From the NCBI RefSeq assembly GCF_026210795.1, contig NC_089433.1, positions 3,373,001 through 3,437,000 of the forward strand: a DNA stretch of 64,000 nucleotides. The letters run 5' to 3'. The translations under genes were made by a program, and so were the position numbers. Positions 1 to 64,000 of this stretch are shown piece by piece; the first letter of the stretch is position 1; the number at the start of each line of letters is the position of its first letter. The notes below the pieces were generated by a model that saw only the letters and a list, made by a program, of their open reading frames with translations, was not told the origin of the DNA and did no database searches. Source of the stretch: Rhizophagus irregularis (lineage: Eukaryota; Glomeromycota; Glomeromycetes; Glomerales; Glomeraceae).

Positions 1-840
1 ATTTTCTTGCAAATGGTGCATTTTTATGAAAATGCCACATTTTATCTCCAATGTGATATCATTGTAACAACATTTCATAAAATTGTTATAACATTGTCAA
101 TTAAAATCAAATTTTGTTAAATATTCCGATTTCCTAGCAAATGGTGCATTTTTTTATGAAAATTCTATATTTTTTGTCAAATGTTGCATATTTTTAGCAA
201 ATTTTATGTTTTTTTGGTCAAATGTTTCACTTTCGTCAGAATGTTAAAATGTTACATTTTTTTTTGAAAATGCTCAATAATATGGCATTACACTGGAAAA
301 TGTAGCATTTCACCAAATTACACTAAAAAGCATCACAATTATCACATTTTTTGGAAAATTCCACATTACATTAAATTATACTAAAAAATGTAGCACTATA
401 CTAAATTATGTGGCATTGCACTAAAAAATACCACAATTACACTAGACAAAATAGCATTACACTAAAAAGTACCACAATTATCACATTTTTTAGAAAATTT
501 CGTGTTATGTAACATTATGCTAGAAAATGCGGAATTGCACTAAAAACGTGGAATTGCACTAAAAAATGCGGAATTGCACTAAAAAATGTGGAATTGCACT
601 AAAAAACGCAGAATTGCACTAAAAACGCAGAATTGCACTAAAAAACGTGGAATTGCACTAAAAAACACAAAAAAATACTACAATTACACAGGATAATGTA
701 GCATTACACTTAATTACATTAAAATTGTTAGGATAATTTTTATTAAAATTACGGACATTATTAAATTTATAATATTTATATTCTAACGCATTATTTAACA
801 TTAAATTCACATTGTTAATATTAACAATGTATCAACACGA
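1..840. other. AT-rich non-coding stretch
   Basis: No gene is visible. The sequence is made of degenerate short repeats built on words such as GCATTACACTAAAAAATG and ATGGTGCATTTTT. They grade into a regular 18-bp tandem repeat near 526-668. Confidence 0.7.
526..668. repeat. 18-bp tandem repeat
   Basis: About seven to eight head-to-tail copies of a unit close to GAATTGCACTAAAAAACG, with small length changes in the A run. Copies differ at one or two positions. Nothing suggests coding. Confidence 0.85.
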
Positions 841-969
841 TGTGTTGTTTAATTTATACGAAACCTTACTACTGAAGACTCCCTCTTTTTGTCACTATAA
901 ACAGGCGGAGGGAGCAGCAATGGCTCTCCCCCTATAGGTACTTTATGGCCTCTACCTGTTTACAGAGGA

Positions 970-1211
970 GGGGCTTTTCGTAAAGTTATTAGATAGATAT
1001 ATATATATGTATATATATAAGTATATATATACATCTATCAAAAAAATTATAATAAAAAAAAAATTTTTTTCGGGGAAAATGCCCCTATTTATATAAAATT
1101 ATATATCACGTGCGTCACGTGATATTACTTAATAATTACCACAGCTTCAACTGCGGTATAATGAAAAAAAAAAATTAAGCTTTTTTTAGCAAAAAGCTTA
1201 ATTTTTTTTTC
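970..1211. repeat. cluster of perfect and near-perfect hairpins
   Basis: Successive inverted repeats follow each other with little spacer. They are an AT palindrome bounded by GATAGAT and ATCTATC (about 978-1038), GGGG/CCCC around 1072-1085, ATATCACGTG/CACGTGATAT at about 1105-1128, TACCACAG/CTGCGGTA at about 1137-1158, and AATTAAGCTTTTT/AAAAAGCTTAATT at about 1173-1204. The cluster leads into the polypyrimidine tract and the intron-like array downstream. Confidence 0.7.
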
Positions 1212-1214
1212 TCA

Positions 1215-1376
1215 CGGCCTTTATTTCTCCTTTCTTTCGCCCTTTACCTTCCTTTCTCTCTCACCTTCCCCTTCCCTCTTTCTTTCACCTTCACCTTCAC
1301 CTTCCCTCCCATTCTCCTTCGCCCTTTCCCCTTCTCTTTCTCTCCCCTTCCCCTTTTCCCCTTTTCCTTCCTACTA
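1215..1376. repeat. polypyrimidine tract (C/T-rich, CCTTTC-like)
   Basis: About 160 bp almost purely C and T on the plus strand, built from CCCTTTCC, CACCTTC and TTCTCTC words. The complementary polypurine strand reads as a Lys/Arg/Gly-rich ORF, which I take to be a composition artefact. A polypurine tract of the same flavour, in the opposite orientation, lies at 5161-5395. Confidence 0.8.
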
Positions 1377-1433
1377 TTATTAACAATAACCATATTAATT
1401 ATGTAATCAGCGTCGGAATCTTCCAATGAAATG

Positions 1434-2475
1434 GTAAGTTTCGAAGCGTTTCGCTTCGAAACTTTTAATAATTTTTTTTTTATTTTTTAGAAGCGTTTCT
1501 AACGCTTCTTATACTTTCTTTTTTTAGGTCTTTTGGTATTCGTCTTCAGAAAGCCAGGAAATGGGTAAGTTTCGAAGCGTTTCGCTTCAAAACTTATTTT
1601 TTTTATTAATTCCTTTTAGGAAACATTTCTAACGCTTCCTTTTTTTTTGTGTAGGCTTCCGGTGTTTTGATTTCGGGAAACGAAGAACTGAAAGGTAGCT
1701 TTCCGTTTCGAAAACTAAAAAAAAAAAATAATAAAAAATTTTTTTTTTTATAAGGAACGTTTTTAACGATCCTTTATTTTTTTTTATAGGTCTTTCTGGC
1801 GTATTCAACTTGGAAAAACGAAATGGTAAGTTTCAAGGCGTTTGCCTCGAAACTTTTTCTAAATTCTTTTTTTTTAGGAAACATTACTGATGTTTCCTTT
1901 TTTTTTGTAGGATTTACGGTGTTTGAGTTTGGGAAATGAGGAAACTAAAGGGTAAGTTGCGAAACTCTTCGAACCCTTTTTTAAAAAATTAAATTTTTTT
2001 TTTATTTTTTTTAGGAAACGTTTCTAACGTTTCTTTTGTCTTTTTGTAGGAACACCGGACGTTTGGATGATGAGTTCGAAATGAACCGGTGAGTTTCGCA
2101 ACATTGTGTTGCGAAACTTTATTTTTATTTTTTTTTATTAAATGAAACATTAACTAACGTTTCTTTATTTTACTTTTTATAGGTTCCGGACGTTAGGATG
2201 ATGGAAACGACCGGTAAGTTTCGCAATGTTACATTGCGAAACTTAATTTTTTATTTTTTTTTTATTATAAGAAACGTTAACTAACGTTTCTTTATTTTAC
2301 TTTTTGTAGGTTCCGGATGTTAGGATGATGGAAACGACTGGTAAGTTTCGCAATGTTACATTGCGAAACTTAATTTTTTATTTTTTTTTATTGTAAGAAA
2401 TGTTAACTAACGTTTCTTTTCTTCCTTCTTGTAGGAATGCCAGATGAAATTACGACCCGGACTTTGGTGAAAGGT
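1434..2475 (+). other. tandem array of intron-like units with paired hairpins (array 1)
   Basis: Eight successive units run GTAAGT (or GTAGCT, GTGAGT) to a CTAAC/CTGAT branch-like motif to TAG. They are separated by exon-like pieces of about 36-41 nt, then 31 and 31 nt. Most units have two hairpins. One pairs the donor (AAGTTTCGAAGCG with CGCTTCGAAACTT in unit 1; AAGTTTCGCAATG with CATTGCGAAACTT in units 7 and 8). The other brackets the branch motif (GAAACGTT-TCT-AACGTTTC). Stem bases differ between units while pairing is kept, for example AGGAAACAT/ATGTTTCCT in unit 4. Joining all exon-like pieces in order gives a stop in the fifth piece, so one simple ORF is not supported. It may be a decayed or alternatively spliced microexon gene, or an array of mobile introns. 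Confidence 0.7.
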
Positions 2476-3071
2476 AATAAGGGAAAGGGAATTAGGGGAA
2501 TTTTTCATTTTTTTTGTTTATCTAATTTATTATTTTTTTTTTTTTTTTTTTTTAATAGTAACGCATTTTATTAATTATTTAAAATTTACAGAAAATTTTT
2601 ATAATTATTTTAAAATACTTAGAGCTTGACATAAAATGACAAACCCTATAACTAAGTTTTAACTATCTAAAAAAAAACTAATATAAAATCTAAACTAAAA
2701 AATTTGTGTTCGATTCTATATTTATATTGTTTCAAACTACGCTACTGTTCTCGTATTTTATGATGTTTTTGAATTTTTGCTATTTTTATATGTTTTGAGG
2801 CTTTACTATTTTAAAATCAAACAAAATAATTGTGAAGAAATATCAAGTAAAAACTAAATGATTTAAAATACATTAAAAGCGAAAAAAAAAAATTAAAGTA
2901 TAATAAAATTCTGTCTTGTAAATTAAAAAGAAAAACTATACTACCGCGGAAAATATCAAAATTACTCTTGTAACATTCTCTGTTATTAAGAAGGTGAAAA
3001 TCGATCAAATTCCAGTATTGCTCTTCTAGAATAAATTTTCAAAATTGTTAAGAATTTTGGGGATAATTTGT
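2476..3071. other. AT-rich non-coding stretch
   Basis: A T-run of over 20 bases sits at about 2532-2553, followed by AT-rich sequence. I see no credible gene. Confidence 0.6.
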
Positions 3072-5011
3072 TCATTCTGTATCAGAATTTTCCCTTTCTC
3101 CCTGCTTTCGCACTACTCGCTTTTTGTTTTCATTTTTCATTTCTTCATCATCATCGTCCGATAACTCTGTTACTTTCTTTTTCCCCTTTCTTTGTGTCGT
3201 GTCTGTTGTCATCTTTAATTCGTCTAATCTTTCTTTAAATTTATTATTTAAATTATCTAACTCGTCGTGTTCTTCCGAAGTTCTTGGAACCGTTGAGATT
3301 AAGTCAGTAGTTGCGTCAACAAATCCGTCCTTTGGTTTTTGTGGGATATTGAATTTGTTAATGCCGAAACGTTTTTTGTATGTTCCATTTTCAGTGATCA
3401 ATTCATCTTGACTTTTGATCTACAAACCGTTTTCCATGTTTTCTTCTTCCATCGTCGAATTGTAAATTGCTTTCATTAAATCCTTTTCATTGTTAAAATA
3501 TATCAAAATGTATTTAATTTTGTTTATTTTGATAATTTTTGAAAAAAGGCCACCGTATTTTAAGTTTTCTGCTTTTAATCCCTCATGTTCTGGTCTCCCT
3601 GGTAAATCTTTGAATTTTTTGTATGCTTGCCATTCATATTTTTTCTTAATTTCAGTAGTACTCATTTTCGCGTTAAACATCCTAAAAAAATAAGTCTGCT
3701 CTTTTTTCTTGATCGCTATATTAGGTCCACCTTTGATGAAGATTTCCTCCATTTCTGTTGTGAAGCGAATTCTAGCTCGAACAGTCCTATATTTGTAATT
3801 CCATTTACATTCTAATCTTTCTATATATCCTATTTGTTTTAGCGAGTCATAGATTTCATTATCCTTCCAATAAGCTGGAAAATCATAAAATTTTAAGTCA
3901 CGTGATCTATCGGAAAAATGTTTTTTCAGAAAATCATCATCGGAAGTTGTTTGAACCGAAATTTCGGTGATCTTCCCCTTTTTAATTTCTTGTGTGGATG
4001 ATTTCTTTTTTTTGATTTTCTACGTCGATCGTGGCTTTTTGTCTTACTTTTCGGCTTACTGGATGTGGCAATCTCGCTCGTTACTGTTTTCTTCTCTGAA
4101 TTGCTCAATTTTAGCACGTCATTTTCTAGTTTTTTTATTCGTTCTTCTGCCATCTTTTTTTCCTTTTCTAAATTGTCTATCTTTTCTTTGTATTCGTTGT
4201 ATTTGGCCCTCATAGAATCTAATTCGTTCTTGGTTTTTTGTAATTCTTCTACTGCGGCATTTTTTTCTGCGGATCGTTTCTGAAGGGTTTCGAATACTAT
4301 TTGCAGAATTTTTTTGGTGGTATCGCCAGCCATTTTCATTGTAAAAGTAGCGAAATCCATTAAAGTGTCTTTAATAATATTGTTACCCGTTTGTCTTTTT
4401 CCATTTATAATGCCTTCTCCCATTATTCCTGGTGGGAATATTATATCTCTTTCCATGTATTCTAATTCGTATTCTGCTAAATTGACTCTACTATTCTTTC
4501 TCATAGCATCTGAAAAATCGTCTAAATGATGTTCTTCAAATCCTTTAAAGTCCTTATAAAAAAGTAATAAATAGTGTCTTAAAAAATTTGTTTCATCTAT
4601 ATCTTTATTCGTTATTGCTCCTTTTTCTGTGTTCGTTGTCGCTCCTTTTTCTATATCTGCTATTGCTCCGTCCTGCGTTGTCGTGCTTGCTTGAGAGTTT
4701 TCTAGGAGAATTGTTTCCAAGATTCTTTTAACGTTTTCGCCACCCATTTTCATTGTGAAGACTGCGGTGTCCATTAAAATATCTTTGTATATGTTCCTTT
4801 CTTTTGTTATTCTTGCATCTCTGACTCCTATTTTTATGTCGCCTGGCGGATATAACATATCTTTATCCAAATGTAAAATTTTGTATTCTTCTAAGTTAAA
4901 TTTTTTATATTCTTTTAAACTTTTTGAAAAATCTTCTATATGTTCCAACTCGAAACCTGTAAAGCCTCTATAGTACTCGTTTAGATATTGTTTAAGAGTT
5001 TCTTCTTCCAT
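3072..5011 (-). pseudogene. broken lineage-specific gene with internal duplication, coiled coil and C-terminal extension
   Basis: The first 361-codon segment (5011-3926) carries two copies of a roughly 100-residue repeat. Each copy has a YY/FYK-F-GFE start, a PPG motif and an MKM(G/A)G-(N/T)-KKIL-like end. A coiled coil near residues 255-305 and a Lys/Arg-rich tail follow. At an A8 run (minus strand, 4006-4013) the natural reading moves one frame and continues through SDRSRDLKFYDFPAYW and a second conserved block ending at 3423. An in-frame TAG at 3420-3422 then separates the last 109 codons, an acidic and Lys-rich tail. One lost A plus one nonsense change would explain all three pieces. The block after the frameshift looks like a paired RNA-binding-type fold seen in repetitive Glomeromycotina proteins, but that is from memory and weak. 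Function unknown; possibly transposon-derived. Confidence 0.6.
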
Positions 5012-5160
5012 TTTTGTTGTTAAAATATGTATTTTTATTATATATTTTGTTAATAAAGTTAAAATTTTTCTTTCGTAAAATTTTAGTCCGAAAGATCGTC
5101 AGGAAGAGTTCCCTCTCTCCTTTATCTAATTTATTAAATTTTTGTTTCTTTTTCATTTTA

Positions 5161-5395
5161 CTTTAAGGGAAAGGATAAAACGAAAAGGAAAGGGTAAAAC
5201 GTAAAGGAATGGATGAAACGAAAAGGGAAAAGGTAAAACGAAAAGGAAAGAGTAAACACAAGGGGAAGAGGAAATGAAAATAAAAGGAAAAAATGAAAAG
5301 GGAAAAGGAAAAACGAAAGGGGAAGGTGAAAATGAACGGGAAAGGTGAAAACGAATGGGGGAAACGAAAGGGAACAGTGAAAACGAAAGGAACAT
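5161..5395. repeat. polypurine degenerate tandem repeat
   Basis: Repeats of GGGAAAAGGTAAAACGAAAA-like words run for about 230 bp and end where intron-like array 2 begins. The plus strand reads open as a Lys/Arg/Gly-rich peptide through this tract and on through the intron-like units. That fits composition rather than a real protein. Confidence 0.75.
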
Positions 5396-5769
5396 TTCGA
5401 AGGTATACTTCGAAATATTTGTTTTTTATTTTGATTTTTTTCAACAAAACGTATATTAATGTTTCATTTTTTTTATATTTTTTAGGTTTGGCGGCTCATT
5501 GGACAAACCGGAATTCAATATTTCGAAGGTATACTTTGAAATATTTTTTTTATTTGATTTTTTTTAATGAAACGTATATTAATATTTCGTTTTTTTATTT
5601 TTTAGGTTTAACGGTCTTTGAACGTATGGAATTTAACATTTCGAAGGTATATACTTCGAAATGTTTCTTTATTTTGATTTTTTTCAACGAAACGTTTATT
5701 AACGCTTCATTTTTTTCTTTTTTTTTAGGTTTACACCGGCTTCTACTTTGGCACTGGACATTTGATACA
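5392..5769 (+). other. second array of intron-like units with donor-in-loop hairpins (array 2)
   Basis: Three units start with GTATAC or GTATATAC and end in TTTTTTAG, separated by exon-like pieces of 43 and 41 nt. The donor sits exactly in the loop of a hairpin: ATTTCGAAG-GTATA-CTTCGAAAT in unit 1, and 12 paired bases around GTATATA in unit 3. A second hairpin brackets a TTAAT/TTAAC branch-like motif (GAAACGTT-TATT-AACGCTTC in unit 3). The branch hairpin and the exon starts (GTTT..GG) resemble array 1, so both arrays look like one family. Confidence 0.7.
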
Positions 5770-6655
5770 TGAATGAATTAGAGGTGCAGATTATCCATAG
5801 ATTATCGTTAAATAATAATAATTGTACATTTATTAATAAATAAAATTATAATAAATTATGTGAAATTATTAAAACAGTGTTTTAAATTGTCATGGAGTTT
5901 ACACTAAATTGTTTAAAATTATTACTAAATTTCTCAATTGTCCAAAATCGGTAAAACATTTTCACTCAATTATCCGAAATTATCCTAAATTTCACTAAAT
6001 TATCAAAAGTTTAGCTAACATTTACCAAAAAAATGCAAAATTTACCACAATTTGTATTACGTTTGTACAACATTGCTGAAAAATTCACCTAAATTTTCAA
6101 CAATTTATATAACATTACTAAAAATACACTACAATTTACCACAATTTGCATTACTTTTGCATAAAATTACTAAAATTCACTATAATTTACCACAATTTGC
6201 ATTACGTTTACATAACATTACTAAAAATTTAACTAAATTCACCACAATTTGCACTTCGTTTACATAACATTACTAAAAATTTAATTAAATTCACCACAAT
6301 TTGCACTTCGTTTACATAACATTACTAAAAATTTAACTAAATTCACCACAATTTGCATTACGTTTGCATAACATTACTAAAAATTTAACTAAATTCACCA
6401 CAATTTGCATTACGTTTGCATAAAATTACTAAAAATTTAACTAAATTCACCACAATTTGCACTTCGTTTGCATATCATTACTAAAGATTTGCCTAAAATT
6501 TCCCATAATTTAATGATAATTTACTGAAAAATTTCTCAACATTTGAATTAGGAATTCTGTAGGAATTCTGCCATTTTGACAAAATTTGCCAAATTGTAAG
6601 ACCTCCATTATCCCAAAATTGTAACACAATTTACCCCAATTTACCGGGATAATTC
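5770..6655. repeat. 52-bp tandem repeat in AT-rich sequence
   Basis: From about 6035 to 6490 there are eight to nine copies of a 52-bp unit containing CACCACAATTTGCA, CGTTTACATAACATTACTAA and AATTTAACTAAATT words. Clear copies begin near 6240, 6292, 6344, 6396 and 6448, and earlier copies are more diverged. The flanks are AT-rich. No gene is seen. Confidence 0.85.
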
Positions 6656-8631
6656 TCAATTTGCCAGAAAAATTTCAGGCAAATTTTGCGACAATGACAT
6701 CTGTTCGACCTGTGAATTGCCATTATCATCGGCACGTCGTTTAAGTGTTCTGTTATCCATGACCGCACAAGGCTGAAATTTTAAGCCAACTTCGTCTCTG
6801 TAGTATTCAGTATATATCGCATGATCAATAGTATCGACATGATCACGTAAATGTTCTAAGATGTCTTCTGCTTTTCTCTTTTGTAGTTCTTTTTCTCTTT
6901 TGCGTTGTTCGCTTTTCTTCAGTAATATGGGCACAGTCTGCGCTTCAGATGAGACTTCGAATAATTTCATTTCATAATCATGACGGGCGGTGGTATACTC
7001 CATTATCATATCACAAAGATCTCTTCGGTAGATACCTTTTTCAGGAGTAGTATCCTATTGACTTCCAGCGTCGATTTTTGCCTGTTCATATTGCGTATTT
7101 TCTATATGGATATCATAAATCTCTTTCATGTGGGCTAACCAAGCATTACTGCCAACCGTAAGTAGTTTCAAGTTGCGTTTCCTAATGTTTCTATGAGAAG
7201 GTTGATTATATAAGCCACCTTCGTAGAAAGGTTCATCCGGAATTAACGGAATGTAGTGTTTAGGCACGTTTTCAAGGTTGTCTATGACAACAGGTGGATT
7301 AGGATCAACAATGGTCGGAGATGCGATGGAGCTATCGTTACTATATAGTTCCGTAGCAATGACTGCAGAAACGCGATTTGTTCCAGGAAACGAAAGCGGA
7401 AAAGAATAATCTTGTTGTAAAGGTGAGATGAATTTTTTCTTATAGCACAGATGTGTGAGAGGTTTGGTGAACGATTGAGTTTCTTGAAACAGAAGCATAT
7501 GACGTTGTGCAGCACGGAGCTTATCATCCAACAGAGCATTAGTGCGTAAATTAGCATTACGAAAAGTATGCCTAATCGATGCATCAAAGCATTTCTCTTG
7601 TCTTTTTCTGACTTTTGAGGACGAACTAGGAGTGCGTTGAAAATTCCGATAAACTTTGCCGTAAATAAAATTGAGTCCTTTTTTTTTACGACATTGCTAT
7701 AAAAAGCACAGTATGTTGTGGTGAAAGAGATGCCTAATCGGTTTGAAAAATTATTATGTATCCTCTTCTTGGCCCATCGGTTGTAGAGGCGAGTTGCGTG
7801 AAAATCTTTGAAAGTTTTGCAGTTGCTGACATCAGGTATTTTGTTATCCTTCGAAGTAAAGTATAGCGTTAATTTTTTGTGATAAGTAATACAGGCGTGA
7901 CAATGAAAAGACATAGTGAAAGGAGCTGGAATGAGGCAGGCCGTTACAGTTTTGCTAATTGGATCCACAGTATGACAATAATTACATGGGAGGTAGATAC
8001 CAAAATAAAATCTATATTTCTTATATGAGAAATTAAAAAAAGTTTTAGTCATGTGATTATTTTCATCTTTTTTTTGGGCACGTAATACTATGAAATCTAA
8101 ACGCTCCAATAATTTTTTACGAATAAGCATGAAAAATTTGTTTTGTAACCGTCGAGGAATAACTTTTTGCGTTGAAAAAAAGTGTGTGAGCTGTTTCAAT
8201 ATTTGAAATTTGAAATTCAGAAGTTGACTCGTGGAGTTATGATTAATCGGGTTAGAGGACATATGATAATCATTGGTGTAGATCTTTAATTGAAGTTGAT
8301 TGGTGTTTGATAGATGATCAACAAGCTCAAAAAAGAAACTTTTTGAATGCCAAAAGTTGTAAATCTTGTTATAACCAGTTCTATGGTATGGGATCACATG
8401 AAATTTTTCATATTTCATAGAGAAAATATAGTTTTTATTATTATTAAACGAAAGGGTGGGATGAGTATCCTCAAAATATTCAGAGGGTGAAGATATATTT
8501 GACAAATTGTCTTCAGTGGGTGGTAAGGAATTTGTAGTATTATGGTTAAAAATGAAGTCTTCAGGACCAGGCGGTGTATAATTATATCCGGGTATAGGAA
8601 CAAAGTCGTCTGCTCATGGAATATAAGACAT
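6656..8631 (-). pseudogene. broken lineage-specific hypothetical gene
   Basis: The apparent start is the ATG at 8631-8629, followed after five codons by an in-frame TGA (8616-8614). The frame then continues with PGYNYTPPGPEDF and about 310 further codons. These hold two CX2C pairs (CNYC and CHAC, about 40 residues apart) that look like a zinc-binding site. At an A9 run (minus strand, 7679-7687) the reading moves to another frame with KKGLNFIYGKVYRNFQRTP and continues to an in-frame TAG (7057-7055). It then runs 133 more codons with a Lys/Glu-rich helix to the natural end at 6656. One indel and two nonsense codons break a protein of roughly 660 residues. I do not recognise the family; it has the feel of a repetitive Glomeromycotina protein of unknown function. 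Confidence 0.6.
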
Positions 8632-9126
8632 AACCAACCCTTGAATATGGGTAAAGTGAGAACAATAAAACCTCGTCTTATGCCCGAAGCGCCCTATAGG
8701 GCCTCTTCCCCTTTGAAGTATATTTAAATGTAAAAATTCAAAAGAAAGCTGCGCTATTTACTACGGAAAATTAACAAAAATAAAAAAAGGGGAAAGAGTT
8801 TTTTTTTACTGTCATAGCATTATGATTGTATTGTAACTTTGCGCTAATGTATAATGCATTGTCACGTTATTACAACCATGATGTTACATTATAGTGAAAG
8901 CGTTGTCTTAAAATTATAAGTTTCTGCTATGAACTTTAAAACCTTTTATCAACTTTAAAAGTTGATATTGTATCAAGTAATTTTGAACTGAATTTATTGT
9001 TTTTAAATGCATAATGTACACGTTGATTATAAGTTAAATAAAATAAATATTTACATTAAAATAAATCAATATTCATGCCAGTATCATGATGATGATTGAT
9101 GCAACAATATTTAAATGTTGCACAAT
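8632..9126. other. AT-rich intergenic stretch
   Basis: No gene is seen. The part from about 8995 to 9126 resembles 25270-25395 in direct orientation (shared words GTACAC..TGATTATAA and CAACAATATTTAA.TGTTGCACAAT). The copy is diverged. Confidence 0.5.
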
Positions 9127-9248
9127 TTGGCAAGCCAAGTTAGACTAAACTATCAGGCATGGATATTAGACAAAATGTTACATTATGTCTGACATTTTAC
9201 CTGTTCATTGATTTTCATCTGTCCGTGTTTGATATTTATCTGTCATAT

Positions 9249-9769
9249 TGTAGTGCCATAATTCCAGAATTAACTTTGATTTAAATAATAGAGTATTTCG
9301 GAATTATAGGGATCATCTATATTTTGTGTAACATACATTAATAGTCTGAAGTAATTTGGATCGGAAATGAAGATCATCCTAATAGTAATAATGATGTAAT
9401 AAGTTACAATTAATTTATTATTATTTACGTTGATCGAAGGATCAACATGTAAATTATTATATAAACCCCAACTTTTTGACTTAGTATTAGCAGTTCCTTT
9501 TCTTTGGAAGTTCCTTTCTGTTTCTTTTAGTTCCTTTTAAATTCTTTTAATTCTTTTAAATAAAAACTATCATTTTAATTATTATAATTATTTTATAATG
9601 TTCTGACGAAATTTTATGATTATATTATTTTACATTTAATAAATAACTGTGTTATAATGACATATTCTTACATAATAAAGAATAAACCTTTTATTAAATT
9701 ATAAATTTTATGACTTTATGAGAGAGATGAAATTCTTGTGGCGACAGAGTGGCAGAAGCTGTCGTTGCA
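9249..9769 (+). repeat. 5' LTR of gypsy-1
   Basis: 521 bp, starting TGTAGTGCCATAATTCC and ending AGCTGTCGTTGCA. It matches 24194-24714 at all but about seven positions. It is followed by two bases and then the PBS. Confidence 0.95.
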
Positions 9770-9771
9770 AA

Positions 9772-9791
9772 TGGTGCATGCTCTGAGAATC
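9772..9791 (+). other. primer binding site of gypsy-1
   Basis: TGGTGCATGCTCTGAGAATC starts two bases after the LTR. TGG pairs with a tRNA CCA end, and the complement GAGCATGCACCA would be the tRNA acceptor 3' strand. The tRNA identity is not resolved. gypsy-2 carries nearly the same site. Confidence 0.75.
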
Positions 9792-10897
9792 ACCTTCTAT
9801 TGTCTACATACAATAGAAAAACTTGTTGAATAATACCTAATAAATAGCCTTTTACTATCGGCATATAGTAAATACCCTTTTGGAAGGAATGGAAATTTAT
9901 TAGAACCAAGGAGAAAACCCAAATAGTGGTCCTAGGAATTATTTGACAGTGAAAAGAAGAAAGAAGAAAAGAACTCACTCCAACCCTTTACAGAGTATTA
10001 CCCAGACTTAAATTTTTAGACATGTCTTCATACATGTATTAGCGACTAGGAATCTAAGAAACTGCGAATAAAGCGTTATATTCGACAAGGCCTCTGTATC
10101 GTATGGTTAAGTATTGTTATCTATTTTAATAATTTAGATTTTATTTTTGCAGGTATAACTCTTCAGATAGGAATGGGAATAACTGGACTCTGACGAGAGT
10201 GTAACTTCTCCTTACTGAAAGCATCCTGGAGATGCGTAACTGAACCTACAAAAATGTGTAAATAGATTGAATTATGAGTAAGTATGAGTTGGAATATGTT
10301 AAAGGGATAGAGAAATAAAGAGTTATTTCGTAAAAACCCAAATTTAATGAAGAAAGTGATAAAATCCAATTTTTAAGCCCCAAAATTGAGTAGTAAATGA
10401 AAATAAAAACCCCAATTTAAAACCCCTATATTAAACTCAGCGTTAATTAATGATTAAAGACCAATTCTAAAGCCCAAAATGATGTATTAAACCTAAAAGA
10501 ATGGTAAAACCCCATATAAAAATCCCAATTTATGAGTTGAAAACCCACTTCTAAGTACAATAAAACGTAAATAAACCCAAGTTTTAAACCCAAATTCGTA
10601 GATAAAGCCCACCTTTAAAAACCAAAGAAACTGAGATATAAAACCCACCTTTTAAGAAGAGAAAAGATGGCGGAAGCTATCTAAAAATTTTAGTAGAATA
10701 CCCGATAAAATATCCGAATTGTCTATAAAAGGAGTGCCAAAATTACCAGCCAAAAGATCATTCAAATGATTGAAGAAATACTCTTATTAACAAAAATAAT
10801 AATATCAAGATACTCATTTGCAGTATATATCATCCTTATTTGCGAGATATTAAAAATAATTTTGATAAAATTTATTATCGTTATAATTTGAGATAAA
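9792..10897 (+). other. gypsy-1 leader, rich in AAACCC(C)AA words
   Basis: 1.1 kb between the PBS and the first ORF without a convincing gene. From about 10329 it contains many copies of AAACCCCAA/AAGCCCA, spaced tens of bases apart. The same word recurs through the rest of the element. It may hold packaging or translation signals, but nothing in the sequence proves this. Confidence 0.6.
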
Positions 10898-11482
10898 ATG
10901 ACTACAATTAAAAACTATCATAATCAAATTGTACTTAAGGATGAGGATAGAGATATGATTAAAGCTCAACGAAACTACCTCATCAAAATGTATGGAATGA
11001 CAATGGAGGATATAAAAATATTAGATAAGATGGCTGATAGAATTAGGGAAAGATGGTTAAAATTACAAGAAAAGCTCAAACCTTTGAATAGGATAGACCA
11101 ATTTAAAGAAAGGTGTATGGAAAATGAAATTGAAACTTATCAATCAAGTCTTGGAAAAATAGATAAAAGAGTTAGAGAATTTAATGAAGAAATATCTTAT
11201 AAAATTATACAATGCAATACCCAATTAGGATATGATGAAATCGATTTAGATAGTGATTATGAGGATAGCAAAAATGAAACCCCAACTGAATCAGAGGATG
11301 AGAAAGATAGTGACGAGGATTTAAGTGATAATGACTCTGAAAGAGAAGAGAGAGCAATGTCACCAATACCATATCCATGTTGTAATGAAATACATTGCAT
11401 ATGCTATGATCAAATTGAAATTGATAAAGAATATGAAGAATATTGTTTGAATCAGGTTGAACAAATGGCTGAAAATCATTAA
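10898..11482 (+). CDS. gypsy-1 accessory ORF A (acidic, 194 aa)
   Basis: An ATG-started ORF lying before gag, which is unusual for gypsy elements. The first 110 residues are charged and likely helical (MADRIRERWLKLQEKLK and similar). Residues 115-150 form a very acidic Asp/Glu/Ser stretch. The end has a cysteine cluster (PCCNEIHCICYDQ) that could bind metal. No family is recognised. It is followed after 73 nt by a second small ORF and then gag, so it probably sits on the same full-length RNA. An intact frame in an otherwise decaying element hints at past selection. Function unknown. Confidence 0.65.
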   Translation: MTTIKNYHNQIVLKDEDRDMIKAQRNYLIKMYGMTMEDIKILDKMADRIRERWLKLQEKLKPLNRIDQFKERCMENEIETYQSSLGKIDKRVREFNEEISYKIIQCNTQLGYDEIDLDSDYEDSKNETPTESEDEKDSDEDLSDNDSEREERAMSPIPYPCCNEIHCICYDQIEIDKEYEEYCLNQVEQMAENH

Positions 11483-11555
11483 AAAGCTATAAATACCTTA
11501 AAAACCCCAATCTGATAAATTAAATTATAATCCCAATTTATTAACGAATTAAATT

Positions 11556-11867
11556 ATGGATATCAAACAACAAAAAGAATTCTTAGTAAAGGCATATCAC
11601 GAATGTTTATATCAGGAAAAATCATTACGAAGGCCCATATCTTACTATAAGGACAAAATAATTGAAATTAGGAGAAAACTTAAACCAACTGAAGAAGATT
11701 TTGAGAAAGAAATAAGACTAGAAAGAGATTTAAGAAGATATGAAAGGAAAATTAGAGGAGACTACGAGACTCTAATGGACATAAAAAAGAATATAATTAA
11801 AAGGATAATTAAGATAAAAACAGAGTTAAAAACCAAAAAGAGATATCAAAATAATTTAAAAGTATAA
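11556..11867 (+). CDS. gypsy-1 accessory ORF B (basic helical, 103 aa)
   Basis: A small, strongly charged protein that looks fully helical, with Lys/Arg/Glu heptad-like spacing (DLRRYERKIRGDYETLMDIK) and a basic C-terminus. It might bind nucleic acid or form a coiled coil. It lies 73 nt after ORF A and 43 nt before gag. AACCCAA words lie in both spacers, shortly upstream of the ATG. No homologue is recognised. The call rests on the intact frame and position only. Confidence 0.55.
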   Translation: MDIKQQKEFLVKAYHECLYQEKSLRRPISYYKDKIIEIRRKLKPTEEDFEKEIRLERDLRRYERKIRGDYETLMDIKKNIIKRIIKIKTELKTKKRYQNNLKV

Positions 11868-11910
11868 ATATATCATAAAACCCAACTCTGAAAATTTTAT
11901 AAAATATAAG

Positions 11911-14607
11911 ATGTCAGATATATATGATCATTGGTTACAACATAGGACATTACATAATACACAAAAACATACTTCACGTGTAGAAAACCCAGTCTTAGAT
12001 TTCGCGTGTAGAAAATGTTATCCAATAGCAATAATACAAGAAGAGATAATAAAAGAATTTTTAAAATTCTGGGAAATTTTATGTGGAATAGAAACCCAAA
12101 TTTACGAAGATAGTTATACATCTAAAACAATAATTTCCTTTGGGGAAATAGTAGAAAGTAATAAAGATGAGATTACAAGAGAAGCAACAAATCTTATATG
12201 GTCAATTAGTTATAAAGGAAAACCCCACTATAAGTTAGATGGTTTAATTTACATTATATGGGAAATTAAACAAAACTGTTATAATTATAATGAAGAGGGA
12301 AATATTTACTTTGTAGATAATAAAACCCAACTTTACGAAACTTTACAAGAGATATGTGAACTACAAAATCATGGTTACATAATAGGTGATGGGGAATTAA
12401 ATCATAGATTTGCAGAATTTTGGAATTGGATAATTTTAGATACTACAGCATATGATTTATTCGATCAAATTGAAACATTAAAAATATTTAGAGAGATATT
12501 ATACTTAGGAGAGAAAATTAGAGTAAATAGAAATGAGATTAGAAGGTTACAAAAGAGCATAAAATTCCACAAAGAAGATACTTATTATCCCCAACCATGG
12601 AAAAATGATTATCTCACAAATGCTATAGAAACCCAATTACTAACAACTAATGGATTTAAAGGAGAAATTGTGATAGAAAACCCAAATTTGAAGGAAGAGA
12701 ATGATGAATATAACATAATAATCGAAATATTACAAGAAAGAGGAATACAAATAGGGAAGGAAGACTTGATGAGAATAATATTCACATTAGGGTATAACCC
12801 AGCACAAATATACTTAAAAGGATTCATAGAGACCTATATTGAAAATGAAGGAGAAAGTAATGACGTGTTAAAAACAATATTGGATAAATGGATAAGTGAA
12901 CACCAAATTGAGGAGTCACATGATGAATTTTCGTCTGATGAAGATGAAAATGTTATAAAAACCCCACCAAATCCCTCAAGTTCTGAAGAATCAGAAAACT
13001 CAAGTAATAATACAACAGAAAATAATAGTATACATAATACAAGAACAAATACCCCAACCTCAGGAAACTCAACTAGAAGTAATAGTCCACTACCAATAAT
13101 GGCTACCAGAGATGAAGTAAGAGAAGATATTAGAACAGTAATGAGAACTATCTTTGGAATAGATCCAGGAGCAGTCTTGAATACAGCCCCACCTAATACA
13201 ATAAATGCTACCTTAACAGGCATGTTAAATCCACTTAATAGAGCTGCAAAAATAGCAGAATTACCACTCTTTTATGGAGGGGATCAAGACGCTAATGATT
13301 GGATCAGAGATTTTAATAATGTGTATGCAGGAAACAGATATGTTGATGATCAAGCAGCAAAATTAGTGAGAGCAAAACCATGTTTAAGAGAAGAAGCAGC
13401 AGACTGGTTAGAAGGAATAGTTGCTTTAGGAAATCTAGCTGGTTTTGATAATGCAAACGATAATACTAGTTTAGCATATGAGATGAAAAGTAAATATGCC
13501 AGTCCTGTTAGACAACAACAATGGACAAGAGAATTACAATCTATCAAACAAAAAGATGGAGAGAAAGTGGGAGAATATGCGGCGAGATTTAATAAATTAT
13601 TAAAAAGAGTAGCACCAGAAGCTGGTGATTTACATGAAAGATTTAGAGTAAATTATTTTATACAAGGGTTAAATCCTATAGTCGCTGGAAGGACATTTGA
13701 AGGGAATTCTGATACTTTAGTTAATGCAATTACTAGAGCAAAAAGTATAGAAGCAGGTAATAATTTGATGTTACAAGGAATGGGAATCCCCAATTTAAAT
13801 ATAAATGAAAGCTCAACAAGTAAAACCCCAAACGTTATAGTTGATAATAATATTACAAGTGAAGTAGATAATTTAGCCAAACAGTTGGAAGAATTAAAGA
13901 TTGCTAAATTAGAAAAAGAAATATTAAGTATTAAAAATGAGATAAATAATAATAATAACACTCAAAAACCCCAATTTAGACCACCAAGACGTCAAGTGAA
14001 TAGGCCCCAATTTCAACAAAGACCACCAATGGATTGGAGCAGAGTTAACTGCTATAAGTGTGGTAAATTAGGACATACTGCCAGATTTTGTAGAGAAAAT
14101 ACTCAACAATATAATGTGATTGATATGGAAGATGATAATCAAGATTATCATTATGATGATGAAACAGGATTATACTATTACTTTGATTACGATTATCAAC
14201 AATATTTTTATCTTGACGAAGAATCCCAAAATGAGTTATATTATCAAGATAACGAATATTATCCAGCAGAAAGGACAACTAGGAGTCAAGTAAGAAACAA
14301 CCCATTGGTAGGTAATAAAACATTACCTGATAGAGATCCAATTATTAAAAGAAAACCAGTAAACAATGATATAGAGATGACTGAGAGAGTTAGAAGACCA
14401 TATGTTAGGAAAGGAGAAGGAAAATTTCAAATTAAACCTAGTAGATTCGAAACTGATGCACAAGATTATGATATAGTAAGCGATTTAGAAAATATGAAAC
14501 CCAACATTAATTTCACACAATTAGTAGCAGCAGCACCTAAATATGGTATGGAAGTCAAGAAAGCATTTCAAAGACAAAGAATACCTAGAATGCCAAATCA
14601 ACAATGA
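11911..14607 (+). CDS. gag: gypsy-1 Gag polyprotein (898 aa)
   Basis: Structural protein that would form the virus-like particle. The N-terminal 390 residues are an unusual extension with a CRKCYP motif and an FLKFWEIL stretch; gypsy-2 Gag has the same signature (CEICYP, FKKFWRIL). An acidic Ser/Asn/Thr-rich linker leads to the capsid region around residues 450-600 (LPLFYGGDQDANDWIRDF, then QLESIK-like helices). A CCHC zinc knuckle, CYKCGKLGHTARFC, begins at residue 714. The C-terminal 170 residues are Tyr/Asp-rich. The frame ends at TGA, and the same frame stays open into protease, so a minor Gag-Pro readthrough product is likely. No break is seen in this ORF. Confidence 0.92.
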   Translation: MSDIYDHWLQHRTLHNTQKHTSRVENPVLDFACRKCYPIAIIQEEIIKEFLKFWEILCGIETQIYEDSYTSKTIISFGEIVESNKDEITREATNLIWSISYKGKPHYKLDGLIYIIWEIKQNCYNYNEEGNIYFVDNKTQLYETLQEICELQNHGYIIGDGELNHRFAEFWNWIILDTTAYDLFDQIETLKIFREILYLGEKIRVNRNEIRRLQKSIKFHKEDTYYPQPWKNDYLTNAIETQLLTTNGFKGEIVIENPNLKEENDEYNIIIEILQERGIQIGKEDLMRIIFTLGYNPAQIYLKGFIETYIENEGESNDVLKTILDKWISEHQIEESHDEFSSDEDENVIKTPPNPSSSEESENSSNNTTENNSIHNTRTNTPTSGNSTRSNSPLPIMATRDEVREDIRTVMRTIFGIDPGAVLNTAPPNTINATLTGMLNPLNRAAKIAELPLFYGGDQDANDWIRDFNNVYAGNRYVDDQAAKLVRAKPCLREEAADWLEGIVALGNLAGFDNANDNTSLAYEMKSKYASPVRQQQWTRELQSIKQKDGEKVGEYAARFNKLLKRVAPEAGDLHERFRVNYFIQGLNPIVAGRTFEGNSDTLVNAITRAKSIEAGNNLMLQGMGIPNLNINESSTSKTPNVIVDNNITSEVDNLAKQLEELKIAKLEKEILSIKNEINNNNNTQKPQFRPPRRQVNRPQFQQRPPMDWSRVNCYKCGKLGHTARFCRENTQQYNVIDMEDDNQDYHYDDETGLYYYFDYDYQQYFYLDEESQNELYYQDNEYYPAERTTRSQVRNNPLVGNKTLPDRDPIIKRKPVNNDIEMTERVRRPYVRKGEGKFQIKPSRFETDAQDYDIVSDLENMKPNINFTQLVAAAPKYGMEVKKAFQRQRIPRMPNQQ

Positions 14608-14617
14608 CTACACTCGG
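14605..14617 (+). promoter_or_regulatory. candidate UGA readthrough signal at the gag-protease junction
   Basis: TGACTACACTCGG begins at the gag stop, and the protease frame continues without shift. The same 13 bases are found at the same place in gypsy-2, although flanking bases differ. UGA followed by CUA is a known leaky stop context in several viral and animal mRNAs. Readthrough here is an inference. Confidence 0.7.
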
Positions 14618-15186
14618 ACGAAAAAGAATTAAGATATTATGATGAAAATAAAGAAGTAACAATAGCTATGAAAACCCCAATTTTTATAAATGGAATTGAA
14701 ATTAAAGCCATAGTAGATACTGGAGCAGCCACATGTGCTATATCAAAAGGATTATTAATAGAGACAGGAAATGAAATTGAAAGATCAAGTAATGTAAGAT
14801 GTATAATGGCAAATGGATCTAAAACAGCATCATTAGGTAAATCAACCTTAGAAATTGAAATTGATGAAATAATAACAGAAATTGAAGTTGAAGTAATTAA
14901 TTCACAAGATAGAATGTTAATAATTGGCAATGATTTTATGAGTGATTGGAAAGCTAATATAGACTTTAAAACCCACACCTTAACATTAAATGATCAAGGA
15001 CATGAAATATACATACCAATTGAATATATCAAAAGTAATAGAGTTAAATTTGAAACCCCAATTCAGGATGAATACACTGATGATGAAGAAGACCCCACAT
15101 ACGAAGATAATGAAGAAATTGAAACTTTTAGAGTTGAAGATTTAGAAGAAGAGTATATCAGCGAAGATGAAGAAGAAGTAAAATAA
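14608..15186 (+). CDS. pro: gypsy-1 aspartic protease
   Basis: In frame with gag after the UGA; the first ATG is at 14668. The catalytic motif is IVDTGAATCAIS (residues 15-26 from that ATG), and the later IIGNDFMSDWKA resembles the second half of a retropepsin. The last 50 residues are acidic. It would cut the polyprotein inside the particle. Its stop overlaps the ATG of the RT frame as TAATG, which suggests termination-reinitiation for the next product. Length, 172 aa from the ATG, suits a retroelement protease with an acidic tail. The frame is intact. Confidence 0.85.
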   Translation, partial: LHSDEKELRYYDENKEVTIAMKTPIFINGIEIKAIVDTGAATCAISKGLLIETGNEIERSSNVRCIMANGSKTASLGKSTLEIEIDEIITEIEVEVINSQDRMLIIGNDFMSDWKANIDFKTHTLTLNDQGHEIYIPIEYIKSNRVKFETPIQDEYTDDEEDPTYEDNEEIETFRVEDLEEEYISEDEEEVK

Positions 15187-16645
15187 TGAGTCTTGGCCCA
15201 GAAAAGGGAGAGACAGAAAAGATGCTAGAAAAGTTAAAATTACGAAATTTAAATAAAAACCAAGAGAAAATAACAAAAGAACTAGTAATAGAATATATGG
15301 ATATTATGGAATATGATAAGGAAAAACCCAATTTAGTACCAAATGTTAAACATCGTATAATAATAAATGAAGGCAAACCCCAATTTTACAAAAAGGTTAT
15401 AGAGAAACTTTGGAAAAAAAGAAATTCATAAAGAAAGAAATAGAGAAAATGTTGAGAGTAGGAAGGATTAGACCGTCATATAGTCCTTGGGCGTCCCCAG
15501 TAACATTAGCTAATAAGAAAAGTGGTACCTATAGATTTTGTATTGATTATAGAGCGCTTAACAAAGTTACTAAAACAGATGCATATCCTTTACCAAGAAT
15601 TGATGAATTACTAGAACGATACGAAACATCAAAATGGTTTACAAGTATGGATTTAGCAGCAGGATTCCATCAAGTAGAAATGGACGAAGAAGATAAAGAA
15701 AAAACAGCTTTTGTGTGTTCATTAGGATTATTTGAATTTAATGTTATGCCATTTGGACTTAAAAATGCCCCAGCTACCTTCCAAAGGTTAATGAATAATG
15801 TTTTATACGATTTTATTGGAGATTTTGTTGAAGTTTACATTGATGACATAATGATACACTCTAAAAATTTTGAAGATCATATTATACATGTGACTAAAGT
15901 ATTACAGAAATTAAGAGAACATAATTTGGTCGTAAAGTTAAAGAAGAGTAGATTCTGTGAACAACAAATTGAATTTTTAGGTCATGAAATTGGTAAAGAT
16001 GGTATAAAACCCAATTCTAAGAAAGTAGAAACAATTAGTAAAATAAAAGAATCCCAAACTTTAACAGAATTATGATCATTCTTAGGATTATGTTCATATT
16101 ATAGGAGATTTATTAAAGATTTCTCCAAGAGAGCTAAACTACTATATAAATTATTAGAAAAAGATGTTCCATATGAATGGATGGATGAACAACAAGATAC
16201 CTTCGAATGGTTAAAACAATGTCTAACTGAAAGCCCAATTTTGTCACACCCAAATTTTGAAAAAGAATTTATTTTGATAACAGATGCATCAGCAGATGGA
16301 TTAGGCGCTATATTGGCTCAGAAAAATGATAAAGATAAGGAAGTTGTGATAGCATATGCCAGCAGAAGCACCAATAAAACCGAAAGAAATTATCCTATAA
16401 CAGATTTAGAATGCTTGGCAATAGTATATGGAGTTGAATATTTCCATAAATTTTTGATAAATAAAAGATTTAAGATAATCACAGATCATGCAGCCCTTAA
16501 AAGCTTAGTAAATGAAAAGATTCCAAAAGGAAGGCGTGCAAGATGGATAATGAAATTACAACAATATGATTTCTTTGTAGAACATAGACCAGGAAAGAAA
16601 AATGGGAATGCTGACGCACTTTCAAGATTAAAATATAAACAATAA
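15186..16645 (+). pseudogene. pol: gypsy-1 reverse transcriptase-RNase H, frameshifted and with a nonsense codon
   Basis: The frame opens at an ATG overlapping the protease stop. After about 77 codons it is broken by a one-base indel near 15415, in the AAACTTTGGAAAAAAAG stretch. The next frame carries the RT core: SPWASPVTLANKKSG, the FTSMDLAAGFHQVEM aspartate and the active-site YIDDIMI. An in-frame TGA at 16073-16075 stands where gypsy-2 has Arg (VRSFLGL), so a CGA to TGA change is likely. The frame continues with RNase H: ITDASADGLGA, ELECLAI and ITDHAALKSL. It ends 434 bases before the cysteine-rich ORF. Reverse transcription from this copy is not expected. Confidence 0.9.
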
Positions 16646-17078
16646 TTAAGATTAATTAATTTAGTGTAATGCACAAATTAAAAGCCCAAATCTTGTTGAA
16701 CATTTAAGGAAATAAAATTAGTGATGAAACACTCCTTGGCGTAAAAGATTTTAGAATTTTTAGATGGAAAATCAGAAACAATCAAAACCCAAATCTTAAT
16801 ATTATTCTGATAATATAAACAAATTATCATGAGGAGGATTTGTTTATTTAAAGATGTAAACAATAATTTAAAAGATACGCCAAGATCATCTAAAGATGCA
16901 CCAGTAAAATTGATGATGATCATTCAACTGTGGAAATAAAATTATTATAAAAAGACACCATTCAAGATGGTAAAATGAGATTATACAAATCATAGTTTTA
17001 ATAATAAACTAATAATTTTTTTTCCAAGAAACCAAAAACTCAAAATCTAAATCAAAAATTTAAAAACCCAAATTCAAG
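16646..17078 (+). other. gypsy-1 spacer after RNase H
   Basis: 430 bases without a supported gene. Several AAACCCAAA/AAGCCCAAAT words occur (about 16681, 16785, 17064), the last just before the ATG of the cysteine-rich ORF. Confidence 0.6.
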
Positions 17079-17999
17079 ATGAACTCAACAGTTGAACAAC
17101 TTAAGGAAGTTCTTAACATGCCCAATCCTCAGAATTTTAGGATTAAGACCGACTTAGGTCAAAGATGTAAAAGGTGTACAGGAAGATGTCAAAACAACCA
17201 TTATAGCCTGGATAGAGAGTATGGAGAACTAAAAGTTGTGATAAGCAATATGCTAAAGCATAAAGAGCCCATGGAATGCTTTAAACATTCAACAGTAACC
17301 TATCATCCACCACATAATTGTAATAAAGCTAAATGTGAAAGATGTGGATCTTGGGGACATAGTAAGGAGGTATGCAATGATAAGTTATACTATTGGAATA
17401 GGTTGTGCCTATGCAAATGTGATGGAAGGAGATGTAAAAGACGAAGATCAGAAACCCAATTTAAAGGAGGCAATCATTGTTGCACCTGCCAGAAACCTGT
17501 AATATTCTATGAGGCATACAGTAATTATAAAATAGGAAAATTAAGATGCAATGAATGTCATGAGAATAGCGTTAATAACAAAAGACCACCTACACCAGAT
17601 ACTGACGAAGGTAACAAAAAGCCCAAATTTAATATACCAGAACCTGAAGATCCAATGCAAGATATGGAGTTAAACCCACCAAGGATCCAAAATAAAGGAA
17701 AAGAGAAACAAAAATATACTGAAATCAAATGTACGAATTGTAACAGAAAGGAAAGCCCCATTAATTGTATCAATAATTTAGGTATTTGTGACAAATGTGA
17801 TGAGAAAAGAGAATGATTGGAACGAACAGGAAGTACCTCCTGTATAAAGACTTGTACAGTTTGCCGACTACAAACTGATAACTTTGAGTCAAGATCATCA
17901 GGAGCTATAGTATGTGGAGAGGAATGTAATGGAGTGTTAACTATTATGAATATGGTTAACAAGGATAAATCAGGAAAACCCCAATCCCAATTAATTTAA
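17079..17999 (+). pseudogene. gypsy-1 accessory ORF C: cysteine-rich multi-zinc protein with one in-frame TGA
   Basis: The first 245 codons hold a series of cysteine pairs. They include CKRCTGRC near residue 28, a canonical CCHC knuckle CERCGSWGHSKEVC at about 87-100, CCTCQKP with LRCNECHE, and near the end CTNCNRKESPINC and CDKCDE. A TGA at 17814-17816 interrupts the frame, which then continues with CIKTCTVCRLQ and GEECNG to 17999. The pattern implies several zinc-binding units and a nucleic-acid-binding role beyond the Gag knuckle. The TGA may be a mutation (CGA to TGA fits) or a readthrough stop. Gypsy elements usually have nothing here. Function unknown. Confidence 0.6.
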
Positions 18000-18056
18000 G
18001 AGAAATTACAAATTTGGATAGATAAACTTGGATATGATCCAGAAGATGAAGATGAT

Positions 18057-18824
18057 ATGAGCGAAGAACAGGATAAAATCAATAAAATGTCAGGAAAAAT
18101 TCAAAAATACCTTAAGAAAGAATTCAAAGAAAGGATATTTTCTGAATATCCAAAAGAAAGGATTGAAGAAGCTTTAGATGTTATAGTACCACCAGAGATA
18201 ACAAATATGATATCTGAACATATAGAGAATAAAGAATTAACTCAAGTGATACCTATTAGAACCATTAATGATACTATTGAATGGACCGAAGAGATCAGAC
18301 AACCATGGGAATTGAATGGAGAATTCATATGGCCAGAAGAAGAATTATTAGAAAACCCCATTCCTATAATGAATATAATTCAAGAAGTAAATCCCACCGA
18401 TAACAGAATAATTGAACTTCAAAACCATATTGTGAAACTAGAAAATGAAATTGCAATAAAGGACCAAATGAATGAAGGATTAAGGAATCAATTAGAGGAA
18501 ACCCAATATCAACTTAACGAAACAGCGAGAATGTGCAATGAAAATGCAAATATGGTGATGAACGCTCAAGAGTGGATGAAATATTTCAAAAATAAATATG
18601 ACAGAAGGAATAAATGGGTAAATGAATTAAAAAAGAAAGGTAATATTTTGTTAACAAAATATGTCAACAAAAATAATGATTTGAAAGAGAGGATAGAGGA
18701 ATTAGAGCAAGAAATAAATTTTGGAAACGTGTTATTTAATCAGATAATAGATCTTAATATGACAATTAGTTCAGACATAGATATAGATCCTTCTATGGAA
18801 AACATGGAACTCTTAAGATATTAA
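18057..18824 (+). CDS. gypsy-1 accessory ORF D: coiled-coil protein (255 aa)
   Basis: An intact ORF. Residues 1-120 are mixed helical and acidic with a Pro-rich patch. Residues 120-155 (IIELQNHIVKLENEIAIKDQ) and 195-235 (LKERIEELEQEI) have Leu/Ile heptads typical of coiled coils. It starts 57 bases after ORF C and ends 56 bases before the kinase gene, so it is part of the same gene row. An AACCCAA word recurs in the spacer that follows. It resembles no standard retroelement protein. A structural or assembly role is possible but unproven. Confidence 0.6.
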   Translation: MSEEQDKINKMSGKIQKYLKKEFKERIFSEYPKERIEEALDVIVPPEITNMISEHIENKELTQVIPIRTINDTIEWTEEIRQPWELNGEFIWPEEELLENPIPIMNIIQEVNPTDNRIIELQNHIVKLENEIAIKDQMNEGLRNQLEETQYQLNETARMCNENANMVMNAQEWMKYFKNKYDRRNKWVNELKKKGNILLTKYVNKNNDLKERIEELEQEINFGNVLFNQIIDLNMTISSDIDIDPSMENMELLRY

Positions 18825-19263
18825 TTGAAATTTTTATAAATAAAGCCCAATTTTTATAAACCCAAACTCAAATTTTCAAAATGAAACAAAAATATGTAAA
18901 AATAAAAGATGAATAGCATTTTATTTCGTATACTAAAAACCCAAATTTTGAGTTCAAATATTTTACAGATAATGAAGCGATGTTACTCAAGTTAGGAGAA
19001 AGGACCAAAGAAATTTTATTAAAACGAAATAATAGAAAAACCCAACCCATTTTAATAATAATTGATGGAGTAGATGGCGTAGGAAAAACTACTATAGTAG
19101 AAAATATAATTAGAAAAATTGAAGCCCAGAATCTTAAAATCATTTTTAACACTTTCAAAAGAAGGAGAGGTGATAATAAATTATTTGAGACCCCAACCAT
19201 CAAATATGAATGGATGTTTCGAAAAGAAGTAGTTGAACAAATTAACAAGAGATTAGTAACATA

Positions 19264-19289
19264 CACAGGCAATCTCGATAAATCGGATC
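19264..19289 (+). repeat. left terminal inverted repeat of the pogo-like element
   Basis: 26 bp starting CACAGGCAATCTCGATAAAT, a perfect inverted match to 21307-21332. Confidence 0.95.
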
Positions 19290-19478
19290 AGTTGGTTCCA
19301 GTAAAAATATCCGATATATCAAGACATCCGATATATCGAAAAAATCTCGCCAAACCGGATTTATATAAAAATATATGAAAAATCCGAAATACCAAGAAAT
19401 CACGTGATTTTTCGTTCAAAATTTTCAAAATTTTATTCAAAAATGAATATAATTTTATTATTATAAAAGAACTATCTG

Positions 19479-21047
19479 TCATACATTAAAATCAAAATAT
19501 TCATTTAGTTTACTTTGCCTTTTTTCATTTATATTATCAAAAAAGATCCTTTTTTTCAATTTAATTAAATTTTTCATTTCTAAATTACCAATTTCTAAAT
19601 CTTTTTGTTGAATATATTTAATTACATTTTCAATGCTATTTAACGCAACTATTGTAGAGATTTCATCTTGCTCCTCTTCCTCTTCAATTTCCCTTTCATT
19701 TGTTCCCTTTACAACGTCAACAATTTCTTGTAATGATAATTCCTCTTCAGCAGATGCTCTATTATCAATATTAATATAGTCATTCACAGCTAAAGGATCT
19801 ACGAATCCTAACTCATCAATTAATGATTGTAATTCATGTCCAATATTATCTTCTTCATAATCGGAATTGTCTGAACATTCAGAATCTTCCATATTATTAT
19901 TGGGAAGGATTCCAGCTTTAGCCCAACTGTTAAGAATTGTTTTTTTAGATACTTTTTTCCAGGCATCAGCAATTAAATTGATTGAATCAAAAATATCAAT
20001 TGGGGGTGGAATGGGGTCTCCCTCTTCATAAAAAACATAAGCTTGAATACGATTTTGACATAGCAATTTGCGATATTGTGCTTTTAAACTATAAATAATG
20101 CCTTGATCTAATGGTTGAAGAAATGATGTTGTATTTGGTGGTAAAAAATGAACCTTAACATTTGAAAGACTATTGATGTTCTCAGATTCATGACATCTAG
20201 CATTATCTATTAGTAAAATAATATGCCGATTTTCTCTAAGCATTTTGGAATTTAATCTTTCAAGATAATGTTTGAAAATACTTCTTTGCATCCAAGCTTT
20301 AGAGTTCCAATAATACCAAACAGGGAGAGATCTTTTTTCAATTCCCTTTAATGCACGTGGTGTTTCATATTTATGAATAAAAACTAAAGGCAATCTTTCA
20401 TCACCAGAAGCATTACAAGTTGCCAAAATACTAACACGTTCTTTAGGACGTTTTTTACCAAGTACAGGATCATGTGCTATTGTTTTGGATGGTTCTAAAC
20501 GCCAAAAAAGAGCAGTTTCATCACAGTTCCAGATATCTTTTAGTTCATATGCTTGAAGAATTTCTCGTAATTCAGCTCTCATTTGTGGAAGTTCATCAAT
20601 AGGAGCACTGCCAGCTTCTCCTTTTTTTTTATATGTATGCAAATTATTTCTCTGTTTAAAGTTGCTTAACCATCCTGCAGATGCTGAAAAGTTGGTGATA
20701 TCAAGTAAGTTAGCACACTCTACTGCTTTTTGTTGGATAATAGGCCCATTTATAGTTAAATTTCTTGAAATTTGTTGATCAACCCAAATGCTTATTACTT
20801 CTTCTAGTTGTGGATAAACACTAGATTTTTCACGAAAATTATTTGCATTTGGTAAAGTGGTATCAATGGAAAGCCAATGTTCTGATCTTTTTAAAATATC
20901 AGAAACTGTGCTAGTGGAAATTCCATATTGTGCTGCTAATTGAACACCACTAAGTTTTTGATCTCTTTGTTTTTTGCAGAGTTCTTTCTTTTGAGCTAAT
21001 GTTAAAGATTTCTTCTTTTTATTATTCGTATCTTTGTTTTCTCTCAT
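19479..21047 (-). CDS. pogo/Tigger transposase (522 aa)
   Basis: Would cut and paste the element at TA sites. The N-terminus has a psq/CENP-B type helix-turn-helix (LTLAQKKELCKKQRDQK, QLAAQYGISTSTVSDILKR), then a second CENP-B/Tc5-like DNA-binding domain (ECANLL, SAGWLSNFKQRN). The DDE_1 catalytic domain follows, with IWNCDETALFW, ILLIDNARCHES and FLQPLDQGI supplying the acidic triad. An acidic tail closes the protein. I chose the ATG at 21047 because it directly precedes the conserved helix-turn-helix; the open frame extends 36 codons further upstream. It has no internal stops, so it may be functional. It lies antisense to the host gypsy element. Confidence 0.93.
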   Translation of the reverse strand: MRENKDTNNKKKKSLTLAQKKELCKKQRDQKLSGVQLAAQYGISTSTVSDILKRSEHWLSIDTTLPNANNFREKSSVYPQLEEVISIWVDQQISRNLTINGPIIQQKAVECANLLDITNFSASAGWLSNFKQRNNLHTYKKKGEAGSAPIDELPQMRAELREILQAYELKDIWNCDETALFWRLEPSKTIAHDPVLGKKRPKERVSILATCNASGDERLPLVFIHKYETPRALKGIEKRSLPVWYYWNSKAWMQRSIFKHYLERLNSKMLRENRHIILLIDNARCHESENINSLSNVKVHFLPPNTTSFLQPLDQGIIYSLKAQYRKLLCQNRIQAYVFYEEGDPIPPPIDIFDSINLIADAWKKVSKKTILNSWAKAGILPNNNMEDSECSDNSDYEEDNIGHELQSLIDELGFVDPLAVNDYINIDNRASAEEELSLQEIVDVVKGTNEREIEEEEEQDEISTIVALNSIENVIKYIQQKDLEIGNLEMKNLIKLKKRIFFDNINEKRQSKLNEYFDFNV

Positions 21048-21306
21048 GCTAAAGTATATTTTGAAAAAAAAAACAGTGAGAAAAATTGTTTGCCTAATTA
21101 ATAAATGATTGACATAATTATTTCGGACTCCAAAAAAATTAATACGACATATCAAGATTTTTTAACTATAGTTGATCTAGAATAAAATCCGATTTACGAA
21201 ATATCGAGATTTTACTAATAAAGTCCGATATATCAAGACTGTTTTAATATAGATGATTTGGTTCCAGAAGAAAAATCCGAAATAGTGCCAAATCCGGTTT
21301 ATCGAG

Positions 21307-21332
21307 GATCCGATTTATCGAGATTGCCTGTG
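21307..21332 (-). repeat. right terminal inverted repeat of the pogo-like element
   Basis: 26 bp ending GAGATTGCCTGTG, followed by the TA target duplicate and then the second half of the kinase gene. Confidence 0.95.
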
Positions 21333-21735
21333 TATACTGATGAAGATATAATTATAGTAGATAAATCCCCATACTGCGAATATTTTTATCAAAAGACAAG
21401 TAGTTTTGATAGAGGAATAATAAGACCTTTTGGAAATTTTAAAATGGAACAAGAAATTTTCAAATACAAAAATATAATTGATAATGCAGCAGTTATATTT
21501 TTAGAAAATAACGCATGTTGGAAAAATTACATAGGAAGAGAAACTAAAAAGAGTAATGGAGGATATAAAGCATCATATAATACACTCAAAGAAAACGAAT
21601 ATATGGAAATGGTTAAGATGTTCAAACAAAATCAAACAATATATGACAACAAAAAGAAATATAAAGCAGTAAAAATCCAGAACGATAACAAAAGTTGGAA
21701 AATTGTCTATAATGAAATTTTAAAAATAATAAAAA

Positions 21736-22893
21736 ATGGAAACTGACGAATATAATAAAATTGTTAAAAATATTCATGAAAACCCCAAATTTGAATTAAA
21801 AGAAGCCCAACTCTATAGAATAAAAGAAGATAAATTACTTAAAGTAATACAAAAACATGAAGTTGAAGGACTATTATATATGATGCACGATCATGAATTA
21901 TCAGCACATTTTGGAATAAAAGCAATACAAGATAAAATACGAGGAAAATATTGGTGGAATAAAATGATGAAAGATATAGAAAATTATGTTAAATCATGCG
22001 ATAGATGTCAAAGAAGAAATAAACCCCAAGGGAAGAATGAATTAAGCCCAATTAGCGTTAAAACCCCATTTTATCAGATAGGAATTGATTTTGTAGGACC
22101 ATTACCTGCTACTAAAAAGAGAAATCGATATATAATTGTAGCAATGGATTACTTTACTAAATGGCCAGAAGCAAGAGCGACTAAAAGAGATACAGCTGAA
22201 GAAGTAGTTAAATTTCTTTATGAGGATATTATATGTAGACATGGTTGTCCACGAAAAATAATTAGTGATAGAGGCAAACATTTTGACAATAAGATGGTAG
22301 AATTATTAACTAAAAAGTTTGAAATAAAACATAATTTATCAACAAGTTATCATCCCCAAACTAATGGATTAGTAGAAAGATTTAATAAGACGTTATGCGA
22401 ATCATTAGCTAAATTGCAAGAAGATAAACAATGGGACGATAAAATACCATCAGTATTATTTGCATATAGAAATAAAACCCACTCTTCTACAAAAACCAAA
22501 CCATTTTATTTAGTATATGGACGAAAAGCTAATTTCATTGAAGAAGAAACCCAAACCACAGAGAGACTAAATGAGATTATAGAAGGACTACCTTTTCAAA
22601 GAAATATAGCAAAAGAAGAAATTTTAAGATCTCAGGTAAAACAGAAAGAATATCATGATAGCAGAAGTAAAAGGAAAGAAGAATTTAAAATAGGAGACGA
22701 AGTATTAAGATATAACGCAGCACAGCAAAATTCTAAATCAAATAAATTAGACGATAAATGGTCAGGACTATACTTAATACATGAAATATTATTAAATGGA
22801 TCTTATAAATTAAAAGAGTTAGATGGAAAAATATTGAGAAACCCTACGAATGGAGAATTATTGAAGAGATATTTCACGAGAGAACTTAGATAA
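21736..22893 (+). CDS. int: gypsy-1 integrase (385 aa)
   Basis: Would insert the cDNA into the genome. The N-terminal HHCC zinc domain is HDHELSAHFG...CDRCQ. The core carries the DDE residues in GIDFVGPL, IISDRGKHF and the NGLVERFNKTL glutamate. The C-terminal DKWSGLYLIHEIL is a GPY/F-type module. The ATG overlaps the last 11 bases of the kinase frame, so it is probably made by reinitiation or a frameshift. The frame is intact although RT upstream is broken. There is no clear chromodomain after the GPY/F module. Confidence 0.93.
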   Translation: METDEYNKIVKNIHENPKFELKEAQLYRIKEDKLLKVIQKHEVEGLLYMMHDHELSAHFGIKAIQDKIRGKYWWNKMMKDIENYVKSCDRCQRRNKPQGKNELSPISVKTPFYQIGIDFVGPLPATKKRNRYIIVAMDYFTKWPEARATKRDTAEEVVKFLYEDIICRHGCPRKIISDRGKHFDNKMVELLTKKFEIKHNLSTSYHPQTNGLVERFNKTLCESLAKLQEDKQWDDKIPSVLFAYRNKTHSSTKTKPFYLVYGRKANFIEEETQTTERLNEIIEGLPFQRNIAKEEILRSQVKQKEYHDSRSKRKEEFKIGDEVLRYNAAQQNSKSNKLDDKWSGLYLIHEILLNGSYKLKELDGKILRNPTNGELLKRYFTRELR

Positions 22894-22997
22894 ATATCTT
22901 AATTAATTTACAAAATAAAAAGTAAAAGCACAATTGTTAAAGTAAAATATAAAATTTTATTGAAATTTTAAAAATCCCAAGAAGAAAAAGAAGAGAA

Positions 22998-23699
22998 TTA
23001 TAATAGTTTCTTTAAAGCGAGGTTTTCTTCTGAAAAAAAAAAAAAAAAAAAAAAAAAAATTTATTATTAAATGATAATTTTTAGGAATTTAATCTTAAAT
23101 ATTAAAAATAAGATAATATACCTTTGAGACTGAGAAGCAGCCGACCAAGATTTCGATTAAAAGAACGAAGCTCTGAAATGGTATCTTTGAAATTATCTTG
23201 CTCTTGTTCAAGAGCATTAACCTTTTCCTCCATTTCCTCAATTTGATCTTGTAACTTCCAACCGGAAGTCAAATAATGAACATTCTTTTCAAAGAGAGAT
23301 TCGTTTCGCTCCTTCATTTTATCCAATTTGCGTTGGAGAGATTCTGTTTGTTCTGTTAGAAGGAAAGAAAAAAGAGAAGAAGAAATTCATACCATTATTA
23401 GTTAAAAAACTAAGTGAATAAAGTCGATAGTACAAAGGAGTTCTACAGGAGAGTGCATTCAAGACTAGCCCTAGAAGTATAGAAACCCCGTCTACAGGTC
23501 AAAAGATCAACCATTCAAGAACCGGAACTTAAGTTTAAAAACCCCGTCTACAGTTAAACCCCATTCAAGAGACATCCTAAGGACCTTGCGTATGATACCC
23601 ACCCTTAAGTCGAGCTATTTCAGTTTTGCGAGAAGCCTTGAGAGCTTTATAACGAAGTTGAGATTTCTTATTTGAAGAAACTGAGCGGCGAGAAGTCAT
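22998..23699 (-). CDS. antisense three-exon coiled-coil (bZIP-like) gene inside gypsy-1
   Basis: Proposed exons on the minus strand are 23699-23603, 23352-23122 and 23029-22998 (97, 231 and 32 nt; 119 codons). Both introns are phase 1 with G|GT donors (GTGGGT, GTATAT) and strong pyrimidine-rich acceptors ending CTAACAG and TTTTCAG. Joined, the frame runs from ATG to TAA without a stop. The basic start (SNKKSQLRYKALKASRK) is followed by heptads of Leu (ARLKEQTESLQRKL, QIEEMEEKVNALEQEQ) and a leucine-rich end (LLLSLKEENLALKKLL). A basic region before a zipper recalls bZIP proteins, but the basic motif is not canonical. It lies between integrase and the 3' LTR. HTLV-1 HBZ is a known antisense bZIP in a similar position. 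Function here is unknown. Confidence 0.65.
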
Positions 23700-24176
23700 G
23701 ACGAAAGATTATATATATTTTAAAGGGTAAAGGAAAATGTTTTATAACAATGAATGAATGAGGAAAGAAAAGAAAAGGAAAAAGTGAGGTCTTATATAGA
23801 GAAAAAGACGCGACTTGAAGAATGCGTTAAAATTAAACAAAACAAACTTATCACGAAAAGATTTGATGAAAACCCCACGTGGAAATTTATAGAAAAAGAA
23901 ATTTATTTTTAGAACAAAGAACTATACGTTAATTAATTTAAGGAGTTAAAAACAAATTAATTTGGTGAAACATTGATGTCGCGATTTGTTAAAATTAGAG
24001 ATTTATTTTTAGTAATACACGGAAAATTAAGGGGTAGAATAACGGATTGGAGTTAGTATGAAATAAATGTCGCGATTTACTAAAATTAGTAGAAGGAATA
24101 ATTAATTAATAGGACGCGTTTTATTTTGATCCTGTAATACAGATTTTAATTTGGAAATTTATGAGGACACAAATTT
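23700..24176. other. gypsy-1 stretch between the antisense gene and the polypurine tract
   Basis: No gene is seen. It would contain the promoter and 5' leader of the antisense gene. Two similar TAAAATTAG/GTCGCGATTT-containing segments occur near 23970-24000 and 24065-24095. Confidence 0.5.
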
Positions 24177-24191
24177 TAAGGGGGAGGAAAG
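24177..24191 (+). other. polypurine tract of gypsy-1
   Basis: AAGGGGGAGGAAAG ends two bases before the 3' LTR TG. This is the standard plus-strand primer position. Confidence 0.85.
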
Positions 24192-24193
24192 TT

Positions 24194-24714
24194 TGTAGTG
24201 CCATAATTCCAGAATTAACTTTGATTTAAATAATAGAGTATTTCGGAATTATAGGGATCGTCTATATTTTGTGTAACATATATTAATAGTCCGAAGTAAT
24301 TTGGATCGGAAATGAAGATCATCCTAATAGTAATAATGATGTAATAAGTTACAATTAATTTATTATTATTTACGTTGATCGAAGGATCAACATGTAAATT
24401 ATTATATAAACCCCAACTTTTTGACTTAGTATTAGCAGTTCCTTTTCTTTGGAAGTTCCTTTCCGTTTCTTTTAGTTCCTTTTAAATTCTTTTAATTCTT
24501 TTAAATAAAAACTATCATTTTAATTATTATAATTATTTTATAATGTTCTGACGAAATTTTATGATTATATTATTTTACATTTAATAAATAACTGTGTTAT
24601 AATGACATATTTTTACATAATAAAGAATAAACCTTTTATTAAATTATAAATTTTATGACTTTATGAGAGAGACGAAATTCTTGTGGTGACAGAGTGGCAG
24701 AAGCTGTCGTTGCA
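24194..24714 (+). repeat. 3' LTR of gypsy-1
   Basis: 521 bp, matching the 5' LTR with about seven C/T or A/G differences. ATAT follows as the target duplicate. Confidence 0.95.
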
Positions 24715-25050
24715 ATATGATTGATATTTTAACTGTTCGTTCTTGATATTTATGTGTTATGCTTGATATTTGGTCCGTTTGTAAAAACATCAGGCATGAA
24801 CAGATAAAACATCAAGCACAAACAGCTAAAATATCAAGCATGTGATAGATAAGCATCAAGCATGATGGATAGATGAAAATATCAAGTATATGACAGATGA
24901 ATATCAAGCATGCATGAACAAATAAAATATCAAGCATGGACAGATGAACATCAAACTTAAAACAGGTAAAATGTCAGGCACAGTGTAACAATTTGTCAAT
25001 CCATGCTTGATTTTTCATGGCTGATAGTTTAGTCCAACTCGGCTAACCAT

Positions 25051-25582
25051 ATTAAATTGCATAATACTTCTGCGTCATTTTTGGTCAGTTACACTTAAAA
25101 TAAAAAAAATGAAAATTATATGTAATTTTATAATTGTAAAAAAACATTAATTATAATTTTATTCAAATTTTTTTATCACTTTTTAAAACTTTTGATAAAA
25201 TACAAATGAATATTATTTTTATAAAAATTAATTGAATATAATAAAATTAATTAAACAACTTTATAAAATCCTGATGTACAGTTGTACACACTGATTATAA
25301 ATTGGATAAATAACATTTTCATTAATGAAATTAATCGTCACAACAGTGTTACGCCAATGATGATTGATGTACAACAATATTTAATTGTTGCACAATGCAA
25401 ATCAGATAGGGACTTGTAGCGCTACACCAATGGCACAGAGATAGTTATTTGTTAAACAATGTATGAAACGCAGTTTTCAAATCAATTAAAAAGATAAGGA
25501 ACTTTAATGTTGACGTTCCGAAATTTTCATTTTTGTAAACATTGAAAAATTTTAAAATAGTATAAACCATATTTTTGTGACT
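25051..25582. other. AT-rich intergenic stretch
   Basis: No gene is seen. The part near 25270-25395 is a diverged direct copy of about 8995-9126. Confidence 0.5.
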
Positions 25583-25636
25583 ATGATATGTGAAAGATGT
25601 GGAAAGTATTTACATTTTGAATGGTGTAAATCATGC

Positions 25637-26738
25637 TGAGATCCCCCTATTCCCTCTGTCATCAATTTACAGAGTTGCCACATCGAACGGGCATTCCTAT
25701 GGTCGAACGAACGAATAAACGAACGAATGAACAATTAAACGAACAAGCAAATAATCAACGACATAATTAACAAACAACATAATCAACGAACAACATACAA
25801 CAACATTCTTGGTTCATGACATAAATAGCGTTAGTAATATAAAACGTCGAACGATATAAAATAAAATTTAACTTCTCTAAATTTTCCCCAAATTATATCC
25901 ACTTTTACCTTTAATTTCAAACTTCGATAGCTCTCGCTACGAATTATTACTTTCCAAAAGTGTATATTTAATTCATCTTAAAATTTCCATTTATTCAATT
26001 AAAATTAATTAAGCAAACATTAATTAAAGTTTAGGGCGAACCTATTACCTTTAATTAACATTAAACTTTACTAACAAATAATTAAAAAAATAAAACTTAT
26101 ATTTTTATTGAGTTCTGTGGATGAGAACTAAGGAATTACCTTGAATTCCGCTCTCTATATATACAATTTTTATGCTACTTTCTATTCTATCTATATACTA
26201 TCTTTTATGTTCTCTTTACATATTATCTTTGAACTATCTTTCTAATATACTATCTATATTTTAAATACGCTATCTTTTAATATGCTATCTTTTAATATGC
26301 TATCTTTTTATATATGTTCTTTTTAATATATTATCTTTTACGTTCCATCTTTATACTATCTTTTTATATTATCTTTTACATTATTTTGTGTTCTTTAATC
26401 TTTCTGACATTATTTTATATGTTCTTTTAATTCGCTTTATGTGTTTTGCTTATAATCTATCTTTTGTGGCTTATAATTATTCTTTCTTATCGTTCTTATT
26501 GTTAAAGATTGCTAAGCCGCAATTGATCGACTCTATTTATCCTATTGGTTCCTTGTCAATCATTCAATAAATATTACATCATGTAGATCATTACTCTTCC
26601 TAAATGTTTATCCTTTTCGGCTAATTATTTATCCATCTACGCCAATCCACGATTAATTTGTTCGTTCTTAATATTTAATAATTACATTTGGTGGTTGAAT
26701 TTTATCATCTTTTCGTGCTTGATATTCGACCGTTTACA
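25637..26738 (-). repeat. 3' LTR of gypsy-2
   Basis: 1102 bp; on the plus strand TGAGATCCCC...CCGTTTACA. It contains stretches of ACGAACGAATAAACGAACG and a run of CTATCTTTTAATATG-like repeats. Confidence 0.95.
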
Positions 26739-26754
26739 TTATCCCCCTCTTCGC
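26739..26754 (-). other. polypurine tract of gypsy-2
   Basis: On the minus strand GCGAAGAGGGGGATAA abuts the 3' LTR start TGTAAACGG. Confidence 0.8.
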
Positions 26755-26814
26755 TATTTGTGACCTCACAAATAACTTTAATAGAATCGAACTCGTGTCT
26801 TATCCATAATAATT

Positions 26815-28041
26815 TTAATCGAATCGAACTCGGGTCTTATCGAATACCTCTTTTCCTTTAATTACTATTTTTGGTATAAATCCCCTTCGATCATAAAATT
26901 TCTTTAACCATTCTCCATTTTGTGGTGTTTTTAGTATTCTTCCGTCTAATTCTTTGAGTTTATACGCTCCATTTCCAAATTCTTCGTGAATTAAATATGG
27001 TCCTTTCCATTTGTTCTGCAATTTTCCCGACCATTGTTTCTCTCTCCATGCTTCATATAATAATACTTTTTCTCCTATTTCAAATTTAGGTTTTCTAATT
27101 CCCCTTTTGTCGTGTTGTTGTTTTTGTTTCTCTTGAGCTTCTTTCACATTTTCTTTTATTTTCCTTCTTATTACCGGTAGTTCTTCAATTAATATTTTTA
27201 CTCTGTCAGCTAATGTTATTTTATTTTCGTCTTTATCCAATGGTAGTTTTGCTCTCCTTCCGTATGTCGCATAAAAAGGTTTAATCTTTGTTGATGATTG
27301 CTTCTTTGTTCTATATGCAAATAATACAGATGGTATATGTTTATCCCAATTTTCTTCTCCTAATTTGGCTAATCCTTCGCATAAAGTTTTATTGAATCTT
27401 TCGACCAAACCATTTGTTTGTGGCCTATATGGTGTACTTAATCTATGATTTATTCCACACCTTTCTACCAATTCTTCCATCATTCTATTGTTAAAGTGAG
27501 TCCCTCTATCACTAATTATTTTCTTTGGACACCCATGTCTACAAATTATATCCCTCCAAATAAATTCTACTACCTCTTTCGCTGTAGCTTCTTTTAGTGG
27601 TGCGGCCTCGGGCCATTTTGTAAAATAATCCATTGCTACTACAATATACTTATTTCCCTTTTCTGTCTCTTTTAATGGTCCAACTATATCTATTCCAATC
27701 ATCTCGAATGGTTCATTTATCTTTATCGGCATTAATTCGTTCTTTCCTCTTGGTTTTCCTCTCATTTGACAATTCCAACACGTTTTTACATATTCTTCTA
27801 CATCTTCTTTCATATTTTTCCACCAATAATTTTCTTTTATTCTATCTAATGTCGCTTCTACTCCAAAATGTCCTGATAATTCGTTATCATGCATCATGTA
27901 CATCAATCCTTCGTATTCATAATCCCTGATTACTCTAAATTTGTTTTGTCCTTTTACTCTATATAGAATTCCTTCTTTCAATTCATATTTATTCTCCTTT
28001 TCGATATTGTCAATTATTCTCTTGTAATTATTTTCTTCCAT
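26815..28041 (-). CDS. int: gypsy-2 integrase (408 aa)
   Basis: The N-terminal HHCC zinc domain is HDNELSGHFG...CWNCQ. DDE core residues lie in GIDIVGPL, IISDRGTHF and NGLVERFNKTL. The C-terminal GPY/F module is NKWKGPYLIHEEFGNGAYKL. The ORF begins 50 bases after the kinase stop, so it needs reinitiation or a subgenomic message. It closely matches the gypsy-1 integrase throughout. The end lies 76 bases before the 3' LTR. No stop or frameshift is seen, so it is probably functional. Confidence 0.95.
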   Translation of the reverse strand: MEENNYKRIIDNIEKENKYELKEGILYRVKGQNKFRVIRDYEYEGLMYMMHDNELSGHFGVEATLDRIKENYWWKNMKEDVEEYVKTCWNCQMRGKPRGKNELMPIKINEPFEMIGIDIVGPLKETEKGNKYIVVAMDYFTKWPEAAPLKEATAKEVVEFIWRDIICRHGCPKKIISDRGTHFNNRMMEELVERCGINHRLSTPYRPQTNGLVERFNKTLCEGLAKLGEENWDKHIPSVLFAYRTKKQSSTKIKPFYATYGRRAKLPLDKDENKITLADRVKILIEELPVIRRKIKENVKEAQEKQKQQHDKRGIRKPKFEIGEKVLLYEAWREKQWSGKLQNKWKGPYLIHEEFGNGAYKLKELDGRILKTPQNGEWLKKFYDRRGFIPKIVIKGKEVFDKTRVRFD

Positions 28042-28090
28042 AATACCTCTTTAATTGATTTCGCTTCTAAATTTGTTATGTTCTGTATTT

Positions 28091-30172
28091 TTAGTTCTGT
28101 GCTCTTCTCCATTTCTCCACCTCTTTAAATACTTTTCTCCAACTACTATTGTCATTTTTAACTTTTACTCGACTGTATCTTTTAGTATCTTTGTACACGC
28201 CCTGATTTTCTTCAAACATTCTAACCATGTCCAAATATTCATCCTTCTTTAATGTTGGATATGATGATTTTTCCGTTTTCTTTGTTTCTCTTCCAATGTA
28301 ATTTTTCCAACATACGTCGCCATCTTTTTCTAAAAATATCACTATTGATTTATCTATTGTTTCTTTCAATCTGAATATTTCTTTTTCCATCTCATGATTT
28401 CCATGTGGAGTAATTAATCCTCTGTCAAAGCTTTTCGTCTTTTGATAATAATATTCACAATATGGTGATTTGTCTAAAATTATTATATCTGTATCTTCGT
28501 CATATTCTAACATTCTCCTGTTTATTTGTTCTACTACTTCTTTTCTAAATTTCCATTCTGTCTCCATTTTTGATTCATAAAATTCATCTTTGTCTTTTCT
28601 TCTTCTTTTATAAGTATTGAATCTTACTTTTAATCCTTGTTTTTCCCATTCTTTAATTAAATTTTGTACTATACTTGTTTTTCCTAATCCATCTACTCCA
28701 TCGATTATTACTATTTCTGGTTGGTCTTCTACTATCTTTAATAACCTACTTAACGCGTCAGCGTTCGTGTTTTCTTTTCCTGATCTATGTATTACTTCAA
28801 AATTATATTGTTGTAATTCCATTACCCATCTTGCTCTTTTTCCTTTCGGTATCTTTGCATTCATTAATCCTTTTAATGCACTGTGATCTGTTATTACTTT
28901 AAATTTTCTATCGATCAAATACTTATGAAAATGTTGAATTCCCCAAACTATTCCTAAACATTCCAATTCGGTTATCGGATAATTTTCTTCTGCTGGTAAT
29001 AAACTTCTACTTGCGTATGCTATTACTACTTCTTTTCCCTTTTCATCTTTTTGACTTAATACTGCACCTAATCCTTTTCCTGATGCATCTGTTATTAATA
29101 AAAATTCTTTCTTCCAATCTGGATGTCGCAATATTGGATATTGTATTAACTTTTCTTTCAATTTTTCAAACGCTTCTTGTTGTTCTCTTCCCCAAATGAA
29201 AGGTATCCCCTTCTTTCTCAAATCACTTATTGGTCTTGCTATCTTTGAAAAATTCTTTACAAATTTTCTGTAATATGAACAAAGTCCTAAAAATGATCTT
29301 ACTTCTTTCACTGTTGTTGGTGCCTTCATTTCTTTTATCTTTTCTATCTTTTTATCGTCTGGCCTTAATCCATCATTTCCTACTATATGTCCTAAAAATT
29401 CTATATTTCTTTCCAAAAATCTACATTTCTTTAATTTTATTATCAAATTATTCTCCCGTAACTTCTTTAATACTTTTTCCACATGTTCCATATGATCTTT
29501 TAAACTTTCCGAATATATCATAATATCATCGATATATACTACCACAAAATCGTTTATGTATTCTTCCAATATTTCATCCATTAATCTTTGAAATGTTGCT
29601 GGTGCATTCGTTAAACCGAACGGCATTACATTATACTCAAATAATCCTTTCGAATATACAAATGCTGTCTTTTCTTTGTCTTCTTCTTTCATTTCTACTT
29701 GATTAAATCCTGCCGCTAGATCTATACTTGAAAACCATTTTGCTTTTCTATATTTGTCCAATAATTCATCCATTCTTGGTAAAGGAAAACTATCCATTAT
29801 AGTTATCTTATTTAACTTCCTGTAATCAATGCAAAATCTATATTTTCCTGTTTTCTTTCCTGCTAATGTAACAGGTGAACTCCATGGACTTTTTGATTTC
29901 CTTATCCTTCCCTGTCTTAACAATTTATCTACTTCTTCGCTTATAAATTTTGCCTTTTCATCTGTTTCTTTATATCTTCTTTGCTTTATTGGTTCTACCC
30001 CATCTTTTATTTTTATCTCATGCTGCGCTGCTTTTGTTCTTCCTTCTATTTCCTCATCGTATTCCAAAATATCTTGGTATTCTAATAGTAATTTTACCAT
30101 ATTTTCCCAAATTGGTTCTTCTACCTCCCCTATACTTAGTTTTTGCATAAATTTTTCACTTGGTTCGAGCAT
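28091..30172 (-). CDS. pol: gypsy-2 reverse transcriptase-RNase H fused to a thymidylate-kinase-like domain (693 aa)
   Basis: RT occupies about residues 80-260 (SPWSSPVTLAGKKTG, SSIDLAAGFNQVEM with D151, VVYIDDIMI with the YIDD at 213-216). RNase H occupies about 355-475 (LITDASGKGLGA, TELECLGI, ITDHSALKGL, NADALSR). With no stop, the frame continues into a P-loop kinase domain from about 481. It has IDGVDGLGKTS (P-loop 492-500), FNTYKRRR, DKSPYCEYYYQ (567-577, spaced as DR...AYQ in thymidylate kinase) and NYIGRETKK. This third domain is not part of any gypsy Pol I know. It probably phosphorylates nucleotides for cDNA synthesis. A conserved block upstream (GAGTCTTGGC) is shared with gypsy-1, where a TAATG overlap starts RT. 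Here the first ATG is 36 bases past the protease stop. Confidence 0.92.
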   Translation of the reverse strand: MLEPSEKFMQKLSIGEVEEPIWENMVKLLLEYQDILEYDEEIEGRTKAAQHEIKIKDGVEPIKQRRYKETDEKAKFISEEVDKLLRQGRIRKSKSPWSSPVTLAGKKTGKYRFCIDYRKLNKITIMDSFPLPRMDELLDKYRKAKWFSSIDLAAGFNQVEMKEEDKEKTAFVYSKGLFEYNVMPFGLTNAPATFQRLMDEILEEYINDFVVVYIDDIMIYSESLKDHMEHVEKVLKKLRENNLIIKLKKCRFLERNIEFLGHIVGNDGLRPDDKKIEKIKEMKAPTTVKEVRSFLGLCSYYRKFVKNFSKIARPISDLRKKGIPFIWGREQQEAFEKLKEKLIQYPILRHPDWKKEFLLITDASGKGLGAVLSQKDEKGKEVVIAYASRSLLPAEENYPITELECLGIVWGIQHFHKYLIDRKFKVITDHSALKGLMNAKIPKGKRARWVMELQQYNFEVIHRSGKENTNADALSRLLKIVEDQPEIVIIDGVDGLGKTSIVQNLIKEWEKQGLKVRFNTYKRRRKDKDEFYESKMETEWKFRKEVVEQINRRMLEYDEDTDIIILDKSPYCEYYYQKTKSFDRGLITPHGNHEMEKEIFRLKETIDKSIVIFLEKDGDVCWKNYIGRETKKTEKSSYPTLKKDEYLDMVRMFEENQGVYKDTKRYSRVKVKNDNSSWRKVFKEVEKWRRAQN

Positions 30173-30207
30173 CTTTTCCGTCTCTCTCTCTTCAGAGCCA
30201 AGACTCT

Positions 30208-30720
30208 CTATTTAAAATTCTGGTGCATTTTGAATACCTCTCCTTCATCATTGCTTTCATATTCTTCATCGTCCTCACTCTCCTCACTTTCATATGCTAC
30301 TTCTCTTTCATATCCTACTGGAATCGTTATTATTTCTCCCTGTTCTTCTATTCTTAAGGTATGATCTTCAAAATTTATTTTTGCATTATACAACTTCCAT
30401 ATGTCATTTCCCAAAATTAGATCCTCCTCTTCTGAATCGATTACTTCAACTTCTTTCAGTATTTCTAATTCATCTTTGTACCTCAAAGTTATATTCGCCT
30501 TTCCTAACGCTGCTATCTTTTGCCCATTTGCTATTGTACATCTAAATTTACTTTTTCCAAATATAGGTATATTCAATCTTCTTCTTAATTTATCTGTTAT
30601 CACGCTTACTGCTGCTCCAGTATCTATTATTACATTCACTAATTGATCTTCAACTTCTAATTCTGTTCTCATTGCTGTAGTTCTCTTTTCTTCGTTTTTC
30701 ATAGTTCCCACCGAGTGTAG
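30208..30720 (-). CDS. pro: gypsy-2 aspartic protease
   Basis: In frame with gag after the UGA. The active site is NVIIDTGAAVSVITDKL, and LILGNDIWKLYNAKI is the second-half signature. An acidic tail (SEESEDDEEYESNDEGE) ends the protein, as in gypsy-1. An internal ATG at 30702 could serve if readthrough is not used. The frame is intact. It would process the gypsy-2 polyprotein. Confidence 0.88.
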   Translation of the reverse strand, partial: LHSVGTMKNEEKRTTAMRTELEVEDQLVNVIIDTGAAVSVITDKLRRRLNIPIFGKSKFRCTIANGQKIAALGKANITLRYKDELEILKEVEVIDSEEEDLILGNDIWKLYNAKINFEDHTLRIEEQGEIITIPVGYEREVAYESEESEDDEEYESNDEGEVFKMHQNFK

Positions 30721-30723
30721 TCA
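30711..30723 (-). promoter_or_regulatory. candidate UGA readthrough signal, gypsy-2
   Basis: On the minus strand TGACTACACTCGG starts at the gag stop, identical to 14605-14617 in gypsy-1 while neighbouring codons differ. The protease frame is continuous. Confidence 0.7.
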
Positions 30724-33700
30724 ATTTCTCTCATTTACACTTCTTGGCTTATATGTTCCTTCCCTTAATTGTTTATGATACTTAGTATTCTCATTTGTTA
30801 ATTGTCCAAATGTTATATTCGCTCTACAATTTTTCACGTCTCCCACAATGTCATAAGGTGGTATTCCATCAGTTAATCTCGGTCCATATTCTCTGGGCTT
30901 TCCTATCCCTGATGGCTTTGTTCTAACCCAATTTCCAAATTCGTCTTGCCGCATTCCAGGGTAAAATGCTTTGCCTTCTTTTGTGAACATTGGTTTATAA
31001 AATCTTCCATCCTTTGTCATGGGTCGACGACCATAATTATAATCTTCTGGTCCTATTGGATTATCCCAATTTTGGCTATCTTTGTGTACATTATTTTGTT
31101 CTGTCCTTTCGGGCGTATATCTTGGTGTTGTTGTTCCACTTGGTATTTCTCTATCATCCATTCTATTTCCCGCTTCTCTTAATTCTTCTTGTAAATTTCC
31201 TTCTTCACCATTATTTTTATATCCCATTATTGGATTCGACCTTCTTGTTTGTCTTCTTGTTTTTACTGCATTATCTTTCGCGTATAATTCATTATGGTAA
31301 TTTAATTCCCTATCTTCATAATCATCGTAATAACCTTGTGTATAATACATTTCACCGTATTGTGGTTCCCCATATTCATATCCATCATAATCATATTCCT
31401 CTTGGTCATCATATTCGTCCATCATATTCACTCCTACATTCCTTCTTTTCTCTGGACACTCCCTTGAATAATGACCAACTCTACCACATGTATAGCATGT
31501 CGGTACCCTTTTTTGGAATGACTGATTTCTTTGAATTGGTTGATTTCTTTGCATTGGTTGGTTTCTCTGCATTGGTTGGTTTCTCTGCATTGGTTGGTTT
31601 CTTTGTGGTAATCGCCTATAACTCTGACTCGCTAAATTTCTTAATCTTTCATTCTCATCTTCTAACATCTTAATTTGTAACTTCGCAAAACTGTCTGCTA
31701 ATTCATCTACACTTACCTCTTTATTATTCCTTACATTCCCTTGAACAATAGGTTCTTGTCTTCTTTGTTCATCATTAATTCCTTTTGGTTGTACTTTATC
31801 TGTTAATGCTTCTAAACCTCTTTCTACGTTTTTTGCTATCTGAAATGTTGCATTTAGATCTGCTGGATTTCCCATTACTACGTCTTTAGTAAAGTCTGGT
31901 TTTAATCCTCTAATAAAAATTCTCTTTTGCTGATTTGCTGCTACTGCTGCATCACCTCCCGCTCTCTTTAACATATATTTAAATCTCGTAAGGTATTGAG
32001 TTACATTCTCGTCTCCCTGTCTAATCTTTTCTAATTGTTCTAGCCATCTATCTTTAATTTCATCACTTGCATACTTTCCAATTATTCTTACTCTTAATCT
32101 TAAATTATGATCTCCATTAACATTCCAATCGACAATATTTACTCCTTCAGTCTTTAACCAATCTGCTGCTCCTCCCATTAATTTCGCTTTTGCTATTCTA
32201 AATCTCTGTGCATCATCATTCCCTAAACCATTCGCTGTAAATGTCTCCTCAAATTTATCTGCCCATTCTTCTGGATCTTCTCCACTGGTACCATAAAATG
32301 CTGGTATTTCTACAATAGCTCCTCTATTTGCGTTTAAATTTCCTATCGCATTAGTATTCGCTTGAACTTCTCCTTGTAATCCTGTCAATGTTACTGGTGG
32401 TAATACTAAATTGTTCCAATCTGCCCCAATATCATGATTATACATAGTATTCATTAATGCTCTTAGATCTGCTCTGAGTTCATCTCTTGATGCTGCCATT
32501 GTTATCTTTGGTTTTATTGGTGGTACTGGTGTTATTGGTATTATAGGTACTTCCTTTGATTTTTTATTTTTCTCTTTACTTTTTGGTTTTTTACTTGAGC
32601 CAATTTCGGGTCCTTTTATATCCTCTTCCATTTCATCTTCATCATCTGTTGGATTTTCTTTTTCAATATCTTTTTCACATTCTATGCAGGTTTCTTTTCC
32701 AATTTCAAATTCTTTCTTTAATCTTTCAATTTCACATCTTCCGCATTCTTTTGTGTTTTCAACTCTCCATTGTAATATTTGTTCATCTAATTCTTCATCT
32801 TCAAGATTCCATATTGTTAAATATTTCTTCATAAATTCATATGTTGTTATTATCTTTGCGGTTACTCCAAATTTTCTTATTCTTTTAATTTCCGTTATTT
32901 CTACATCATATCCCATTCTTTTCAAATCCATTCTAATTATTTCTTCGAATATCTTTGTTGTTCCTGTTTCTTCAACATTATTAGATTCAATAGATTCATC
33001 AGATTCCTCATCTGACATTTCTTCATTTTTACTAATCGGTAAATTTCCTTCTTTCTCATCGTCTGTTTCTGTTATAGTATAGCTTCTTGGTGTATCATCA
33101 CTATCTGTTTCATCTATATTTAATTGTTCAAACCCTCTAATCTTATCATAAACTTTTTCAACTATCTCTTTTCTAATTCCCCAACCATGTTCACGAACTC
33201 TTATGTGCATTGTGTGCAACATTAATCTAATTTTTTGTTTGAACGCTTCTATCTTTTCTGTTGACTCATCTTCTTTTAATTCAGCTTCTTCATATAATAT
33301 ATTTTTGTATCTTCTAATAGTGCTATCCTTACATTCTATAAAATTTGTTATAGCTTCTTTATACCATTCATAAAATTCCCCAAATCTTATATTCACATCC
33401 CAATCTTCCAAAATATAACCATATCTTATTAATTCTTCGTTCCCTATCAATCTGTCCATTGTTTCATCTTCTTTATCATTTTCTATACAATCTCTCACGA
33501 TTACTATTATTATTATCTTTAATCCTTTTTCTCTTAATACTGGTTGTTTCAAGTATCTTATCGATTCGACCATTACATCTAATGCATCTCTAGTCCTTCC
33601 TTTTGTATAATTATTTCTTTCTTCACTATCTATACTTAATAAATTTAATAACGCTCTTATAGTTTCCGCGTTATAACCTTTTATCGTATATTCAAATTTT

Positions 33701-33873
33701 TGTAATATTCTCCAAAATTTCTTAAAAACTTCTGGCGTATCTTTTACTGGATAACATATTTCACATGTTATATTTTCTCCTCTTAATTCACCTATATCTA
33801 CATTTCCAATATTTTCATCATGTCTTAATTTGTGATTTTCGTAATCAACCCTCCAAGTTTCATACCATTCCAT
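30721..33873 (-). CDS. gag: gypsy-2 Gag polyprotein (1050 aa)
   Basis: It has the same plan as gypsy-1 Gag. A long N-terminal extension carries CEICYP and FKKFWRIL, followed by a second cysteine set near residue 395 (CGRCEIERL, ETCIECEKDIE) and a Lys/Pro linker. The capsid region starts near residue 530 (IPAFYGTSGEDPEEWADKF). Then come five tandem RNQPMQ-type hexapeptides, a CCHC knuckle CYTCGRVGHYSREC starting at residue 793, and a Tyr/Asp/Arg-rich tail. It ends at UGA with protease open behind it. The frame has no break over 1050 codons. The role of the extra 500 N-terminal residues is unknown. Confidence 0.93.
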   Translation of the reverse strand: MEWYETWRVDYENHKLRHDENIGNVDIGELRGENITCEICYPVKDTPEVFKKFWRILQKFEYTIKGYNAETIRALLNLLSIDSEERNNYTKGRTRDALDVMVESIRYLKQPVLREKGLKIIIIVIVRDCIENDKEDETMDRLIGNEELIRYGYILEDWDVNIRFGEFYEWYKEAITNFIECKDSTIRRYKNILYEEAELKEDESTEKIEAFKQKIRLMLHTMHIRVREHGWGIRKEIVEKVYDKIRGFEQLNIDETDSDDTPRSYTITETDDEKEGNLPISKNEEMSDEESDESIESNNVEETGTTKIFEEIIRMDLKRMGYDVEITEIKRIRKFGVTAKIITTYEFMKKYLTIWNLEDEELDEQILQWRVENTKECGRCEIERLKKEFEIGKETCIECEKDIEKENPTDDEDEMEEDIKGPEIGSSKKPKSKEKNKKSKEVPIIPITPVPPIKPKITMAASRDELRADLRALMNTMYNHDIGADWNNLVLPPVTLTGLQGEVQANTNAIGNLNANRGAIVEIPAFYGTSGEDPEEWADKFEETFTANGLGNDDAQRFRIAKAKLMGGAADWLKTEGVNIVDWNVNGDHNLRLRVRIIGKYASDEIKDRWLEQLEKIRQGDENVTQYLTRFKYMLKRAGGDAAVAANQQKRIFIRGLKPDFTKDVVMGNPADLNATFQIAKNVERGLEALTDKVQPKGINDEQRRQEPIVQGNVRNNKEVSVDELADSFAKLQIKMLEDENERLRNLASQSYRRLPQRNQPMQRNQPMQRNQPMQRNQPIQRNQSFQKRVPTCYTCGRVGHYSRECPEKRRNVGVNMMDEYDDQEEYDYDGYEYGEPQYGEMYYTQGYYDDYEDRELNYHNELYAKDNAVKTRRQTRRSNPIMGYKNNGEEGNLQEELREAGNRMDDREIPSGTTTPRYTPERTEQNNVHKDSQNWDNPIGPEDYNYGRRPMTKDGRFYKPMFTKEGKAFYPGMRQDEFGNWVRTKPSGIGKPREYGPRLTDGIPPYDIVGDVKNCRANITFGQLTNENTKYHKQLREGTYKPRSVNERN

Positions 33874-35442
33874 CGTCGTAATCGTTCATCCAGAATCTTA
33901 ACTAAAATCTCACATCCTTTTATATATTTATACTTCACTCTTATCATTTCTATTTTCAATCTTCTAAACATTCTTTTATCTTTAAATAGATTGCTTCTTT
34001 CAATCTTTAGATTCCATCTTTCAGTTTTATGTATTCGCTACGCCATATTTTACTATTAATTCTTACTGCGCCTCAAAATTTCAAAAATTATTCTAAGTCC
34101 ACGATCTCCTCAGGCTGCGGAGGTTTTTACTGCGCCATAAAATTTATCTTTTATCACCGATATCCATAATTTCACATGTCACATTCTAAAATTTATCTCC
34201 TATCACCGTGATTCATAATTTCACTTATCACATCTTTTTTGTCACCAAGATCCATAATTTCACATATCACAAACTCCAAAATTTTCATAACTTTTAAAGT
34301 TCGCGAATTTCCAATCTTTCTTATCGTCCACATAAATCCTTCTTACTATATATTCTATATTATATAAATTAATCTATGATACACAAAATGTCATTCTTTT
34401 CAAATAAATGTCCTCCTTTTCAAATAAATGTTCTTTTTCAAATAAATATTCCTTTTCAAATAAATGTTCTTCTTTTAAATAAATGTCCTTCTTTTCGGAT
34501 TTTACTCTATTATTAAATACTGCACGTAATATTCATTATACGGCTCGTTAATGTGTAAATATCCTTCTATTTTATCTTCTTTTAACGGAACATTATAATG
34601 AGAGCGTGAACTAGGACACTACACCAGGAACCTTCATCTGAAATGTAGCCTAGAACCTGTAACAATACAACGTATCCATTTTTCCTCCTTCGTTGGCCGA
34701 CTTGTCTCTTAACGGGTGAATCTAACCTTCCAAAATCCAGTTTCAAAAGTCATCAGCTATCCATAAAACTCATCTAAACCAACTTATCTTTCCTCAAATT
34801 GGTGGACCTATACTGGGCTTATCTCTATCTTTTTCCCATTGGGTAAAAGCATGATAGTTTACAGGTTTGTCCCATTTTATCCATTCAATGTTTCTCGATA
34901 GTAGGTGTCTTTACAATTTTCATTCCCCGTCCCCAAAGCAATTCGCGCGTTATTGAGCTGGGTATTCAGATTTGACGTAACCCATACGTTATAATCTTTA
35001 ATGTCGAAGAATAAAAATTTTCCAATCTCGAGCATTTATCCAAAATTCAAACTCAGAGGTAACCCATACCACACAGATGAACCCCAGATAATACATTGGT
35101 GTTCTCCCATTATTAATCTTTATTCCAAAATTCATCTTTCACTTCCACATCTCCTTATGAAATTTTCCAGGTACTTTATTCCCGAAAGAAATATTCTTGT
35201 GCTTTCTATCGATTAAATGATTACTTGCACAACTTCAAACTCCAATCTTTCACCTTTTCAAGTTTTTTAACTCAATTAAATCCTTATTGATTTATTGGTT
35301 CCTTTTGAACTCGTTAAAACCTGAAATCTAAAAATAAATTCTAAAATAAAATATTGATTAATAATACCTATCAGTGACTTACTAACGAAATTAAATTTTC
35401 ATATTCATTATAATAATAATCATGTGATGATGATCATTTCCT
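33874..35442 (-). other. gypsy-2 leader between PBS and gag
   Basis: 1.57 kb without a convincing gene on either strand. It includes near-repeats of TTCAAATAAATGTTC(T/C) at about 34395-34500 and of TTTATC(T/A)CC(T/G)ATCACCG with CATAATTTCAC at about 34140-34270. 34570-35000 is less AT-rich than its surroundings and could hold packaging or translation signals. Confidence 0.55.
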
Positions 35443-35444
35443 TT

Positions 35445-35460
35445 CTCGGAGCATGCACCA
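35445..35460 (-). other. primer binding site of gypsy-2
   Basis: On the minus strand TGGTGCATGCTCCGAG starts two bases after the 5' LTR. It differs by one base from the first 16 of the gypsy-1 site, so both elements appear to prime from the same tRNA. Confidence 0.75.
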
Positions 35461-35462
35461 TA

Positions 35463-36564
35463 TGAGATCCCCCTATTCCCTCTGTCATCAATTTACAGAG
35501 TTGCCACATCGAACGGGCATTCCCATGGTTGAACGAACGAATAAACGAATGAACGAACAATTAAACGAACAAGCAAATAATCAATGACATAATTAACAAA
35601 CAACATAATCAACGAACAACATACAACAACATTCTTGGTTCATGACATAAATAGCGTTAGTAATATAAAACGTCGAACGATATAAAATAAAATTTAACTT
35701 CTCTAAATTTTCCCCAAATTATATCCACTTTTACCTTTAATTTCAAACTTCGATAGCTCTCGCTACGAATTATTACTTTCCAAAAGTGTATATTTAATTC
35801 ATCTTAAAATTTCCATTTATTCAATTAAAATTAATTAAGCAAACATTAATTAAAGTTTAGGGCGAACCTATTACCTTTAATTAACATTAAACTTTACTAA
35901 CAAATAATTAAAAAAATAAAACTTATATTTTTATTGAGTTCTGTGGATGAGAACTAAGGAATTACCTTGAATTCCGCTCTCTATATATACAATTTTTATG
36001 CTACTTTCTATTCTATCTATATACTATCTTTTATGTTCTCTTTACATATTATCTTTGAACTATCTTTCTAATATACTATCTATATTTTAAATACGCTATC
36101 TTTTAATATGCTATCTTTTAATATGCTATCTTTTTATATATGTTCTTTTTAATATATTATCTTTTACGTTCCATCTTTATACTATCTTTTTATATTATCT
36201 TTTACATTATTTTGTGTTCTTTAATCTTTCTGACATTATTTTATATGTTCTTTTAATTCGCTTTATGTGTTTTGCTTATAATCTATCTTTTGTGGCTTAT
36301 AATTATTCTTTCTTATCGTTCTTATTGTTAAAGATTGCTAAGCCGCAATTGATCGACTCTATTTATCCTATTGGTTCCTTGTCAATCATTCAATAAATAT
36401 TACATCATGTAGATCATTACTCTTCCTAAATGTTTATCCTTTTCGGCTAATTATTTATCCATCTACGCCAATCCACGATTAATTTGTTCGTTCTTAATAT
36501 TTAATAATTACATTTGGTGGTTGAATTTTATCATCTTTTCATGCTTGATATTTGACCGTTTACA
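35463..36564 (-). repeat. 5' LTR of gypsy-2
   Basis: 1102 bp, near-identical to 25637-26738. ATGC follows outside as the target duplicate. Confidence 0.95.
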
Positions 36565-36721
36565 ATGCCATATAAATAATCTAAAAAATAATTTTACAAA
36601 TTGGACCAGTGGAAATGAAAAAATTGATAATTTAATTCAGGAAATGCAATTAAAAATATTTTATCCCTCTGATATAATTGAATGGATGCCATATGATCGA
36701 AGGGGACAAAATTATCATATA

Positions 36722-37669
36722 CAGTGCCCACCAATAAGTCACCGGTCACCTTTAAATTCGTACAACTATTGCGCAAATATGATCATATGTAAACTTTTTT
36801 TTTTAATAATAAAACTACTTTTTATCGTATAATTAAAGTTAATCATCAAGTTGAATTACATTTACTCTAAAAATTATATGTAATTTTAATAAGAATTGGC
36901 CATTATATTCTAAATTTTATTAGAAAATTTAAGATTTCAATAGAGGTTTTTAGGTATTAATAAAAAATTAAAAAATTTGTTCATCGATACTTTAATTTTT
37001 TAATAAAATTGTTTGCTATAATTTATGGCATATTATTGTTAAAGTATCATCAAAATTAATGAAATGATTAGAAAATTGTGCACATTTAGCTGGCATTTGC
37101 TGATCATTTGTAGATCATCACCAAATTATTTACCAAATTTTAGCGTTAACTAATGCATTGAATTTGGCCAAATTTTTTTTCCAAAAATATTTGAAGTTAC
37201 AGCTATTTATCTTAAATTTTTTTATCATAATAAAATTCAAGATTATAATTTACTCTTTAACTTGATAATTTATTAATAATAGATAGGTGTAAAATATGTT
37301 TGTAAAATATATGTAACTTATCAATTATTTTATTGATTTTAATAATACTTTATAATAATGTACTAAAAATCATGGTAGACGATTTTATTCAAAAAAAAAA
37401 CTATGATAAAACAAATTATTTTAATGCTATGATAATACCTAAAGATTTCTGTTGAAATCTTAAATTTTCTGATAAAATTTAAAATATAATGGCCAATTCT
37501 TATTAAAATTACACATAATTTTTAGAGTAAATGTAATTCAACTTGATGACCAACTTTACTTATATGATAAAAGGCAGGTTCATTATTTAAAAAAAAGTTT
37601 ACATATAACCATATTTGCGCAATAGTTATACAAATTTAAAGGTGACCGGTGACTTATTGGAGGGCACTG
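36722..37669. mobile_element. 948-bp non-autonomous element with long terminal inverted repeats
   Basis: Ends are CAGTGCCC(A/T)CCAATAAGTC and its inverse, flanked by TA on both sides (36720-36721, 37670-37671). The inverted match continues about 240 bp inward from each end (words TTGCGCAAATATG, AACTTGAATTACATTTACTC, GAATTGGCCATTATATT). The middle is AT-rich and codes for nothing evident. The TA duplication suggests mobilisation by a Tc1/mariner/pogo-type transposase. The ends differ from those of the 19264 element. Confidence 0.88.
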
Positions 37670-37671
37670 TA

Positions 37672-37912
37672 CTTTATTGATAAATGTAAAATTTGACAAC
37701 GATTCCTCCAGATCAAAATATATACGACCTTCATTTTTTTTATATGACATTCTTACTCTATCTTGCTCAAAAGTATACGAATCAATTTTTTTATCCGTTT
37801 TTGTCCAAACAAGAGAAAGTGCTGTTGAAATTAAGCTTTCATCGTCGTCAGGTAAATAAACTTTTTTCCCGTGAATTTTTGAATTGAGAACTGAACAGGG
37901 TGTTTTTGACAT
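37672..37912 (-). CDS. small hypothetical ORF truncated by the long-TIR element
   Basis: An ATG-started frame (MSKTPCSVLNSKIHGKKVYL...) runs about 80 codons, ending FTFINK where the TIR begins at 37669. Any downstream coding would have been cut off by that insertion. It is mixed in composition and has no recognised domain. It may be a relic of a lineage-specific gene. Confidence 0.4.
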
Positions 37913-38479
37913 TTCTAATATATTTATTCAATATTTTAAAAGCCGATACTTTATTTTTTATTTTTAAAATGAAGAGGGAAGAAAGCAATTGGGGTACTAA
38001 AAACTGTAAAAACTGATATTTATTTAATTGATCAAATAATAACATTTGATAACACGATTGTTTTGATACGTAATTGTATATTGTGATACGTTTGATAGAA
38101 TGAGTTTTGATACAATAATATATATAATTGTTAAAATAATGTATTGATTATGGCTGAATAATCTGATATATTATTATTATTTTAATTGGATTTTGGAAAT
38201 AATATTCCCGTATTCTGGCGAGAAAATTTTTTTTTCACTTCGGTGGGAATATTTTACAAAAAAAAATGATCATGTGAAGATGATCTACAGTCAATCATAA
38301 TTTTTGAGATTATTTGCGGATTTGCGGATTATTTGCGGATTATTTGCGAGTTTGCGGCTTATTTGCGGATTTGCAGATTATTTGCGATTGCAGATTTGCG
38401 AATAATTATTCTTCAAAATCTGCAATGTTCCGCAATATCGCAAATTGCAATTAATCCGCAATTAGGGTATTGCGGACAC
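37913..38479. other. non-coding stretch with TTTGCGGATTA repeats
   Basis: About seven irregular copies of ATTTGCGGATT lie at 38308-38400, followed by GCAATATCGCAAATTGCAATTA palindromic words up to 38480. This looks like the terminal part of a repetitive element. No gene is seen. Confidence 0.55.
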
Positions 38480-39048
38480 ATCTTTATATGCAACTATTTT
38501 CTGAAACTGTGAAGCAGAATCTGTCTCATAAAGCTAAATATAATGAGGTTTTGGGTATGCAAAAAAAGCAATTGGAATGTCTCTTGAATTGGGTTGTGAA
38601 AACGAAATAAATGAGATTTTGCAAAGCTGGATAAGAAAAAAAGAAAGAGAAATTCGTGATAAGCAGCAGGGATGTACAATTGGGTTTAAAGAGAATCTTC
38701 CAAATATTAGCAGCCCTCATCAGGCGCGTACAAAAGGTGCTCCAAAGAAGCGTGTAAAGAACGCATTGGAAAACACTACTATTAAATACAATAATAATAA
38801 GAATAGACAAGATATGATGAAGTAAGTAAAAACTTATCTAATAAGTATTAATTTATTGAACTTAAGTAATCAATTAATTATTATGTAGATTGAATGTTAA
38901 AGCGCCAAACAAGCAATCTAGAAGCGAATTACAACCTGAAATTCCTATTCGTCAAACTAAATACATATGTAGTTATTGTAAAGGTAACGGACATAATGCC
39001 CGTAGTTGTGAACTTAAAAAGAAAGGTGTTAGAGCAAGAACTAAATAA
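38480..39048 (+). pseudogene. C-terminal remnant of a MULE-like transposase
   Basis: The frame LYMQLFSETVKQNLSHKAKY shifts near 38560 to KKAIGMSLELGCENEINEIL, then SSPHQARTKGAPKKRVKNALE. A GTAAGT...TGTAG intron (38822-38888) joins in frame to KLNVKAPNKQSRSEL and a zinc knuckle CSYCKGNGHNARSC, ending at 39048. SPHQ..TKG.PKKR..ALE followed by a CCHC knuckle is the usual end of MULE/FAR1-type transposases. The catalytic part is missing upstream. One base has been lost near the A7 run at 38561-38567. Confidence 0.65.
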
Positions 39049-40521
39049 CCGAATGTTCTTAGTTTATGCTTACAAATATGCAACTAATTTGTAAATTTTG
39101 AAATAATTAAAGACTTAAATTTTGCATTTATTCAATTTTTTTGTTTATAATTCGATACTTTTTGCACATTATTTTGTTAAATCATTTAAGTATATTAATT
39201 CTGGCCGAAGTTATAATTCGGTGAAAATCACCGCCGGTGAGCTTTAGCAATACTCAATTATTAATAGCGAGGTTATTGGTGATAAAGCACGCAAAATCAA
39301 ATTGAAGCATGTGTTGATACAAATAGAGGTCAAACCAAATATTTATCAAATAATAAAATATATGTATTTTTGACCCTTCTACTCGAAAATAAAAAAAGAT
39401 TTCATAGCTTCATTATAAAATTTATGTGCTATATTAAAAAAACTGACCGCCATTACTTTTGCTGGGGTCTGTATACTCCATCTTTGCCCTAAAGCCAGTG
39501 TGAGTCAATTTAGTGCCAATTTTTGTAAAAATCTTTAAGATAGTAAATTGAAAAATCCGATTGATGGTAAAAAATTTATAATCATTTTCCATTATTTTGA
39601 GATTGTCATCTGTCCGAGTAAGAGTGTTGTTAATAATAAAAAAAGAGAGAAATTCGAATTTTTTATCCGATCGGATGGATTTTCAATCTGAGTTGAATTT
39701 CTTCTCCATTTTATAATTGAACTGGATTTTAATTTTACTATATTGCGCATTGGAGTAGAATCTGAAGATATCTCAAAAAAATTCTAGACTTTAATTAATT
39801 AAATCTATGTATAATCGTCAAAATGTGTCCATCCGTCGATCCTCGGATTGGAACTCTGACAAAAACGTGGGTGTGATCAGTGAAAATCACCACCAATAAT
39901 AAAATTATAATAAATCCATAATACGTAAAAGAAAAATAGTCTAAAAATCATACAATAATTTTAAATACTATAATATGAATTCGAATGAATTATATTCATC
40001 TAAACGCAAATATTACAATTAGTGTAATTTTTTATAATTTAAAATATATTCAATCGGAAGTCCGTGTTTCCATTTTTTTTTGTCCCTTAATAAATTTATC
40101 CGAATTTTCCGTAATAGTACAAATGAAATAAATTTATCCTTCGTAATAAAATCGCTGATCAATAATAGCTTAATTTATCTTAACTATAGAGAGGTAGATT
40201 AGGATTTAGGACCCACGAGCTATATAGTATATATAGGTCAGGGGAGATCGGCACACATTTACTATTAGCTCTACGAATTTCTTCAGGGCCGGCACCATGT
40301 AATGCTGGTCGGCATTATCCACAAATGGAAGTGATCTACTTGATTTTGGCTCATTCTAAGCAAATAACCAGGACCTATGCATAGCTCTGGGTTCTGGTAG
40401 ATTGTTCTTATTTTGGAAGTAAACCGTCATCATTTGCAGTTGGCGTACGTACTGCTTAACCATATATGATATCTGAAATAACTATAAATAATTCTTTTTT
40501 TTTTTAAAAAAAAAAGAAAAA
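39049..40521. other. intergenic stretch upstream of the BTB gene
   Basis: AT-rich with no supported gene. Two copies of a GGTGAAAATCACC(G/A)CC-like word occur (39219, 39876). A segment at about 40190-40460 is clearly less AT-rich and may be a repeat remnant, but I do not recognise it. Confidence 0.5.
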
Positions 40522-42031
40522 ATGGTTACTCAATTTTTTTCGAAATTAAGTCAAAATTATATTGAATTATTAAAAGACGATGAATATTATGATGTCACAA
40601 TTGAAGTTGGTGAAGACCCTAACGTAAAAATATTTTGTGCTCATATGAATATTTTGTGTTACCGTTCTCCATATTTACGACGAATATTAAAGTCTAACAA
40701 AAAGAACAATGATAACGTTTTAACCCATATTAAATTATCAAACACATCACCGGAAATCTTTCAAATTGTATTAGAGTAAGTTAATTATCATGTTATATAT
40801 AACTTTGAATATTCAAATTATAACTTTTATTTTTATAATTAGGTATATTTATGGAGGTATTCTTTCATTGGATGAAAAAGACACTTCAGACCTTCTTAAA
40901 GTTTTGGCTACTGCAGATAAACTTAGTCTTCAAGAGCTAGTTGATTATTTACAAGGATATTTAATTGAAAATAAGTCTGAACAGCTAGAACAATATTTTG
41001 AATTTGCTCAACAAATTAGCTCAAATTCTAATAATTTATTAAAACTTCAAGAATTTTGTACAAATTTAATGGTTCAGTCTCCCGAGAAAGTTCTTAAATC
41101 ATTAAATTTCACTTCATTTCCTGAAAAATCTTTAATTTCACTTATTAAAAGTGATGATTTACAAATGAAAGAAATTGAAATATGGGAACATGTATTAAAA
41201 TGGGGACTTGCACAAAATCCAACTCTCATTCCAGATCCTAAAACTTGGTCTGATGATGATTTTAAAACAATGAAGAATACTCTACAACATTGTTTACCCT
41301 TCGTTAGATTTTTTTGTTTATCACCAAAAGAATTTTCACAAAAAGTTCGTCCATATCAAAAACTCCTAAATCAACAACTTTATGAAGATTTATTAAACTT
41401 TTATTTAGATCCTGAAAGTGTATCATCTCATAACATTCAACTTCCTAGAAAAATTAAAATTAATGAAAACATTGAAGTTATTTGTTCACTAATCGTTAAT
41501 TCTGGTATTGTTTCAACAATTTCAAGATGGATAGATAAAATAGTTATTAATGATAATAATTTTAATGAATCATATTTACCATATAAATTTGAATTATTGT
41601 TAAGAGGAAGTCGAGATGGATTTACTCCTAAAAAATTTCATGAATTGTGTGATAATAAACCTAATACTGTTACATTCATTAAAATAAAAGGAACAGAAGA
41701 AATTATTGGTGGGTATAATCCAGTAATATGGGAAACCCCCCAAACGAGTTCTTGGGGTAAAACCGAAGATAGTTTTATTTTTTCTTTTAAAAATAAGAAT
41801 AATTTTAAAGATGCAATTTTGAGCAAAGTAATAAATTCTAATTATGCACTATTATTTGGTTCTATATCTGGTCCATATTTTGGTGGTGATATTAATATAA
41901 ATGCTTCAAATGAATTTGTAAATTATGACACCACTGAATATTATAATAGTTTTTATGAAAAAAAGATAAGAGATATTGAAGGTAAATTTATTGTAGAAGA
42001 TTACGAAGTGTTTCAAATAATAAAAAAATAA
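40522..42031 (+). CDS. BTB-BACK-TLDc domain protein (480 aa)
   Basis: Exon 1 is 40522-40775 and exon 2 is 40843-42031; the 67-bp intron has a GTAAGT donor and TAATTAG acceptor and joins as ..LEYIYGG. The BTB domain spans residues 1-120 (DDEYYDVTIEVGEDPNVKIF, FCAHMNILCYRSPYLRRIL), which usually binds cullin-3. A BACK-type helical region follows (SPEKVLKSLNF, EIEIWEHVLKWGLAQNP). The C-terminal TLDc domain covers about 300-480 (LLLRGSRDGFTPKKFHELCD, IGGYNPVIW, FIFSF). This architecture is strongly expanded in Rhizophagus. It is a likely substrate adaptor, but its target is unknown. The frame is intact. Confidence 0.93.
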
Positions 42032-43239
42032 ATGTATTTTAAAGGATGAATTTTATTTAAGACAAAAATATAATAAATATTGTATTGATACGCATTATAT
42101 GTAACAAAGAAATAAATAAATTATTGCTATATTTACGTTACAAACTTTCAGTTATTAAATAGATTCCGTTTGAAATTATGATATTCAAATGTTCATTTAT
42201 AAATCAAGTAAATTAGAATATTCGATCATAGAATTTTGAGATCGAAATATACTATGAGATTTGAATATAAATTGCAATCTTAAGATATAATGCAAAATGC
42301 TTTTGTTAATTTTTGAACTATTACTTTGATTTTTATAATAATTGAGATCCTAATAAAGTTCATAACACGTAAAAGGAAAAAATACTAGTCTAAAACGCAC
42401 ATACTGTATCCATTGAGATATTATACGAATTATATTAGAATTTACATCTCACATATTTTCAAATATTCGAATTTCAAGACTTTAAGTGGAAGATCTACCA
42501 TAAAAAATATATCTAAATGTAACTTTGCTATGCAATGTCAAAAATTTACATATAAATTGTAAGGGAATTAACTAAACGCAAACGTTACAATCAGTGTAAT
42601 TTGTTAAAATTAATGCATTAAATTGGAAGTCAGTGTTTCAGTAGTGTTTCTATCTTAAAACTGTGTTATCAATGCCAACGTTTTTTTGCCCTTAATAATT
42701 TATCAGAATATTCTGTAAATGAAATAGTTTATTTCCACTCGTTTAATTTGCATAAAAAAGTCCTTCGTAATAAATTTATCACCGATCAATAATTAATTGC
42801 AATAGCTTATGAACAATGGTCTGTCTTAATCTTATGATTGTAAGAAAAACTTATTGTTCATTAAATTCATTATAATATTATAATTCACAATATAAATATC
42901 GTCATTAGAATTTATTAATATGAAAATTAATTACTGCATATTAAAAAATTGAGAAAAATCAATTTTCAAAACTAAGAAATTTTGAATTTAATTTATATAA
43001 ATTTATGATTTTACTTTAAATAAAAAGCTTTGCAATTAGTATAATTAAGAATTCATTAGATTAATTGAAGTAAGCAAGATTTGTGATAGGATGATTAAAA
43101 GCATAATTTCATAGTTAACTTTCCAAGTTAGAGGCGATATTATTATAGTAACAGGTAATACTTATAGTAATTGTTAATTTAATTATATTAAATTGATAGT
43201 TGCTCAAGTAATTAGTATGTTTATTAAATTATCCAATTT
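42032..43239. other. intergenic stretch
   Basis: 1.2 kb of AT-rich sequence between convergent BTB family members. I see no gene. Confidence 0.6.
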
Positions 43240-43865
43240 TTATCGGAATCTTGAACAAAATTTGAATTTTGTATAAGATCCCATTTAATACATGCTTCCA
43301 TTCAGATTTTAATTTCTTTCGTCTGTAAATCATCTCTTTTAATTAATTTAACTAAAGATTTTTCAGTAAGTGAAATAAAATATTTTCTTTGGAGATTTAG
43401 CCTTTAAATTGGTAAAAATTATTGAATTCCTAATAAATGTTATTCTAATATTACCGATTTATAAACAATCAACTAGTTCTTGAAGATGAAGCCATCTGCG
43501 ACAACCAAAACTCTAAAAATTTCTGAAATATCTTGCTTATTCAATAAAAGACTGCCACCATAAATTATAAAGATTTATTAACTGAAAAGTAATTTTAAAC
43601 ATTTAATCATTTTTGCATAACTTTAAGGTAAACTGAAATATCTCTGGTAGAAATTTGGTAACCTGATTTGGGCCAAAGCATCATTTTGATTAGAAGCAAA
43701 AGTTCGTCTTAAATATGGAGAACGTTAACAAGAAAATATTCATATATGTGCGCACTAATATTTTTACATTATGGTCTTTTATTACCAACATCAATAGCAA
43801 TATTAATCATCCTTTAATATTTCACTATAACGTTGATTTAGTGCTGAAAACAATTTTGTTGACAT
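43240..43865 (-). pseudogene. decayed BTB-BACK paralogue
   Basis: The start MSTKLFSALNQRYSEILKDD is followed at once by a stop. Recognisable fragments then follow in several frames: RSPYLRR, IYGGSLLLNKQDISEIFRVL, LVVADG and TEKSLVKLIKRDDLQTKEIKIW. These match the neighbouring intact genes in order. Many stops and shifts show an old relic. No TLDc part was found. Confidence 0.75.
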
Positions 43866-44727
43866 AATATAAAATAATTTTTTTTTTGAAATCAAATATG
43901 TTCGTAGTTCAAATGGAAATGAATTTACAATATTTATGTGTTGATGTAGATTTAAAATACGTACTGTACATTGGATTACGTATACAGTTTGATTACTATA
44001 AAACATTTAAAATAAAAACAATGTATAATCTCTAAGAATATTTATGTCCAATAAATAAATATGGCTACGATACAATATTTTATATAGTATTAAATTATTT
44101 TTTGAAAAATTCAATAAAGGTCACTAGTATACTCGTCCGGCGATTCATTTCGGAATTACCGAATTGAAATTGTAACGAATCACTCATTCGACAAAATTTT
44201 GAGTATTATTTATTATGACACGATATCGAGCTACTAAGTTAAAAACTTTTTACTTTTATAATTACGCTTAAAACAGAAAAAAAAGAAAAATTTGGTTTAT
44301 TTAATATTATCTTTGTGAAGTAACTTGCTAATTTAAATTATTGGGTGCATCGTACTAGATTATTAACATTAGGATAAGGTCTTGTATTATAATTCAGTAA
44401 CAAAATATCATACAAATTACATTGAATACTAAATATTTTATTTTATTTTATTTTAATTTTTTTTTTTAAAAAAAAAAATTAGCCACATACAAATAAAATA
44501 TAACCCAAAAAAAATCAAATTCAGCTCGGATTCCCAAGTTAATCTATGATTGACCCTTTAATACAGGATATTCGGGTCGAGTTAAACGTTTCGTAAACCC
44601 GACCTGATTCGTCTCGTGAGGAATCTTCGTGTTGAAATATTAATATTTACAGAGTGATATTAGTCTAACATTACTTCATAAACTGTGCATATAATTCATA
44701 ATATTACAGAATTTATTAACGCTTACC
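43866..44727. other. intergenic stretch
   Basis: AT-rich. A short T8-A9 hairpin-like tract lies near 44459-44480. No gene is seen. Confidence 0.55.
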
Positions 44728-46222
44728 CTATTTTCTAATAATACGAAATATTTCATAATCTTTAATAGCAAATTTACCATTTTTTCTTATATTTTTTTCA
44801 TAATGTTTACATTGATGATAACTTTCATCATAATTTGCGAATTCATTGGAAGAATATACGACAATGTCATCTCCAAAACATGGTCCACCTAAATAGTCAA
44901 ACCATACTGCACGATCACTATGATCTACATTACTAATAATTGCATCTTTAAAAAAGATATCATTATCATTGAAAGAAAAAATAAAACTATCTCTTGCGAA
45001 TCCCCATTTACTAGAAGATTCCCATTTTAATGGATTATATCCACCAATAATTTCATTCGTTCCCTGTATTTTAATAAATGTTATAGTATTAGCCTTACCG
45101 TCACATAATTCATGAAATTTTCTAGGTGTAAATCCATCCTGGCTTCCTCTTAACAATAATTCAAATTCATAAGGTAAATATAAATCTCTAATATAAGCGA
45201 ATTTATTATCGATAACCTTATTATCGATCCATCTTGAAATAGCTGAAACAATTCTCAAATCCACAATCTCTGAATCGATTTTGACATTTCTCGGGAGTAA
45301 GATGTTTTCATTTGGTTCATTATCGGGATCCATATAAGAATTTACTAAATCTTCATAAAGTTGATGATTTAATAGTTGTTTATATGGACGAACTTTTTGT
45401 ACAAATTCTTTGGACGATAAACAATAAAATCTGATTAAAGGTAAACAATTTTGTAAAGTATTTTTCATTGTATCGAAATCATTATCTGCCCAAGTATCAG
45501 GATCTGGAATAAGAGTTGGATTTTGCGCAAGACCCCATTTTAATACATGTTCCCATACTTCAACTTCTTTCATTTGTAAATTATCCCTTTTAAGAAGTTT
45601 AATTAAAGATTGTTCAGGAAGTGAAGTAAAATCAAATGACCCAAATATTTTTTCTGGAGATTTAGCCATTAAATTTGTACAAAATTTCTGAATTCCTAAT
45701 AAATTATTAGATTGAAAACTTATTCGATGAGCAAGTTCAAAATTTTGAACTATCCATTCCGATTTATTTTCAATTAAATAACTTTGTAAATAATAAACTA
45801 ACTCTTGAAGACAGAGTTCATCAGCAGCAACCAATACTTTAAGGATGTCTGAAGTAACTTGCTCATTAAACGAAAGAATGCCACCATAAATATACCTAAA
45901 TTATAAAAAAATTATAAAATTAAATCGAAAAGTAATTTAAACGTTTAATTTATTTCTTCATAACTTACATTAAAATAATCTCAAATGTATCTGGTGAAAT
46001 ATTTGGAAATTTAATATGAGACAAGGTACCATCATTCTTTTTTTTATTAGAAGCCAAAACTTTTCGAAAATATGGAGAACGATAACATAAAATATTCATG
46101 TGGGTACGGAATATTTTTACATAAGGATCTTCACCAACTTCAATCGTAGTATCGTAATATTCATCGTCTTCTAACAGTTCAATATAATTTTGACTGAGTG
46201 TCGCAAAAAAATGTGCTGCCAT
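44728..46222 (-). CDS. BTB-BACK-TLDc domain protein (473 aa)
   Basis: Exon 1 is 46222-45969 and exon 2 is 45895-44728, joined across a GTAAGT...TTTAG intron as ILMYIYGG. The intron position matches the paralogue at 40522 exactly (254-nt first exon in both). BTB is DDEYYDTTIEVGEDPYVKIF, BACK-like is EVEVWEHVLKWGLAQNP, and TLDc is LLLRGSQDGFTPRKFHELCD and IGGYNPLKW. It is convergent with the other copy and separated from it by the decayed one, so a local duplication with inversion is likely. The frame is intact. Function as for the paralogue. Confidence 0.93.
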
Positions 46223-47425
46223 GATATATAAATTTTTTTTTTCTTGAAAAAGAAAAGGTATAATTTAGAAACAATGGGACAATGAATCTATTTTTATAAT
46301 TGATGTAGATAGTAGATACCTTCTAAAAAGAAAAATGATGATCATTTTCAATGCGGGGCGAACGGGGACCTTATATTCACATGATCAACAATAATATTTA
46401 ACGTCATAATTTGATATAATAGTCAATTAGTCATACACCCGAATAGACATGGTCTTGAGTGTCTTCCGCTGCGCTTACATAATATGATAAAAGATGTTCG
46501 TTAAAAATATCTTGGGGAGTAGGGGCTTATAATAAAAAAAGAATATTCCCCTAAAGATAACAAAGTTAAGTTTTTTAATATCAACTTTGTTTTTCTAAAT
46601 ATTATTTATCAAGTTATATCTATGAAATTGATTTTCAAACTTTAAAAATGACAAATAGTGTAAAAAGTAAATTGTTATTCTTACAATAACTTGATAAGCA
46701 TTTTTCACATTTCCACTTTTGGCAATTGATTATGAAATAAAATCATGTGCACATAACTAATAGATCGAAATTTCGTATAATCATCTATTTTATCATAAAA
46801 AATGCGGCATGAATAATTTATAACAATACGAACACTACTTTTTTAATTTATTTTTGAAAAAAATTTGCTTTATTTCATTAAACTTTGTCATTTAAAATTT
46901 TCAAAAAAATTAATTTCAAAGCTTTATACTCGCTTTTTTTCTTACCAATATTCTACTTCAAAGAGCAAAATATATAAATGAAAACCCTCCAAGCTATTCA
47001 TTGATGCTATTTTAACAACTACTATATAAATCATTTAAATGACACGCCAACTGATCATATTAGTAAATAACCCGATCCAATTTATCATCACACTACTATT
47101 ATGGCACTACCAAAAAATTAATAATCCAATCCGCTCAATAAAGTTTAAAATTAATCTAACCAGTTAAATCAACGAACTTTAAATTATAATAATTTTGGCT
47201 AAAATTTTTTTAATTCTAGCCAAAATCGTAGTTCTACTAAATTTGGTTAAAATTGACCATTTTCATCGGAAAAAGTATGGTCCGAAAAAAAATTATAGAA
47301 CAAAGTAATTCTACTTTTGGTTAAAGTAAATTAACTATTGGTTAGAAGATATAAATAACGTCAAAAAAATAAAAAAATAAAAAAAATATTCTAGTATGTT
47401 TCGAAAATAATCAAAATAATCTAAA
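46223..47425. other. intergenic stretch
   Basis: AT-rich upstream region of the minus-strand BTB gene. No gene is seen. Confidence 0.6.
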
Positions 47426-48184
47426 ATGGGAACCAAATTTAGTAAATTAAAAATCTCAAGTAGTAGAAAATTTTATAGTAGCGTTTATTGTACTCCATCA
47501 CTGTCTTTATTGCCAATTTCTCGAATTTACAAGAACTTAAATTATCATTTGGTCTTGAAGAATGCTTTGTTGATTTTGAAAAGTTACAATATGTTTTTTT
47601 TCACAATTACAAGTTTTAAAAATTTGGAATGAATTTCCAAGTGATGGGTTGCAAATAAAATTCTTGGAAGATAATAGGAAAAATCTAAAAGAAATTTATA
47701 GGTGGGATTGAATGTTGTAATGATAATTCATTAAATTTAGCTATTTCTAAGTTTTGTCTAATACTTAGAAAACTTTCCACTGGAATTAAAAATAATGAAT
47801 CGGAAACATTAAAAATAATTTTTAATAGTTGCAAATATTTAGGAAGTATTAAAATTTGGTGTGGAGGTAAATTTTTGAGCATTAGAAATGATTGTGAAAT
47901 ATTCACAAAATATTAATGAACTAATATTATATAATTTATTTGCCGTATGATTTAATTTATTTTACTTCTGGAAAAATTAGAGTCCTTTTTCGTAAATTGG
48001 ACAAATTGTGTACCACAAAAATCACTTTCTTTAGTAATTGTTATATGTGATGAAGAAAATAGCTTAGATAAAAATAATGAAAATATTGAAATAATTAATA
48101 AATATACAATTAAGCATTATTAAGAAATTTGAAGTTACAGATTTTGATGATGATGAATATGTACTCGTAAAAAAATTTTTTTAA
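47426..48184 (+). pseudogene. F-box/LRR-type gene relic
   Basis: The clearest piece is at about 47703-47915 in one frame: CCNDNSLNLAISKFCLILRK, then ESETLKIIFNSCKYLGSIKI and WCGGKFLSIRND. Further on, WTNCVPQKSLSLVIVICDEE and KKFEVTDFDDDEY occur after shifts. The order and wording match the C-terminal half of the large Rhizophagus F-box family (recalled, not searched). Several stops and frame changes make it non-functional. The F-box itself is not visible. Confidence 0.65.
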
Positions 48185-49586
48185 TTTTATTAATAAGAAT
48201 ATATGTTCATATAATTGTTTAATTTGCAGTTTTTTGTTGATGTAATCTATTTGAGATATTAGCTCTTTATCAAACATGTAAATACAGGAAATAAAAATCA
48301 AATTTAAAAATTTTCCTAGCGTTGCAATAAATTTTTGTAGTTAAACGCATGGGTAATGATAAGAATCTTATTATGATGATAAAGATAGGGGTAACAATAA
48401 TGAATCTGATTATGATGATGAGAATTGAGATAATATAATCAAGAGAATTATTTGCTGGAATTTAATTACGGTGATATCTTTTGAATTCAAAATAATTATG
48501 ACAGATTTCAAAATACAACTTCTTAACTTGGCGAAAAGAACTATTATCAATTATAATTGTTTTTGCAAAATTAATTAATGAAAGAAATATAGAAAATTAG
48601 AAATTTTGCTGTAAAATTGATGATTAATTCAAAAGTACTATATTTACTATGTAAATTACAAAATTCAAATAATGACAGGATGAACAAGTATCCAGCATGC
48701 AGAGATGCAACCTGTTTCCTCACATAGTTATTAGCTTATTTAATAATTTATTTTCATCTTTAAATATCATTTAAATACATACTATCACTTATGATTTTAA
48801 TGTATGATAATTTACTTCATCAGGAATAATCATATTTAGTGCAAAAAGTGATTTATAGCTTTATTATCATGAATTGGTTCGCATTAGAGAAAAGCTATGT
48901 ACATTCACGTGTACAGGTTTGGTATATAAATAGTTTTATCTGCAAAGTTGCCATTATTTCCATAGCTACATATGCATTTTTTTATGTGATAAATGTAAAT
49001 AAATAATATGATGTTAAAATTATAGCAAATAGTGAGAATTTAAGATTTACAATTTAGACGTAATTACAATATTTATTTCAACAAATAGTAATTGTAATAA
49101 TAAATAAATAAAGAAAAATAAATAAATAACTTAATAAAAGCAGAACATGATTACAAAAGTTTCTATTCATAAGATTCTGTGTTAACATTGTTACTAACTT
49201 TAATACGCTTAAAAAAAAAAGAAAAAAGTAAAATAGAATAGAATAAAATGATTTAGTAAAATCTTTAGTTGCATCTTGTTTTCTTGGATTTATTGGATTA
49301 CTTCTCTTGATACTGAATTGGCCAAAACAATTATTAAAAGCAATAATAGAAAACTTTAAATTGTACCTTTAAATTTCATTTATATCAAACTCATATTCTT
49401 TTGTAATATATTCTAAAGAAAAAGAACCAAGTAATTAATAAACTCCTTTACATACTGATTAAAAAAAATAACTTAATACCTTTATTGTTGATTGATTCTT
49501 CAACGAGTTTATTATCTAAGATAATAATAATTATTAAATATGTTAAAATGTAGTAATTATTGTCCAAATTTATATAAAAATAATGT
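48185..49586. other. intergenic stretch
   Basis: 1.4 kb of AT-rich sequence downstream of the kinase gene. No gene is seen. Confidence 0.6.
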
Positions 49587-51892
49587 TTACATACTTGGTT
49601 TCGTATTAAACGTTATTGATCTGCTTGTATAAATTGCATTTGGATGAGGTTTTTCATTAAAATCTGGTCCAAGCATTTTTAATTTTATTAATTCTAATCT
49701 TATTTCTTCAGCTTGATTAAAATATTTGGCATCCATTCCCATATTTGACCACGAATTAAAAATTTCACAAACATCCGTTGCCAAAGGTCTCTTTTTAGGA
49801 TCAGGATTCCAACATTTTTTCATTAAATTAACAAAATCTTCAGGAGTGTCGTAAGTAATATTAGGTCGTTTTCCATCAATAATTTTGTAAATCAAATCAA
49901 CATCATGTTCAACATCAGCAAAAGGTTTACAACCAGTTGTTAATTCCCACATAATCATGCCCATACAATAAATATCAGATGATTTAGAAAATTTGGCGCC
50001 TTTAAATATTTCTGGTGCAATATAAGGTATAACTCCATATATACTGCTATCGTGTGGAATGTCATTTGCGGGCTGTGATAATCCTAAATCTCCAATTAAA
50101 TATTGATCTATTTTACATGAATCATTTTCAATTATTTCAACCAATATATTTCCACTATGAAAATCTCGATGTACGAAATCTTTTTCATGAATAGTTTGAA
50201 GTCTAAAATAAAAAATTGGTTATTAATAAAATTTTATTTAAATAATTTTAAAATCATTATTAATTAACGTAAAGTTATAAATACCCATCTGAAATTCGCC
50301 ACAAAATGTGCAATTTTTTCTTCCATGTAATCTCTGCAAAATTCTTTTGTAAATAATTATGTAAATCTCCTCCATTTGCATATTTCATTATAAACATAAA
50401 TTCTTTTGTTATAGGATCTTTTGCGATACCATGGCATTTAATAATATATTCAAATTTACTATCATAACATTGATAAAGTGATTTTAACTAAAATTTTATA
50501 GTTTAAGTTAGTATATTAAATGTTTTTAAAAAAAACAAATTTTGAAAATTAATTACCTCATTTAAAAAATATTTATTTGGTTCTTGAGAATTTAAAACTT
50601 TTTTTATAGCAACAACGTTTCCATTAATTAAAGCTTTATAAATAATACCAAATCCTCCTTCTGCTATTTTTTTAAAAATTTTAATTTGTGAATATGAAAC
50701 CCATTTTATTTTCGGTTTTGTAGAATGATAATCAAACTCATTTTGAGAACTTTGATATTTTTGTTTCAAAGATTTAAGAAATCCTTGAGAATCTTCTAGA
50801 ATTTCATTTAATTCATCACTGGTAAAAACAAGTAAATGACTTGTATAACATGCTTTTGGATGAGATTTTACAATAAGATTATTATGCTCAATTGGTGCAT
50901 TTATAAATTCCATAATATTACTTTTTAATTCTTCATTAATATCTTCAATTTTCTTATTCTCAGGGCGAAAAATCCAATTTTCAATGATATTTAAAACTTC
51001 TTTAGAAGATGGCCTTTTTAATGAATCTTGATCCCAGCATTTTTTCATTAAATTTATATAACATTGTGGAGTATTTTCAATAATTTCAGGACGTTCACCT
51101 TTACAAATACTTAAAGCAAGTTGAAGATCATGTGCTTTATCATTAAATGGTGGAATTTTAGATATAAATTCCCACATAATTATAGAAAAACTATATATAT
51201 CACTAGCTTGAGTATAAGGCTGACCTCTTAAAATTTCGGGTGCTATAAATGGTAAAACTCCATAGATATCATTTTCTTTTAAAAAAGATTTTGCAAGTTG
51301 ATATAATCCTAAATAATCACTAATAAAAATTCCATATATATCTTCATATTTGCTACATAAAATATTACCATTATGAAAGTTATAATGAATAAGATCTTTT
51401 TCATGAATATCATTAAGACCCTTAATAATTTGATATAAATGAAATAATTTTTGTTCCCAATTTTTTGTTATTTCTATTAAACAACTTTTTAAACTATCCT
51501 TATTTGTATACTCCATTATTAATGCATAATTCAAAGTATCTGGATCTTTTGTAAATCCATATATTTTAATAATTTCACATGAATTAATAATTTTCAACTA
51601 TAAAAAAAAATAATATTTAATTAATTACATAAATAAATTATAATATTAAAAAATAATAATAATATTATTATATCATACTTCATTTAAAAATTCATTTAAA
51701 CTTTCATCTGAATTTTTAAGATAATCAAAATATTTAAAAATTACTTCAACACTATTATATTTAGCTTTATATATAGAACCAAATCCTCCTTTATCAAGAT
51801 ATTCAATATTTTCAAATTTATCATAAGGAACCCATTTTAATTTATTTTTAGAAATAAATTGATCCACAATTTCACTTCCACTATTACCAAAT
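49587..51892 (-). CDS. tandem pseudokinase-kinase protein (about 690 aa visible, 5' end uncertain)
   Basis: Exons on the minus strand are 51892-51679, 51597-50557, 50487-50285 and 50202-49587; all junctions have GT-AG and keep frame. Domain 1 starts KLKWVPYDKFENIEYLDKGG and has a glycine loop GGFGSIYKA, but its catalytic loop reads LIHYNFHNGN in place of HRD..N, and DFG is DYLG, so it should be inactive. IAPEILRG and DIYSFSIIMWEF follow. Domain 2 starts IKWVSYSQIKIFKKIAEGGF with VVAIKK, an intact HRDFHSGN and GDLGLSQ, IAPEIFKG, DIYCMGMIMWEL and KKCWNPDPKKRP. The dual layout recalls JAK kinases. Both domains fit the Rhizophagus-expanded Tyr-kinase-like family. The N-terminus (RFGNSGSEIVDQFI) needs an upstream exon, discussed with the array at 51893-56792. 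Confidence 0.88.
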
Positions 51893-54800
51893 CTTTAAAT
51901 ACAAAAATGAAATTATATTAAAAATTAAATTTAAAATCAAATTTACAATTAAAAATTTAAATATTAAATAATAATAATTATACTTACTCTAAATAAATTA
52001 TAAAATTTTAATATAATAAATAATTAATTAATTTAAATTTTAAATAAATAGTATATAATAACTTATAACTTACCAACTAAAATAAATTATCAAAATTTTT
52101 AAAAAAATTATATATTATAATAAATTAAATATAAAAAAGGATTATTATAATAAAAAAAATGCAATACTTACAGGCTAAATTATTTTAAATTATTTTAAAT
52201 GATTTTAGTTTAAATAATTTAGTTAGTTTAAATTATATGTAAATATTATATAAATATAATAGTATTACTTACGATCTAAAATATTTGAATAATTTTTTAA
52301 ATAAAGAATTTAGTTAGTTTAAATTATATGTAAATACAATAGAATTAAATAAATAACTTTTAACTTACCAACTAAAAGAAAAAAAGAAATTAAAAACAAT
52401 TTTTTAAATAAAGAATTTAGTTAGTTTAAATTATATGTAAATACAATAGAATTAAATAAATAACTTATAACTTACTAACTAAAAGAAATTACAAAATAAT
52501 TTTTAAATAAAGAATTTAGTTAGTTTAAATTATATGTAAATATTATATAAATATAATAGAATTACTTACATTCTAAAATATTTGAATAATTTTTTAAATA
52601 AAGAATTTAGTTAGTTTAAATTATATGTAAATACAATAGAATTAAATAAATAACTTTTAACTTGCCAACTAAAAGAAATTAAAAACAATTTTTTAAATAA
52701 AGAATTTAGTTAGTTTAAATTATATGTAAATATTATTAAATATAATAGTAGAATTACTTACAATCTAGAATATTTGGATAATTTTTTAAATAAAGAAATT
52801 AGTTAGTTTAAATTATATGTAAATATTATATAAATATAATAGAATTAAATAAATAAATAACATACTCCCTATATTATTAAGTAAATAATTAAATAAAGAA
52901 TTTAGTTAGTTTAAATTATATGTATATAAATATAATAGAATTACTTACATTCTAAAATATTTGGATAATTTTTTAAATAAAGAATTTAGTTAGTTTAAAT
53001 TATATGTAAATATTATATAAATATAATAAGATTACTTACGATCTAAAATATTTGAATATTTTTTTAAATAAAGAAATTAGTTAGTTTAAATTATATGTAA
53101 ATATTATATAAATATAATAGAATTACTTACGATCTAAAATATTTAAATATTTTTTTAAATAAAGAAATTAGTTAGTTTAAATTATATGTAAATATTATAT
53201 AAATATAATAGAATTACTTACGATCTAAAATATTTAAATATTTTTTTAAATAAAGAATTTAGTTAGTTTAAATTATATGTATATAAATATAATAGAATTA
53301 CTTACGATCTAAAATATTTGGATAATTTTTTAAATAAAGAATTTAGTTAGTTTAAATTATATGTAAATACAATAGAATTAAATAAATAACTTTTAACTTG
53401 CCAACTAAAATAAATTAAAAACAATTTTTTAAATAAAGAATTTAGTTAGTTTAAATTATATGTAAATATTATTAAATATAATAGTAGAATTACTTACAAT
53501 CTAAAATATTTGGATAATTTTTTAAATAAAGAATTTAGTTAGTTTAAATTATATGTAAATATTATATAAATATAATAGAATTACTTACTATCTAAAATAT
53601 TTGGGTAATTTTTTAAATAAAAAAATTAGTTAGTTTAAATTAGTATATGTAAATATTATATAAATATAATAGAATTAAATAAATAAAAAGTAAATAATTA
53701 AATAAAGAATTTAGTTAGTTTAAATTATATGTAAATATTATATAAATATAATAGAATTAAATAAATAAATAACATACTCCCTATATTATTAAGTAAATAA
53801 TTAAATAAAGAATTTAGTTAGTTTAAATTATATGTAAATATTATATAAATATAATAGAATTAAATAAATAAATAACATACTCCCTATATTATTAAGTAAA
53901 TAATTAAATAAAGAATTTAGTTAGTAAATTATATGTAAATATTATATAAATATAATAGAATTACTTACGATCTAAAATATTTGGATAATTTTTTAAATAA
54001 AGAATTTAGTTAGTTTAAATTATATGTAAATATTATATAAATATAATAGAATTACTTACTATCTAAAATATTTGGGTAATTTTTTAAATAAAAAAATTAG
54101 TTAGTTTAAATTAGTATATGTAAATATTATATAAATATAATAGAATTAAATAAATAAAAAGTAAATAATTAAATAAAGAATTTAGTTAGTTTAAATTATA
54201 TGTAAATATTATATAAATATAATAGAATTAAATAAATAAATAACATACTCCCTATATTATTAAGTAAATAATTAAATAAAGAATTTAGTTAGTTTAAATT
54301 ATATGTATATAAATATAATAGAATTACTTACATTCTAAAACATTTGGATAATTTTTTAAATAAAGAATTTAGTTAGTTTAATTATATGTAAATATTATAT
54401 AAATATAATAGAATTACTTACGATCTAAAATATTTGAATAATTTTTTAAATAAAGAATTTAGTTAGTTTAAATTATATGTAAATATTATATAAATATAAT
54501 AGAATTACTTACGATCTAAAATATTTGGGTAATTTTTTAAATAAAAAAATTATTTAGTTTAAATTAGTATATGTAAATATTATATAAATATAATAGAATT
54601 AAATAAATAAAAAGTAAATAATTAAATAAAGAATTTAGTTAGTTTAAATTATATGTAAATATTATATAAATATAATAGAATTAAATAAATAAATAACATA
54701 CTCCCTATATTATTAAGTAAATAATTAAATAAAAAATTTAGTTAGTTTAAATTATATGTAAATATTATATAAATATAATAGAATTACTTACAATCTAAAA

Positions 54801-56792
54801 TATTTGGATAATTTTTTAAATAAAGAAATTAGTTAGTTTAAATTATATGTAAATATTATATAAATATAATAGAATTAAATAAATAAATAACATACTCCCT
54901 ATATTATTAAGTAAATAATTAAATAAAGAATTTAGTTAGTTTAAATTATATGTAAATATTATATAAATATAATAGAATTACTTACAATCTAAAATATTTG
55001 GATAATTTTTTAAATAAAAAAATTAGTTAGTTTAAATTACATGTAAATATTATATAAATATAATAGAATTAAATAAATAAATAACATACTCCCTATATTA
55101 TTAAGTAAATAATTAAATAAAGAATTTAGTTAGTTTAAATTATATGTAAATATTATATAAATATAATAGAATTAAATAAATAAATAACATACTCCCTATA
55201 TTATTAAGTAAATAATTTAGTTAGTTTAAATTATATGTAAATATTATATAAATATAATAGAATTACTTACAATCTAAAATATTTGGATAATTTTTTAAAT
55301 AAAGAAATTAGTTAGTTTAAATTATATGTAAATATTATATAAATATAATAGAATTAAATAAATAAATAACATACTCCCTATATTATTAAGTAAATAATTA
55401 AATAAAGAATTTAGTTAGTAAATTATATGTAAATATTATATAAATATAATAGAATTAAATAACATACTCCCTATATTATTAAGTAAATAATTAAATAAAG
55501 AATTTAGTTAGTTTAAATTATATGTAAATATTATATAAATATAATAAAATTAAATAAATAAATAACATACTCCCTATATTATTAAGTAAATAATTAAATA
55601 AAGAATTTAGTTAGTTTAAATTATATGTATATAAATATAATAGAATTACTTACATTCTAAAACATTTGGATAATTTTTTAAATAAAGAATTTAGTTAGTT
55701 TAATTATATGTAAATATTATATAAATACAATAGAATTAAATAAATAACATACTCCCTATATTATTAAATAAATAATTTTAATTAAAGAATTTAGTTAGTT
55801 TAAATTATATGTAAATATTATATAAATATAATAGAATTACTTACGATCTAAAATATTTGGATAATTTTTTAAATAACGAATTTAGTTAGTTTAAATTATA
55901 TGTAAATATTATATAAATATAATAGAATTACTTACGATCTAAAATATTTAAATAATTTTTTAAATAAAGAATTTAGTTAGTTTAAATTATATGTAAATAT
56001 CATACAATAGAGTTAAATAAATAACTTACAACTTACCAACTAAAAGAAATTACAAAATAATTTTTTGAATAATGAATTTAGTTAGTTTAAATTATATGTA
56101 AATATTATATAAATACAATAGAATTAAATAAATAACATACTCCCTATATTATTAAATAAATAATTTTAATTAAAGAATTTAGTTAGTTTAAATTATATGT
56201 AAATATTATATAAATATAATAGAATTACTTACGATCTAAAATATTTGAATAATTTTTTAAATAAAGAATTTAGTTAGTTTAAATTAAATGTAAATATTAT
56301 ATAAATATAATAGATTAAATAAATAACTTACACCCTGTAGCATTATTAATTAATAATAATTATAAAGTAAAGTAATTATAATCAATAATTGTATTTAAAA
56401 TTAAGTATATACAGTAACTTACAATCTAATTATTTAAATAAATATTATTAGTTTAAATTATATATAAATACTTTTAAATTAATATAAAATTAAATACTTA
56501 CTTTCTATAATATTAGTACCATAATTATTAAACAATTATATTAATAGTAAATTTGGTTATTTAAAATCTCAGGCAAAATACAATGAAAAAAAATTAGCTA
56601 TTAACTTACCAACTATAATAATAAAATAAATTATTTGGTTATATAAAATAATAGAAATAAGTAATTTAATTATCATTCCGATTATAAGATAACCTATTAC
56701 TTACGAGCTAATATAGTAAATAATTTTTAGAAATAGTTTAAAAATTTAAATTATACGCTTATAATTTACAAGCTGTTAAATAATTTTCTTAC
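51893..56792 (-). repeat. array of about 44 intron-like units with 3-nt gaps in front of the kinase gene
   Basis: On the minus strand each unit of about 95 bp reads GTAAGTAATTC...TTTAAACTAACTAAATTC...ATTTTAG, which is donor, CTAAC branch motif and acceptor. Between one acceptor and the next donor there are three bases (ATC, ATT, AAT, ATA, TTG; the GGA class has a GTATGT donor). More diverged units at the far end keep the same three-base gap: CTC at 56705-56707, TTG at 56610-56612, AAA at 56502-56504, ATT at 56423-56425 and GGT at 56332-56334. Near the kinase the gaps are CCT, TTG and finally a single A at 51988. I counted 44 copies of the GTTAGTTTAAATTA core between 52212 and 56281. Some internal units lack a clear GT at the start. 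Confidence 0.8.
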
Positions 56793-56826
56793 CTTTATCT
56801 TTTTCTATTTTTGAAACTAGTTTCAT
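56793..56826 (-). other. candidate first exon of the kinase gene
   Basis: On the minus strand ATGAAACTAGTTTCAAAAAT begins an open stretch MKLVSKIEKDK that ends at an AAAG|GTAAG donor. Adding the next five 3-nt gaps in order gives codons for Ala-Leu-Glu-Asn-Trp, and ENW/NW lies at this place in related kinases (compare FTNWTSGNEKI at 36597). Exon 1 leaves one base. The 3-nt units keep that phase, and the single A at 51988 brings it to the phase needed by the exon at 51892. This is a model built from sequence only. Confidence 0.45.
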
Positions 56827-58324
56827 TATGTTGCAAATTTGGTTTGAAAAAAATTTTAGAGCAATTTCAATTTGTATTAGATATCTATACTCATATTATA
56901 TGCTTTTACCTTCGTCGTTACTTTGAGCCATTACTAAATAATTTTATTGGAATTCTTCCTAAAAATAGGGTAAATACAATTAAACGCCTTTATTCGAATA
57001 TATATAGTTGTTTGTGTAATATTATCTATGCAAAATGCAGATACCAATTTTCAGCCAGATATATTTAATTAGGTAACAAGAACCGTTAGAGTATCCGAAA
57101 TGTTGATGACATCACTAAATTAAAAACGCAACTTTCTTGTCGATCATTAGCTACAAAAGAGTTAAAAGTCAAAACTAATATAGTAATTAGTGCTCTTTGA
57201 AAATTTTGTTGTGAAGTAAGAAGGTGGGCATATCAAAAGTCTGAGTAATTTGTGACTTTGAAGACGGCTGAGGGTGGCGGCGTGGCACAAGAAATAAATA
57301 GTTTTTAGTTTCTGTATTTTTTTTTAGTTATTAGATTTTTTTGATTTTTTATCGATACAAGCATACAGTTTAGTCTAGCATCATATCTGATATGTATTTT
57401 GGTAGTTAGCAGTTAGGTTTAGAGTTTTGTTTTGTCTTCTAGTTTAACAAAAATTCAGTAGTTAAACGAAAAATAGAACATGTATTAGGTCATGTGACGC
57501 GGTGTTTTGTTGTAAGATGTACAGTACATTCTAGTCCTCGATGATTGAAAAGAAAAAGAGATTCTATTTATTTTTTGTGAACCATTTTTTTTTAAAAAAA
57601 AATTATAATTATCTGTACTATACTCCAGAGCGAAGAGTGGAGACTATATGTGATTTATAAATCATTTATTGTCCGGAGGACTATATATGTTTGTGAACTT
57701 TAATTGCATATTGGATCACGTGGCGAAGTCTGTTTGAAATGGATTATCAAAATCGATATATAACCTTAAGCTTATATAAGGTTTGTATACTGTCCACCTC
57801 GAAGGATTTGGAAAATAGTTCGTCTGTTCGTACTAATTAAGTACTTGTTAGTTTATTTTATTTTTTAGTTATATAGATTTATATATATAGTTTCTATTTG
57901 TACATGCTTATTAGCATTTTGGTTCTTTTATTTTTTCGTTCAATTTTAACAACTTAAAATAGTGTAAATCATTCCACCTCTTACAGTATTTACAGGTGGC
58001 AGCCCTATGGGTTGAAAGAAAAATACGGATTAAAGCTTGTCATTTAATTGTTTTTTCTCGTAACGCTCTTATGTTGTTCGTAGCACAGGAGACCTCTGGT
58101 TACCAAGAAGTTCGGGTCTGTTCTAGAATAGATGATAGTAAGAAGTAGGATCAATTTCCCTTTCGAGGGTATATATCCTGATTAATTGTCTATCCAGACT
58201 TCACATAAAATAAAATAATAAATAACCTTAAGCTTATATCTATTATTAAGCCTATTTTTCTAGGAAAATTCTTTAAATAAAAGAATAATATAAAGAACAA
58301 TATACTTAAAAAGGTAGAAGTATA
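56827..58324. other. intergenic stretch upstream of the kinase, entering the older LINE
   Basis: No supported gene. Two AACCTTAAGCTTATAT words occur (57762, 58212). 57960-58160 is less AT-rich and may be the 5' part of a repeat. Confidence 0.5.
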
Positions 58325-60983
58325 GAATAATTATGTACCGGGCTTGGCGAAAACTACACCTAATTTTATAATTTACGAAAAAGATATATTAAATGCAAAA
58401 CACATTTATGACTTACAGATGGAAATGCTATGTAAGAATTTGCTGTATCAGGCGAACGGCAATAATAAATTGAAAACATTATTTGCGATAAAAAATGTCA
58501 CAAGAACAGAAAAATATTTGGACGTCAAAATGCCCAGGAGAGATAAAAATAGAAAGTAAATATCATCATAATTGGATATTAGCAGCAATTAAGATGTTAA
58601 ACAAAGAAAATATAAAATTATATAACCATGAGAGCAGAAATAATAACGATAAACACAGAATAAAAGAAGGGAAAATCGATATTTTAGAATTAATAGACAA
58701 AAAGAGATTGTAGAAGACATTCTTGAAGCAGATGGAGTTAAATTGTTAAAATGGAAACACTTATGTAAGGAAAAAGGATTAAATACGAAAGGAAAGACAC
58801 CGAAATGGTTTAAAGATATAGAAAAAAAGGTTTTAGAAGATGAAAATGGAAATTTAAGAAAAATAAAAAGAGAATATATAGGACAAGTAGATAAAATAAA
58901 ATACATATTAATTATTTCGATGAAAATGAAAAACAAGGGAAAAATTGTATGAACGACGAACATGATTTCCCAATTTTTGGCGAAGATAAAAAAAGATCAC
59001 AAAGTAAAAATCACAAAAGAATAGGAATACATTTAGAATTGGTAGGAGAGGAATATGATTTAAACAATTCATCTTATCTGAAAAAATGCGAAGGATGTAG
59101 TAGAAATATTAGTAAGAAAAAAGGAAATAAAGAATGTTTGATATATTTAGAAAATGAATACAGTAGGAAAATTGAAAGACGAAAAGATGATGGTTTAATT
59201 AAACCATATGAGACTTTAAACAATATAATTAAGAAAAATAATTGGTTAAGAAAATTTACGCAAGAAGAAAGAAGAGATGAAATTTACAACGAAAGAATAG
59301 GAAAAATAGATAGCATAATTAAAGCCGATGAAGAATTTATTATGTTAATTAAAAATAGTATTTTCGAAAATGATGAAAACTTTTCGAGAGAAAAAAGAAG
59401 ATTTTTCCTAATAATTGATGCAGTCAAAACAAGATCTACAGTTAACGAAAAAGGGAAAAGAATTTATAAATACAATATTATATGGAAAATTATAAATTTT
59501 AATGAAGAAGGAAATAAAGAATCGGAAATAATTTTCTTAGCCAAACACATGTAATAACGAGAACGAATAAAATGAAAAAATTCAAAGACTAATATTCGAA
59601 TTTAATAATAAAATTAGTAATAGAAGGAAGATAGATAGCGATTATAATTTAGAATTATTATTTATAGAAAATTTTTTAGAATATAATGAAATTAGGATCA
59701 TAGATAGTAATGAAAAAGAATATAGATTATTAAAAGGGTTAAGGAAAGAATTGAGAAATATGTTAAAGGATAAAAATTTAATTCAAACGATAAAATATAA
59801 TTTTGAAATAGTAGACGAAGGCTTACTGACGAATGAATACAATTTGATTTAGAATGATAGGATAATTACAGGAGGTTACAGGGGTTGGAAAAAAAAGTTA
59901 CGAACGCAATTTGGAAAAACGAAATACTTAATAGCGAAAAGCTAAATGATTTATTTATGTACAATCACAAAAAAGAATTCGATTGGCAAACTACTTTAGA
60001 ATTTGTGAGTAATAGAATTAATTTTTCACAAAGACAATGCAGCAACAAGGATACGAAAGAAAGATCCTACAGAATTAAAATTTATTGAAAGAACAATCGA
60101 CCTATAAAATTTTACATAAAAGAAATGCTAATAAAATAGAAGACGACAAATGTATAAGATGTGGAAAAAATGAAATAGAAAGTTGGGAACACATCTGGAT
60201 ATGTGAAGTTAACGAATTCTCGATCGATGAAATTGTACAAGAACCGATATATCGTTTTGAACAACAATTAAAGAACTGTAACCAAGACGAAGATATAAAT
60301 ATTCTGAGGAACTACAATATCGAATTTATAAGTATATTAGAAAGTCCTTCGATAATTTTGAGAGGAAAAAGTAAAAAATGGGAATTAATTAGAGGTGTAT
60401 ATAACGAACATTTCAATAGTCTATCAAATAAGAAAGAAGAGAAAATGCTGATAAAAAGACTTTGGATGTTTGTTTATGACGAAATTAAAAATCGTTTATG
60501 GATACCAAGATGCGAGGAAATTAAACGATTAGAAGAAAAAGCTAATATTCAAAAATTGGATTTAAGGAAAAAAAGAGAAAGTAGAAGAAAATTCGGAGGA
60601 AGGCAAGGAAGAAAAAATAAAAAATAATAGAAAAAAAATAAAAACAGAAGAAAAATTAGAAAAAGCAAATAAAAATAAATTTAACAAAAAAATTAGTATA
60701 GTAAACGTTAGAAAGATTAACAGGTTCAATTGTGGACGGGAATAGTGTTGCAAAAACTTGGGATACATCGGTAAAAATGACAAATTATTTAGATTAGACA
60801 TAATTTAGCATAGTTTTCAGTAATAGAATTTTGTTCAAATATTACTTAGTTATAGAGTTTTGAGAATTTTATTTCGAAAAGCTCTAAGTATTTTTATAAT
60901 TAATTATGTAATCTGTATCAAATTTAAATAATTAATAAAATGCGTCACTATTTAAAAAAAAAAAAAAAAGAATAATTATGTAC
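58325..60983 (+). mobile_element. 5'-truncated LINE with poly(A) and 14-bp target duplication (LINE-1 copy)
   Basis: GAATAATTATGTAC occurs at 58325-58338 and again at 60970-60983. The insert between them ends in an A run (60953-60969). A 3' A tail with a long target duplication is the mark of target-primed insertion of a non-LTR element. The inserted part is the 3' portion of the element only. Confidence 0.88.
58349..60627 (+). pseudogene. C-terminal part of a LINE polyprotein, with several frame breaks
   Basis: Open pieces in changing frames include KKWK/LLKWKHLCKEKGLNTKGK near 58740, a 201-codon piece at 58949-59554 with CEGCSRN, and the C-terminal pieces 59885-60088 and 60085-60627. The last holds a CX2C..H..C knuckle (CIRCGKNEIESWEHIWIC), typical of the end of LINE polyproteins (zf-RVT), then a Lys/Arg-rich tail. 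The 59885 and 60085 pieces are one frame split by a lost A in the run at 60076-60079. The sister copy at about 61960 keeps that base (KIKNLIKE). No RT catalytic motif is present because the copy is 5'-truncated. Confidence 0.65.
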
Positions 60984-62492
60984 AAATATAAAAGAATATA
61001 AGAAAGAAAGGTAATATAAAAGAATGTTTGATATACTTAGAAAAGGAAGTTAAAAGAAGAACAGAGGAATCATGTATAAAGCCACACGAGACGTTAAGAA
61101 ATATAATTGTTAAAAATAATTGCGTGAAAAATTATAATGAAGAAGAGGAAAGAGATAAAATTTATAATGAAAGGATAGAATTAATAGACAATTTAATTAA
61201 AATAGAAATAGATTTTATAGAAATATTAAAGTATAGTATAATATAAAGGGAAAAGAATGATAAAAAGGCGATTTTTGATTATAGATTGTATAAAAGTTAA
61301 AAGTAAAATAACGAATAATGGGAAGAGAAACTTTGAATATATAGTAATGTGGTTAATTAGAGAAAATGAATATAAAGTTGAACATAATAATGAGTTGAGA
61401 TTTAGCGTGAAATATAATTCTATTAATGAAAATGAGTATAAAATTCTTATTAGAAGTTTAATTATAGGAATTTTACTTTTAGGGAAATAAGTGATATAAT
61501 TCTAGGAATTAATGATAATGTCTTAAAACTATTACACGAATTTATGGGAAATTTAAGTAATAATTATTGTTTATAGAAAATTTTTTAGAAAAGAACAAGA
61601 TGGAAATAATTGAATATGCTCATAATGAAATGAAAATGATAGATGAAATGAAAAAGAGATTAGGTTGATGTTAAAAGAGCGAAAAGATAAAAATGAAGAA
61701 AAGTATAATTTAGAATTAATAGACGAGGCTTTATTCAATAGTTCACTCTTCCAAATCGCCTCTGTATAATCTCCTAATATCATTTTCTTTTTCCAAAACA
61801 TATTAAATTCATTAATTATTAGTGTTAAATTAGTAGATTTATTTTTTCTATAATTTTGGAACGAGTTTGATTGGAATGCAACGTTAAAATTTATAAGTAA
61901 TCGCAACAATTTCTCTTTTTGGCAATGTAATCAAAATGATACAAAGGATAGATTTTACAAAATTAAAAATCTAATCAAAGAATTGCAAGTCCTTTATAAA
62001 AGAGAAGTAAATGGAACTATAGAAGATAATGTCCGAGATGTAAAAAGTTTAGTGAGGATTGAGAACATGTTTGGATTTGTGAAGCAAATGATATAGAAGT
62101 AAATGTTTTGATAAAAAATTCCGTTTACGATTACGAGTTAAAATTGCTAGAAGAAAAGAAAAATGAATAAGCTGAAATAGTAAGAGATATTAATTTTGAG
62201 TTTATTAGAACAACCAGCAAAAATACTTTGGGAAAATAAAAAAATTAATTAGAAATATTAGGATAGTAACGAATGATCGGCGAAATAACAGAAGGGAATT
62301 GGATGATAGTTAAAGTGATTTAATAATTTAGTCTAAAATAGATTATATTTATCTTTATTAGATTTAGATTGAACTTAGTTATAGAGAATATTATAATGTA
62401 AATTATTATATTTTCTAGGCGTTTAAATAATTATGTAAACAATTGTATAATTGTTCTTAATTAATAAACGCGTTACTATTTTAAAAAAAAAA
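60984..62492 (+). mobile_element. older, decayed LINE copy (LINE-2) that hosts LINE-1
   Basis: The sequence after the LINE-1 target duplication resumes with a diverged copy of the same family: KECLIYLEKEVKRRTEESC and IKPHETLRNIIVKNN align with KECLIYLENEYSRK and IKPYETLNNIIKKNN in LINE-1. It runs with many stops to CPRCKK..DWEHVWICEAND-like remnants near 62035-62085. It ends ATAAACGCGTTACTATTTT plus an A run near 62483-62492, parallel to the LINE-1 end. Its 5' boundary, before 58325, is not clear. Confidence 0.75.
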
Positions 62493-63882
62493 TTATATAT
62501 AATTATATTTTCATATCAGAGTTTTAATAATTTGGCGTAATCGAAATATATTGCTCGCCACATTACTAGAGTCTCGCCCGTGGAATTACTACACCATATT
62601 ATCACTTTTCATTGGTTCGTCTATTATAATCGTGGATTAATTTAATTTTTTATGCATGTCAAAAAATAAAATAATCGATATTATCCGGCCTAACCTTGTC
62701 AAACCCATTTACTTAAATCATTTTTTAAGCTTTTTAATAAATTGTTTCAAAATAAAATGTTTAGGTGAAATTATTTTTTTCATTGTACAAATGAAATTTA
62801 ACAAGCAATATAACCCATATACAGTACGTAACAGTAATTCTTTCAACAAGCAATATTTATACTTATTAATTTAAAAAACGATAAATATTAAACTTTAACG
62901 AAATATATCCTATTATTTTCTATATATAACTTGAACGGTGTATTTATAAATAAAAGATCGTATGTACTAAAAACGTGAATATAAAAAGATCTTTATAATA
63001 TATTCATTTTACAAGAAACTCCCACGCAGACAACATCCAATCATATTTATAATAAAGTATAATCAAGGTAAATTGATTTTTAAGTTCTAAATTTTAATTA
63101 TACTTCCTTAGAACTCCCAAGTCGCTTCAGAATTGACGAATCAACTTGAAAGGTATTTAAAAAGATGGTGTGTTTTTTTAATTAAAGATGTTAATTAACT
63201 TCATTAACATTCCATTTATTTTCTTTGTAGAAAATTGGCTTTCGTGGGAACGCAGTGTAAAACGTTGACGGCTGACGACTTATAAATATAAATGTACAAG
63301 TGAAAAATAAATAATCAGTTGTAAATATATTACACGATAACAGAAAATTTTTCATAGCTCATTCAAACTAAGTTCTACAAAATTCTATTAATTGATTTAT
63401 ATTTATTATATCTTTTATTTATTTTTTTTTTCTACTGTATAATTAATAAATAATTAAATTGAGGCGGCCAAAACCTAAAAATTATATAAATTGTGTACTT
63501 TTGGGTTAAGCGATATAAATTATTTTATGTCATACTTAACATTTTTAAAATTAATATAATCAACAACTATTTTTTGTGGGTTACGTCGAATTTGCGTAAT
63601 TTACTAATCCTTTTTTGGTAAAGATTTATTTTGAAATCATTTAATAGCTGTGATCCAGTCTCACATTCTCACGTTTAGATCTTTCCTTTTTTGATTTATC
63701 ATACGATCATACGATGAATTTATTACGTAAATATTGTAAATATTGTATAATTTGATAAACGTCACATAACTATATAAAGTATAGAGTAGATCATTCCAGT
63801 ACCACACAAAATACCTATCAGCTTGAATAAAATCACTCCGCAACCTTTTTCACTTTTTCCAATATTCAAAATAAAAATAAAA
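62493..63882. other. intergenic stretch upstream of the F-box gene
   Basis: AT-rich with no supported gene. It should contain the promoter of the gene at 63883. Confidence 0.6.
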
Positions 63883-64000
63883 ATGTCCAAATTAAATAGA
63901 GATATTCTTTATTTAATATTCAAAGAGTTACGTAATGATAAAAAAACTTTTTATTCTTGTCTATCAGTTAATAAAACTTGGTGTGAAATAATTATTCCAA
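63883..64000 (+). CDS. F-box protein, N-terminus only (runs off the window)
   Basis: The ATG in AAAAATAAAAATGTCC opens MSKLNRDILYLIFKELRNDK followed by TFYSCLSVNKTWCEIIIP to the window edge. The L..D.L..IF..L..D...L.SC..VN..WC pattern is the F-box of the family expanded in Rhizophagus. Such proteins link substrates to SCF ubiquitin ligases, usually through C-terminal leucine-rich repeats that lie outside this window. No break is seen in the 39 visible codons. Confidence 0.88.
   Translation, partial: MSKLNRDILYLIFKELRNDKKTFYSCLSVNKTWCEIIIP

Follow-up and report, generated by a model that had tools for sequence, protein, structure and literature searches.

A P-loop kinase-like domain assigned to the thymidylate/deoxynucleoside kinase group in the pol region of Glomeraceae Ty3/gypsy retrotransposons

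Ty3/gypsy retrotransposons of Rhizophagus irregularis carry in pol, between RNase H and integrase, a P-loop kinase-like domain that is best placed, on sequence evidence, in the group of thymidylate kinases (TMKs) and deoxynucleoside kinases (dNKs). On balance we lean towards the view that a Ty3/gypsy clade of the Glomeraceae captured a kinase gene of this group and retains it in working form, as an enzyme that would support dNTP supply. Retroelements rely on the dNTPs of their host, and dUTPase is the best-known answer to this that elements themselves encode. A kinase-like domain conserved in pol across five element families, and under selection there, would imply that a dNTP-producing step, too, can be borne by an element, and that these elements may supply part of their own DNA building blocks. 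One could then also ask directly, in a coenocytic and obligately symbiotic fungus, whether retrotransposition is limited by the supply of dNTPs.

The element occupies positions 25637-36564 of the window (the whole stretch of 64,000 nucleotides that was analysed, NC_089433.1 positions 3,373,001 to 3,437,000); it lies on the minus strand, as do all features given below except the target site duplication, which is unstranded. Its 5' LTR (35463..36564) and 3' LTR (25637..26738) are each 1102 bp long, have TG...CA ends and are 99.365% identical over these 1102 bp; the 4-bp target site duplication, ATGC, is read at both edges of the element (25633..25636 and 36565..36568). Two further features were likewise read from the sequence: adjoining the inner edge of the 5' LTR, a putative primer binding site region, TATGGTGCATGCTCCGAG (35445..35462), and, directly before the 3' LTR, a polypurine-rich tract, GCGAAGAGGGGGATAA (26739..26754). 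The ORF list and Pfam together give a gag ORF with Retrotrans_gag and a CCHC knuckle (30721..33885); an aspartic protease ORF (30208..30720), which shares one frame with gag and is separated from it by a UGA (30721..30723) with CUACA directly after it; an RT-RNase H-kinase ORF of 706 codons from stop to stop, 693 from the first ATG (28091..30211); and an integrase ORF (26815..28050, first ATG at 28041). The paired LTRs with TG...CA ends and the target site duplication mark an LTR retrotransposon, and the order protease, RT, RNase H, integrase marks Ty3/gypsy; the element, described as an intact gypsy element in the original prediction, is intact in outline.

The 693-codon frame is indeed uninterrupted from RT through RNase H to the P-loop domain, as had been claimed, and holds all the motifs quoted for it: YIDD in the reverse transcriptase (RVT_1, residues 119-277, 29381..29857, Pfam E 1.2e-44), then, past RNase H (PF17917 RT_RNaseH, residues 365-469, 28805..29119, Pfam E 3.1e-37), IDGVDGLGKTS, DKSPYCEYYYQ and NYIGRETKK in the kinase-like domain of about 210 residues (28094..28729; delimited from Pfam, phrog_761, hhalign and alignments). 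Its position between RNase H and integrase, also part of the claim, holds by gene order only, since the RT-RNase H ORF closes with the kinase, and the integrase has a separate ORF with its own ATG, about 50 nt past the kinase stop. A spliced or frameshifted link between kinase and integrase is disfavoured, because this ATG is conserved in the copies inspected from families A, B and C (element families A-H are our own grouping), and because the extra 229 nt found between RNase H and kinase in most copies of family D, considered as an intron, encode a small ORF and have no intron ends.

The P-loop of the domain, GVDGLGKTS (28673..28699; sequence and alignment), shows the pattern GxDGxGK[TS] of thymidylate kinase. 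DKSPYCEYYYQ (28442..28474) aligns, by alignment and hhalign, with DRHDLSTQAYQ of TMK and DRTPLSSYFF of dNK; its DKS occupies the aligned position of the DR motif that characterizes classical TMKs. The alignment further places a lid-like NYIGRETKK at 28277..28303. Across the 35 aligned proteins of alignment A1, the P-loop K, DKSPY (and thus DKS), and the R and E of the lid-like segment show no variation. In the R. irregularis genome, all 14 key positions are kept in 30 of the 33 distinct copies, with T or S allowed at position 23 (the 33 copies correspond to 34 rows, W and L002 being one copy); the exceptions are the degenerate L014, L047 with D changed to N, and L048, a half match.

The original prediction had called the domain thymidylate-kinase-like and had named an HMM search against nucleotide kinase families as the check; this stands for membership of the TMK/dNK group and fails for a canonical TMK. 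The phrog_761 profile, 'thymidylate kinase', matches residues 11-212 (E 4.8e-14, about 54 bits) and matches 35 of 35 A1 members, so that the negative outcome foreseen for the search, no significant match, did not occur, and Pfam on the window protein alone stays sub-threshold, with Thymidylate_kin (PF02223) at E 4.8e-4 and 19-20 bits, below the curated cut-off of 27. At E <=0.01, Thymidylate_kin finds 30 of the 35 A1 members (best 7.4e-8) and Pfam dNK (PF01712) 7 of the 35 (best 1.6e-4); dNK is absent among the 21 Pfam families that appear at E <=1 for the window domain. Rival P-loop Pfam models come near Thymidylate_kin in the relatives (KTI12 8.3e-7, AAA_28 1.8e-6, NB-ARC 2.6e-6), and in NCBIfam ftsY (4.0e-8) is on a par with dTMP kinase (4.9e-8) and guanylate kinase models match roughly as many members, the window protein being far under every cut-off. 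On the window domain itself, several AAA-type Pfam models give partial matches over the N-terminal half at E 1e-3 to 1e-2, IstB_IS21 gives a partial match at E 0.13, and no AAA+-type integration-helper model matches at full length. In PDB profile searches FtsY comes first (5.5e-6 and 1.8e-5), its match covering the P-loop and adjacent residues; TMKs reach 0.13 and 0.0028.

Calibration of phrog_761 shows its match to be full-length and above the other P-loop kinase controls (E. coli adk 16.3 bits; cmk 29.4, P-loop only; gmk no match), yet under true TMKs (116-162 bits; n=4, bacterial/archaeal) and dNKs (66 for the host enzyme, 127 for that of phage SP-15); the element kinases (n=3) score 49.6-53.8 bits. 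In hhalign, a 16-sequence kinase profile, five NUDIX-type relatives included, aligns with an eight-sequence TMK profile at 96.9% over 90 columns and with a two-sequence dNK profile at 95.0% over 186 columns, which include the DKS region. Single-sequence controls reach 28% (adk), 46% (gmk) and 82% (cmk) over 23-26 P-loop columns, and single TMKs 73.6% (E. coli, 31 columns), 87.9% (36 columns) and 92.6% (B. subtilis, 161 columns); because cmk, at 81.8% over the P-loop only, exceeds E. coli Tmk, single-sequence hhalign alone would not separate these two. Judged by these profiles, the window domain is not a canonical member of either family, TMK or dNK. It is like thymidylate kinase (PF02223, phrog_761) in its P-loop, its full-length phrog_761 match, its DxS motif and its lid-like basic residues, and unlike it in the Pfam score under the cut-off, in DKS for DR, and in 50-54 bits on phrog_761 where TMKs have 116-162; it is like deoxynucleoside kinase, the host gene included, in the 186-column profile alignment covering the DKS region, and unlike it in that PF01712 is absent from the window-domain Pfam list (E <=1) and matches 7 of 35 relatives at 0.01.

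A search of the 146.7-Mb assembly (32 contigs) with the 217-aa domain as query reported 151 matches, a number in which some copies count more than once because they were matched in pieces. Among the listed rows, 56 reach an identity of 94% or more over 215 or more aligned residues, and in 53 of these the domain contains no stop; partial rows and more distant families stand outside this count. With so many matches in its own genome, most of the near-full ones free of stops, the domain is not a chance frame. The kinase domain is under purifying selection in all 16 pairs examined: dN/dS (NG86) is 0.02-0.20 in 16 of 16 pairs, which share sequences and of which some have dS >1, and is comparable to that of RT (0.01-0.16) and of integrase (0.02-0.31, 15 pairs). 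Neutrality is rejected for all 6 pairs tested, each of which has fewer nonsynonymous changes than a neutral draw from its own substitution spectrum would give (P 7.7e-10 to 7.9e-4). In D and in C3-C2, the constraint on the kinase is weaker than that on RT.

The kinase is found in five of the families, A-E, and its surroundings differ among them. In A, B and C it is fused to RT-RNase H wherever the frame is open, so that a survey of other gypsy Pol proteins does find the same fusion, with the kinase a selected part of the family group. D has an RT-RNase H ORF (493 aa) and then kinase-integrase as a separate ORF. In E (the second element of the window, plus L047), the kinase region has its own ATG and comes after accessory ORFs; both copies of E in the R. 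irregularis genome are damaged, but the start of the E kinase is shared by environmental proteins, P0015 and P0020 among them. The slot, RNase H to integrase, is constant in A-E while the fusion partner varies, which favours an enzyme over a spacer. The related family F is without the kinase (RT-RNase H 497 aa, integrase 408 aa, several copies with open frames), and the kinase is thus not indispensable; the kinase-less rows (n=12) are picked copies, counted as such when tblastn with the family A kinase matched nothing at 1e-4 in the stretch retrieved.

Between A and B, DNA identity is 87-92% in four intervals inside the kinase but only about 58-78% over the RT, RNase H and integrase regions. 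B groups with C2 in the RT tree (99/99) and in the integrase tree (97/99), and with A and L013 in the kinase tree (98/98); this conflict in the placement of B shows that the kinase cassette was exchanged between two families, and the kinase can serve as a marker for tracking such exchange among element families. In the tree of RT and RNase H (25 rows), a branch with support 63/92, recovered in 60% of bootstrap trees, sets the 13 kinase bearers apart, and these nest in a clade with F (100/99); in the integrase tree the kinase label changes twice, a single change occurring in only 4% of bootstrap trees. The simplest reading of the trees would be a single capture, with F either outside the capture or a loss.

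The profile search gathered 112 proteins; those with a named source come from R. irregularis, R. clarus and Glomus cerebriforme, all Glomeraceae, and the rest are environmental. Several of the environmental relatives are automatically named thymidylate kinase. Among named database hits, those at 98-99% belong to R. irregularis. The closest relatives seen outside elements are NUDIX-kinase fusions from metagenomes (P0086, P0099, P0102, P0108 and P0113-P0119), among them P0086 with 46% identity across 93% of the domain; these have an N-terminal NUDIX domain, which the elements lack. Thymidylate_kin matches 9 of these 11 relatives (best 1.4e-5), and Pfam dNK matches 8 of the 11 at E <=0.1 (best 1.6e-5). 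When the 35 residues before the kinase are compared between elements (25 of 27 element-type linkers, those long enough) and the NUDIX type (11 of 11), the hhalign score is 16.5, with 13.4 as the highest of 100 shuffles (mean 8.4), but at a probability of only 6%; this is suggestive at best of a NUDIX-derived linker in the elements. With P0102 as query, the R. irregularis genome gave 106 matches, all from residue positions of at least 151, that is, in or just before the kinase part, and no NUDIX-kinase gene among the best candidates scored.

A viral or prokaryotic source is unsupported, since the IMG/VR searches with P0086, A1 and A3 returned 3, 81 and 39 pattern-matching stretches with 0 confirmed, the search of GTDB genomes with A3 returned 83 stretches with 0 confirmed, and phage tblastn with the window domain and P0102 as queries gave no match. 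Recent capture of the host's own TMK or dNK is unlikely, because both differ in sequence from the element kinase; the host TMK-like gene is matched by PF02223 in its C-terminal part, with a P-loop exon, GCDKAGKST, read by eye, and the host dNK gene lies at G000:C28:1224011-1224604 and has the motif DRTPL. That the host possesses these TMK-like and dNK genes counts against the reading favoured here.

Under the capture and retention that we favour, a single insertion of the gene of a TMK/dNK-group kinase, in the space that separates RNase H from integrase, would be the simplest course; the enzyme would probably be packaged with RT through the RT-RNase H fusion; its substrate would be a deoxynucleotide or a deoxynucleoside, with phosphorylation of dTMP to dTDP the simplest case; and the resulting local supply of dNTPs, perhaps of dTTP, may support reverse transcription. 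The more specific role offered by the original prediction, a rise in dTTP in non-dividing hyphae or spores, is a hypothesis. Passages in PMC2864245, PMC5408684 and PMC4531489 describe dUTPase in LTR retroelements, inside or beside pol and at varying positions, for non-primate lentiviruses, for fungal LTR retrotransposons (Postia, Phanerochaete, Tuber) and for the bdelloid Juno, Vesta and TelKA; the precedent invoked by the original prediction, a dUTPase in the slot between RNase H and integrase, appears in a passage of PMC5408684 as a retroviral case. What is shared with these elements is an enzyme of thymidine-nucleotide metabolism that was captured into pol or next to it, the kinase activity being here predicted from sequence; what differs is the enzyme class, here a P-loop kinase-like domain, and the single slot, RNase H to integrase, that it keeps throughout A-E. 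Pfam scanning of five window proteins gave no dUTPase model at E <=1. The assertion that no gypsy family had been described with such a domain agrees with the open-access literature, in which no published description of a nucleotide-kinase domain in gypsy or LTR retrotransposons was found; 'thymid' is absent from the main texts of the R. irregularis transposable-element papers PMC11075540 and PMC8647823 and of PMC8778642.

The domain could instead be an enzyme of the nucleotide-kinase group with another substrate or purpose: deoxynucleoside salvage, a ribonucleotide or polynucleotide kinase, or a counter to host dNTP depletion. We regard this as rather unlikely, with real points in its favour: the hhalign alignment to dNK is longer than that to the TMK profile (186 versus 90 columns), DKSPY resembles DRTPL of the host dNK, and Pfam dNK matches 7 of 35 members at E <=0.01 and 8 of 11 NUDIX-kinase relatives at <=0.1 (best 1.6e-5). 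Thymidylate_kin, however, is found in more members (30 of 35, best 7.4e-8 versus 1.6e-4 for dNK) and in 9 of the 11 NUDIX-kinase relatives, and nothing was seen in favour of a polynucleotide substrate. The distance from canonical TMK and dNK and the DKS in place of DR would also suit a kinase-derived structural or binding domain that has lost catalysis; this is improbable, as catalytic-type residues are among the invariant columns, and the varying fusion partners argue against a fixed spacer.

Quite improbable, in our judgement, is a P-loop ATPase that aids target choice or activation of the integrase in the manner of MuB, IstB or TnsC, with nucleotides not its substrates. The kinase does adjoin the integrase, is fused to it in D, and is matched by AAA-type Pfam models (E 1e-3 to 1e-2; IstB weakly, 0.13), but these matches do not extend beyond the N-terminal half, while nearly the whole domain is covered by the phrog_761 match and by the alignment to dNK; in addition, DKSPY and the lid-like RE are in keeping with a nucleotide kinase. 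F manages without a kinase, as would be expected of a passenger, a captured gene without function; purifying selection, the occurrence in five families that cluster on the trees, and host TMK and dNK genes of different sequence make such a passenger scarcely credible.

Capture of a TMK/dNK-group kinase that supports dNTP supply, the reading preferred here, can also be given a narrower form, possible rather than probable: the kinase would have been captured once from a NUDIX-kinase-type gene, exchanged as a cassette, and would secure dTTP in particles for an unusually A-rich RNA, as an independent counterpart of the lentiviral dUTPase. In favour of dTTP supply under either form, the sense strand of the window element contains 43.6% A and 25.8% T, and, as it is A-rich, dTTP is the most-used precursor for first-strand cDNA. 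Over RT, RNase H and integrase, the A content is 48-49% in F, 42-45% in A-E, 37-38% in G and 29-33% in H, of which F, G and H are without the kinase. A-richness as an explanation for the kinase is weakened by this, because F is the most A-rich family and yet has no kinase; A-richness thus follows the clade rather than the kinase. F also contains a small ORF that corresponds, by eye, to the ORF following the kinase in C.

In the kinase-bearing retrotransposons, gag and protease occupy the same frame, and 13 of the 14 copies whose junction was inspected have one UGA between the two, with CUACA following; the exception is the degenerate copy L013. In the main element of the window, the UGA lies at 30721-30723. 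The UGA with its CUACA context is likely a signal for stop-codon readthrough that is conserved in families A-E. At the next junction, between protease and RT, a nucleotide block around GTCTTGG...GAGACGRTAAAGA appears conserved by eye while the reading frame varies (window about 30170-30211, with matching places, likewise read by eye, in copies L010, L016, L022, and L023); it is possibly an RNA signal.

Downstream of the kinase, the integrase has an ATG start of its own and is read in another frame (window 28041-28100; copies L017, L018, L020, and L034). In families C and F, it is preceded by a small ORF of about 50 residues, which overlaps the integrase start and thus suggests that integrase translation would begin there by termination-reinitiation. 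Family B (L010, L011, and L012) carries an extra ORF of about 115 residues between kinase and integrase.

The second related element of the window, of family E (9248-24719, plus strand), has LTR pieces of 527 bp that are 98.5% identical, as well as two accessory ORFs (17064-17813 and 18000-18821); its kinase region is split by a pogo/Tc5-like DDE_1 transposon (19261-21335), whose inverted repeats measure 29 bp. Across 24 copies, the RT, RNase H, and integrase regions contain 42-49% A on the sense strand in families A-F, as against 37-38% in G and 29-33% in H, both kinase-less. Separately, G+C falls to about 11% at window 52001-56000.

Outside the elements, NUDIX-kinase fusion proteins form a metagenome family (P0086, P0099, P0102, P0108, and P0113-P0119), with clusters of up to 71 member sequences each. 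A host locus in the genome that contains the window, L029 (G000:C24:3288271-3288729), combines a region that looks HMG-box-like by eye with a TMK-like stretch, the P-loop of which is degenerate (GCEDTNTT). The window further encodes BACK-TLDc proteins at 40775-42028, this one also with a weak BTB match, and at 44731-45900; they are of a kind expanded in R. irregularis, and BTB expansion is described in two papers on transposable elements of this fungus (PMC11075540, PMC8647823).
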